Shown here piece after piece: positions 1-39,246 of a stretch of DNA of 39,246 bases; the stretch's first letter is position 1; each line of letters starts with the position of its first letter. The position numbers and the translations under genes are program-made. This DNA comes from a virus, in IMG/VR virus record IMGVR_UViG_3300018080_000325, positions 1 to 39,246 of that record, one strand, 5' to 3'. The notes below the pieces were generated by a model. That model ran no database searches. It worked only from the letters and a program-made list of their open reading frames with translations, and was not told where the DNA came from.

Positions 1-123
1 TGACTTCCTCCGGCATAAATAAAGTTTGTTGTTTCATTTTTTTTCGTTCGCGTTCCAAGCGTGCGCATGAGTCGCGATAATAATCTTTGTCAAGCTCAAA
101 TCCGACGTAATCATGAAAACCTT
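1..123. repeat. Left copy of 123-bp terminal inverted repeat
   Basis: Bases 1-123 are the exact reverse complement of 39124-39246; identity stops at base 124 (c here, t in the reverse complement of the right end). The repeat lies inside the 3' part of a DNA methyltransferase reading frame that runs out of the window at both ends. It may be a true repeated or invertible segment, or the point where the assembly stopped. Confidence 0.95.
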
Positions 124-181
124 CTAATTCGAAAGCTATCAAACTGCTTGCACTGCCAACATGGGTGTCAAGCAATTTCAT
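1..181 (-). pseudogene. DNA methyltransferase C-terminal fragment (left end)
   Basis: Read leftwards from an ATG at 181, the frame gives KLLDTHVGSASS, then VGFELDKDYYRDS and a basic RLERERKK tail. These match the C-terminal AdoMet-binding part (the 'LDTHVGSGS' loop and 'GFELDxDYY' motif) of phage type II-like DNA methyltransferases. The N-terminal target-recognition part and the catalytic (D/N)PPY motif are absent: a TGA immediately precedes the ATG in frame and no related sequence is seen upstream. The frame has no stop before base 1. It is therefore a fragment or a gene cut by a rearrangement; the missing part may lie on another contig. The last 123 bases are shared with the right end. Confidence 0.7.
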
Positions 182-274
182 TCAAAAAACTAACTTCTCA
201 AATATTGAACTTACCTGCTTAAAATCCTGTAATTTTGTTTGCGATAATGGTTATTTACGCAAACATTGCTTGTT

Positions 275-481
275 TTACTTCCTGTACTCCATTTCCAGCC
301 AATCTGAACCATCCTCCGAATCACTAGATATTACAAATTCAGTATCATCCGTAAATTTAACACTCATAATACACGGCCACTCTCCGTAATTTATGTTTAC
401 AATTGTTTTTCCAAGTAAGGCATTGCAAAACCTTTTTAAGTTTTCCTCCTCTTCACAATCAGATATTATCAGTTTTTCCAT
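275..481 (-). CDS. Small acidic hypothetical protein
   Basis: A 68-residue protein starting MEKLIISDCEEEENLKRF, with an acidic C-terminal half (SSDSEDGSDWLEMEY). I chose the ATG at 481 because GAGGG lies five bases upstream; a longer reading begins in the preceding gene without a ribosome site. It overlaps the end of the preceding gene by 13 bases and is the last complete gene of the leftward operon. No family was recognised. Base composition resembles its neighbours. Confidence 0.6.
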   Translation of the reverse strand: MEKLIISDCEEEENLKRFCNALLGKTIVNINYGEWPCIMSVKFTDDTEFVISSDSEDGSDWLEMEYRK

Positions 482-663
482 TTTACCCTCGATTTTAAAT
501 ATGATTTTAATCTTACAACATATCCGGCCCGGTACCAACGATCCATCCGGTTTACATCGTGCGCGTTACATCTTTTGCATTTCGCATCGCCTGAACCTTG
601 CGTGTACTCATCGTGCAAAAAGAAAAAGCACCACAAATAACCGAAAAAATGTTTAACTTTCAT
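469..663 (-). CDS. Small CxxC-containing hypothetical protein
   Basis: A 64-residue protein starting MKVKHFFGYLWCFFFLHDEY, then a CKRC pair and a basic tail. A GGAA-rich ribosome site sits just before the ATG at 663. One CxxC pair plus His residues suggests a half zinc knuckle, but no family was recognised. It follows the 71-residue gene by four bases and overlaps the next gene, as expected for a translationally coupled operon. Confidence 0.55.
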   Translation of the reverse strand: MKVKHFFGYLWCFFFLHDEYTQGSGDAKCKRCNAHDVNRMDRWYRAGYVVRLKSYLKSRVKWKN

Positions 664-667
664 TTTC

Positions 668-883
668 CTATTCCTTCCCTGGATAATAGGCAATTACTCG
701 CCTTCCTACTCTTTTTTTAATTTTTACCTTGCCATATGTTTCCAAAACGCTTAACGCCTCAGCATAGGCTCCGATGGCCATACTGTCAAAATGTCCACTT
801 GGCATCAGACATCCTTGCTCTACTACACCCAAAAGAGAATCAAGCAACTTTTCTTTTTCTTTGTCTGTCAATTTTTTCTCCAT
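668..883 (-). CDS. Hypothetical protein, helical with basic C-terminus
   Basis: A 71-residue protein (MEKKLTDKEKEKLLDSLLG at the N-terminus, VGRRVIAYYPGKE at the C-terminus). The start at 883 overlaps, in another frame, the end of the 32-residue zinc-ribbon gene, which suggests coupling. A GTG at 910 would add nine residues but has no better ribosome site. The body looks like a small wHTH-type alpha/beta fold (ALSVLETYGKVKIKKRVGRRVI), but that is only an impression. Function unknown. Confidence 0.55.
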   Translation of the reverse strand: MEKKLTDKEKEKLLDSLLGVVEQGCLMPSGHFDSMAIGAYAEALSVLETYGKVKIKKRVGRRVIAYYPGKE

Positions 884-966
884 CGGTGGTAACAATTTTG
901 GCAAATGCACTGATTAGTCATATGGCTTTCAAGTATATCATCGCTGCCACATTTAGGACATTTCAA
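868..966 (-). CDS. 32-residue zinc-ribbon protein with TTG start
   Basis: Starting at TTG 966-964 the frame reads MKCPKCGSDDILESH, then QCICQNCYHRWRKN and a stop. It carries two CxxC pairs (CPKC and CQNC, plus CIC) in classic zinc-ribbon spacing. A GGAGG lies seven bases upstream, and the TTGA overlap with the LamG-protein stop indicates coupled translation. It is too short for most gene callers. Many phages carry such mini zinc ribbons next to tail or late genes; the role is unknown. Confidence 0.65.
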   Translation of the reverse strand: MKCPKCGSDDILESHMTNQCICQNCYHRWRKN

Positions 967-2534
967 AGCACTTCCTCCAATTCACAGGAAAAACGCCTGA
1001 CGATACCTCCTTGATGCAAACTTGATTCCAATTGAGGATTGACAATTTTTACGGATGCAAAATAATTTTGTTCAATTCCGTGTGCATCTGTGGCGTTGTA
1101 TCGCGCGTAAACCTCTGCCTGGTCAATAATCTTATTCATTTCAAACAATATTTCGTCAAAATCACAGTTAGCATGCAATGAAGGCGTCCCGCTGGACCCG
1201 ATGTACACTTTATCGACCACGTCCGGAACAAATGGATCGGCTGAACTACCGGTTATTTCGGAACCATTGATATAAGCTTTTACACCATTTGAAATAGTTG
1301 AATCCACCGTAATAACCAGGTGATTCCAAGCATTCTGAGTGATTCCATAAGGATTTCCAGAAAATGTAACTGTTAAAGGCCCGCTGTTATCTTCATATTT
1401 CACAACAAATTTCAACTGATTGCCTGTACTAAGCTCAACATACCAAAGCGACGTTGATCCATCGTAAAAATTTAAAATCCTTCTCTGAGTGCTTTCCGAT
1501 TCAGTCCAGGGAGGTTTGAACCAACAGGAAAATGACCATTTCCGGGAATACCAATTTTCGGAAACATCAAAATAAAGACTTTCGTTTCCTGTGCTGTCAG
1601 TGTCTTTTTTGTAACTTAGCGGATAAGTCCCGGATTCCATTTGCGCACCCCAGCAGTATATTGTATCGCCAATGTCGTTGAGGTGAATCTTAACACCCCA
1701 ATAATTACCGGATCCGGTAGTTGTATGTGTCACTGAAAATCTTTGCCATTCAGTTGTTGCAGTGTGATTTTCACTCGATAATTGTCCGGACACACTATCA
1801 TATAAGCTTAGCGAAAAATCCATTGTTCCGGTTACCGTTTTCACCCACACGGAAAATGTCATCGTTGTTGGGTGTAATATCGAATTATCTGTCAATTGAG
1901 CAAGGTTTCCACCGGCAACGCTTGTACAAGCGACTTTGTCAGCCCCGACCGTGCCGTCCAGTCCGGGAATTTGATCTGTTGTCACAGACATATTTGTAGC
2001 GACCCAGCCCTGGTCTGTCTGAGCAGTCGGCGGAGTTGCTCCGGGTGCGGTTCCGAAAGCTTGTGTACGATACAAATAATTAGATGCGGAGTTTTCAACC
2101 CTTATTCCCGCTCCAAATTTCCCAGCGGGATAAGCCGGTGTATTTGCGGAAGCACTTTGCAAAATACCGTTTTCATCGATATACTTTGCCGTTCCCGTCC
2201 TGGTAAATGTTCCGGCATTCCCGTCGTTGGTATTGATTGAGTAATCATCGAATCCAAGATAGAATCCGATAAATCTATTCACCCAAAAAGAAAAAGCCGT
2301 TCCATCCTTGACATATGCGAACCAGTCTTTTAATTTATTGAACACGCTCCCCCCCACTTGGTCGCGTGCTACCTTGATTTTTGTTTGATCGTAAAACTCT
2401 TGTATACTGACTTTGCCAGAGCTTGCCCTGACACTGCTTTGAATGCTAATTGGAATAATCGATAATTCAGTCCAGTATCGCTCGAATTCAACGATTTTAT
2501 CGGTATCAAAAAGAAATTTTCCCGCATCAGCCAT
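963..2534 (-). CDS. Tail-associated protein with LamG/concanavalin-like domain
   Basis: About 523 residues. The N-terminal 80 residues (KIVEFERYWTELSIIPISIQ, then VFNKLKDWFAYVKDGTAFSF) resemble distal-tail or baseplate proteins. Residues about 110-310 form a beta-rich region with a carbohydrate-binding look (FSVWVKTVTGTMDFSLSLYD). Residues about 320-490 form a LamG_3-type jelly roll (WSFSCWFKPPW, WNHLVITVD, KAYINGSEITG). I prefer the ATG at 2534 (MADAGKF), which overlaps the preceding stop region and has GAGAG upstream; an ATG at 2549 is possible. Its position after the tail hub gene suggests a receptor-binding or adhesin component at the tail tip. A glycan ligand is inferred, not shown. Confidence 0.8.
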   Translation of the reverse strand: MADAGKFLFDTDKIVEFERYWTELSIIPISIQSSVRASSGKVSIQEFYDQTKIKVARDQVGGSVFNKLKDWFAYVKDGTAFSFWVNRFIGFYLGFDDYSINTNDGNAGTFTRTGTAKYIDENGILQSASANTPAYPAGKFGAGIRVENSASNYLYRTQAFGTAPGATPPTAQTDQGWVATNMSVTTDQIPGLDGTVGADKVACTSVAGGNLAQLTDNSILHPTTMTFSVWVKTVTGTMDFSLSLYDSVSGQLSSENHTATTEWQRFSVTHTTTGSGNYWGVKIHLNDIGDTIYCWGAQMESGTYPLSYKKDTDSTGNESLYFDVSENWYSRKWSFSCWFKPPWTESESTQRRILNFYDGSTSLWYVELSTGNQLKFVVKYEDNSGPLTVTFSGNPYGITQNAWNHLVITVDSTISNGVKAYINGSEITGSSADPFVPDVVDKVYIGSSGTPSLHANCDFDEILFEMNKIIDQAEVYARYNATDAHGIEQNYFASVKIVNPQLESSLHQGGIVRRFSCELEEVL

Positions 2535-2535
2535 A

Positions 2536-4512
2536 TTACACGCTCTCATTAATTGTAATTGAATGTTTCATAATAGCAACTTGAATAAGGTTAACGTTGC
2601 TTAATCTATCACCGACCCCGGCACTTCTATCAAAATAATCAACTTTTATTCTATCAAGGTTATAACTATTGCTATCTATATACAAAACAAGTTCTTGTCT
2701 GAATTTCCCCCCGTGTGATGCATTGTAATAGACCCACTTTTTATCATTGTAAGACCCTACACCGGTTTCAATTCCCCAAATTGAAAACCCAACGAATTCC
2801 TCAGAATCGGTACCGCCCGGTAAATCTGCCTCAATGGTTACCCGTACAATCGTTGTTCCTACATTGGAAACAAGCGTTTGAACATCATAATATGAATCAT
2901 TTGCTCCCAGAGATACCGTGTCACTCGTGTCATAATACATAGCTGAGCGACCGTGTGAGTCTATTGTACTTTCGTTTGCTACCTCTGTATCAAGATAATT
3001 TGCAACACGTGTAACGTGATCAAAATTTATTCCGGAAAACTCACAATAACTTCGATTTGTATTAATATGAATTTTCTTTGACAAGATTTGAATTGTCTCG
3101 TTACTCCACCCTTGAAAATTATCACCATAATTGTATAACTTATCATCGGTGAAATTAATAACATCACCGATTTGATATACCCAATATTTTAAAAACGTTC
3201 CAAAGTCAACGTAAAAATGTGGGCAAGCAATGTTCCGAAAATACCTTAGCCAGGTTTCATCATCAGTAAAAAATGTCACTGGAAAACTTATTATTTCCGG
3301 TCTGATTGTTATTTCGTTACCATCATCTATCTCATTCGTGTACTTCTGAACGGTATTTCCCCAAATCCGCGTCCCTGGTAGATAATCTTCACCAACGCTT
3401 ATTTTATTCCAATAGCTTTCTCTATCAACTTTTAATTTTGAATCAAATGTCTCATTATCAATTTCACCGCAAAACGCATCCTCATGATAAAGCCTTAAAT
3501 CAAATATCTTAATTCCAAGTTTTGAGTTTTCGGTATAAATGAAAAACCCAGGTAACAGTTTTAATACTTGCTCAACTATGAAACTGTTTGCATCTTTCTC
3601 GTCATCTATAATCCACTTATATTTCCAGTTTATTGTTGCCGGAGTTTGTTCCCATTTAACATGCTCGTTAAACATTTGTATTTCATCTATATCATTATCC
3701 ACGTCTAAATCGAGACCAAATCCGGATGGCAACGCCTGGTTAAAATCTTCCGGTGCACCATCTGTATTATTATATCCCGTTAATACCTGAATCAAAAATT
3801 CAATTGGCGTATCATAAACATAGTAAATTTCTTTTATTTCTGCGCCAGCGGTATGAGATGCCGCTGTTGATCCTAATTGTCCGCGAGTTACGGTAAAAGT
3901 CGTACTCGATTTTGCCGTATAACGCATTATTTCATTATCAATCTTCAAATATGTATAGGTCGTACGCCCCCAAATGGCACCATCTGATGTATGGAAATTT
4001 GAATTTGTACCGCTTGCAACTGTCAATGTTGTTGCAGATGAATTTACATCAACGGTCAATGTGCACTTGGACAAACTTCTAAAAACTTTTCTCTTAAATT
4101 CAGTATAAACAAAATGCCTCAAAACAAATTTTGTTTTTAGCGAATTTGAATTATCCCAGGAAACTACTTGGCAAGTTGGCAATTCGATGAAATCTGTTAT
4201 CGCAAGCTCCTGAAATCCTATTTTTATTGTCGCTCGACTCCCAGTAATATCAAACCCATACAAATCACTCATTACGGTGTCATTTATATTTGCTACAGAA
4301 CAATCTATCCCAAATGGGGATGTTTGAAACATATTCATATCAACGGAGCCACATAATATTTCAACGTCAATCAAGTGCTGTTTGTAGTTTGAATCTATCC
4401 CGGAAAACGGACCAGTCGTATACTTGTAATCCATCCCAGCGATATGAATAATAACGACGGGTTTTGAATTATCGAGATTGTAAGTATCAAAATTCGTGTT
4501 TGTTCTAAGCAA
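2536..4512 (-). CDS. Tail hub / minor tail protein
   Basis: 658 residues. The N-terminal part (VVIIHIAGMDYKYTT... LIDVEILCGSVDMN) resembles tail-hub proteins. A central insertion (STTFTVTRGQLGSTAASHTA) matches the common phage beta domain that ends in VTRG(x)GSTAAxH. It lies between the tape measure gene and the LamG adhesin, the usual place for the tail-tip hub of siphoviruses. The start is TTG at 4512, overlapping the tape-measure stop by eight bases, with an AGGGGGG stretch upstream. The assignment rests on context and overall style; no enzyme motif (lysozyme or peptidase) is visible. Confidence 0.75.
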   Translation of the reverse strand: MLRTNTNFDTYNLDNSKPVVIIHIAGMDYKYTTGPFSGIDSNYKQHLIDVEILCGSVDMNMFQTSPFGIDCSVANINDTVMSDLYGFDITGSRATIKIGFQELAITDFIELPTCQVVSWDNSNSLKTKFVLRHFVYTEFKRKVFRSLSKCTLTVDVNSSATTLTVASGTNSNFHTSDGAIWGRTTYTYLKIDNEIMRYTAKSSTTFTVTRGQLGSTAASHTAGAEIKEIYYVYDTPIEFLIQVLTGYNNTDGAPEDFNQALPSGFGLDLDVDNDIDEIQMFNEHVKWEQTPATINWKYKWIIDDEKDANSFIVEQVLKLLPGFFIYTENSKLGIKIFDLRLYHEDAFCGEIDNETFDSKLKVDRESYWNKISVGEDYLPGTRIWGNTVQKYTNEIDDGNEITIRPEIISFPVTFFTDDETWLRYFRNIACPHFYVDFGTFLKYWVYQIGDVINFTDDKLYNYGDNFQGWSNETIQILSKKIHINTNRSYCEFSGINFDHVTRVANYLDTEVANESTIDSHGRSAMYYDTSDTVSLGANDSYYDVQTLVSNVGTTIVRVTIEADLPGGTDSEEFVGFSIWGIETGVGSYNDKKWVYYNASHGGKFRQELVLYIDSNSYNLDRIKVDYFDRSAGVGDRLSNVNLIQVAIMKHSITINESV

Positions 4513-6262
4513 ATCCTAATTCCCCCCTTTTCAGTTCATCCCGAATTGCATCTTTAATTTTTCGAATCGTCGAATCACTGATTCCGCTTGCGTCCATTGC
4601 ATTTATGTTAACCGTAATATTTGAACTATTATTTGTGACACTTTGACCAGGGGGAGAAATTGAAACCTGTTCGCCCGGCGTTGCCTTGAATGCCACTAAT
4701 TGGGAATCAATTCCACCGGAGCCTCCGACCGTAAATTCCCCGCCATTTGCGAACCCCAACAACTTTGAACCCATTGACCAAATGTCAAACATACTTCCAC
4801 CAGCCTTCAGGAAGTCCCATGTATTCCATTTACTGATCGGCTTTTCAGTTAAGCTTTTAATTTCATTAAGAATACCTAACACGCCGTTGTATTTTCCCTG
4901 AATACCATCAACGCTTTGATACCATTTTTTTGTATTAATTTCTATTTTACCAGAGCTGTTAACTGCTTCAACTAATTGCTTTGACCAATTTTCCGTTTCT
5001 ATTCCAACTGATCTTAACAACAGATCTATTTTGTCAAAATCATTAGCAATGATATTTGAGTTTTCCGGAACATTTGTTAATATTTCTGACATACTCATTA
5101 TATTTTTCGTTATTGCTTTCTGTGGAGCAACTTGCATTTTCATAAGTGTCAATCGTTTTTCATCCATTTCAAGCAATTTTTCAAGATTCTCAATTGACAT
5201 TTCATCGGTTTTAAGTTTGTCTTTTAAAACCGACATTATATCATTTTTCATTGTCTCGTGTAGCTGGCTAAACATTTTCATTTCAATTTCAGCATCTTGC
5301 GCACCGGCTAACGACATTTCATTACGCTTTTTCTTTAGCTTAATTCCTTCCTTTTCGCCTTCAATAACTTTTTTAATTGTTTCAATTCTTAGCTTTAATT
5401 CATCCTCTGCACTTCTTTTGTGAATGTTCAAAAAGTCATTTACAGCTTCAATTGCTGTATTAACAACTTTGACAACGTCGTTAAACAACGGAATCAGCGA
5501 ATTGCCAAGATTTTCACCCAATGTTTTTAAATTTTCATCAAGTCGCCTCGATTGATTCGCATATGAATCTTGAGTGCGTGAAAGGTCTCCAATGGCATCC
5601 TTACTGTCTTTAAATGCCTTACTGATTAATGCCTGAGTCCGTACTTGCCTTTTTAATTCAGGATCAAGCTTAGAATAGGCTTTGGCTGATTTTATCAGGC
5701 CGAGCCTAAAAGCTTCCTGAGCTATTGAACTTTCGCGAACATCGATACCGTATTTCTGCAGCGTTTCTGAACTTCCGGCAAACGCTGATTGAAAATCCCG
5801 GATTACATCACCCGGACGCTTATTGTTGAAGCTTGCCAAGTCAAGCGATAATTCGGTAATTCTTTTTGATAATTTAAAAGCAGCATCAGCACTATAGCCG
5901 GCAGGTTTGATTAAGTCGCCTAATTCGCTGGTAAACTGATTTAACGAGCTTGTGGCATATCCAGTTTTTTGAGACATTTCTTGAATAGCTTTTCCGGCAC
6001 CATCCACGCCACGAAAAACAACGTCAAATTTGTTTCTGACTTCATCCGCAGCGCTTGCCATTTCGACAAACTTTTTGACAGCCATACCAGCGGAAACCAC
6101 CAGACCGCCTTTAATCAATCTTGATAAATTTGTAAACGAGCTTCCAAGCTTCTTAGAAGACGAAACGCTTTGCGTCTCAGCGCCTTTTACCTTACGCTTA
6201 AAACTGTCAATTCCCTTATTCGCTTGCGTTGCATCAGTCTTTATTTCTAATACAAGAGCCAT
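4505..6262 (-). CDS. Tail length tape measure protein
   Basis: 585 residues, Lys/Ser/Ala rich. It begins MALVLEIKTDATQANKGIDS, typical of tape measures of the Mu/HK97 prophage type, followed by a hydrophobic stretch near residues 50-70 (LIKGGLVVSAGMAVKKFVEM). A long helical region (about 100-420) includes coiled-coil runs. The C-terminus is Gly/Ser rich (GGEFTVGGSGGIDSQ) and ends in a Mu-like helix (TIRKIKDAIRDELKRGELG). By the usual 1.5 angstrom per residue this predicts a tail near 90 nm. It is preceded by the chaperone pair, as in nearly all long-tailed phages. Confidence 0.9.
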   Translation of the reverse strand: MALVLEIKTDATQANKGIDSFKRKVKGAETQSVSSSKKLGSSFTNLSRLIKGGLVVSAGMAVKKFVEMASAADEVRNKFDVVFRGVDGAGKAIQEMSQKTGYATSSLNQFTSELGDLIKPAGYSADAAFKLSKRITELSLDLASFNNKRPGDVIRDFQSAFAGSSETLQKYGIDVRESSIAQEAFRLGLIKSAKAYSKLDPELKRQVRTQALISKAFKDSKDAIGDLSRTQDSYANQSRRLDENLKTLGENLGNSLIPLFNDVVKVVNTAIEAVNDFLNIHKRSAEDELKLRIETIKKVIEGEKEGIKLKKKRNEMSLAGAQDAEIEMKMFSQLHETMKNDIMSVLKDKLKTDEMSIENLEKLLEMDEKRLTLMKMQVAPQKAITKNIMSMSEILTNVPENSNIIANDFDKIDLLLRSVGIETENWSKQLVEAVNSSGKIEINTKKWYQSVDGIQGKYNGVLGILNEIKSLTEKPISKWNTWDFLKAGGSMFDIWSMGSKLLGFANGGEFTVGGSGGIDSQLVAFKATPGEQVSISPPGQSVTNNSSNITVNINAMDASGISDSTIRKIKDAIRDELKRGELGFA

Positions 6263-6297
6263 ATTGAATTCCTTTTCGTTTTGCCCTCGAAAAGAAA

Positions 6298-6645
6298 TTA
6301 TCTTCTATTTTTTAATTGTTTTTCCGCATCCCGAATTATTTTTTCACGCTCAGTCTGCTTTTCCTGATATTCAACATGAATCTGATTACAAACAATGAAT
6401 GCTTCGAAAATGTATTGAATTTCAAGCGTTCCGGCCCCTGGAAAATAAGATTGAATCAAATAATCTAAACTTCCAGGAATTTCTTTAATCATCCCTGATT
6501 TTACAAACTGAATATACACGCGCCACACCGCCACGTTTAACGGTTTAAAGTGTGGCACGCTTCGAGGGCAATCATGGGCATGTTTAAGGTACTCAGGATT
6601 GAACAAATAAGGCGTAAAGAGTAAAGCCCTTACGCCCCGTTCAAG
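6298..6645 (-). CDS. Tail assembly chaperone T extension (made by -1 frameshift)
   Basis: This open frame has no good start of its own: the only candidate is a TTG at 6606 without a ribosome site. In the -1 frame after the slippery site at 6645-6651 it continues the upstream chaperone without a stop, as LERGVRALLFTPYLFNPEYLKHAHDC and onward. The fusion would be 106 residues of G plus 115 residues, about 221 in total. In lambda-type tails the GT fusion binds the tape measure while G coats it, so both products are needed. It lies directly before the tape measure gene. The C-terminal region is basic and helical (KQTEREKIIRDAEKQLKNRR). Confidence 0.8.
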   Translation of the reverse strand, partial: LERGVRALLFTPYLFNPEYLKHAHDCPRSVPHFKPLNVAVWRVYIQFVKSGMIKEIPGSLDYLIQSYFPGAGTLEIQYIFEAFIVCNQIHVEYQEKQTEREKIIRDAEKQLKNRR

Positions 6646-6962
6646 TTTTTTAAGAATTCATCCTTATCAAAGAAAACAGATGGATCGGTCATTTTAATTA
6701 TCAGAAATGCCATTCTCTGATAAGCATCCACTCCACCTTTTTCAAACAGGATTCTTTTATTTTCATCCGTGCATTTGGCCTGTTCTTTACCAAAATACAC
6801 GCCTTTCCAGTCCTTAATTCGGAATAATATCGTATTGGCATATTTCGGATCGGTTGGATCGTTAAGGATTTCCGGCAAAAACTGAATCAAATATTTTTCG
6901 TTTTTATCTTCTGGCCACTCGACCCAGGTCTGGTACTGTTTGGGTTTTTCAAGATTAATCAT
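6630..6962 (-). CDS. Tail assembly chaperone G
   Basis: 110 residues, beginning MINLEKPKQYQTWVEWPEDK. It sits between the tail tube and the tape measure, is about the expected size, and has a slippery heptamer five codons before its stop; these three facts identify the G part of a G/GT chaperone pair. It acts in the cytoplasm during tail assembly and is not expected in the virion. The ATG at 6962 follows a plausible ribosome site (GAGGGACTACA). Sequence similarity alone would be weak. Confidence 0.8.
   Translation of the reverse strand: MINLEKPKQYQTWVEWPEDKNEKYLIQFLPEILNDPTDPKYANTILFRIKDWKGVYFGKEQAKCTDENKRILFEKGGVDAYQRMAFLIIKMTDPSVFFDKDEFLKNLNGA
6645..6651 (-). other. -1 ribosomal frameshift site A AAA AAC
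   Basis: On the minus strand the zero-frame codons are TTA AAA AAC TTG, which contain the classic X XXY YYZ heptamer A AAA AAC. Slipping back one base reads CTT GAA CGG GGC and enters the open frame of the T extension. The zero-frame stop TAA follows 12 bases after the heptamer. No strong downstream stem-loop was obvious; A AAA AAC works in many bacteria even with modest stimulators. Confidence 0.8.
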
Positions 6963-6987
6963 TGTAGTCCCTCGAATTTTGTTGTTA

Positions 6988-8079
6988 TTAAGTTATCGCC
7001 CCGCCATCGTGATAAGTCGTGCTGTCATTCTGATTTACAACAGTCAACCGGAAAGGTTCGGTTATTCCTGACATCCCAGTTGGTGCACTTGTAACCGCAC
7101 ACGCCTGAAAAACCAGCGTAGTCGGAATCCGGCCAACGCCGCCAATTTCATAGCTGGGTTGCAGCGGAACCAGGTGCGGAAACTGAAATTTGATTTGATT
7201 ATCGGCATCCAAGTAAAAAAGAATCTCAGCTTTTTTAATTGCCTGGTCTTGAAAGTCCTCAAAATATGTCCGGACATCAGTTTCATTAAAATCAAGTGTG
7301 AGTAAAATATCGCTATGAATCCCGTTCGCGCGTGGTTCGTCGGTCTGATAAAGCTTTGAGTTTGAAGTAGTCCGATTCGCCCGGAAATCCCGTTCGTATG
7401 GCCGGGAAAACTTGATTGAAATACCGTTCGGATAAATCCGGTCGTTACCATCCCCGGATGAATCAAAGTCTCCCCCATCGTAAGCGTTCATATTGACACG
7501 CGCATGAGATAATGTTACCAAACCATCTTCGTCAGTATAAGAACAGTTATCCATATCCGTACCGTCGTTTGCTGCATCTGAACCGATTAACAGGTCGTTT
7601 GCAATACCATTCATGGTTAATTGCGCGAATCCATCGCCACCGATACTGATTTCCATACCAGTAGGCTTAACCGACGGCCATTCGTAAAATTGGGCGCTTG
7701 TCGTGGCTATTTCACAAATAGCTGTAAAAAAGCGCTGATTAATCGTATTGGCAACATCTGCATAGTGCGTATAGGTTCCGGTTGCTACACTACCAATATC
7801 AGTCCCAATAAGCTGAAATACCGGAATCCAAAATGCGCCAGACCATTGTAATTTGCAACTGAAATTCAGTTCTACGTTTTTTCGGCCCGGAAATACAAAT
7901 TTTGGCATAGGATAACCGATTGATTGATCCTGTACCATATCCTGCTGAGGCGTTAACGGCCCCAATGATTCTGCCTTAATTTTTTTTGCCCCGGTAAGCG
8001 TTGCGGCAGTCGCCCAGGTACTCCCCTGAGTTAGTGCAAACTCTGCATTTTGACTTACTCCCGTTCCATTTACGGCCAT
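6988..8079 (-). CDS. Major tail tube protein
   Basis: 363 residues, beginning MAVNGTGVSQNAEFALTQGS. It is beta rich, without signal peptide or membrane segment, and its repeated hydrophobic/polar alternation fits tail-tube folds. It lies just upstream (in transcription) of the chaperone pair and just after a tail-terminator-sized gene, the canonical place for the tube. At 363 residues it is larger than a minimal tube (about 150-250), so an added Ig-like or decoration domain may be present. The phrases VELNFSCKLQWSGAF and GMEISIGGDGFAQLTMNG are typical of tube beta strands. The start at 8079 has a GGAG site. Confidence 0.75.
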   Translation of the reverse strand: MAVNGTGVSQNAEFALTQGSTWATAATLTGAKKIKAESLGPLTPQQDMVQDQSIGYPMPKFVFPGRKNVELNFSCKLQWSGAFWIPVFQLIGTDIGSVATGTYTHYADVANTINQRFFTAICEIATTSAQFYEWPSVKPTGMEISIGGDGFAQLTMNGIANDLLIGSDAANDGTDMDNCSYTDEDGLVTLSHARVNMNAYDGGDFDSSGDGNDRIYPNGISIKFSRPYERDFRANRTTSNSKLYQTDEPRANGIHSDILLTLDFNETDVRTYFEDFQDQAIKKAEILFYLDADNQIKFQFPHLVPLQPSYEIGGVGRIPTTLVFQACAVTSAPTGMSGITEPFRLTVVNQNDSTTYHDGGAIT

Positions 8080-8091
8080 GTTCTAAACTCC

Positions 8092-8568
8092 TTAAATTCT
8101 TATATTTTCCATATGATCTATTTCTATTAAAAGCGAACCGCCGCCCAAATACGCCCCGTTTTCTAATTGCTCCCAATTTTCATAACGGAACCCGCGAAAT
8201 TGACAAAGATTAACATAATTTTCCAGATTAACGGTAGTAAAAACAAGCTCGGTAATTGCGCGCAAATGCCGGTAAACAGCTTTGACAAGCTTTTCCGGAT
8301 CGTTGTAAGTAACCCAAACCCGGCAAGCAATTTGGTAATTTACGTAAACACTAACTGCCGTGTGATCTTCGCCCGGCGCATCCGGCATGCCGTAAGTTTC
8401 AACGCAAGGAAAGTTATTTCGCAATGACTGTTCAACTATCTTGTAATCGCGTGGATCGGTAAGCGTAATCCCGTCATCATATTCTAATTCAAGCGCGTCA
8501 AGCTTTGCAGTAATCCCGGCTTGAATAATCGTATTGACTTTTGTTAGTATTTGGTCAAGAGATTTCAT
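8092..8568 (-). CDS. Probable tail terminator / tail completion protein
   Basis: 158 residues, MKSLDQILTKVNTIIQAGIT at the N-terminus, with the mixed alpha/beta character of tail-terminator (gpU-like) or HK97 gp10-neighbour proteins. It is followed by the tube gene and preceded by the export-signal protein and the Mu gpG-like protein. The start codon overlaps the preceding stop by four bases (ATGA type). Motif evidence is weak, so the call depends mainly on gene order and size. Confidence 0.55.
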   Translation of the reverse strand: MKSLDQILTKVNTIIQAGITAKLDALELEYDDGITLTDPRDYKIVEQSLRNNFPCVETYGMPDAPGEDHTAVSVYVNYQIACRVWVTYNDPEKLVKAVYRHLRAITELVFTTVNLENYVNLCQFRGFRYENWEQLENGAYLGGGSLLIEIDHMENIRI

Positions 8569-9464
8569 CTGCTCACCGTTACATTTGTTGGCGCATCCGG
8601 TGGCGTCATATCAACTGGATCGTCTCCCCCTCCCCCGGTATCATCACCGTGATAATAAAAAGTTTTCTGGAAGCCGGAACCGAACCGCCCGTGTTCATCT
8701 ATGGCAAAAACAAAAAGCTCGTATTCGCCTATATCGCTTGGATTATCGCGCGTATCCCATTCCTGAATGATTGTGTCAGAATACGGGATATAAGTTTTAT
8801 ACTGGTCACGTTCCGATGGTGCGTTGTAGTTTGGCGTGTGAACCGGCCTTACTTCCTCCCACTTTGTCATTATCTTCCAATACAAAACGCCATCAAACAT
8901 ATTGCCATCCGGATCATTTCCGCCAATTTGAAATTTGACAACCGGTTCCGTTATGACATCGCCCGATCCTAAATTCAGAATTTGGCCCAAAGAAACCGGT
9001 CTTTTGTTGTTAACAGGATAATTATAAGGTTCCGAATAAGACTTAACAGGAGGCGTTAAACAGTAGAAATATTCCCGGTTTTCCTCTACCTTGTCATCAA
9101 GATAAGATTCAACCTCCGCGTAATACATACCGGTGTAACACTTGTATTCAAATGTTTTTGAAGTGATACCGTTGTAATCTAATTTTTGACACACAAATCC
9201 TTCTGGAACTTGACAAGTCCGGTGGTATTGCAAATGCAAACAGGTTTTATAAGTCGCCCGCTTTGCCTCTTCAATGTCACCCAGGATTTTAACACGCCAT
9301 TTTACATCGGTGGTAAGGATACACCGAGTATTTCCCTCTTTGATGTTATGTGCAATTTCATTGTCATTGAGAATAAGCTCACATACTGCTTTAATTTCAG
9401 CAAAACAAGTTGAAATACTGATTAAAACTATCAAGATTATCATTCTAATTCTATTTTGTCCCAC
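8565..9464 (-). CDS. Exported protein of unknown function with truncated FN3-like end
   Basis: About 299 residues. From a GTG at 9464 the N-terminus reads MGQNRIRMIILIVLISISTC then FAEIKAVC: basic residues, a hydrophobic core and an A-E cleavage-like site, that is, a Sec signal peptide. An ATG at 9443 (ATGA overlap) would drop the basic residues. The mature part is Cys-containing (CILTTD, CLHLQYHRTC, CYTG) and beta rich. A Gly/Asp linker leads to PPDAPTNVTVSR, the usual first strand of a fibronectin type III domain, where the protein stops. It sits among head-tail genes, which is unusual for an exported protein. It may be a virion or surface protein; unknown. Confidence 0.65.
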   Translation of the reverse strand: MGQNRIRMIILIVLISISTCFAEIKAVCELILNDNEIAHNIKEGNTRCILTTDVKWRVKILGDIEEAKRATYKTCLHLQYHRTCQVPEGFVCQKLDYNGITSKTFEYKCYTGMYYAEVESYLDDKVEENREYFYCLTPPVKSYSEPYNYPVNNKRPVSLGQILNLGSGDVITEPVVKFQIGGNDPDGNMFDGVLYWKIMTKWEEVRPVHTPNYNAPSERDQYKTYIPYSDTIIQEWDTRDNPSDIGEYELFVFAIDEHGRFGSGFQKTFYYHGDDTGGGGDDPVDMTPPDAPTNVTVSR

Positions 9465-9982
9465 GATGGTCGCCTTATGCTTACTTTGTCAAAAACTTTT
9501 GTATCGCGGATAAATCTCAATTGAGCCGCGTAAATCGCAGAAAGAAAGCGTTTTAAAACTTTACTGTTTGGATCAAATGTTTTCCGCATTGGCAAAGGTG
9601 CGCTACCTTTTTGGTGGTAAATCCAATACGGAATTTGAATCAACCAGGTAAAAATCATTTTTCCCGGATACCTGCTTGCGATATATCCCAGGTCGCCCTT
9701 ATTTGTTGTAAGCGCTTTTTTAAGTCGTCCAGTCAATACCATTTTCTTTTTACCTGGGTATTTTTTCGATTTCCAAGCTTTATACCTGGGCGACAAAGGT
9801 TTCCATTTCCCGTGTGCACCGCTGGCACCTTCACCGGAAAACAATTCCTTGTTTGCTGCATTGAAATCGCGTTCCAGCTTTGGCCTAATCTCGTTTAGTA
9901 CAGACGGCCCGGTCAAGCCTTTTGTCAAATTTTCCAATTGCCGATACACTTGATTAGCATTTTTGAATTCGATACTTACCAT
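9440..9982 (-). CDS. Mu gpG-like virion morphogenesis (tail completion) protein
   Basis: 180 residues. The pattern RPKLERDFNAANKELFSGEG, WKPLSPRYKAWKSKKYPGKK and LTGRLKKALTT, with YHQKG and PMRKTF later, matches the phage virion morphogenesis family (Mu gpG/P2 gpS-like), which makes the head-tail join. It lies after a putative adaptor gene and overlaps it by seven bases. The start at 9982 fits family length. The very basic middle is normal for this family. Confidence 0.75.
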   Translation of the reverse strand: MVSIEFKNANQVYRQLENLTKGLTGPSVLNEIRPKLERDFNAANKELFSGEGASGAHGKWKPLSPRYKAWKSKKYPGKKKMVLTGRLKKALTTNKGDLGYIASRYPGKMIFTWLIQIPYWIYHQKGSAPLPMRKTFDPNSKVLKRFLSAIYAAQLRFIRDTKVFDKVSIRRPSWDKIELE

Positions 9983-10671
9983 TCGTAATCAATTTCCAGT
10001 TTTTCAAGGTCTGAATCCCCGTCGTTTTGTTCGGCATAACTGGTAATCTGTGACCGCTGTTGTGGTTGCTCGTCTTCATCAACCGAATCTTCCAGCAGGC
10101 CGGGAATATTCTTGATCGCCCAAAGCCCAACCGGGTTTTCATCCGAACCCAAAAAATCAGCTTTTAACGTTTCCGCTAATTCTGACTTATTAGGAGAAAC
10201 ACCCATAAAAGCAGATTCAGCCGTTTTCCAGGCCGCCCCAGTCGCGTTAAGTGCCTGCAGAAAGCGTAAAGCATTATTTACAACAGTCACATAAGCCCCG
10301 GCATCATAATTGTTCGCAATCGTTGCAATAGTAAGCGTATTGCTTGAAATCGCTGTAATCGTTGCAAATTCCCAAACAGGAACCCCGCTTTCGGTTCCTT
10401 CAATTTTGACCAGGTTTCCGACAGACATTCCGGAAGCACTTGCAACAACAATGTCAACAGCGCTTCCTGATGAAATCGAAAGCGCTACAGTGCTTTGAGT
10501 ATCATGCAAACTTTCCGGATCATATCCGCTTGACTTACAAATTAGCGCAATATACGAGGCAATATCCAACAAAAAATTATCGACTTCATCCGTATTGGGA
10601 TTGCTGGTCGCATCTATGGTAATTTGTTGCACCTTTGCCAGTGCATCGGTTCGCGTGCAAAAAGGATTCAT
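9976..10671 (-). CDS. Putative head-tail adaptor with beta-domain insertion
   Basis: About 231 residues from the ATG at 10671 (MNPFCTRTDALAKVQQITID), chosen because it forms a TAATG overlap with the preceding stop and has GGAGG upstream. N-terminal helices (NPNTDEVDNFLLDIASYIAL) look like small head-tail connectors. An inserted beta region (VDIVVASASGMSVGNLVKIE) matches the phage 'ASGMSVGDLVxIxG' domain. The C-terminus is acidic and Gln rich. Context between the beta-helix gene and the gpG-like gene supports a connector role; not proven. Confidence 0.6.
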   Translation of the reverse strand: MNPFCTRTDALAKVQQITIDATSNPNTDEVDNFLLDIASYIALICKSSGYDPESLHDTQSTVALSISSGSAVDIVVASASGMSVGNLVKIEGTESGVPVWEFATITAISSNTLTIATIANNYDAGAYVTVVNNALRFLQALNATGAAWKTAESAFMGVSPNKSELAETLKADFLGSDENPVGLWAIKNIPGLLEDSVDEDEQPQQRSQITSYAEQNDGDSDLEKLEIDYEW

Positions 10672-12650
10672 TATTGAACGATCCTCCAATATTGTTCTCT
10701 TGGGAATGCACCCCAACCAACCGGAACGCCGGTGTGTCCCCGGACTCTCAAATCATAACCGGTACTGTCAAAATAAGCAGGCGAACCCGCGTCTGACTGA
10801 AAAATATTCGTTGAACTCGATGAAGTCCAATCCGAACCGGTTTGAACTTCGCTACAGTCTGGCCATGCTTCACCATTCACAAAGTTGTAAGTTCCAATAG
10901 TTGAATCACTCGACCAGGCCCATAGGTTGCAATAATCAATTGACGGGTATCTTGCATTTGTATTGCCGGTAATCACATTGTACTGAATTGTATGCACCGG
11001 ATCGCCATCCCAACTTGACGGCAATTCAATTCCAAAGCATTTGTTCTTGATAACAGTATTGTGATGAATGTTAGAAAGAATGCTTGCATCGCCCATAACT
11101 TCAATGCAGCCACAAATACTTGTACACCGTACAGCTACGCAATGATGAATTTCTAATAATCCACCGTCACCGTTACTATTATCTACGTTGATTGCAGAGC
11201 CTTGCGCTCCACCTTCGGCTCCCCCCGGCCCATCCGGATACCCCGTTTCACAGACAGAACAGCTATCAAACCAGCAATTACTTATTGTCGCATATACCGG
11301 ATGCGATGATCCGGAAATGAATATTCCGCCGCCCTTTGTAATCGTTTTGTGCCCATTTACGATTTTGAGACCATCCAACACAAAGGAGGTATTTTCAGAT
11401 GTGTTAGAAATAAAAACATTTGTATCGCGTTTGGCATCAAAAACACTCCGTGTCATATATCGCCAATTTGGACCACGGTGATCTTTTTGGGTTTCCCATC
11501 CCTGGAAACCGCCGTAAACATTCACATTCGACTTGATCGTTAGTGGAAAAGTATGCGTATCTGTATCATAACGACCTTCAGCGATCCAAATTTCATCGTA
11601 TGCGCTTGCCTTATCCCAACAACTATCCAGCGTGGAGTATACGCAATCTTGACCGGCCCATGCGTTCGATGTTAGCGGTTTCATGTACACTACTGTTAGT
11701 GTTCTGTTATATTCACTATTGAAATCCGCTCCCCGCGCCCAATCCCCGGAAATCGTTTCCCCGTCAATATCGGTTTCAAAAGTTGAGCTTAAATTCGTGC
11801 CAGTATCAATTCCAGGTGAACCATTTTTCAAGTGCAAATCCGGTGTTGAAGTACTTACAATTACATTCGAAGCCGTCTGGCTAATCATGGCACTTCCACC
11901 AGGTGCCGTTGCGTCCGTGCTAAGATTCGCCTGACAAGAATTTGAAAATGATTCATCCGCCTGGAAGTCATTGCTTGAATTGCTTAAGCAAATGTTATTC
12001 GAAGCAACAACGACCCCATTATCAAGTGCGTCCAAGTGAATACCATACCCGCTGTTTAGTACCGTGTTATTATATACATAAACGGTACTGTCATTTTGCA
12101 ATAGCCGAATTCCGGAAGTATTGCAACTCCACACGAAATTATTATAGATGATGTTACTTCCATCATTGATCTGCCAGTCACACCAATTGAAAATACCTGT
12201 AAGACAGGAATAAACCTCGCAATTACTAACAATACAATCTCGACAAGTACTATCCGAGTTTTCCGTTGCCAAATATACGCCATAATCGGCAGTTCCAGCC
12301 GTAAGCTTAACACCATCGAAAATAAAATTTCTTTCGCGAATCTCAATACAAGGCTCGCCAGATGCTGTTGTAATTGTTAATCTTGCTCCACTGCCACCTG
12401 TTCTATTTGAATCCGTTACCGTAACTTTCCGATAATAAGTCGAATTTGAATAAGCGCCCTGGAAAAGGAAATGTCCAGTAAAACCGGATCCGCGTAATTC
12501 TGCAATCTGAACCTTTTGGGCAGTAACCAAATTAACGTCAGTGCTGTCTTCCCATTGCGCTAAGCCAGTCGAATCTGTTATAACCGTTGTATAGGTTACC
12601 GGCAAGGCAATTGCCGGCAAAAATAGCAATATTAAAAGAAATTTTTTCAT
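10671..12650 (-). CDS. Exported right-handed beta-helix protein
   Basis: 659 residues. The N-terminus MKKFLLILLFLPAIALPVTY is a clear Sec signal peptide. Residues about 60-270 contain repeated short strands of the parallel beta-helix type (FDGVKLTAGTADYGVYLA, IIYNNFVWSCNTSGIRL, VYVYNNTVLNSGYGIHL). A second helix-like half (about 330-640) has WAGQDCVYSTLDSCWDKASA and GGIFISG, GSAINVDNSNGDGG, as in polymorphic outer-membrane or DUF1565-type proteins. Such folds occur in phage tailspikes and in bacterial surface proteins; tailspikes normally lack a signal peptide. It overlaps its neighbours by one base on either side, so it is co-translated with head and tail genes. Either a virion spike with an odd leader or a protein sent to the host envelope. 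Confidence 0.75.
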   Translation of the reverse strand: MKKFLLILLFLPAIALPVTYTTVITDSTGLAQWEDSTDVNLVTAQKVQIAELRGSGFTGHFLFQGAYSNSTYYRKVTVTDSNRTGGSGARLTITTASGEPCIEIRERNFIFDGVKLTAGTADYGVYLATENSDSTCRDCIVSNCEVYSCLTGIFNWCDWQINDGSNIIYNNFVWSCNTSGIRLLQNDSTVYVYNNTVLNSGYGIHLDALDNGVVVASNNICLSNSSNDFQADESFSNSCQANLSTDATAPGGSAMISQTASNVIVSTSTPDLHLKNGSPGIDTGTNLSSTFETDIDGETISGDWARGADFNSEYNRTLTVVYMKPLTSNAWAGQDCVYSTLDSCWDKASAYDEIWIAEGRYDTDTHTFPLTIKSNVNVYGGFQGWETQKDHRGPNWRYMTRSVFDAKRDTNVFISNTSENTSFVLDGLKIVNGHKTITKGGGIFISGSSHPVYATISNCWFDSCSVCETGYPDGPGGAEGGAQGSAINVDNSNGDGGLLEIHHCVAVRCTSICGCIEVMGDASILSNIHHNTVIKNKCFGIELPSSWDGDPVHTIQYNVITGNTNARYPSIDYCNLWAWSSDSTIGTYNFVNGEAWPDCSEVQTGSDWTSSSSTNIFQSDAGSPAYFDSTGYDLRVRGHTGVPVGWGAFPREQYWRIVQ

Positions 12651-15097
12651 TATGGCCGTGTCCAGCTTATGAAAATGTTTAATCTGATATAATCACATAC
12701 GTCTGTAGGTCTAACCATTCCGATATGTTCATTATTCAAGATAGTGGCATCAGAAATCGTTGTTTCGGTCTTATAGTAGATATTTGTCCCGTCTGTAGAT
12801 GCTTGAATGGCATCTACTAAGCTTTTTGTGCCACCAACCCAATTACGGGAAACGATTGTCGCGTCCACGTCATCGGTGTCACTATACATTTGTATCGAAT
12901 CGATTGTAACGCTTGCACCTTTCCAGTTTTGCCAAAACCAGATTGTATCGGCACTTGCAGATACCGGCGTATCAAAAACTTTTTGAATAACCTCGGATGC
13001 ATCGTTGTATTCACTTGTTTTCAAATAGTCCTGGGTCGTTTCGGTAAAATCATAAACTGCGTCCTCGGTCGCAATACTGTCTGTAGTCCCATCCGTAATC
13101 AAAACAGACCGGTCTACATTGAAAGTCCTATTCGTAGATATATCACCGCCACCGCTAAGACCGTTTCCAGCCGTAAGTGTAACGGAAGTGTGGTTAATAT
13201 GCTCGTTTGCGACAAAATCGCTGAAATTATCATGTTCCGCACCGCCAGACTCAGCCGCCCCGAGCGTTGTCCTTGCGGTTCCTGCGTCGGCATCATCGAC
13301 AATAGTTGCACCAAAAACGCTTATCGTTGTACTCGCTGGTAATGACAGCGTTTTTAGATCGGCGTCTACCTCGGAGTCCATCAGCGCGCCAGCCGATGTA
13401 ACATTATCTGTATCGGTAACATCCGCACCATCTTCCACATTCAAATCTGAACGAACCTCCGTGTAACTTCGACCCTCAATTCCGTTCGCGGTTAATTTCG
13501 CGTAGTCATCATCGGCGGCATCGGCATCGTCTATTTGAACGATTTTATCATCTGTGATACCAATATCAACATTCAATGTAACATCCCCTGCAATACCGCC
13601 ACCCGTAAGTCCAGTGCCGGCAGTAACCGCTGTAATATCACCGCCACCCATACCGTATCCCTGGGATTCAACCCAATAACGAGTAGCGACCGGCCCTCCT
13701 GTTGTATCCGCATTTTCGAAACCTTGACTTGCCAAAGAATCATCGAAAGCCGCCGCGCTAAAATCACCGCCACCATTCGCAGCAACATAGCCGCGGGTTG
13801 CTACGATGGAATCGGCTTCCGTTAACGATCCTTGATATACATTGCCCAAAACATGCGCATTGTAATCAACACGTATTCCCCCTGATTGCACTTCAATTCC
13901 GCCCAACACATTAAACATTGAATCTTCAATTGCAGTATGGCCAATATTTACCTTGCCGTCTCTATTTACAATAATTCCAACATGTTGTATAACATAAGCA
14001 TCGTTGAGTGGACAAATCTGCAAATCATTGCCGTTATTTTTCATGGAAAAATACTTATTGTTAGGGCCTCTGCCAGTTCCCTTCACCATGACCTGACCAT
14101 GATCCGCACCAGCAACGACCAACATAGACGTATTGTCAGAATCTTTGTCTTGCACATATACTTCAGCCGTCGATTCCTCACCGTTAAGTTGGATTGTTTT
14201 TGCATAAATCGAATCAGGCGTACTTTCAACTTGAGTGAGATCGTATTGAGTTGCAATTTCGCTTGAATCTACATTTAACGTCACCGCTCCGGTTTCACCG
14301 CCGCCACTTAATCCATAGCCAGCCGTTACCGCTGTTATATCGCCAGAACCGCCTCCGCCATTCTGATCAACATAATATTGAGTCGCAAGCGTAGACGCCG
14401 TATCGGATGCGGAATAATAGCCCTTTCCGGTCACATAACCCCTGGTTGCAAGCTGAGAATCAGCAACGGCTTCACCTCGGTAGACATTTGAATCTAATAA
14501 TACATTACTGAAAAAATAAGCCGAACCACCAACAGACAATAGCGAGTCTGGTGCCGTATCACCTATTCCGACGTTTCCGCCATGTAGAATTGTGAATACT
14601 TCATCTACACCCGTACTATCTCTAATCCTCATACGTTTTGATACATCATTTCCATACCAATCCCAATACCAGAAGTCTTTTAAAAGCGTGCCTAAACGAA
14701 ATCCGGATTGATAATCACCGTTAGCCTTAATTTCCATTATTGTATGAGAAAGGCCAACGAACCGCGCCGGATAATAAGATGAAGATACAACATGCAATTT
14801 TCGCAACGGATTAGTAGTTCCTATTCCAACCCAATCACCGATTGTAGATGGATATACAAAAGTACTTGATTTAGCCCAGTAACCCACGCCTGACAGCGCG
14901 CTTGCAAACGACAAACTACCAGAGCCATCCGTAACCAGTACTTGCCCGTTTGTCCCGTCCGAAGTCGGATAAGTCAAGCCTTTTGCCTTTAGCTTGCCGG
15001 TTACAGTAAAAAAGGGTGCAAATACCTGGGTTTGGGCATGTATTTGAAAAGCACATAACAGCGCAATAATAAAACTAATTTTTCTTAGAGCGTGCAT
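12650..15097 (-). CDS. Tail-fibre-like protein with N-terminal signal peptide
   Basis: About 815 residues from the ATG at 15097 (MHALRKISFIIALLCAFQIH, cleavage near HA-Q), which overlaps the upstream gene by 23 bases; an earlier start at 15181 would bury the signal. The body has two copies of the fibre repeat GDITAVTAGxGLxGGG...VTLNVD (near residues 270 and 490 of the mature form) and further GNGLSGGGDIS repeats. It also has trimerising-looking linkers and several RGYV/TQYYV motifs (VATRGYV, LATQYYVDQNGGGG). These repeats are typical of long fibres. A Sec signal on such a protein is unexpected. Probable receptor-binding or surface-displayed fibre. Confidence 0.75.
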   Translation of the reverse strand: MHALRKISFIIALLCAFQIHAQTQVFAPFFTVTGKLKAKGLTYPTSDGTNGQVLVTDGSGSLSFASALSGVGYWAKSSTFVYPSTIGDWVGIGTTNPLRKLHVVSSSYYPARFVGLSHTIMEIKANGDYQSGFRLGTLLKDFWYWDWYGNDVSKRMRIRDSTGVDEVFTILHGGNVGIGDTAPDSLLSVGGSAYFFSNVLLDSNVYRGEAVADSQLATRGYVTGKGYYSASDTASTLATQYYVDQNGGGGSGDITAVTAGYGLSGGGETGAVTLNVDSSEIATQYDLTQVESTPDSIYAKTIQLNGEESTAEVYVQDKDSDNTSMLVVAGADHGQVMVKGTGRGPNNKYFSMKNNGNDLQICPLNDAYVIQHVGIIVNRDGKVNIGHTAIEDSMFNVLGGIEVQSGGIRVDYNAHVLGNVYQGSLTEADSIVATRGYVAANGGGDFSAAAFDDSLASQGFENADTTGGPVATRYWVESQGYGMGGGDITAVTAGTGLTGGGIAGDVTLNVDIGITDDKIVQIDDADAADDDYAKLTANGIEGRSYTEVRSDLNVEDGADVTDTDNVTSAGALMDSEVDADLKTLSLPASTTISVFGATIVDDADAGTARTTLGAAESGGAEHDNFSDFVANEHINHTSVTLTAGNGLSGGGDISTNRTFNVDRSVLITDGTTDSIATEDAVYDFTETTQDYLKTSEYNDASEVIQKVFDTPVSASADTIWFWQNWKGASVTIDSIQMYSDTDDVDATIVSRNWVGGTKSLVDAIQASTDGTNIYYKTETTISDATILNNEHIGMVRPTDVCDYIRLNIFISWTRP

Positions 15098-15299
15098 TTT
15101 TTCGGGTTCCCATTTTGCGTTGTGTTTTTGCTTGCTCTGGTTTTGGTTTTTCTGGTTCCGGCAATGGCTTAACGGTGCCATTTTTAAACTTGCGATTATA
15201 GTCTTTTTCTGTTAATTCGATAATATCACCAAGTTTACAAGGCTTATTTGGTGCAACCCAGATCGGAACAACGGCAATACATTTGATTTTATTCTGCAT
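15075..15299 (-). CDS. Small basic protein with Pro/Lys-rich tail
   Basis: About 74 residues from the ATG at 15299 (MQNKIKCIAVVPIWVAPNKP). A short beta-rich core (CKLGDIIELTEKDYNRKFKN) is followed by PLPEPEKPKPEQAKTQRKMG and a basic end. The core resembles short phage capsid-associated proteins of the 'xPGDxIELxxxDA' sort that bind near head-tail joints. The start overlaps the preceding stop by 11 bases. Function unknown. Confidence 0.6.
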   Translation of the reverse strand: MQNKIKCIAVVPIWVAPNKPCKLGDIIELTEKDYNRKFKNGTVKPLPEPEKPKPEQAKTQRKMGTRKNARSKKN

Positions 15300-15840
15300 T
15301 ATCAGAAATCCTATAAGTATATTCAAGTACAATGCTCACATCATTTGGGGTTCCAGCAATAGCAATATAGCGAATTGCAAGCCCTTCCGTCGTTGTAATT
15401 GTTTTGTATGTACTTGAAACCGTGTTATCATCATCCATTACAACAGAAGTACCAATAAGGGTATCAGAATCAACGACGGTCTCATTAGCCAAATCACCAT
15501 TAGCAGCATACACAATAACGCGAATAGAGTCTCCGGAATCCGGATCGTGCAAAATTTTTAGATCGGTAATTTCAATTGCCTGTTCAGGAACAAACATTCC
15601 CGCCGCTGTAGTATCGCCAGCAAGCCACATACTCGATTGAGCATCCGCATCAGACAACACAAAAGTCATATTTCCCCGGATACCGTCTGCATCGCCTTTA
15701 ATAATTGGCTTGTAATGCTTTTCATATAATCCAAGCGATGCATACTCGCTGTTTTCAATCGAATGCCTTTGCAATACATTCCCGATCTGAACAATTGCCA
15801 TAATGACAATCGCAATTATAGTGAATATTTTAAATTTCAT
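15289..15840 (-). CDS. Membrane-anchored or exported beta-rich protein
   Basis: 183 residues. MKFKIFTIIAIVIMAIVQIG is an uncleaved anchor or signal peptide. The rest is beta rich (FVLSDADAQSSMWLAGDTTA, SGDSIRVIVYAANGDL, YIAIAGTPNDVSIVLEYTYR). It follows the major capsid gene after a likely terminator, with AAGGAAAA before the ATG. It is the first of several export-signal proteins in this operon. No family recognised; a surface or virion-decoration role is only a guess. Confidence 0.65.
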   Translation of the reverse strand: MKFKIFTIIAIVIMAIVQIGNVLQRHSIENSEYASLGLYEKHYKPIIKGDADGIRGNMTFVLSDADAQSSMWLAGDTTAAGMFVPEQAIEITDLKILHDPDSGDSIRVIVYAANGDLANETVVDSDTLIGTSVVMDDDNTVSSTYKTITTTEGLAIRYIAIAGTPNDVSIVLEYTYRISDNAE

Positions 15841-15860
15841 TTTGGTTTTTCCTTAAAGTT

Positions 15861-15899
15861 AATAAACGGGCACGAGTGAAAGGAGAAGCCCCGCGCCCG
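15861..15899 (-). terminator. Probable intrinsic terminator after capsid gene
   Basis: On the minus strand a GC stem CGGGC/GCCCG with a 23-base loop is followed by TTTATT. It lies between the capsid stop and the next start. The T-run is short, so it may only attenuate. Confidence 0.45.
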
Positions 15900-15933
15900 C
15901 ATGGACTGAGAAGATAAAAATGAAACGTAAATT

Positions 15934-16968
15934 CTAAGACAAAACGTCGGAAAAAAGATAACCGGCCATTGCAGCTACAATCTTTTGAACTTCAATGACA
16001 GATACTTCAATCATCCAACTACGCCGAGACGGAACCCAGTATTTAGCAACGATCAAGGCTTGACTTTGAATATTCATGCCTAAAGTCATTCCTCTTAATG
16101 GCACTTGCGGATCGACATATGCAAACAACGCATAATCGCCCCAAATATCCGAAATCGATGCAGTTTGACCCTTGTTAGCGGTATTGTACACCGCTCCACC
16201 TACATGCAATTCATCAACCTGCATAATTTGAGCGACTGCCCGTTTTGATAACAGACCTGGGTTTTCCGGTTTTCCACCGGGCGAAATATAGGATAATAAA
16301 TTTGGGTGATTTTCCATGTAATCCCAAACGGTTTCACCAACGACTAACACATTTGGCCGCTTGTTAGCGTATTGCCGGACTGAATTTTTTGCCTTTTTCA
16401 TATTGGTTCGTGGAACGGAATTTACAGGATCATCCCACTGGGTGCCCGCCGAAAGCGCAGCGGTGTAACCTGAAAAAGTTGTTGTATTGAACAATGCGGT
16501 TGCCGCCCGGCGTTCGCGATTTGCTAAGATTAATTCGGTGAGAATATTTGTTGCATCGCGCTCGGGTTTTAGCGGATCATCGGCATTGTCAATAGAACGC
16601 TGGGGAACCAACATTCCCAACGCATATTCAATACAGGTATAGGAATCCGACGTTAAATCGGCAGTTACTATTGCAGTCTCGGCAGTGTCACCGCGTTCAA
16701 TATTTTCAGGTATAGAAAGAATATCTTTCTGATAAAATTTGTACCAAGAATCACTTTCCTTTTTAACTTTAAAATTCTTTAAGATTTTGTCTGCAATGAA
16801 CATTGAACTCTGTTCATATGCCAACGCAAAATTCGATAAAATCGCGTTTGTATGCACATCACGCACATCAAACAGCGAAATTTGCCCATCGGTAAGATTG
16901 ATAATCTCATTTCCCCCAACGCTTTGCTTTGGGCTATTAGAAACGACATCGCCAGATAATTCAATCAT
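15934..16968 (-). CDS. Major capsid protein
   Basis: 344 residues. Order protease/scaffold, small decoration protein, then this gene is the Mu-type head module and places the major capsid protein here. Sequence signs: an N-terminal arm, MLVPQRSIDNADDPLKPERD and LTELILANRERRAATALFNT in the helix region, RPNVLVVGETVWDYMENHPN and VAKYWVPSRRSWMIEVS near the end, all typical of HK97-fold capsids of this group. The start at 16968 has AAAGGAATTAGAATC upstream. Length fits (about 300-350). The fold is inferred, not seen directly. Confidence 0.85.
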   Translation of the reverse strand: MIELSGDVVSNSPKQSVGGNEIINLTDGQISLFDVRDVHTNAILSNFALAYEQSSMFIADKILKNFKVKKESDSWYKFYQKDILSIPENIERGDTAETAIVTADLTSDSYTCIEYALGMLVPQRSIDNADDPLKPERDATNILTELILANRERRAATALFNTTTFSGYTAALSAGTQWDDPVNSVPRTNMKKAKNSVRQYANKRPNVLVVGETVWDYMENHPNLLSYISPGGKPENPGLLSKRAVAQIMQVDELHVGGAVYNTANKGQTASISDIWGDYALFAYVDPQVPLRGMTLGMNIQSQALIVAKYWVPSRRSWMIEVSVIEVQKIVAAMAGYLFSDVLS

Positions 16969-17022
16969 GATTCTAATTCCTTTTGTAGTTATAATTTACA
17001 GCGATTTCAAATTAAATAATTA

Positions 17023-17421
17023 CTACGCTTGACTTGCGCCAGCAAACCCACTGCAAAGCCGGACTGCAATTAAATCATTTTGAGCCGTTGCAGCTTCCAG
17101 TGTTTCACAAAAAAAATATTCGTTGTCTGCATCTACAATCTCACCCTTACCGCCGGCAGCATTGGCAGGGGTAAGATGTTTGTGAACCGCACAAGCTTCA
17201 TTTACTTTGTGTAGACTGGTTCCATCTACGCGCACGATAGCCTCTTCGCCGCTTTCGGGAGTATTTTGCAAAATACCAGCTACGCGACCGTTATTTGTAG
17301 TTTGTACATTTACTTTACCGGCGGCAGAAACATAAACCGCGCAATACTGGTAACTTGACAAATCGGCGGCAGCGACAAAAGTAACATCCCGCCCGCCAAA
17401 ATTAGCACTTCCTACAGACAT
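17023..17421 (-). CDS. Head decoration / DUF2190-like capsid protein
   Basis: 132 residues, small and Ala/Gly/Val rich. It begins MSVGSANFGGRDVTFVAAAD and contains AVYVSAAGKVNVQTTNNGRV and AGILQNTPESGEEAIVRVDG, the signature of DUF2190-type proteins that decorate or stabilise the capsid. It lies between the protease/scaffold and the capsid genes. It ends in a short Ala-rich tail. Confidence 0.8.
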   Translation of the reverse strand: MSVGSANFGGRDVTFVAAADLSSYQYCAVYVSAAGKVNVQTTNNGRVAGILQNTPESGEEAIVRVDGTSLHKVNEACAVHKHLTPANAAGGKGEIVDADNEYFFCETLEAATAQNDLIAVRLCSGFAGASQA

Positions 17422-17480
17422 TTCAGTACCTCGTTTTTATGTGAATAATTTATTTTATTTCAAGTAATTAAATCGGCTTA

Positions 17481-18794
17481 CTATACGTTTTTTCGCTTAT
17501 CGTTTTTATAAGCTTCGACTAATTCCGGATTCTGTTGGCGAACAATTTCAAAAGCCCGTTCGTATGTCAGATTTGTTTTATCTTGCATGAGTTCAACGGT
17601 CTTTTCATTCAAAACCACGTCCGGCGTCTTTTTCTGATTTTCCGGTCCTGGTTGATTTGAACCAATTTCACCGCCATGAATAGCGACCGGCAAACCAGCG
17701 ATTAATTCCTTTGTTTGTTCCGGATTTACAAGATAAGATTTTAGCCAGGTTTCACGTTGCGCTGGTAAGATTTTCCCGCTATTGGTGTTTTTGTCGTAAA
17801 TCTGGGAATCGATGAAGTTTTCAGCATCGGTTAATTTGATACTTTCCTCAAGCTTGTTTACCCGGTCTGCCAGCTTCACCGCTTCCTTTTGCGAATCAGA
17901 TAACTGAGTTTCATAACCGGTCACTTTGTCGGATAATTCTTTCTTTTCGGTTTCCAAGGTCTTAACCTGATCGGTTAAGGTTTTTACGGAATCCATAAGA
18001 TTTTTTACTTCCTGAACACCGTCCGAACCATCGGTCAGCTTCAGCAACTTTTTAAGTTCTTCATTCATTTGGAGTTCTCCATTTTCGGTTAATTGTTCTA
18101 ATTTATTTTTGAGAATCTCAAGAAATTCTTTGTATGTTTTTTCAATTTCTTTTGTAAGCGTTTCTCCGGTTTCAACCCTACCGGCTCGGATTTGAGCTAT
18201 TAGATAGCTTGAGAATGCCCATGCAACGCCTTCAAATGCCCATGCCATTTCTTCGCGCTGATATTCTGTTTTGATGTATTTTTCAAGATCATTCAATTTG
18301 AAATCAGTAAGCGTTACCGGCATCTGATTTTTTTTCAAAAAATTTACATTTGTCAAAGCAAATCCAAGCATTGTAAACCCGCAATCATTCCCGTTTTCAT
18401 CGACAAAATTAAAATCAAATTCGGGAGAAATGAACTGAAATTCCTTAGCCTCGATATATTCCCGTGCTTTTGCAGTCCATTCGATTTCACCCCAAAGCTC
18501 ACCATTTTCAACCATTAATCGCTTTATCCAACCACACGCTTTCGCATTTTCTGGATCTTCCGAATATGAAGCATGTTGATAGTTTCCGGGCAACATAGGT
18601 GAGCCTAAATTATTTAGCCGTGTTCCGTTTTTAGCGTTAAAATTGTCAACCGCTTGCTGCAAATGCTTCTCTTCAACCTTGAATTCACCATACAAGCTGT
18701 GTTCAAAATCACCGGGATAAAGTAACTTGATTTTTGCAAGCTTAGAATCGCTTTTCTTTGCTGATTTTAGCTGTAGCAATATCGAATATTTCAT
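17481..18794 (-). CDS. Mu gpI-like prohead protease with scaffold domain
   Basis: About 437 residues from the ATG at 18794 (MKYSILLQLKSAKKSDSKLA), preferred because AAGGG lies eight bases upstream and earlier starts fall inside a terminator hairpin. The N-terminal half matches the Mu I/protease family: GDFEHSLYGEFKVEEKHLQQ, LPGNYQHASYSEDPENAKAC, GWIKRLMVENGELWGEIEWT, AREYIEAKEFQFISPEFDFN. Residues about 250-340 form a long coiled coil (VKTLTDQVKTLETEKKELSD) acting as scaffold. It would mature the head shell and be lost from the virion. An internal ATG could make the scaffold alone, as in Mu. Confidence 0.85.
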   Translation of the reverse strand: MKYSILLQLKSAKKSDSKLAKIKLLYPGDFEHSLYGEFKVEEKHLQQAVDNFNAKNGTRLNNLGSPMLPGNYQHASYSEDPENAKACGWIKRLMVENGELWGEIEWTAKAREYIEAKEFQFISPEFDFNFVDENGNDCGFTMLGFALTNVNFLKKNQMPVTLTDFKLNDLEKYIKTEYQREEMAWAFEGVAWAFSSYLIAQIRAGRVETGETLTKEIEKTYKEFLEILKNKLEQLTENGELQMNEELKKLLKLTDGSDGVQEVKNLMDSVKTLTDQVKTLETEKKELSDKVTGYETQLSDSQKEAVKLADRVNKLEESIKLTDAENFIDSQIYDKNTNSGKILPAQRETWLKSYLVNPEQTKELIAGLPVAIHGGEIGSNQPGPENQKKTPDVVLNEKTVELMQDKTNLTYERAFEIVRQQNPELVEAYKNDKRKNV

Positions 18795-18810
18795 TTCATT
18801 AGCCCTTATA

Positions 18811-18858
18811 ATAAAAAAGGCCATGCTTCCGAGGGAGGGAAATCTCGAAAACATGGCC
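18811..18858 (-). terminator. Intrinsic terminator in front of the protease gene
   Basis: On the minus strand GGCCATG (from 18858) pairs with CATGGCC, with an inner CGAG/CTCG pair, followed by TTTTTTATTAT. It stops, or conditionally stops, transcription just 17 bases before the protease ATG, so head genes probably need their own promoter or antitermination. Confidence 0.75.
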
Positions 18859-18887
18859 GTCTTGCAGCTCTATCTTTTATATTTTAT

Positions 18888-18930
18888 TTTTCGCTACGCC
18901 TGTAAATCAGGTCTTTTTTTATAGCGAAAA
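18888..18930. other. Nested hairpin in the 18.86-18.96 kb gap
   Basis: TTTTCGCTA at 18888 is matched by TAGCGAAAA ending at 18930, with an inner CCTG/CAGG stem. It lies just upstream of the protease leader terminator and could be part of the same leader RNA or an operator. No gene is visible in this gap. Confidence 0.55.
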
Positions 18931-18964
18931 TTAGTTATTTTTACCCTTTAATGATTTAATGCAA

Positions 18965-19198
18965 CTATTGTTCCAAATGCGTTAAATACTTCACTTCTTG
19001 ACCGTCTATTGTAGACTTAAATGTAATGAATTTTGGAAGATATGTCTTATTTTGACAATGCGAACAACTTACAAGTCCTTGCTCAAAAATTACATGAACT
19101 TTGTTATTGTATTTCACTTCGTAATGCCCGCTATCAAGTTGCATACATAAAGTAGAAAAACAACATGAACATTCAATTTTCTTTTTTTCCGTTTTCAT
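18965..19198 (-). CDS. Small zinc-ribbon-like protein
   Basis: 77 residues. CSCC near residue 10 and CSHC near residue 45 give two CxxC pairs about 35 apart, as in phage zinc ribbons (MKTEKKKIECSCCFSTLCMQ, GLVSCSHCQNKTYLP). It overlaps the preceding membrane-protein gene by 26 bases. It is the last gene before the protease terminator. Function unknown. Confidence 0.6.
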   Translation of the reverse strand: MKTEKKKIECSCCFSTLCMQLDSGHYEVKYNNKVHVIFEQGLVSCSHCQNKTYLPKFITFKSTIDGQEVKYLTHLEQ

Positions 19199-19490
19199 TA
19201 ACTACCTTTTTCAAATCCTTTTGAAGTCCACCGGAACGTCGGTAATACTCATCTTGCAATTCATCTATTAAATTAATTTTGTCCGCAAGCTTTCCAAGAA
19301 AAAGCAAGCCCAATCCATACGCCATGACCACAAAAAAATAAGCCCATGTTGGAATGGAAAACAGCTTAACAAGTATCAATACCAAGACCAGGGAACGCAA
19401 GTTATTAATTAGCCTACTCCCCTGCTCAAAATAGTACAGTCCGCCCGCTATCTTTTTTACACAACGACTTTTCAATAAATTTAAGCTCAC
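19173..19490 (-). CDS. Small two-helix membrane protein
   Basis: About 105 residues. No ATG gives a sensible start; a GTG at 19490 is the best in frame after the overlap with the glycosyltransferase gene. Two adjacent hydrophobic segments (SLVLVLILVKLFSIPTWAYF and VVMAYGLGLLFLG) form a hairpin, followed by a charged helical tail (KINLIDELQDEYYRRSGGLQ). Size and topology would fit a class II holin, but no endolysin neighbour is present and this call is speculative. Confidence 0.5.
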   Translation of the reverse strand: MSLNLLKSRCVKKIAGGLYYFEQGSRLINNLRSLVLVLILVKLFSIPTWAYFFVVMAYGLGLLFLGKLADKINLIDELQDEYYRRSGGLQKDLKKVVNENGKKEN

Positions 19491-19785
19491 TATAAATGCC
19501 CTCGATTGTTGGCTCGATATAATATCCATTCGAATAACTCCAAACTACCGGAATGCCAAGTGCTTGAGCCTCTTGTACCATGATCGGCATACCGTCGTGT
19601 CGCGTTGGTCTTAAATATACATCAATGCCGGAATACAATTTGTCTTTTGTCGTATTACCTGTACATGAAATAAATTCCCAGTCCGGCTCAAGTTTCATCA
19701 GTCCGCGTACAATGTCACGACCGTAAAGCCAATTATAATCGATTCTCGAATCGGTCACGACCGGACAATAAATTAATATCCGCAT
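19426..19785 (-). CDS. Glycosyltransferase, GT-B C-terminal half
   Basis: 119 residues. YLRPTRHDGMPIMVQEAQAL followed by GIPVVWS is the nucleotide-sugar binding signature of GT4-type glycosyltransferases (group 1), with the expected R/H-D-G and E residues. The N-terminal Rossmann half is in the preceding gene, in another frame, overlapping by 53 bases. The two could be subunits, a programmed frameshift, or a gene broken by an indel; a duplicated ATGCGGATA at the overlap hints at a small duplication. The sugar and target are unknown. Confidence 0.7.
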   Translation of the reverse strand: MRILIYCPVVTDSRIDYNWLYGRDIVRGLMKLEPDWEFISCTGNTTKDKLYSGIDVYLRPTRHDGMPIMVQEAQALGIPVVWSYSNGYYIEPTIEGIYSELKFIEKSLCKKDSGRTVLF

Positions 19786-20095
19786 AGTAATTTATCCGCA
19801 TTGCTTTTATTCCTGCTTGACTAAGCTCCCGTACCAGCCATGGAGCCACTGCCAGATTATCGCAAAACAATGAATTGAATTTCGCTCGAATTCGATAATC
19901 AAAAAACTTTGTCACTTTCAAAACATCGGTTCCAATCCAGATACGCGCACACTTGTAGCCTAAAAACCGAAAGAATATCATAACTGGATCAATTGCACCC
20001 ATAGACACGGAAACATAATCATATTGCACGCCGTCAATATGCAAGCTCCTGGGATACATGTAAGAATTATAATTATTTCGTGCGCGTACAATCAT
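19733..20095 (-). CDS. Glycosyltransferase, N-terminal half
   Basis: About 120 residues from the ATG at 20095, which forms a TAATG overlap with the methyltransferase stop. It reads IDGVQYDYVSVSMGAIDPVM, IWIGTDVLKVTKFFDYRIRA and NLAVAPWLVRELSQAGIKAM, the acceptor-side domain of a GT-B glycosyltransferase. It ends after GRDRFENRL while the C-terminal half starts within it in another frame. Together they match the length of a small phage glycosyltransferase. Confidence 0.6.
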   Translation of the reverse strand: MIVRARNNYNSYMYPRSLHIDGVQYDYVSVSMGAIDPVMIFFRFLGYKCARIWIGTDVLKVTKFFDYRIRAKFNSLFCDNLAVAPWLVRELSQAGIKAMRINYYADINLLSGRDRFENRL

Positions 20096-20096
20096 A

Positions 20097-20648
20097 TTAT
20101 TCCTTTTCAAGCTCGTAGACTACGTCAAACTCCCGAAATAGCCGATACAGCGGTCTGAATCCGGTAAAATAAAAATACCAGGGACGCCAGACCTTGAAAT
20201 ACTTTTTATCCGTGACTTTCAGACCGGACCGCTTAAACAATTGCCTGAATCGATAATTATCTATCTCATGAAAATGCTGATCAGTCCAGAGAAGTTTTCC
20301 ACGCGCTGGGGCAAAGATATAGATTTTACCATTATTTTCCAAAGTCATTTTGAATTTTTCAAGTACATATAGCGGATTAAAAACATGCTCAATAACATGA
20401 GATAATATAACTACATCATACTTTTGCACCGGAACGCCGAAACAATCATCAAGATCGCCGCTTGTATTTAAATATTTTTTAGGATTAAACGCCTTTTCTA
20501 TAGCCTCCCCCAAAAACGAACTATCACCAACATCAAGCACCTTGTCAGACTGCTTGATTTTTCCATTTAGGTAATCAAGTGTCTTATCAATTCTGATTCG
20601 CATCTGAAAATCTATTTCAGTTGCTATCTTTGTGAATTCTTTAATCAT
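20097..20648 (-). CDS. Class I SAM-dependent methyltransferase
   Basis: 183 residues. Motif I is DKVLDVGDSSFLGEAIEK, motif II/III region YLNTSGDLDDCFG, motif IV VVILSHVIEHVFNPLYVLEK, then TLENNGKIYIFAPA: a Methyltransf_11/23 fold typical of small-molecule or sugar methylases, not DNA methylases. It overlaps the upstream membrane-protein stop and is directly followed by the glycosyltransferase pair, so the three may work on one glycan or surface molecule. It is an accessory cassette between portal and protease, absent from Mu. Confidence 0.8.
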   Translation of the reverse strand: MIKEFTKIATEIDFQMRIRIDKTLDYLNGKIKQSDKVLDVGDSSFLGEAIEKAFNPKKYLNTSGDLDDCFGVPVQKYDVVILSHVIEHVFNPLYVLEKFKMTLENNGKIYIFAPARGKLLWTDQHFHEIDNYRFRQLFKRSGLKVTDKKYFKVWRPWYFYFTGFRPLYRLFREFDVVYELEKE

Positions 20649-20832
20649 TTATTTTTGTGCCCTCGAGTATTGTTTTACTAAACGACAAAACAGATGCAAA
20701 TGACAAAAAAGACATTCGCAAATCCTTTTCACCGTTCAACAGCGTGAAAACAAAAATATTCAACAATATCGTTACAGTCGCTAACACGACCGTGACAATA
20801 AGCCAAAAAAGTGTTTTATTCTTTAGTAACAT
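20641..20832 (-). CDS. Small membrane protein
   Basis: 63 residues. One strong membrane segment (LFWLIVTVVLATVTILLNIF then VFTLLNG) and a second weaker amphipathic stretch (MSFLSFASVLSF). Its start lies within the end of the portal gene and its stop overlaps the next start by eight bases. It could be a holin-like or anchor protein for the glycan cassette. No family recognised. Confidence 0.55.
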   Translation of the reverse strand: MLLKNKTLFWLIVTVVLATVTILLNIFVFTLLNGEKDLRMSFLSFASVLSFSKTILEGTKIND

Positions 20833-23038
20833 ACAGATTTATTCCTCTGCATTTCGCTCCACCCTCGCATTGCGTGTATGGCCCGGATGAAATCGAATTC
20901 CAAAGCGAATCATCCGGATAGACTTCTTTCAAGTCTATCGGCTTACACGCCTTGCAAATTCGATTATCAAGTATTTCAGAACGCAAAATGTATTCAATCT
21001 GTTCGGCGTGCTGCATAGCCTCATATTCCCGACCGGCCCCGTAAACAGTAACAATGTACTCACTTGCTGCATTGCTAAAATCACCGTCCGACAGACCGGT
21101 TAAAAGCAGTTCCAGGCCCGGTAAATCGATTTCGCTTGAAATCTTTTGCCTGGTCAACTCCTTTGTGAATTCTTTCAAAAGCTTACCTGTTAGCGTACTT
21201 GCCAAAATGGAAACCAGGGGATTCACTACTTTTTCGCCTTCAATCTCAATAGTTGCTTCATCCGTGATGCCGTCATCAGGTTCACCTTGCAGCTTCACCC
21301 CTGTTTTCCTTAGTTCTCCCACAACACGCTTACCGGAGTTATGGAAGGCCCCAACACCCATTTTTTTCAGTTCTGCTTTGAGCTTCTTATCATCTATCTT
21401 AAGCTTTTTCAATTGCTTTTCAAATTCCTTAAGCTCCAAGCCTACTAATTCAGGAGCTTTTCTCATCAATTGCCGAATAAAAATCATTTTGTATTTCAGG
21501 CCAATAGCATCCGTTTCAATCTTGCCATCTTCGATTTCATCCCGGATTTCCTCTAAGTTCGCAAGCGAACTTTCACGGTCTGTTAATTCGCGCCGGAACT
21601 GAAACGGCCCGGCATCAGCAAAATGAACATGACCACACCCGCAATCAGTGGCTTTTTTCTTATCCGGTTCATTATCTTCTTTCCCAGGTTCCTTGATTTC
21701 TTTAGCTGGCCGCTTGTCATCTTTTTTCGTTACAACTTTTTCCGGAATTGCCTTCGATTCCTGGGTGATAATCGTTTGTTCCGCCGGCAAGTCCATTTCC
21801 CTTAAAAGCATTTCCCTGATCTCTTCGGTCGGATCGATGAATCGCTTATTCGCTAATTTATCAAGTGTATTTGACAGCTTTTCGTAATCAACAGACCGAA
21901 TTTTCGAATAATTCAATTTCGGGTATTCGGTCACATTTGGAAAATTCCAGGATACAAAATCTTTGATTACCGCCCGGCCCTCCACTCTTTCGTTAAAAAA
22001 GTCTTCAACCCGTCGCGCGTAACTTTCCTCAGCAAGCAAAAAGAAATCAGTCTTATCCTTAGACATTGCATAAGAACCAGTTCCCTCCATCCCGGCCATA
22101 ATGTGCATAGCAAGAAAACGATACACCATTTCTTTGTTGTGATGTACAATATTCCCTCTTATGTCCGGCATCCCGCCAGTATCGCCGAAAGCATCAACAG
22201 AAAATCCGGACGGCGCAACAATATATTGCTTTTGATGCGACATATAAGTCTCACCAACCGTTTTAGCTTTTTCTAAATCACCAGATTGTTCCGCCTCTGG
22301 CAAATGAATCACCGGGACCTTGATTCCCCAAATTTGAGATGCCATTGTAAGGATTTTGGAAAGAAGTTCTTTTGAATACCAGTTGAAGTACAATGGTCTC
22401 AAAATGCTTTCGCCTTGATAGTTAGACCCACGCTGATTTAGGGTGAGAATAGAAAGCTTATCATTTGGAAGGTTAAAAAACTCGTATGTAGACCCTTTCA
22501 TGGCGTGCTGTTCAATATAGTCAAGCGTGCCATCCGGCGTAAGATACCACCTTTCAAGCGTATCTTGCAGCCTGGGAGAAAGCTTGAAATGCCACCGGGA
22601 ATCCTCTTTGCTGAAAAACGAAATCTTTTCAAATACAGCGCAACCATACTCGAAAAACTCTAGAATATGATCTTGTAAATAGCTCCAGGTGAAAGTCGGA
22701 TTATTAAACAACTCCTTTTCAACAGCATCGGCAATCTTTTTGTCGATGCGCCGGGCGGATGCAGGTTCAATCGAGACCGTGCTTTGCGAGATCGGAAGCT
22801 TAACAGCAAGCAAAAGACCGGCAATAACAGCATCATTGACCATTTTAGGGATTTTGTCATACTTGTTATTATTCCAGTCTGAATTGTAATCTGTCTGAAA
22901 ATAACCAGACCAGTTTTCAGTACCAGGGACACCCAGGCCCCGGATAAATCTTTGCGTACTGCTATAAGCCGCTTTTAATTGTCTGAGTTCACCCTCTAAA
23001 CTTGCCACTCGATTTCGATTTCTATTCCAAAAAGCCAT
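20816..23038 (-). CDS. Portal protein fused to gpF/gp30-like head morphogenesis protein
   Basis: 740 residues. Residues 1-420 are a DUF935/Mu gp29-like portal (NDAVIAGLLLAVKLPISQST, YGCAVFEKISFF, RPLYFNWYSKELLSKILTMA, VAPSGFSVDAFGDTGG). Residues about 425-475 form a Lys/Glu-rich linker with CGCGHVHF. Residues about 485-740 are the Mu gp30/SPP1 gp7-like domain (AASEYIVTVYGAGREYEAMQ, EILDNRICKACKPIDLKEVY, CEGGAKCRGINLYV). In Mu these are separate genes. It starts two bases after the terminase and forms the DNA gate of the capsid. Confidence 0.9.
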   Translation of the reverse strand: MAFWNRNRNRVASLEGELRQLKAAYSSTQRFIRGLGVPGTENWSGYFQTDYNSDWNNNKYDKIPKMVNDAVIAGLLLAVKLPISQSTVSIEPASARRIDKKIADAVEKELFNNPTFTWSYLQDHILEFFEYGCAVFEKISFFSKEDSRWHFKLSPRLQDTLERWYLTPDGTLDYIEQHAMKGSTYEFFNLPNDKLSILTLNQRGSNYQGESILRPLYFNWYSKELLSKILTMASQIWGIKVPVIHLPEAEQSGDLEKAKTVGETYMSHQKQYIVAPSGFSVDAFGDTGGMPDIRGNIVHHNKEMVYRFLAMHIMAGMEGTGSYAMSKDKTDFFLLAEESYARRVEDFFNERVEGRAVIKDFVSWNFPNVTEYPKLNYSKIRSVDYEKLSNTLDKLANKRFIDPTEEIREMLLREMDLPAEQTIITQESKAIPEKVVTKKDDKRPAKEIKEPGKEDNEPDKKKATDCGCGHVHFADAGPFQFRRELTDRESSLANLEEIRDEIEDGKIETDAIGLKYKMIFIRQLMRKAPELVGLELKEFEKQLKKLKIDDKKLKAELKKMGVGAFHNSGKRVVGELRKTGVKLQGEPDDGITDEATIEIEGEKVVNPLVSILASTLTGKLLKEFTKELTRQKISSEIDLPGLELLLTGLSDGDFSNAASEYIVTVYGAGREYEAMQHAEQIEYILRSEILDNRICKACKPIDLKEVYPDDSLWNSISSGPYTQCEGGAKCRGINLYVTKE

Positions 23039-23039
23039 T

Positions 23040-24440
23040 TTAAAATTCCGTATTCATGTATGATGCACCGGCAAGCGCATCAGCTATATTTCGCTTGCCT
23101 GATAATTGTTTTTCGAATTCGCTTGCAGATGTTGCGCGCACACTTAAATAATGCTTTGTCAATCCACGTTCCAGCGCTTCCACCGCGTGCGCCGGAGCCG
23201 TTTTTTCATTACTCCACTTTAAGCCCCGCAATTCCTTGATTAATTCCCGGCAAGATTCGTGAATTTTGATTTTATCCTGCTCAAAAAGCCTTTGCAGTAT
23301 TGGTCGCCTGGTGTCAATATGCACCGGAAAAGGCGACAATGAAATCCCGTGTTCCTTGAATATAATAGCCGGAGTCAAGTTATTGCTGGTCCCTTCCCGC
23401 TGGAATGCCCTGGGACACCCGACACGATACAAGGATTCTATGCTAAATTTTGTTTCAAGCTCCTGAACGTATTGCGCCGTGCTTTCAATAGCCGCATCGT
23501 AGTGATAATACTCATCTGTAATATAATACAAGCCGTTCATATACACTATGTTTAGCCAAACCATCGGCGAAGTGTCAGAAATGCCGTAATCATTCAATTC
23601 AAATCTGGTTACCGGAAACTCCAACATGCAAGATACAAATGGCAAGCTTGAAACAATTGCACCATCCGCAAGCTTGTAAATTAATCCGGTCTTGCCGAAC
23701 CAATTTGCAAACACGTATTTTAAAACCCATTCATGAGGAAGTGTTTTGACCAGGGTTTCATAATACTTTTCGTCAGGAATATTCGCCGCGTTCGCCATCG
23801 GTTTAGCTGTTATTCCAAGATAAGAATCATCTAAGCCTTTCCAATACCCGTAATAAGCGGGCCATTGCTTGTTTTGGAAAAAAATCTTTTCCCGCTTTGT
23901 CTTAATATCTTGACAATAAAACAATTCCTTAAGATAGTGATCTCCCCCTTCCGGGTTGCAAGTTATTATCTTTTGCCGAAAAGGAACATCGTGACGCACA
24001 CGCGAACAGGCAAGGTTAAAAACATTTTGTTCGACTTCCTCGCATTGATCAATCCACAAAGCACCGAATTTCGGCCCCTTAAGCTTCTTTAGCTGGCGTT
24101 CGTTGTCAAGCGCGATAAACCAGACTTCCGAGCTATTGGGTAATATTAAATGTTTCTCAGTCTTATTCCAGTAATATCCAGATGCCGGAGCGAACCGGTC
24201 ACGAAACATAACCTCGAAATACTCGGGAATCGTTGTCATTTTTAATTCATCGGTCGTGTTTCGAATGACTACGCCGATGTTACCAGGGAACCGCTCCATC
24301 AGTTCATGAAATTTTATAATCGCTACAGTCGTTTTTCCTGAACCAAACTCACCGGCAAGACAAACATTTTCAACATTTGATTCAAAAAAATGCGATGTAT
24401 AATCATTTAGTTTCCATGTTTTTTCATTTTCGGAATCTAT
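23040..24440 (-). CDS. terL: Terminase large subunit, apparent ATA start
   Basis: 466 residues if it starts at ATA 24440-24438. Walker A AGEFGSGKTTVAIIKF lies at about residues 29-44. Walker B-like FGALWIDQCEEVEQ is present, and a Terminase_6-type nuclease region follows (FANWFGKTGLIYKLADGAIV, DYGISDTSPMVWLNI, ELETKFSIESLY). The first ATG (24299) would lose Walker A. In frame the block is TGA-GAC-ATA, with no ATG, GTG or TTG before Walker A. GGAGG lies seven bases before the ATA, and ATAG overlaps the small-subunit stop. It packages DNA through the portal. Confidence 0.85.
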   Translation of the reverse strand: MDSENEKTWKLNDYTSHFFESNVENVCLAGEFGSGKTTVAIIKFHELMERFPGNIGVVIRNTTDELKMTTIPEYFEVMFRDRFAPASGYYWNKTEKHLILPNSSEVWFIALDNERQLKKLKGPKFGALWIDQCEEVEQNVFNLACSRVRHDVPFRQKIITCNPEGGDHYLKELFYCQDIKTKREKIFFQNKQWPAYYGYWKGLDDSYLGITAKPMANAANIPDEKYYETLVKTLPHEWVLKYVFANWFGKTGLIYKLADGAIVSSLPFVSCMLEFPVTRFELNDYGISDTSPMVWLNIVYMNGLYYITDEYYHYDAAIESTAQYVQELETKFSIESLYRVGCPRAFQREGTSNNLTPAIIFKEHGISLSPFPVHIDTRRPILQRLFEQDKIKIHESCRELIKELRGLKWSNEKTAPAHAVEALERGLTKHYLSVRATSASEFEKQLSGKRNIADALAGASYMNTEF

Positions 24441-24841
24441 GTCTCACCCTCCCCCATCCCGAATTCTTTCCCGGTTCCGACTATGTTCATGATAACAGGA
24501 TTTTCAGCGGTGCCAATATGTTTATAATCACCTTCCAATTCTGATATATCCTTAAGTACCTGAAGCGCAAGGTTGAAATTTTCATCTTTAATTGCCCTCC
24601 TATACAGTCGCCGCCGGGCAACAAATTTCCAGGCAAGTTTTCCTTTAATTTCAACGTCATAAACTTTCTGAATATTTTTGTTGGCAAGTGTTATATAATT
24701 ACGAGCTTGTCTCGATGTTATATTCCAATTTTCGGTAATATATTGAAGTATCTCATAATTACTTACACCATCTATAATTAAACCCTGGACATAAAAAAGT
24801 CGCTTTTGTTTTTCGCTTTTTGTGCATTTAGTTTTTTGCAT
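24437..24841 (-). CDS. terS: Terminase small subunit
   Basis: 134 residues. An N-terminal HTH (FYVQGLIIDGVSNYEILQYI, then ITENWNITSRQARNYITLAN) is followed by a helical region (ARRRLYRRAIKDENFNLALQ, VLKDISELEGDY) that matches phage small terminases of the Bacteroidetes/gut type. It recognises the packaging site and overlaps the large subunit by four bases. Its last codons (GGGGAGGGT) supply the ribosome site of the large subunit. Confidence 0.85.
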   Translation of the reverse strand: MQKTKCTKSEKQKRLFYVQGLIIDGVSNYEILQYITENWNITSRQARNYITLANKNIQKVYDVEIKGKLAWKFVARRRLYRRAIKDENFNLALQVLKDISELEGDYKHIGTAENPVIMNIVGTGKEFGMGEGET

Positions 24842-24862
24842 AATATTTATATTTTAAATTTA

Positions 24863-24936
24863 AGCGCCTGGGTGAGAATTGAACTCCCCTCTCCATTCTG
24901 GAAAAAATGGCACATCGCGATCTATGCTTCAGGCGC
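24863..24936 (-). tRNA. Degenerate tRNA, possibly tRNA-Gly(TCC), 8-base anticodon loop
   Basis: The ends GCGCCTG and CAGGCGC pair perfectly over seven bases. A D stem GCAT/ATGT, an anticodon stem CCATT/AATGG and a T loop TTCAATT are in order; total length is 74 without CCA. Oddities: the anticodon loop TTTTCCAG is eight bases, the D loop lacks GG, and the T stem has one mismatch and an extra base. If the base after the anticodon is A, the anticodon is TCC. It overlaps the end of the Mom gene by 15 bases. It could be a decayed or a frameshift-suppressor-like tRNA. Confidence 0.5.
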
Positions 24937-25578
24937 AGTTAAACTTTTGGGATAAGGTTTTTTTAATAATTCAATTTGTTTTCTCATTTTTTTTGTAAGC
25001 GGATACAAATATTTATACTTGGGCGCCCAGGGAGACGGTATAAATCCTAAATGCTTTGCACCCTCTACATTATTTTTCAAATCTTTTCTTTTACGTAAAT
25101 GACCTCCAACAGTCCGCCAATTGTATATTTTACCACATTTTTCATATTTTCTTACCCGTTTATCTTTTCCTTGTGGGCCAACATATATCCAATTACCAGC
25201 TTGATAAATTATTCCAAGATGCTTTTCGTATGGATCGGCAAAACTAATTAATAACTTTAATCCAGGAGACTGCTTCTTTAATAATTTTATAGAAATAGCG
25301 ACAATTTTAGTTGCTGGATTTTCATGCTTGCCCAAAGCAACCCTTACAAGTTCCCCGGTATCTGTCATTTTCAAACCATATCTTTTCCCGGCACTTGTTG
25401 AGCATCCATACGAATAAATGATAACTCCGATAAACTTATTGTTTTCCCAGACTCCAATTTTTACTAATTTCCCCGCGGGCATTGCTTTTGAATAACGCCA
25501 TTTCATAACCGCGTATTTTGCAGCTTCATAAGAACACCAATCAAGTTTTAATTTACTTCGGTTTGAATTCATAGCCAC
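24922..25578 (-). CDS. mom: Mom-family DNA adenine modification protein
   Basis: 218 residues. The string CSYEAAKYAVMKWRYSKAMP then AGKLVKIGVWENNKFIGVII, TGELVRVALGKHENPATKIV, LLISFADPYEKHLGIIYQAG and NWIYVG are the hallmarks of the Mom family (GNAT-like fold) that converts adenine to the carbamoylmethyl form in phage Mu. In Mu this protects the phage from many restriction enzymes. The start is GTG 25578 or ATG 25572, overlapping the ParB-like gene. Placement just before the terminase genes suits late modification of packaged DNA. The phage also encodes a Dam methylase, the partner of mom control in Mu. Confidence 0.85.
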   Translation of the reverse strand: MAMNSNRSKLKLDWCSYEAAKYAVMKWRYSKAMPAGKLVKIGVWENNKFIGVIIYSYGCSTSAGKRYGLKMTDTGELVRVALGKHENPATKIVAISIKLLKKQSPGLKLLISFADPYEKHLGIIYQAGNWIYVGPQGKDKRVRKYEKCGKIYNWRTVGGHLRKRKDLKNNVEGAKHLGFIPSPWAPKYKYLYPLTKKMRKQIELLKKPYPKSLTAPEA

Positions 25579-26107
25579 ACTCAGGACAAATTACACTTTT
25601 CTTTTCATCAAGCCTCGGCTGCTCTGATTTATCAACGGGAAAAAAATCTTTATTTTTAAAATCCTCAATCTCAATCCCCGGAATGTTAACCGATTTTGAC
25701 AGATCGTCAATATCAAGCTGATAATTTACAATCAATGAATCGAGTTCCGCACTGTCAGTAAATCCGTAACCGCTTGATTGCAACAAAATTGCCTTAACCG
25801 CTTCACGCTTATTATTTGCTTCGATAAAAACAACTGGATACTTTTCCGGTATTTGATAACCATCTTTTTTTTGAATTTCTGGTAATACTTTGTCTCTTTG
25901 ATGGCCGTCAATGAAATAATGTTTGTTTTCCTCTTTACAATACCATACAAAAAATGGAAACCAAAAACCATTTTCAATCAAACTTGTTTTAAGTTTTTCC
26001 TTGCGTACCGGTGACATCAATTTTAAATTACCTTGCAAAGGACAAAGCATATCAAGCGGTAGTAAATCCGCGCCTTCGCATCTTATTTCAATTTTCTTTT
26101 TTGCCAT
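25553..26107 (-). CDS. ParB/Srx-fold (ParB-like nuclease) protein
   Basis: 184 residues. LLPLDMLCPLQGNLKLMSP begins the fold and HYFIDGHQRDKVLPE is the ParB N-terminal 'DGHxR' motif that binds CTP or ATP. Residues AVKAILLQSSGYGFTDSAEL follow as in phage ParB-like proteins. The C-terminus adds a CPECGYEF half zinc ribbon. Such genes often stand beside terminase or DNA modification genes, as here. It may be a methylase-linked or DNA-binding factor; ParA is absent, so a partition role is unlikely. Confidence 0.8.
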   Translation of the reverse strand: MAKKKIEIRCEGADLLPLDMLCPLQGNLKLMSPVRKEKLKTSLIENGFWFPFFVWYCKEENKHYFIDGHQRDKVLPEIQKKDGYQIPEKYPVVFIEANNKREAVKAILLQSSGYGFTDSAELDSLIVNYQLDIDDLSKSVNIPGIEIEDFKNKDFFPVDKSEQPRLDEKKSVICPECGYEFKPK

Positions 26108-26122
26108 TATTTTTTATCTAAA

Positions 26123-26524
26123 TTATTTTCTTTTGTTTTTCCGCTTCCAACTCGGATGATCAATCCCGAATTTTTCAACCCAGTAGTTTACAACGCGAGC
26201 AGATATTCCTAAATCTTTCGCTGTTTCTTTTTGATTGTAATGATTATCATGCAAAACACTAATTAGTTCTTGTTTCCATTTGGCAGACATCTTGCCGTTA
26301 GTCCGGTGCGGCATTACATGCTTGCCATTTAGTTCTCCGTAAGTTTCTTCACTGAATCTATCAGGACAAACCGGATCATAATCGATAAATTCAAGATATT
26401 CATCCCACTTCCAGAAATCTTTTCCAAATATATCCAAAAGCTTGTTAAAATCAAGCTGATGTATCTTTTCTATCTCATAATATAACTTAATAATTTTTAT
26501 CAAGTTATACTTTGTTAATTTCAT
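26123..26524 (-). CDS. HTH DNA-binding protein
   Basis: 133 residues. The C-terminal part (MSAKWKQELISVLHDNHYNQ, then KETAKDLGISARVVNYWVEK) is a Fis/homeodomain-like HTH, and the last residues are very basic (SWKRKNKRK). It starts right after a terminator, with little ribosome site. As the first gene of the leftward packaging operon it may be a late regulator. No exact family recognised. Confidence 0.65.
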   Translation of the reverse strand: MKLTKYNLIKIIKLYYEIEKIHQLDFNKLLDIFGKDFWKWDEYLEFIDYDPVCPDRFSEETYGELNGKHVMPHRTNGKMSAKWKQELISVLHDNHYNQKETAKDLGISARVVNYWVEKFGIDHPSWKRKNKRK

Positions 26525-26530
26525 ATAATT

Positions 26531-26571
26531 AAAAAAGGCGCTACATTCCCGTGAAAGATTGCAACGCCTTT
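26531..26571 (-). terminator. Intrinsic terminator directly before the HTH gene
   Basis: On the minus strand AAAGGCG (ending at 26565) pairs with CGCCTTT, followed by TTTTTTAATTA and, seven bases later, the ATG. It either ends a transcript from the right or attenuates the late operon. Confidence 0.65.
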
Positions 26572-26592
26572 GAAATTGTCATTCAATTGTCT

Positions 26593-26713
26593 ATCAATAA
26601 AAATATGTTTCAATAAAAACAATGACTTATTCATGTTGTACGGTCGCCTCCGGAGCCAAAGGTTGCGGGTTCGACCCCCGCTCGGTGTACTATTTAACTT
26701 CAATAAAAACAAT
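26593..26713 (+). other. Putative attP: 3' half of tRNA-Arg(CCG) with flanking repeats
   Basis: Bases 26641-26689 read as the 3' half of a tRNA: an anticodon-loop-like CTCCGGA (CCG), T arm GCGGG-TTCGACC-CCCGC at 26665-26681, acceptor 3' strand TCGGTGT and discriminator A. No 5' half exists that could pair with it. A 15-bp direct repeat TTCAATAAAAACAAT flanks it at 26609-26623 and 26699-26713, with a weaker copy near 26593. Phages that use tRNA genes carry just such a 3' piece between integrase arm sites. Confidence 0.6.
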
Positions 26714-26755
26714 ACTTCACTTTCTCGGCACACCCAAAACCTTATTCATCCATAA

Positions 26756-26970
26756 TCAATTCTATTAAATTGTCATTTAACTTTGGTCATTTAATTGTCT
26801 ATTTCGAGCATCCTATTCCCCATCCTGTCTATCTATTGGCTATTTTACACAGTCTTTTTATGTTCTTAATATATATTTTAAAAATAAAAAAAGCAAGTAC
26901 TTTTTTCGTACCTGCTTTTTATAAACAAAAGAAATTTGATATTTAACTGTTTTTAACTCAGTTAATTTTC
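26756..26970. other. Gene-free stretch with bidirectional terminator
   Basis: No gene is visible. Bases 26888-26920 form AAAAAGCAAGTAC / GTACCTGCTTTTT, an intrinsic terminator usable on both strands. It separates the attachment-like region from the small early genes to its right. A TTAACTG-type repeat lies near 26945-26965. Confidence 0.6.
26888..26920. terminator. Bidirectional intrinsic terminator
   Basis: The stem AAAAAGCAAGTAC pairs with GTACCTGCTTTTT around a TTTTTTC loop; A- and T-runs on both sides allow termination in either direction. It ends the leftward cluster of small genes. Confidence 0.75.
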
Positions 26971-27288
26971 TTAAATTATGAGTTGTGTAAACTTATTGGT
27001 TCCCCTGCAATTTTCGCAATAAAAATGATCTCCGAGGTCATACATTGAATTACGGTCATAACTACAATTACAAAAACAGCATTTTTCAAAGTCCTGCGTG
27101 TCAATGGTGATATGATATGCACCGTTTTTTTCGATGATGCAAACCGGGTTTAATTTTCTTAGTTCGTCCCAATTACATGAAAATAAATCCTGTACTTCCG
27201 GCCAATTGACCCAATGTCCGGAAATTTCGGCATTCGTTAATTCACTGTAATTTTTTTGATATATCTCTTTTCCGCTTCTTAACTTCAT
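26971..27288 (-). CDS. Hypothetical protein with C-terminal zinc ribbon
   Basis: About 105 residues from the ATG at 27288, which has GGAGGGG four to five bases upstream. The C-terminal part holds FEKCCFCNCSY and FYCENCRGTNK, two Cys pairs of a zinc ribbon. The N-terminal part has ISGHWVNWPEVQDLFSCNWD. It starts 20 bases from the next gene and shares the TTGGAGGG ribosome-site pattern with its neighbours. Function unknown. Confidence 0.65.
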   Translation of the reverse strand: MKLRSGKEIYQKNYSELTNAEISGHWVNWPEVQDLFSCNWDELRKLNPVCIIEKNGAYHITIDTQDFEKCCFCNCSYDRNSMYDLGDHFYCENCRGTNKFTQLII

Positions 27289-27307
27289 TTTCCCCTCCAA
27301 TGTTAAA

Positions 27308-27622
27308 TTATCGAATGGCTCCCGATTGCATAACTAACCACACAATTAAGCCAACAAAACAAGTAACTGCAATAATGAACCCGCCTGGACTTTGTTGTTT
27401 TTTGGGTTCACTTTGTTTAACTCGTTTTTTTTCATGCTTTTTTCTTTTTTGTTTTTCAGGCTCAGGTTTAGTTTTATGTATAAGCTCCTTTCCTTTCTCG
27501 GTAAGATAAATAACTTGCTCCGATTTGGTAACATGCTCAAGCTTCTTTTCCCCGCCAAAAGTACCTTGATCGGGAATTATTAAGATCACTTTTGTCCCTG
27601 CCGGTAATTGCTTTTTAATCAT
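27308..27622 (-). CDS. Hypothetical protein with C-terminal membrane anchor
   Basis: About 104 residues. A cytoplasmic N-terminal part (MIKKQLPAGTKVILIIPDQG) is followed by a very Lys/Glu-rich middle (KPEPEKQKRKKHEKKRVKQS) and a single C-terminal membrane helix (FIIAVTCFVGLIVWLVM). I chose the ATG at 27622, seven bases after GGAGG. Tail-anchored topology suggests it tethers something at the inner membrane. No family recognised. Confidence 0.6.
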   Translation of the reverse strand: MIKKQLPAGTKVILIIPDQGTFGGEKKLEHVTKSEQVIYLTEKGKELIHKTKPEPEKQKRKKHEKKRVKQSEPKKQQSPGGFIIAVTCFVGLIVWLVMQSGAIR

Positions 27623-27645
27623 TTGCTTACCCTCCAATTTTAATT

Positions 27646-28047
27646 TTAAAAATCTACTTCATTCGGCGCAGGAATGTAAATTTCATATTCCTGAATCGCC
27701 CAAACGCGAACTTTTTCGAGATAATCTTCAAATTCGACCGTTGACAATGAAGCTGTTGACCCGGCCCGATCTGGCAATCCGTTTTCACCGGGCACGCGCA
27801 AAAAATGCCATTTAAGCGCGTCGTGCAAATCTTCCGGCAACCAGCCCCACTCCTCGGACAAAATCTTTACAACAACTCCCCAATAGTACCTATTTTGCTC
27901 AGATGATCGCTGCTTTTTAGGCTTTTTGATTGTTAATTCATATATTCCAGGCGAAAGCGATTGCAGGTACTTTGCGAGCTTTTCCTTTGCTGGAATATAT
28001 TTGATTTCACCAGACGGCTTTTTATGGATTCTGAATTTCGGTACCAT
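27646..28047 (-). CDS. NinB-like phage recombination protein
   Basis: 133 residues. RSSEQNRYYWGVVVKILSEE, LPEDLHDALKWHFLRVPGEN, and STVEFEDYLEKVRVWAIQEY with a final IPAPNEVDF match phage NinB/Orf-type proteins. These load recombinases on single-stranded DNA. It overlaps the preceding zinc-protein gene by 26 bases. Its presence in the small-gene cluster suggests early or middle expression. Confidence 0.7.
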   Translation of the reverse strand: MVPKFRIHKKPSGEIKYIPAKEKLAKYLQSLSPGIYELTIKKPKKQRSSEQNRYYWGVVVKILSEEWGWLPEDLHDALKWHFLRVPGENGLPDRAGSTASLSTVEFEDYLEKVRVWAIQEYEIYIPAPNEVDF

Positions 28048-28297
28048 CCCCCAACCTTTCGAATAATTCCGGATAACTATCTATCAATTCACCATAAGTA
28101 AAACCGTACATTAAGTCATCGTAATCTAATTCACTCATCGCTATTTGGCATTTTTCACACCAATACGATGCACAAAAATTCCCAGCATCAACACAAGCAC
28201 AATATTCAGCATTTTCACCTATTTGAATCTCCCTCCGACAGCCCCAGCAACTGTGTGGCTTTCGAACCCTTACTACTTTACTTTGTAAGCATTCCAT
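28022..28297 (-). CDS. Cys-rich zinc-binding protein
   Basis: 91 residues. KPHSCWGCRREIQIGENAEY, CACVDAGNFCASYWCEKCQI gives at least three Cys pairs in treble-clef-like spacing, a family common in phage early regions. A GGAGAGATTGAT ribosome site precedes the ATG at 28297, directly after a terminator hairpin. The C-terminal part is acidic. It may interact with host transcription or replication proteins; unknown. Confidence 0.65.
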   Translation of the reverse strand: MECLQSKVVRVRKPHSCWGCRREIQIGENAEYCACVDAGNFCASYWCEKCQIAMSELDYDDLMYGFTYGELIDSYPELFERLGDGTEIQNP

Positions 28298-28309
28298 ATC
28301 AATCTCTCC

Positions 28310-28380
28310 AAAAAAAAATAAATCCGGGAAAGCAATTTTGATATTTTGCTCTCCAGCGTTTTTTGTAATCGCTTTCCCGG
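28310..28380 (-). terminator. Large hairpin with T-run before the Cys-rich gene
   Basis: On the minus strand CCGGGAAAGC (from 28380) pairs with GCTTTCCCGG over ten bases around a 37-base loop, followed by ATTTATTTTTTTTT. It lies in the 28.30-28.46 kb gap and stops 12 bases before the next ATG. An outer GTCCAGT/ACTGGAC repeat precedes it, so it may be part of a larger leader RNA. Confidence 0.7.
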
Positions 28381-28464
28381 CGTCCAGTCAATTCATATAT
28401 TTCAGGGCTTTGAAATTTTAGTTAATTAGGTACTGGACTTTGTTTGTTTCACCTACTTATCGCA

Positions 28465-28653
28465 TCACCTCCCAGTTAATTCATATTTTATTTCTTTTTC
28501 TATTTCAGTCACAGACTTACCGGGCCGGTAAACCAGGGCAAACTTTTTCGCTATTTCCTGAAACCGTGCGCCGGGAACCGTCCGGCCATCGACTAATTGA
28601 ACAACGCCTAAATGCTGCATAACCTTTGCCTGTATTTGCATTCGCTCCTGCAT
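28465..28653 (-). CDS. Small hypothetical protein
   Basis: 62 residues, MQERMQIQAKVMQHLGVVQL, VDGRTVPGARFQEIAKKFAL. GGAGG lies upstream of the ATG at 28653. It looks like a short all-helical DNA-binding or regulatory protein, but no family was recognised. It ends before the hairpin leader of the Cys-rich gene. Confidence 0.5.
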   Translation of the reverse strand: MQERMQIQAKVMQHLGVVQLVDGRTVPGARFQEIAKKFALVYRPGKSVTEIEKEIKYELTGR

Positions 28654-28678
28654 TTTAACCTCCGTGTTAAATATGTTT

Positions 28679-28957
28679 CTATAAGTCTTTTATATTTCCG
28701 CACTTAATACAAACTTTATGTTCTTTATCATCGATTTCATGTACATCGAATTCGTGTGGTTCGTTATTCAATTCACAATCTGCTTTTGATGAATAACTTA
28801 TTCTGATATTTCTCCACCAAACGAACTTTTTCCAGCAATTACCGCACTCCATTACATCATCTTCGCCATCATCGCCGTCCAGGTCCCAGGAATCACTTAT
28901 ACTATATCCACAATAGGGGCAAGTGACTTCATTTTCATACAATTTTTCCAAACCCAT
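28679..28957 (-). CDS. Two-ribbon zinc protein
   Basis: 92 residues. CPYCGYSISDSWDLDGDDGE, then CGNCWKKFVW, form one zinc ribbon; HKVCIKCGNIKDL at the end gives a further CxxC. Acidic residues lie between. A short gene-free gap of about 140 bases follows on its right. Such proteins are common as small early phage proteins; role unknown. Confidence 0.6.
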   Translation of the reverse strand: MGLEKLYENEVTCPYCGYSISDSWDLDGDDGEDDVMECGNCWKKFVWWRNIRISYSSKADCELNNEPHEFDVHEIDDKEHKVCIKCGNIKDL

Positions 28958-29094
28958 TTTGTCTCCAAATTAGACCCGCCAGCCGGAGCCAGCAGGTAAT
29001 TTAATTATTCGCTTTGTTTTATATTTTTGGGTTTAATATCCGCGATACGCTTTATTAATTTGTACCATGCATAGCGTAGTCCCATTTTCAGCTA

Positions 29095-30552
29095 TTAATT
29101 TATAATTTCAAATTCACGCAAAATCTGACCTACACGCTGACCAGTTAATTGAACTTTTGAATCACGTCCTATTTTTGCGAAAGACCATTTCCTATTATTT
29201 TCGAATAAAAAAACAACACGCTGCTTTCTTTCATCAGCCTCAAACAATCTTTTTCGATTTGCAGCATCAAGGGAATCCAAAATTTCTTTCATCGTTTTCG
29301 GCTTATTTTCTTGCAAGTTTTCATCGTTACTTTTATTGATTTTTTTTTCGATTTTCGGCTTTTCAATTTTCGATTTTTGTGCTATATCATTTTCGAAAGT
29401 TTGCTCCAAATTTTCGAAAATATCTTCCTTTTTATTTTTGTCGTTTTCGAAACCTTTTTCGATATTTTCTGTACCATTTTTTTCGAAAACAGGAATCAAT
29501 TTTCCGTTATCACCTTTCCTATATTCAGGTAACATTTTCGGCTTAATTTGTTGAATTTTTCCCGGCAATTGTTTTGATTTAACAATCTCAAGATTCAACC
29601 TATCAAGTGCCGCATCGATATCAAAATGATTATAACTCGATTTTTGCAACTTTAGAATTGTATCGATGTATCTTTTTCTGTTTTCATGCATCATCTGCAA
29701 TTCTTTGATAGCTGAATCAGAATCATCAAAATCATGAGACATATTCAACCAAACAACAACAATATCTCGATGCCTTACGACCCAAAAAGTGAGAAAACAC
29801 AATGCAATTAATTCGATTATAATTCCCAAAACAAGGTTAGCGCCGCGAAAAGAAAGGGGGAGACCAACTTTTTCAAAAGTACCACGAACTGCATTGTTAA
29901 AAAAAGAACTTTCGCCTGCACCGTTAGCTAAAACAGTGTTTGCACTTTCACTCAAACTGTCAATTTGCTTTTGATACTTTGCGTTTTCTTTTCTCAATTC
30001 CTGGTTACGCTTTGAATACTTGTCTTTACGTTTGTGGTATTTTGTTTCACGTGCTTCATTTTCATTGAACTTAATTGATCCGTTATTTTTTTCAATTTGC
30101 TTTTGAAGGTTATTCCGGCGTTCAATAATTGTTTTATATTCATCACTTTCTTTTGAAGCGACATAATTTTCACGACCGAGTTCCGAATAAGAAGCAATGA
30201 GAGAGATAGACATTGCAGCAAAAGCAGCAACCCAAAAAAGAGGAACCAAAACCGTTGTTTTAAATTTTATATTTTTTGCTTTTTGATTAACATCTTCTGA
30301 TTTTTTTTCAGCTAAAACAATTGCCATTACAAACGCCATGTTCTTGGCACCGTCAATCAGGATTCCTAAAGATATTCCCATTACCGTTTTAAATATAAAT
30401 TCGACGCCAATTGCCGTTGCCGTTAACCAGTGATATGTCAACATACAGGTTAAACACATAGAAAAAATCTCAAGAGACCAGCTAACGACAGCATCAGAGA
30501 ACCATATCGCAGTAACGTAAAACGGTTTTTTCATCTCTTTAATATCCGTCAT
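29095..30552 (-). CDS. Multi-pass membrane protein with coiled coil and C-terminal HTH
   Basis: 485 residues. Three N-terminal membrane segments (about 15-40, 48-80, 98-120), then a charged coiled coil (about 125-205: IIERRNNLQKQIEKNNGSIK), a fourth segment (about 235-262: LVLGIIIELIALCFLTFWVV), and a long charged tail. That tail has FEN/FEKN repeats (VFEKNGTENIEKGFENDKNK) and ends in a winged-HTH-like module (WSFAKIGRDSKVQLTGQRVG then QILREFEIIN). The topology puts the HTH in the cytoplasm. It is the largest gene of the early region and is unrecognised. A membrane-bound DNA-binding protein is a reasonable reading. Confidence 0.65.
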   Translation of the reverse strand: MTDIKEMKKPFYVTAIWFSDAVVSWSLEIFSMCLTCMLTYHWLTATAIGVEFIFKTVMGISLGILIDGAKNMAFVMAIVLAEKKSEDVNQKAKNIKFKTTVLVPLFWVAAFAAMSISLIASYSELGRENYVASKESDEYKTIIERRNNLQKQIEKNNGSIKFNENEARETKYHKRKDKYSKRNQELRKENAKYQKQIDSLSESANTVLANGAGESSFFNNAVRGTFEKVGLPLSFRGANLVLGIIIELIALCFLTFWVVRHRDIVVVWLNMSHDFDDSDSAIKELQMMHENRKRYIDTILKLQKSSYNHFDIDAALDRLNLEIVKSKQLPGKIQQIKPKMLPEYRKGDNGKLIPVFEKNGTENIEKGFENDKNKKEDIFENLEQTFENDIAQKSKIEKPKIEKKINKSNDENLQENKPKTMKEILDSLDAANRKRLFEADERKQRVVFLFENNRKWSFAKIGRDSKVQLTGQRVGQILREFEIIN

Positions 30553-30585
30553 TTTTCCCCCAATTTAAATTTTTTAAGAAAAGTA

Positions 30586-30678
30586 TTGACATTCATGCCA
30601 TATTTTCCTATTTTACAAGTGCTTTACGTTTTGATTTGCCGGTCTGCCACTCCCCCAGGCGACCGGCATTTTTTATTT
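30586..30678 (+). ncRNA. Predicted small RNA: promoter plus terminator
   Basis: TTGACA at 30586, a 17-base spacer and TATTTT at 30609 form a promoter. GCCGGTC/GACCGGC with ATTTTTTATTT ends at 30678. The product, about 55 nt on plus, runs against two minus-strand genes and encodes no clear protein. Confidence 0.55.
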
Positions 30679-30979
30679 AGATCGCTAAAGCATATTGACC
30701 TTCAATATCTGCAACCAGCTTATCAAAGTCTGATTCATCAACTTTCATCGCATCAACCCCGGTCAATTTCTCAATCTTTTCAACCATAAACCGGCGCATT
30801 TCTGATTCTGTATACATCCTGGTAACATTCCCCTCAGTATCAAAAACCCGCGAACTCATTTGCTGTTCGGGAATCAAATTTCCGTTTTTGCGAACGTAAA
30901 TACAAAACAGATTAGCTTTTTTCATTTCCCAAAGCTCAAATGAATACTCACCCTCCCGATAATTGTCAACTCTTTTCAT
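30677..30979 (-). CDS. Hypothetical protein
   Basis: 100 residues, MKRVDNYREGEYSFELWEMK, MSSRVFDTEGNVTRMYTESE. It is acidic and mixed alpha/beta, without Cys pairs or membrane segments. Its start overlaps the upstream gene stop by four bases. It ends at the terminator of the opposing small RNA. No family recognised. Confidence 0.55.
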   Translation of the reverse strand: MKRVDNYREGEYSFELWEMKKANLFCIYVRKNGNLIPEQQMSSRVFDTEGNVTRMYTESEMRRFMVEKIEKLTGVDAMKVDESDFDKLVADIEGQYALAI

Positions 30980-31212
30980 TTGCCCCTCCGCTTATCATCA
31001 TAAATGTCTGCAATCTTTCCAAGCGATTTACTTAATTCATGAAAATCTTTTTCAATATCTGCCAAATCCGCGTCTATACCATCACTGCACTCCCTGAATG
31101 CCTTGCTAATTCCAGCCTTAACTTGTTTTCTGGTTTTTTCAATTTGCCTGTTTCTATACCAAAAATACCATACAGCTACAGCAATCATAATAATTAATTT
31201 TACTTCTTCCAC
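30976..31212 (-). CDS. Small single-pass membrane protein with coiled coil
   Basis: About 78 residues from a GTG at 31212 that has GGAGGGC six bases upstream. One membrane helix (LIIMIAVAVWYFWYRNRQI) is followed by a helical tail (IDADLADIEKDFHELSKSLG) likely to form a coiled coil. It overlaps both neighbours, as in the rest of the operon. Function unknown. Confidence 0.6.
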   Translation of the reverse strand: MEEVKLIIMIAVAVWYFWYRNRQIEKTRKQVKAGISKAFRECSDGIDADLADIEKDFHELSKSLGKIADIYDDKRRGK

Positions 31213-31373
31213 TTTGCCCTCCAATATATTTTTTTTAAACCTTCAATAGTTTGTTTGAATTCACTATCAATGGAATCATATATTTCAATTATTGTTTTTT
31301 TGTTATTGTCAACCCCCTTTATCTCATCATCAATAAGTTTTTTGGTTTTTCTATTTAACTTATCTAAAACCAT
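31200..31373 (-). CDS. Small helical hypothetical protein
   Basis: About 57 residues from the ATG at 31373, preferred for its strong GGGGAG site; an upstream ATG at 31394 with AAGGA is possible. The protein is Lys/Asp rich and helical (KLNRKTKKLIDDEIKGVDNN, IEIYDSIDSEFKQTIEGLKK). No family recognised. It lies between the Xis-like gene and the membrane protein. Confidence 0.5.
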   Translation of the reverse strand: MVLDKLNRKTKKLIDDEIKGVDNNKKTIIEIYDSIDSEFKQTIEGLKKIYWRAKWKK

Positions 31374-31407
31374 CAACTCCCCTTTGATTAACATGATAGT
31401 ATCCTTT

Positions 31408-31701
31408 TTAATTACAAAGGTTATAAACCTTCTCAAACTGTTGGTTTTTCAAGACGTTGAAATCATTAACATCATAACGCTTCTTACCCCCCGGAGTTTG
31501 CCAAGAAGGTTTAATTTTGTGCTTATTGATCCAACCATGAATTGTTACTTTTGAAACATCAAACAGCTTTGCCAAATCTTCAATTGTCTTAAGCGTTTTA
31601 TATCTTTCGTCCGGATTTTCCCAGCCAATTGCACTTTTAACCTTGTCTACTAACACCGGCATCATTTCATTTACTGTCTTTTTAACCTCTTGTTTTGTCA
31701 T
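31408..31701 (-). CDS. MerR/excisionase-like HTH protein
   Basis: 97 residues. LKTIEDLAKLFDVSKVTIHG, WINKHKIKPSWQTPGGKKRY, then DVNDF is the winged-HTH of the excisionase/MerR family (HTH_17). It is the first leftward gene of the switch region, so it may act like Cro or Xis. A TATAAT-like box lies at 31777-31782 on its strand. The gene starts 330 bases from the divergent repressor. Confidence 0.75.
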   Translation of the reverse strand: MTKQEVKKTVNEMMPVLVDKVKSAIGWENPDERYKTLKTIEDLAKLFDVSKVTIHGWINKHKIKPSWQTPGGKKRYDVNDFNVLKNQQFEKVYNLCN

Positions 31702-31714
31702 TGTTTAGCCCCAC

Positions 31715-32030
31715 TTAAAAATTGTGAAAAATTAATCACATTTAACTTGATACGTAATTATATTTAATTCGTTGTGATTATAATTTAACTATTTTTAATT
31801 TGAAAGTCAAGTACTAATTTCAAAAAATTAAATATATTTTTATAAAAAAATTCCAAAACAGGGGCGAAGTCAATCAAATACAGAAATTAAAGTTAACTGC
31901 CAGTTAGAATAAAAAGGTTGACATATTAATAATTTGTAACTATATTGTATCATAATTAAGTTTAAATAATCAATACTATTAACTTACGTTTTCTTAATAT
32001 CAAGGATGATTACGAAAGGAGTTAAACCTA
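31715..32030. promoter_or_regulatory. Divergent switch region with operators
   Basis: No gene is seen. On plus, TTGACA (31918-31923), a 17-base spacer and TATATT (31941-31946) form a strong promoter for the repressor, which has AAAGGAG before its ATG. On minus, TATAAT (31782-31777) would serve the Xis-like gene. Half-sites TGTGA/TCACA recur: TGTGA-8-TCACA near 31726-31743 and TGTGATTA near 31775. These are probable operators. Confidence 0.65.
31918..31946 (+). promoter_or_regulatory. Repressor promoter
   Basis: TTGACA, a 17-base spacer and TATATT. The start of transcription should be near 31953, about 78 bases before the repressor ATG. Confidence 0.65.
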
Positions 32031-32312
32031 ATGGGAAAAAATGTAAGTAATTTTGAACATCTAATAGAGGGTTGGCAATACAGATTGTTAAGCATCGCCG
32101 AGTCCCTGGGACTGAACCGAACAGATATGGCCAGGATGGTAAATCGAGATAAGGCAGCAATAAGCGCGTGGTTCAACAAAGATAGAGCATCCAATATCAA
32201 TATTGGAGTCCTTGCCAAGCTATGTCAAGATATGAAAGTATCGGCTGACTACATTTTGTTCGGAAACCAGGGAGGGAAAAGGGGGATTAACTTGGAATGC
32301 TATCGACTTTGA
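32031..32312 (+). CDS. Cro/CI-like HTH repressor
   Basis: 93 residues. An HTH_3 domain is clear: [40 protein letters not shown], then [20 protein letters not shown] and FG. It is the only regulator on plus in this region, so it is the likely lysogeny repressor, though it lacks a CI-type protease or dimer domain. Its last codons overlap the integrase remnant in another frame, and the C-terminal tail INLECYRL is probably created by that junction. Start chosen by AAAGGAG upstream. Confidence 0.75.
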
Positions 32313-32676
32313 TCGGGATTGCTTGACTTTGTGTGGAAAAACTAAAGAGGAACGGATTGTTTATCTTCACCCAACTTTGAAAAAATTACTTGAATGGTTC
32401 CGGCCTGAGAATGTCAAGCTCAACAATCTTGTTATTGATAAAATAGGCGATTATCTAACTAAACGCTTCTTAGAGGCTTTCAAATCGCTTGAAATAAATA
32501 AAAAGGGTGGAGTGCATTTACTCAGGCATTCAATAGCGACTTATTTGCTTGAAATCGGAAACGATATTCGGATCGTGCAGGCGATCCTCGGTCACAAGGA
32601 CATTAAGACCACGCAAATCTATACCCACATAGTTTTAAACCACCAAAAGCAGGCATTTGATAAAGTCAAATTCTAA
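32281..32676 (+). pseudogene. Tyrosine recombinase (integrase) C-terminal remnant
   Basis: Read in the frame [71 protein letters not shown]. The HxxR, GH and final Tyr of tyrosine recombinases are present. The N-terminal domains and the first catalytic Arg (normally just before 'GLTW') are missing. The remnant joins the end of the repressor at an A4G5 tract, in a +1 frame, with no start codon. It is very unlikely to work alone. It may be what is left after a deletion that brought the CRISPR region next to the switch. Confidence 0.8.
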
Positions 32677-32699
32677 ACCTCAAAATTTTTCAGTGAAAA

Positions 32700-33121
32700 T
32701 AACTAAAAAATTCAATTTTTTTCCATTTCCCCCTTGACAAATAAGAAAAATATTGATATACTGTATTAACTTATTTTCGTCGAAAATGATACGCTCATTG
32801 AAAATTGCGAAAAATCGTTATTGAGTTAAGTTTAATATTTCCTACGAACTAACTAAAAATGCGCTAAGTGTTTTCGATTTTTTAAAAATTCGATTTTCCC
32901 ACATTTTAATTATCTGATTATAAATTAGTTACGAAGAAAAACGCTGTAACCAGGTTAGCGCAAAAGTTGAACTTCGAGAATTATATTGAACTTAGCTCAA
33001 AAAACGGTAAAAAGTTAAGTCGATTTTGGAGCGATTTTTGTGCTAAAAATTTAGCAGAAAAAGGGGGTTAGCTAAATGCTATTGCTAAGTTACTGTTTTT
33101 TAAAGGCGAAAAAAGGGGTAG
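32700..33121 (+). promoter_or_regulatory. CRISPR leader
   Basis: No gene. TTGACA at 32734-32739, 17 bases, TATACT at 32757-32762 form a strong promoter reading into the array. The remaining 350 bases are AT rich and repeat GCTAA/TTAGC words (GCGCTAA near 32860, GTTAGCGC near 32952, TGCTAAAAATTTAGCA near 33041) and TTTTCGA words. The leader is longer than a typical 100-200 base leader. Confidence 0.65.
32734..32762 (+). promoter_or_regulatory. CRISPR array promoter
   Basis: TTGACA, a 17-base spacer, then TATACT. Start of the precursor RNA is expected near 32769, about 350 bases before repeat 1. Confidence 0.6.
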
Positions 33122-33824
33122 GTCAGAATTTCCCTAACACCAGCGGAGGGATTGAGACTTGCCCCATTTTTCGTGCGGATACAATCCTCTAGCTTGGTCA
33201 GAATTTCCCTAACACCAGCGGAGGGATTGAGACGGAGGGAGTGGGCGTATTCCGCCCGTTGCTTTTGGAGGTCAGAATTTCCCTAACACCAGCGGAGGGA
33301 TTGAGACCGTATTAAAACGGATAACAAGAGAAGGGGGGTCGTCCAGTCAGAATTTCCCTAACACCAGCGGAGGGATTGAGACTCCGTGATCATATATTCC
33401 ATCGCATCCGACACAGATAGGTCAGAATTTCCCTAACACCAGCGGAGGGATTGAGACCTTTGGTAATTTATTTAGAAATAAGTATTGATTAGCAGTCAGA
33501 ATTTCCCTAACACCAGCGGAGGGATTGAGACGTATGTAAAAGACTTATAAAGAATGTGTTTGGTCCAATGGTCAGAATTTCCCTAACACCAGCGGAGGGA
33601 TTGAGACCTTGCAATCAGTAATTTGCGCTGATTTAATATTGGGCGTCAGAATTTCCCTAACACCAGCGGAGGGATTGAGACTAAAACAGCCTCCTTTTCC
33701 TACTTTAATGTTTACTACGTCAGAATTTCCCTAACACCAGCGGAGGGATTGAGACCCATATGTACACCTCGCAGGGCGACATGGCATTAATTGTCAGAAT
33801 TTCCCTAACACCAGCGGAGGGATT
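33122..33824 (+). CRISPR. CRISPR array 1: 37-bp repeat, 10 repeats, 9 spacers
   Basis: Repeats of 37 bp begin GTCAGAATTTCCCTAACACC and end GGAGGGATTGAGAC; a TCCCT/AGGGA stem lies inside. Repeat starts: 33122, 33197, 33271, 33346, 33421, 33495, 33571, 33645, 33719 and a last one at 33793 that loses its GAGAC end (decayed terminal repeat). Spacers are 37-39 bp and all different. The end decay and the ATTGAGAC-type 3' handle give a plus orientation with the leader on the left. The repeat type looks like class 1 (type I or III). No cas gene is present. Confidence 0.97.
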
Positions 33825-34046
33825 TCTAAGTCATTGCCTCGCTTGATAGAGGATTGCGACATCGTCGTCCGAGATAGTTTTTTTGATGATTTTACCGTGT
33901 CAGAATTTAAGCCTCGCTTGATAGAGGATCAAAATCCAGTAAAAAAGTCGTCGATCCCCTGGGAATTTTACACGACCGGAGATCGACGACGATTTTCTCA
34001 TTTTCAAGGTATTTAAACCCTTGTTTTTTATTACCTGATTTGGTGG
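33825..34046. other. Inter-array region with direct repeat, repeat relic and hairpin
   Basis: No convincing gene. GCCTCGCTTGATAGAGGAT occurs at 33836-33854 and 33911-33929, exactly 75 bp apart, one repeat-spacer unit. GTCAGAATTT, the first ten bases of the array-1 repeat, recurs at 33899. A perfect 10-bp inverted repeat GTCGTCGATC/GATCGACGAC spans 33947-33990. It serves as the short leader of array 2 or is a decayed array piece. Confidence 0.7.
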
Positions 34047-34333
34047 GTATTAATCGGACTATTATAGGATTGAAACCCGTGATTTTGTACTGATTTTCTG
34101 ATTTAGCCATGTATTAATCGGACTATTATAGGATTGAAACTGGTAGTCCTTTCCCATGCGCACAAAAAGCTGTTACTGTATTAATCGGACTATTATAGGA
34201 TTGAAACGCATATCACTGTTTTTCGTATCATCAGCCCACCGGGTATTAATCGGACTATTATAGGATTGAAACGTGAATCAGGTTCGAGCGTGGCCTTTTT
34301 TGTTTGAAGTATTAATCGGACTATTTTAGGATA
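34047..34333 (+). CRISPR. CRISPR array 2: 30-bp repeat, 5 repeats, 4 spacers
   Basis: Repeat begins GTATTAATCGGACTATTATA and ends GGATTGAAAC, a handle common in type I-B and III systems. Starts: 34047, 34111, 34178, 34243 and a decayed one at 34309 (one mismatch, lost end). Spacers are 34-37 bp. Spacer 1, read on the other strand, begins ATGGCTAAATCAGAAAATCA, like the start of a gene. The repeat is unrelated to array 1. No adjacent cas gene. Confidence 0.97.
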
Positions 34334-34363
34334 AAGGGATGCCTTCTCAAGTATCCCTTTTTT
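34333..34363 (+). terminator. Intrinsic terminator ending the CRISPR transcript
   Basis: AAAGGGAT/ATCCCTTT stem around a 12-base loop, followed by a T-run, starting at the decayed last repeat. It would end a transcript covering one or both arrays. Confidence 0.8.
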
Positions 34364-34412
34364 ATTATCCGGGGAATTAAATACCAATTCTGAATAATTG
34401 TTTAAAAATTAC

Positions 34413-34527
34413 TTGACTTTTAATTCAAAATTTGATATAATTAAACATAGCTTATTACAAGCCTCCTGATGTGTTGGATTAGAGACCGGACGTTTCCCGG
34501 CAAGAATGGCGTCCGGTTTTATTTTTT
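34413..34527 (+). ncRNA. Predicted ~80-nt RNA with strong promoter and terminator
   Basis: TTGACT (34413-34418), 17 bases, TATAAT (34436-34441) is close to consensus. ACCGGACG/CGTCCGGT followed by TTTTATTTTTT ends the unit near 34527. No open frame with a ribosome site lies in the 80 bases between. Either a small RNA or a promoter kept silent by an early terminator. Confidence 0.6.
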
Positions 34528-34563
34528 GTTTTAGGAGTTAAATAACAGTTTTAAATAATACAT

Positions 34564-34635
34564 TGCGGGTTGGTTCAGTAGTAGAACGCTGGTCTCATAA
34601 GCCAGAGATCATCGGTGCAAATCCGATACCCGCAT
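34564..34635 (+). tRNA. tRNA-Met(CAT) or tRNA-Ile2(CAT)
   Basis: Full cloverleaf: acceptor TGCGGGT/ACCCGCA, D stem GTTC/GAAC, anticodon stem CTGGT/GCCAG with loop CTCATAA (anticodon CAT), variable AGATC, T stem ATCGG/CCGAT with loop TGCAAAT. CCA is not encoded. The T loop and the short D loop without GG are atypical, as seen in other phage tRNAs. Whether it is elongator Met or Ile2 cannot be settled from sequence. Confidence 0.85.
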
Positions 34636-34733
34636 CTAAGAGTAGGGGAGGCCAAGCCCCTTAAATGAAATCCAAGTTTTTTTAAAATCAATCAGACCTT
34701 TCTTTTTTTTCATATATTACTTGGAATTCATTT

Positions 34734-34777
34734 AGCCCGTGCGAGTTACTTGGCCGTTACTTTCACGGGCTTTTTTA
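34734..34777 (+). terminator. Intrinsic terminator before the 89-residue gene
   Basis: AGCCCGTG/CACGGGCT stem, then TTTTTTATTT. A TATATT box lies at 34713-34718 but without a good -35. It stands 40 bases before the next start, again a terminator in front of a gene. Confidence 0.7.
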
Positions 34778-34818
34778 TTTTAGGTCACTTTTATTTAATT
34801 ATTAACACTGGAGGCAAT

Positions 34819-35088
34819 ATGGAAAAGAAACAAGTCAATAAAAAGCATTTTACTGCAAATCAAGTAAAAGAATTAGTATGGGAAAACGAAGTCGAAAGAA
34901 CCGAGGGTGAAAATCGCAGATGGTCACGAACAATCACTTCCATCATTAAATTTGGAGGAAAGTATTATTCAGTTTATTGGGAGCAAGGACTAACTGAAAT
35001 GCAGGAAAACGAATACGAAGATCAAAATGCTCCCGAGGTAAAGCAAGTTGAAGAAACGATTACCGTGAAAAAATGGATTGCAGTTTAA
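34819..35088 (+). CDS. Small hypothetical protein
   Basis: 89 residues from the ATG at 34819 (MEKKQVNKKHFTANQVKELV) with GGAGGCAAT upstream; a longer in-frame reading runs back through the terminator and is not credible. It is highly charged, with a WSRTITSIIKFGGKYYSVYW core and an acidic C-terminal half. It resembles short phage proteins of unknown role found before replication genes. No family recognised. Confidence 0.65.
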   Translation: MEKKQVNKKHFTANQVKELVWENEVERTEGENRRWSRTITSIIKFGGKYYSVYWEQGLTEMQENEYEDQNAPEVKQVEETITVKKWIAV

Positions 35089-35121
35089 GATCAACGCCAG
35101 CCGGAGCGAATCCGGCTATAT

Positions 35122-35202
35122 CCCGTTGAACCTTGCGCAAGTGGGGGAGATGGCAAGGCGAAATAATAAGCCTTCCGGGTTCGAATCCTGGCGACGGGGC
35201 CA
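35122..35202 (+). tRNA. tRNA-like element with encoded CCA, anticodon arm abnormal
   Basis: CCCGTTG pairs with CGACGGG over seven bases; T arm CCGGG-TTCGAAT-CCTGG, discriminator G and CCA are normal. A Leu/Tyr-like D-arm stretch (AAGTGGGGGAGATGGCAAGG) is present. The would-be anticodon arm AAGGC/GCCTT has a 10-base loop and there is no variable region, so no anticodon can be named. A 7-bp hairpin lies just upstream (35099-35117). Probably a collapsed tRNA-Leu or a tRNA mimic. Confidence 0.5.
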
Positions 35203-35226
35203 GACAACCAAACCAGCGAGGACAAA

Positions 35227-35436
35227 TTGACACAGACAGACGCAATCAAGCGACTATTGCAAAAGTATTTCTATATTACGGATAAAGGCGAAATCGATTG
35301 GAGATTAAGCGAAACATTCACACTTGACCGGGTTGATCCTGAACTTGCCGGAAAACTGTCTGAATATTTATCCTGGGAACAAAAGCGCGATCGAAAAATG
35401 GCGCTTAAAATGCAACGGGAGGGGGTTATAGCATGA
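35227..35436 (+). CDS. Small hypothetical protein, TTG start
   Basis: 69 residues, MTQTDAIKRLLQKYFYITDK, LSEYLSWEQKRDRKMALKMQ. The start TTG at 35227 follows GCGAGGACAAA. It is helical and charged, with no Cys or membrane segment. It overlaps the next gene by four bases (ATGA). No family recognised. Confidence 0.55.
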   Translation: MTQTDAIKRLLQKYFYITDKGEIDWRLSETFTLDRVDPELAGKLSEYLSWEQKRDRKMALKMQREGVIA

Positions 35437-35684
35437 TAAATTATCACACTTGCAAAGATGGAAAAAAAATAAAAATATCCGAACTGGAAACCGATCACCT
35501 GGTTAATATAATCAAAATGATTATTCAGAAATCAAAGGACGGTTTAAAAGTTCGCTGGGGATGCGGCGGTTCGCTGGCATCTGATTTTGATTATGATGAA
35601 AATATCCTATACGGTGAAGCCGCCTTAAAACGCATGAATTATGATGCATACGTTACCGAGCTTGCAAATAAAGGGAAAGTTTAA
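35433..35684 (+). CDS. Small hypothetical protein
   Basis: 83 residues, MINYHTCKDGKKIKISELET, KVRWGCGGSLASDFDYDENI. It starts in an ATGA overlap after GGGAGGGGGTTATAGC. Mixed alpha/beta and acidic at the C-terminus. It ends 18 bases before the palindromic promoter at 35702. Function unknown. Confidence 0.6.
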   Translation: MINYHTCKDGKKIKISELETDHLVNIIKMIIQKSKDGLKVRWGCGGSLASDFDYDENILYGEAALKRMNYDAYVTELANKGKV

Positions 35685-35701
35685 AGTGATTAACATTTCA
35701 C

Positions 35702-35740
35702 TTGACATTTACAGGAAAATTTGCTATCTTGTAAATGTCA
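35702..35740 (+). promoter_or_regulatory. Promoter buried in a 10-bp palindrome
   Basis: TTGACA (35702-35707), 17 bases, TATCTT (35725-35730). The -35 lies in TGACATTTAC, which is repeated inverted as GTAAATGTCA at 35731-35740, so a dimeric repressor could cover the promoter. Strong operator candidate. Confidence 0.65.
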
Positions 35741-35760
35741 AAACAAATACCAGGGTAATG

Positions 35761-35785
35761 TCCGGGCCTTACGCGGATTTTTTTG
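35761..35785 (+). terminator. Weak terminator after the palindromic promoter
   Basis: TCCG/CGGA stem (five pairs counting one G-T) with TTTTTTT. It would give a transcript of only about 45 bases from the promoter at 35702. Confidence 0.45.
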
Positions 35786-35810
35786 TTTCGAAAATTCCAT
35801 AAAATTTAAT

Positions 35811-35901
35811 AAGGCTATTGTCTGAGTTGCCGATTACCCGCGAGGGCCGGGGCGCGTTCCTGTTATTTGGCGTTGACACAACTCATTCAATAGCCTTTTT
35901 T
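35811..35901 (+). ncRNA. Structured RNA ending in an intrinsic terminator
   Basis: AAGGCTATTG (35811) pairs with CAATAGCCTT (to 35897) over ten bases. TGAGTTG (35823) pairs with CAACTCA (35879) over seven more. The inside is GC rich (CGCGAGGGCCGGGGCGCG region) and can fold further. TTTTTT follows at once. Long nested pairing without an open frame suggests a regulatory leader or free RNA. The downstream gene starts at 35937. Confidence 0.6.
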
Positions 35902-35936
35902 GGTTTACGGTCATAACATAACAGGAGATTCAAACC

Positions 35937-36086
35937 ATGAAAAATCAAACCGAAAAACAGAATTCCACAACTGAACAAAAGCAATTAACCGCCTTGTTAC
36001 TGGCAGCAACCATTGACCGGGTGATGGCTAATGACCCGAGTCAAAAAGCAAAATTAATATCTGAATTAGTGACCGGTTTAAAATAG
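35937..36086 (+). CDS. 49-residue hypothetical protein
   Basis: ATG at 35937 follows ACAGGAGATTCAAACC, a clear ribosome site. The product MKNQTEKQNSTTEQKQLTAL, LLAATIDRVMANDPSQKAKL, ISELVTGLK has a Gln/Thr-rich arm and an amphipathic helix. It is bounded by two terminators. It could be a small regulator, for example of the replication operon. No family recognised. Confidence 0.6.
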   Translation: MKNQTEKQNSTTEQKQLTALLLAATIDRVMANDPSQKAKLISELVTGLK

Positions 36087-36094
36087 GGTGGAGG

Positions 36095-36119
36095 AGCCGC
36101 CATTATCGGCGGCTTTTTC
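36095..36119 (+). terminator. Intrinsic terminator
   Basis: AGCCGCC/GGCGGCT with a six-base loop and TTTTTCT, directly after the 49-residue gene. Confidence 0.8.
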
Positions 36120-36130
36120 TGGTATTGAAA

Positions 36131-36163
36131 GTTAATTAACAGTTTAAATAAATCAATTATAAT
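36131..36163 (+). promoter_or_regulatory. Probable replication-operon promoter
   Basis: TATAAT at 36158-36163; the -35 is poor. GTTAATTAACAGTTTAAATA just upstream resembles GTTAAATAACAGTTTTAAAT at 34537, so a shared activator box is likely. Confidence 0.5.
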
Positions 36164-36188
36164 CGGAATTTAAACCGAAGGGAATCAA

Positions 36189-37049
36189 ATGAAGTATTCA
36201 ATTTTAATTAATCAACTTGCCTGGTTACATTATTACCCAGAAGCACGGGCACAGCACGCTATCATTTTTGATTCAATAAAAAGTATCTGTAATTCGGCAA
36301 GTTCAAAAATAATAAGAACATCTGACGGCTATACTTATATTTCATCAAAATTGATTCTCGATGAAAATCCTATTTTACATTTAACATCAAAGGGAAGTGT
36401 AACGAAAATTATTCAGGAGCTTAAAGACTGGAAATTAATTGATTATCAAACTATTGAACAAAAAAATTATTATAGGCTTACTGAGGAGTCTGAAAAGCTT
36501 GACCGTTCAAAAAATGACGACCTGTTCAAAATATTGAACAGTACCGTTCAAAATATTGAACAGGAACCGTTCAATAAAATGAACCGATCATATAATAAAG
36601 ATCAATCAAATTATAATAATCCTATAAATAATATTTCGCCTTCCGGCTCAAATCAAAAATCAAAAGCAGAAATTAATGCTGAATGGTTTGAAACTGTTTT
36701 TTGGCCTGCATACCCAGCACGAAAAGGAATAAAGCAAGGTAAGAAAAAAGCAAAACAATGGGTTATTAAAAATTTAAATGGTGATGCAAATTTTATAATG
36801 ACCGGAGTTAATAATTATTCTAAAAGTGAAGTTGTTTTAAAAGGTTTTGCAATGGATGCATATCGCTTTTTGCTTAACGCTGAATTTGAAGCATGGCAAA
36901 AACCGGAAACAGTTAATCAATCGAAAGGAAACAACCAACATGCAGGAAACGCAAACAACGGACGCGGCGGATTTAACTACTATGACTCAGATCACTCAAT
37001 TTCTCCCGAAGAGCTTGCAAAGCTTAAGGCAAAAACTATCAAGCTCTGA
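36189..37049 (+). CDS. Replication initiation protein (lambda O-like)
   Basis: 286 residues. The N-terminal 110 residues form a winged helix (FDSIKSICNSASSKIIRTSD, GYTYISSKLILDENPILHLT, GSVTKIIQELKDWKLIDYQT). The middle is Asn/Ser-rich. The C-terminal part has WFETVFWPAYPARKGIKQGK, KKAKQWVIKNLNG, a motif common to phage replication initiators. It precedes a DnaC-like loader in an overlapping frame. The origin may lie inside the Asn-rich middle, as in lambda O. GAAGGGAATCAA gives the ribosome site. Confidence 0.8.
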   Translation: MKYSILINQLAWLHYYPEARAQHAIIFDSIKSICNSASSKIIRTSDGYTYISSKLILDENPILHLTSKGSVTKIIQELKDWKLIDYQTIEQKNYYRLTEESEKLDRSKNDDLFKILNSTVQNIEQEPFNKMNRSYNKDQSNYNNPINNISPSGSNQKSKAEINAEWFETVFWPAYPARKGIKQGKKKAKQWVIKNLNGDANFIMTGVNNYSKSEVVLKGFAMDAYRFLLNAEFEAWQKPETVNQSKGNNQHAGNANNGRGGFNYYDSDHSISPEELAKLKAKTIKL

Positions 37050-37791
37050 TTGCAAAGAACATTCACGAAAATGCTTTTCGTGCGGATGCCAGGAGCTTGA
37101 TTTTGTTAACGAGAACCTGGTTGTCATAAATGACCTGAGTTTTATTTATCCTGATACGACCCGGCTTTATTGCAAAAAATGTATTTCAAATGCACAAAAT
37201 CAAAATAAGCTTAATTATTTAGAAGTACTTGCAAAACAACCGAGCCGCGTAATGAGTCGTTTAAACATTCCTGAACGCTATTTGTTTTCTACTTTTGAAA
37301 ACTATCAAGGCAAAATAGGAATTAAAGCAGGATTAACAGACAAGATCGCCGGCAAAACACAAAAGAATTTTTTCCTGATTCACGGACGAAACGGAACCGG
37401 AAAAACGCATCTGGCCGTAGCATCAATTTTATTCATTTTGCAACAAACGAAAGTTTACTATAGCCGGGTGAAATTTATCCGGCTTAAACACCTGATTGAA
37501 AAAATCAAGTCTGCAAAGGACAACGCAAACCGGACATTTTCGAAACAAGATTTTGAGAAAGTGAAAATTTTGATTGTTGATGATCTATTATCAACAAGCT
37601 TTGACTCATGGGCGCTTGACATTTTTGCTGACATTCTGGATACGCGATACGGCAACACTTCCACGCTATCAGTTTTTACAACTGATGTATCAATACAAAA
37701 TCTTTACGAAGTGTTCGGAAAACGAATTGCAACCCGGCTAACGTCCGGTTTTATTTACGAAACAACTGGGGAAAACAGGAGGTTACGCTAA
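36940..37791 (+). CDS. DnaC-like helicase loader ATPase
   Basis: 283 residues from the ATG at 36940 (AAAGGAAA upstream); it overlaps the initiator by 110 bases. An N-terminal zinc knuckle (CFSCGCQEL, LYCKKC) is followed by Walker A HGRNGTGKTHLAVASILFIL, Walker B FEKVKILIVDDLLS and a sensor region VFTTDVS. These are typical of DnaC/IstB-type AAA+ loaders. It would place host DnaB at the phage origin. Confidence 0.85.
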   Translation: MQETQTTDAADLTTMTQITQFLPKSLQSLRQKLSSSDCKEHSRKCFSCGCQELDFVNENLVVINDLSFIYPDTTRLYCKKCISNAQNQNKLNYLEVLAKQPSRVMSRLNIPERYLFSTFENYQGKIGIKAGLTDKIAGKTQKNFFLIHGRNGTGKTHLAVASILFILQQTKVYYSRVKFIRLKHLIEKIKSAKDNANRTFSKQDFEKVKILIVDDLLSTSFDSWALDIFADILDTRYGNTSTLSVFTTDVSIQNLYEVFGKRIATRLTSGFIYETTGENRRLR

Positions 37792-37895
37792 TGAACGACT
37801 ACGATCCAGTGCCAGACAGCGACGGCTTAATCGTAGCTATACTGTTTTTGGCATTATTAATAATTTTAATGATTTTAGGTAGAATATTTTTATAA
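37791..37895 (+). CDS. 34-residue membrane protein
   Basis: Starts in a TAATG overlap after GGAGGTTACGC. MNDYDPVPDSDGLIVAILFL, ALLIILMILGRIFL is a short acidic N-terminus followed by one membrane helix. It is translated with the helicase loader. Too short for family assignment. Confidence 0.6.
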   Translation: MNDYDPVPDSDGLIVAILFLALLIILMILGRIFL

Positions 37896-37903
37896 GATGA
37901 ACT

Positions 37904-38224
37904 ATGAAAAAATCAAAAAAAGCTAAAACAAGACAATTAGATATTTTTAAAAATCCTGATTTTCAGAAAAAACAAATCGAACCCGTTATGGGTGAAATTT
38001 GGCGCGTAGTCAAGGAAATACAGAGATTTCAAGATAATTATCAATATGCAGGAAACGATTTTGCTTGGTGGAGGTCCCGTTTTCAAAATTACCAGGGACT
38101 TGCATCAACAACAATTCCCAAAAATAAGTGGCTGAAAATAGAAATGAATGAAGATTTATTTCGGTTAATTTGGAATCTATATGAAAATGAAATATGTAGA
38201 ATGCCATACGACAGGAGGTACTAA
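37904..38224 (+). CDS. Hypothetical protein with N-terminal basic arm
   Basis: 106 residues, MKKSKKAKTRQLDIFKNPDF, QYAGNDFAWWRSRFQNYQGL. The N-terminus ends in QLDIF, which resembles a beta-clamp (DnaN) binding motif (QLxLF type). The rest is Trp/Phe rich. It ends in a one-base overlap with the Dam methylase start. It lies among replication genes, so a clamp-binding partner is a plausible idea. Confidence 0.55.
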   Translation: MKKSKKAKTRQLDIFKNPDFQKKQIEPVMGEIWRVVKEIQRFQDNYQYAGNDFAWWRSRFQNYQGLASTTIPKNKWLKIEMNEDLFRLIWNLYENEICRMPYDRRY

Positions 38225-38754
38225 TGACCAACCATCAATTAATTAACCAGACTTCCGGAAAAACAGAATACTACACGCCTCCCGAAATAGTGGAGGCAGC
38301 GCGCGCGTTAATGGGAAGCATCGACTTGGATCCGGCAAGCAGCAAGCGCGCGAACAAAACGATCAAGGCAAATCAATTTTTTACCGAGCAAGAAAATGGT
38401 CTTGATCATCCCTGGTTCGGTAACGTCTGGATGAATCATCCGTTTTTACGCGAAACCAACAAGCTTTGGATTGAAAACATAATACGCGAATATGAAGTCA
38501 GGCATGTTGTTCAAGCATGCTGTATTACATTTGCAAGTACTTCCGAAAAGTGGTTTCAACCATTGCTTAATTTTCCTCAATGCTATTTATCACCCCGGAC
38601 AAATTACTATTTGCCGGACAGTACGAAAAAAAAGGGAGTGACTAAGGGGAGTGTTGTAACCTTTTTACCACCCAGAAATCAGAATTACTTTGAAACAATA
38701 GGAAAATTTAGAAAGCATTTTTGTAAGCACGGGAAAATAATGCTCCCATACTGA
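38224..38754 (+). CDS. dam: Phage DNA N6-adenine methyltransferase (Dam family)
   Basis: 176 residues. EYYTPPEIVEAARALMGSID, LDPASSKRANKTIKANQFFT, WFGNVWMNHPFLRETNKLWI match the phage N6-adenine methylase family (PF05869). The catalytic NPPY/F box is NHPF here, a variant. CITFASTSEKWFQPLLNFPQ, CYLSPRTNYYLPDS follow. It probably methylates GATC-like sites. Its presence with mom recalls Mu, where Dam methylation controls mom. AGGAGGTACTA gives a strong ribosome site. Confidence 0.85.
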   Translation: MTNHQLINQTSGKTEYYTPPEIVEAARALMGSIDLDPASSKRANKTIKANQFFTEQENGLDHPWFGNVWMNHPFLRETNKLWIENIIREYEVRHVVQACCITFASTSEKWFQPLLNFPQCYLSPRTNYYLPDSTKKKGVTKGSVVTFLPPRNQNYFETIGKFRKHFCKHGKIMLPY

Positions 38755-38771
38755 AAATTTTTAGGTGAATC

Positions 38772-39095
38772 ATGCCAGATTTAGATTTTAAAACCGATCC
38801 TTTCAAGCACTATCAAGGCTTGAAAGACTATCTTGACGGTGAATTCAACCGGCTTTCTGAAAAATACAAAATGAAACCGGTCGAAATCGATAAAAGGCTA
38901 TGCCGGAATCCGAAATTCAAACTAAGTTATACAGAAGCAAAACAACTCTACGTCGGATTAAAACCAGAGAATGACGGTGATATTTACGAATCTTGGCTAT
39001 TTCAGGATATGAAACAAACCGATTATATCGAATTCGTCAAAAAGACTAAAAATTGCCGGCAATTATTCGAATCGGTATTCGGTAAAATTGATTGA
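38772..39095 (+). CDS. Hypothetical protein
   Basis: 107 residues, MPDLDFKTDPFKHYQGLKDY, LDGEFNRLSEKYKMKPVEID. Charged, mainly helical, no Cys pairs or membrane segment. It follows the Dam gene by 17 bases and is the last complete gene before the right-end repeat. Its upstream AGGTGAATC is a modest ribosome site. No family recognised. Confidence 0.55.
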   Translation: MPDLDFKTDPFKHYQGLKDYLDGEFNRLSEKYKMKPVEIDKRLCRNPKFKLSYTEAKQLYVGLKPENDGDIYESWLFQDMKQTDYIEFVKKTKNCRQLFESVFGKID

Positions 39096-39246
39096 TTTTT
39101 TTTGACTTAGAAGTTAAATAACAAAGGTTTTCATGATTACGTCGGATTTGAGCTTGACAAAGATTATTATCGCGACTCATGCGCACGCTTGGAACGCGAA
39201 CGAAAAAAAATGAAACAACAAACTTTATTTATGCCGGAGGAAGTCA
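39096..39246 (+). pseudogene. DNA methyltransferase C-terminal fragment (right end)
   Basis: After a TAG at 39107-39109 the frame reads KLNNKGFHDYVGFELDKDYY, then the basic RLERERKK tail and LFMPEEV at the window edge. From GFHDY on it is identical to the left-end fragment. The AdoMet loop is absent here: a GTTAAATAACAAAGG sequence stands in its place. No start codon fits. It is a shared 3' piece, reading out of the window. Confidence 0.65.
39124..39246. repeat. Right copy of 123-bp terminal inverted repeat
   Basis: Exact reverse complement of bases 1-123. Upstream sequence differs completely between the two copies. Confidence 0.95.

Follow-up and report, generated by a model that had tools for sequence, protein, structure and literature searches.

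Genomic setting of the arrays

The window, by which we mean the whole stretch of DNA analysed, is a virus record of 39,246 bases with 67 open reading frames (ORFs). Its CRISPR arrays sit between what are, by sequence similarity, a lysogeny region and replication genes, so that phage genes lie on both sides. The flanking features are as follows.

15934..25578, minus strand: phage head module with a Mom-like gene (Pfam Portal_Mu, Mu-like_Pro, Terminase_3 and Mom; PHROGs)
32031..32312, plus strand: small helix-turn-helix (HTH) repressor gene (Pfam HTH_3, E 1.7e-4, just under the Pfam curated cut-off; PHROG 4 transcriptional repressor, E 6e-7)
32323..32676, plus strand: C-terminal remnant of a tyrosine recombinase, Xer/IntI-like, 117 aa (Phage_integrase, E 1.3e-14)
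36189..38754, plus strand: phage replication side, with a PHROG 11527 protein (E 2.7e-4), a DnaC-like helicase loader (PHROG 50, E 6.5e-31) and a Dam methylase (E 5.5e-10)

The preliminary description had placed the arrays inside a phage genome, between a lysogeny switch and a replication operon, and the flanking genes bear this out: the repressor and Mu-like head genes lie to one side, the DnaC-like loader and Dam to the other. At the level of sequence, carriage of the arrays by the phage is established. GC skew changes sign at around 32 kb, at the divergent switch, and from there remains positive across the arrays and as far as the replication genes. The repressor gene stands on the lysogeny-switch side, where the promoter scan gave a promoter-like TTGACA-N17-TATATT at 31918-31946.

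The integrase beside the arrays survives only as a C-terminal remnant. It covers no more than positions 110-168 of the Phage_integrase profile, the half bearing the first catalytic arginine being missing, and its best solved relatives are IntI4, an XerC-like protein and XerD. In a three-frame translation of 32260-32676 the sequence upstream of the remnant runs on, in another frame, into the last part of the repressor gene, and the two genes look as though they were joined by a deletion. Since this apparent fusion has reduced the recombinase to its C-terminal half, the ability to integrate may have been lost.

As reported before, the 39 kb contain no recognisable cas gene: PADLOC and Pfam searches of the 67 ORFs, in a contig that may be incomplete, gave nothing above noise, the matches to Csx18, Csx19 and CARF having E values of 0.002-0.01. 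The effector and adaptation genes that a complete CRISPR-Cas system of the ICP1 type would bring are likewise absent from the 67 ORFs.

The first and last 123 bases of the window (1-123 and 39124-39246) are identical and in opposite orientation, forming an exact inverted terminal repeat. The left copy lies within a methylase-like gene and the right copy sets in midway through that gene, without its start. A word size of 123 is the largest in a common metagenome assembly setting; because the repeat has precisely this length, the contig probably stops at a break in the assembly graph and not at genuine viral termini, and part of the genome may be missing.

Several observations elsewhere in the window deserve record. 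Inserted in the head module between the protease and portal genes, 18965-20832 holds glycosyltransferase fragments, which occupy two overlapping ORFs read in different frames, together with a methyltransferase. This insert may be a cargo cassette for surface modification that has suffered a frameshift. Two large tail-fibre-like proteins at 10671-15181 have a signal-peptide-like stretch at or near the start, which is unusual for phage tail proteins. A Mom-like modification protein, a ParB/methylase-like protein and Dam are encoded at 24922-26107 and 38224-38754, genes that probably serve to modify the phage's own DNA. Finally, 35685-36188 is a 500-bp stretch without a clear gene, with a 22-bp inverted repeat (35695-35748) just ahead of the replication genes; it is a possible origin or regulatory site.

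Two intact arrays and the relic of a third

The repeats are arranged as follows.

33122-33824, plus strand: array A, nine letter-perfect 37-nt repeats GTCAGAATTTCCCTAACACCAGCGGAGGGATTGAGAC (starts 33122, 33197, 33271, 33346, 33421, 33495, 33571, 33645 and 33719) and a decayed tenth at 33793 that has lost its last five bases, leaving a broken 3' end
33824-33935, plus strand: relic array C, two decayed 37-nt repeats (33824-33860 and 33899-33935) around one 38-nt spacer (33861-33898)
34047-34338, plus strand: array B, four perfect 30-nt repeats GTATTAATCGGACTATTATAGGATTGAAAC (starts 34047, 34111, 34178 and 34243) plus a fifth (34309) whose 3' end has decayed

These coordinates agree with the earlier count of ten 37-bp and five 30-bp repeats, the last of each array decayed. 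The nine spacers of array A (37-39 nt) and the four of array B (34-37 nt) are each unique. Nine exact 37-mers cannot be a product of chance. Both arrays read on the plus strand; their decayed repeats stand on the right-hand side, as is normal for a leader-distal end, and the direction is fixed by the 3' decay of the terminal repeats of A, C and B alike. We thus confirm the earlier observation of real cas-less CRISPR arrays, in the same orientation, within a phage genome.

Array C was absent from the preliminary description. It came to light through a 19-nt exact duplicate, GCCTCGCTTGATAGAGGAT, the only 19-mer duplicated in the window outside arrays A and B, whose copies lie 75 bp apart, which is the repeat-plus-spacer step of array A. 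The first unit is decayed in its 5' part and the second at its 3' end, so the exact sequence of the composite repeat, GTCAGAATTTAAGCCTCGCTTGATAGAGGATTGCGAC, is a reconstruction from two copies. The composite shares its first 10 bases and nine of its last 10 with repeat A while differing in the middle; the overall identity of 22/37 was reached by none of 20000 shuffles. No spacer separates the first unit of C from the shortened tenth repeat of array A; the two are fused. This relic suggests that arrays have repeatedly been gained and lost at this location.

The repeats of A and B had been called unrelated, which holds for most of their length but not for the 3' ends (GGATTGAGAC and GGATTGAAAC), where nine of the final ten bases are identical (GGATTGARAC). 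The corresponding 3' handles, ATTGAGAC and ATTGAAAC, are nearly identical. Ends of this sort are typical for Cas6-processed class 1 repeats, and the 3' sequences support the class 1 resemblance noted previously. The further idea that two Cas types are involved is possible but, given the agreement at nine of ten terminal bases, not required: judged from these ends, a single class 1 system would suffice for A and B, as would their being a pair of sister arrays from the same host.

Predicted expression signals

The following signals were predicted around the arrays.

32734..32762, plus strand: promoter-like TTGACA-N17-TATACT, 11/12 consensus with an extended -10 (TG)
32763..33121, plus strand: leader of array A, AT-rich (31% GC), defined by composition
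33941..33997, plus strand: hairpin with a T-rich tail in the interval between A/C and B (inverted repeat 33941-33959/33978-33996)
34333..34363, plus strand: predicted intrinsic terminator after array B, with a 10-pair stem and a T run (z -3.9)
34413..34530, plus strand: putative separate small transcription unit, TTGACT-N17-TATAAT followed by a terminator-like hairpin
34564..34636, plus strand: tRNA-Met(CAT) (ARAGORN; Rfam tRNA, E 2.7e-13)

The promoter and terminator signals proposed in the preliminary description are recovered as consensus and folding predictions: a promoter-like site stands before A, and hairpins follow A/C and B. The former lies in AT-rich DNA 359 bp ahead of array A, and a promoter-bearing leader is a candidate for array A alone, on the strength of the consensus match and the AT-rich composition. 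As the scan of this AT-rich region returned 21 promoter-like sites where shuffled sequence would give 10, we gave weight only to the three matches at 11/12. The hairpin at 33941-33997 (fold -22.2 kcal/mol, z -3.1) is likely, from its predicted structure, to be a leaky terminator. The same scan found no separate promoter for array B, which may therefore rely on read-through past this leaky hairpin.

Downstream, the unit at 34413-34530 separates the arrays from the replication operon. Its hairpin falls about 45 nt past the strong promoter-like site (within about 80 nt), and it may represent a small RNA or an attenuated leader in the interval between array B and the tRNA gene. A solitary repeat-like candidate at about 34459-34487 was rejected, since its score of 9 stays below the 12 reached by chance across the genome; the likeness of the small unit to relic repeat C is also within chance. 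The tRNA-Met lacks an encoded CCA and has an odd T loop, TGCAAAT; another terminator-like hairpin lies downstream of it at 34734-34771. With promoter-like sites, arrays, hairpins and tRNA following one another, the whole of 32.7-34.8 kb reads as a chain of small non-coding units.

Searches for related repeats, targets and host

Neither the 21-nt core of repeat A nor the 18-nt core of repeat B gave a credible exact match in 84,980 species genomes (GTDB); three single matches to the cores lay inside unrelated sequence and were set down to chance. Exact searches of IMG/VR with repeats A and B, and with the family pattern common to A and C, returned nothing, and the array region matched neither GenBank phages nor plasmids. 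Even with 3 mismatches allowed, repeat B was absent from 125 Cloacimonadota and 388 Verrucomicrobiota genomes (513 in all), two phyla picked via chance matches and not as believed hosts. All these database searches may leave out records very near the window's own genome.

The spacers fared similarly. The preliminary description had suggested comparing them with viral and plasmid databases: no credible protospacer was found for any of the 13 in GenBank phages, nor for six of them, searched as exact 22-26 nt words, in IMG/VR, and plasmids, covered by the search with the whole array region, gave no match. Two candidates were discarded. Spacer B2 matched a gut phage record at 26/28 positions, a figure that drops to 27/37 over the full spacer and was treated as chance, and a degenerate IMG/VR pattern combining spacers A3 and A8 gave five matches fitting neither spacer. 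Against the phage's own genome, no match of the 13 spacers was better than those of shuffled controls, as would be expected if the phage avoids targeting itself.

The phage itself is isolated. Relatives of its portal, capsid and terminase are found at some 20-32% identity, those of the major capsid protein and portal being present in GenBank phages; the portal has no close relative, and the helicase loader has one 27% match. Cloacimonadota was considered as a host phylum and rejected, its capsid relatives, at only 27-32% identity, being no better than those in GenBank phages and repeat B being absent from the 125 genomes.

Comparison with known virus-borne arrays

One close parallel is Nostoc cyanophage N-1, which carries five 37-bp repeats without cas genes, transcribed during infection (PMC4916379). 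Shared with the present case are a cas-less phage array, 37-bp repeats, an AT-rich leader and spacers without database matches; a further point in common is the form GTC.GAATT...GGGATTGARAC, found among cyanobacterial relatives of these 37-bp repeats (PMC4916379). N-1 differs in that its single array, with 4 spacers, clearly matches repeats known from the host group, where we find two arrays, 13 spacers and a relic (PMC4916379). The Saccharolobus portogloboviruses SPV1 and SPV2 also carry leader-preceded, cas-less arrays at more than one genome site, and these mini-arrays are believed to turn the Cas proteins of the host on related viruses (PMC6858448). They hold 1-2 spacers, with a host-like repeat and leader and known reciprocal targets, whereas the present arrays are longer and of two repeat types (PMC6858448).

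Chiyouvirus of Bathyarchaeia likewise has two arrays per virus, the host's repeat being reported in array 1 only (PMC10848311). It is an archaeal virus with three spacers per array, two of its spacers being self-targeting, and it encodes a Cas2 homologue of its own (PMC10848311); the present contig, by contrast, has neither a Cas2-like gene nor a spacer self-match. Among huge phages, arrays without cas genes are thought to use host Cas (PMC7162821). They resemble ours in being compact (median six repeats), some with host-like repeats, but belong to genomes of more than 200 kb, compared with a 39-kb contig with Mu-like head genes here (PMC7162821). In phages below 200 kb, CRISPR systems are described as rare, and mini-arrays as holding one or two spacers (PMC11656645). 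The earlier statement that phage-borne arrays are known in a few cases accordingly has its precedents, and a virus with two mini-arrays, one of them host-matched, has been published as well (PMC4916379, PMC6858448, PMC7162821, PMC10848311).

At least two direct repeats, unique spacers of near-constant length, a virus genome and no cas genes are all found here. Two further defining traits, a repeat like that of the host and spacers matching other viruses or mobile elements, gave no match in the collections searched. The present locus is a virus-borne cas-less array of this known kind, distinguished by its 13 spacers, two repeat types and relic third array.

Possible function of the locus

Because the arrays are present without the enzymes that use them, the phage probably borrows the CRISPR machinery of its host. 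With modest confidence, we lean towards a locus that provides CRISPR guides to Cas proteins made by the host. In its favour are the perfect repeats, the differing spacers, the promoter-like site, the two hairpin terminators, the phage flanks, the lack of a cas gene, the direction fixed by the decayed 3' ends, the absence of self-matching spacers and the like anatomy of the N-1, SPV1/SPV2 and huge-phage arrays; against it stand the repeat and protospacer searches, which gave no match in the collections searched. Use of the arrays is what we infer, along the following lines. The arrays would be transcribed, and a host Cas6-family enzyme would cut the transcript eight bases ahead of each spacer, generating the handles described above. 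Host class 1 complexes (type I or III) would then take up the guides, and the infected or lysogenic cell would become resistant to elements matching the spacers, the likeliest being plasmids or other phages. The arrays may have grown as a host acquired spacers in the ordinary way, whether before the capture or after it, as suggested by the differing spacers and the decayed leader-distal end of each array. A bolder version, in which arrays of two different host CRISPR systems (and earlier of a third) were gathered in a dedicated locus that arms whichever Cas system the host carries against rivals, is doubtful.

Other explanations must be weighed against the supply of guides. The arrays and the recombinase remnant might be passive cargo, host DNA acquired by illegitimate recombination, not yet lost and of no advantage to the phage. 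What is left of the neighbouring integrase was, after all, apparently joined to the repressor gene by a deletion, a third array at the site is already ruined, and our searches gave neither a target nor a host repeat. Yet neglect in a compact genome would bring decay, and the 13 full repeats show no mismatch, both arrays are still followed by a terminator and A has a strong promoter-like site. The perfect repeats argue against long neglect, although a very recent capture would look identical, and we regard passive carriage as unlikely while taking it seriously. An assembly chimera, with host arrays wrongly joined to a phage contig, is very improbable: the exact 123-bp inverted repeat that cuts the methylase gene does show that the contig ends are not clean, but there are phage genes to the left and to the right of the arrays, the repeats (30 and 37 nt) are far below the 123-bp overlap implied by the end repeat, and the GC skew that flips at the 32-kb switch runs on continuously across the arrays.

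Two further proposals accept an active locus. The repeat RNAs could act as an anti-CRISPR decoy that titrates or misassembles host Cas proteins in the manner of Racrs, which are known from phages (PMC10651486), and such a role would fit the numerous copies of the repeat that lie downstream of a promoter-like site of the phage, beside the lysogeny region. Racrs share with the present locus a phage-borne CRISPR repeat, but they are solitary units without a spacer series (PMC10651486). Arrays A and B are not of that form, being full arrays with 13 different spacers of normal length, and the sole solitary repeat-like candidate is the one rejected above as falling below chance level; we consider a decoy improbable. 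The spacers might instead be aimed at genes or defence islands of the host, silencing these and not competing viruses; ICP1 is known to do so, and the same has been suggested of huge phages (PMC11656645, PMC7162821). This would accommodate the failure to find a viral protospacer, but a host target was likewise not found in the collections searched, and we rate this proposal as more improbable still than a decoy.

On the favoured reading, that of guides for host Cas proteins, the locus gains interest from its contents. Two intact multi-spacer arrays with different repeats, beside the wreck of a third, suggest a site of repeated gain and loss of guide arrays. The locus offers a testable case of a virus that may arm the immune system of its host against rivals, in a phage of ordinary size.
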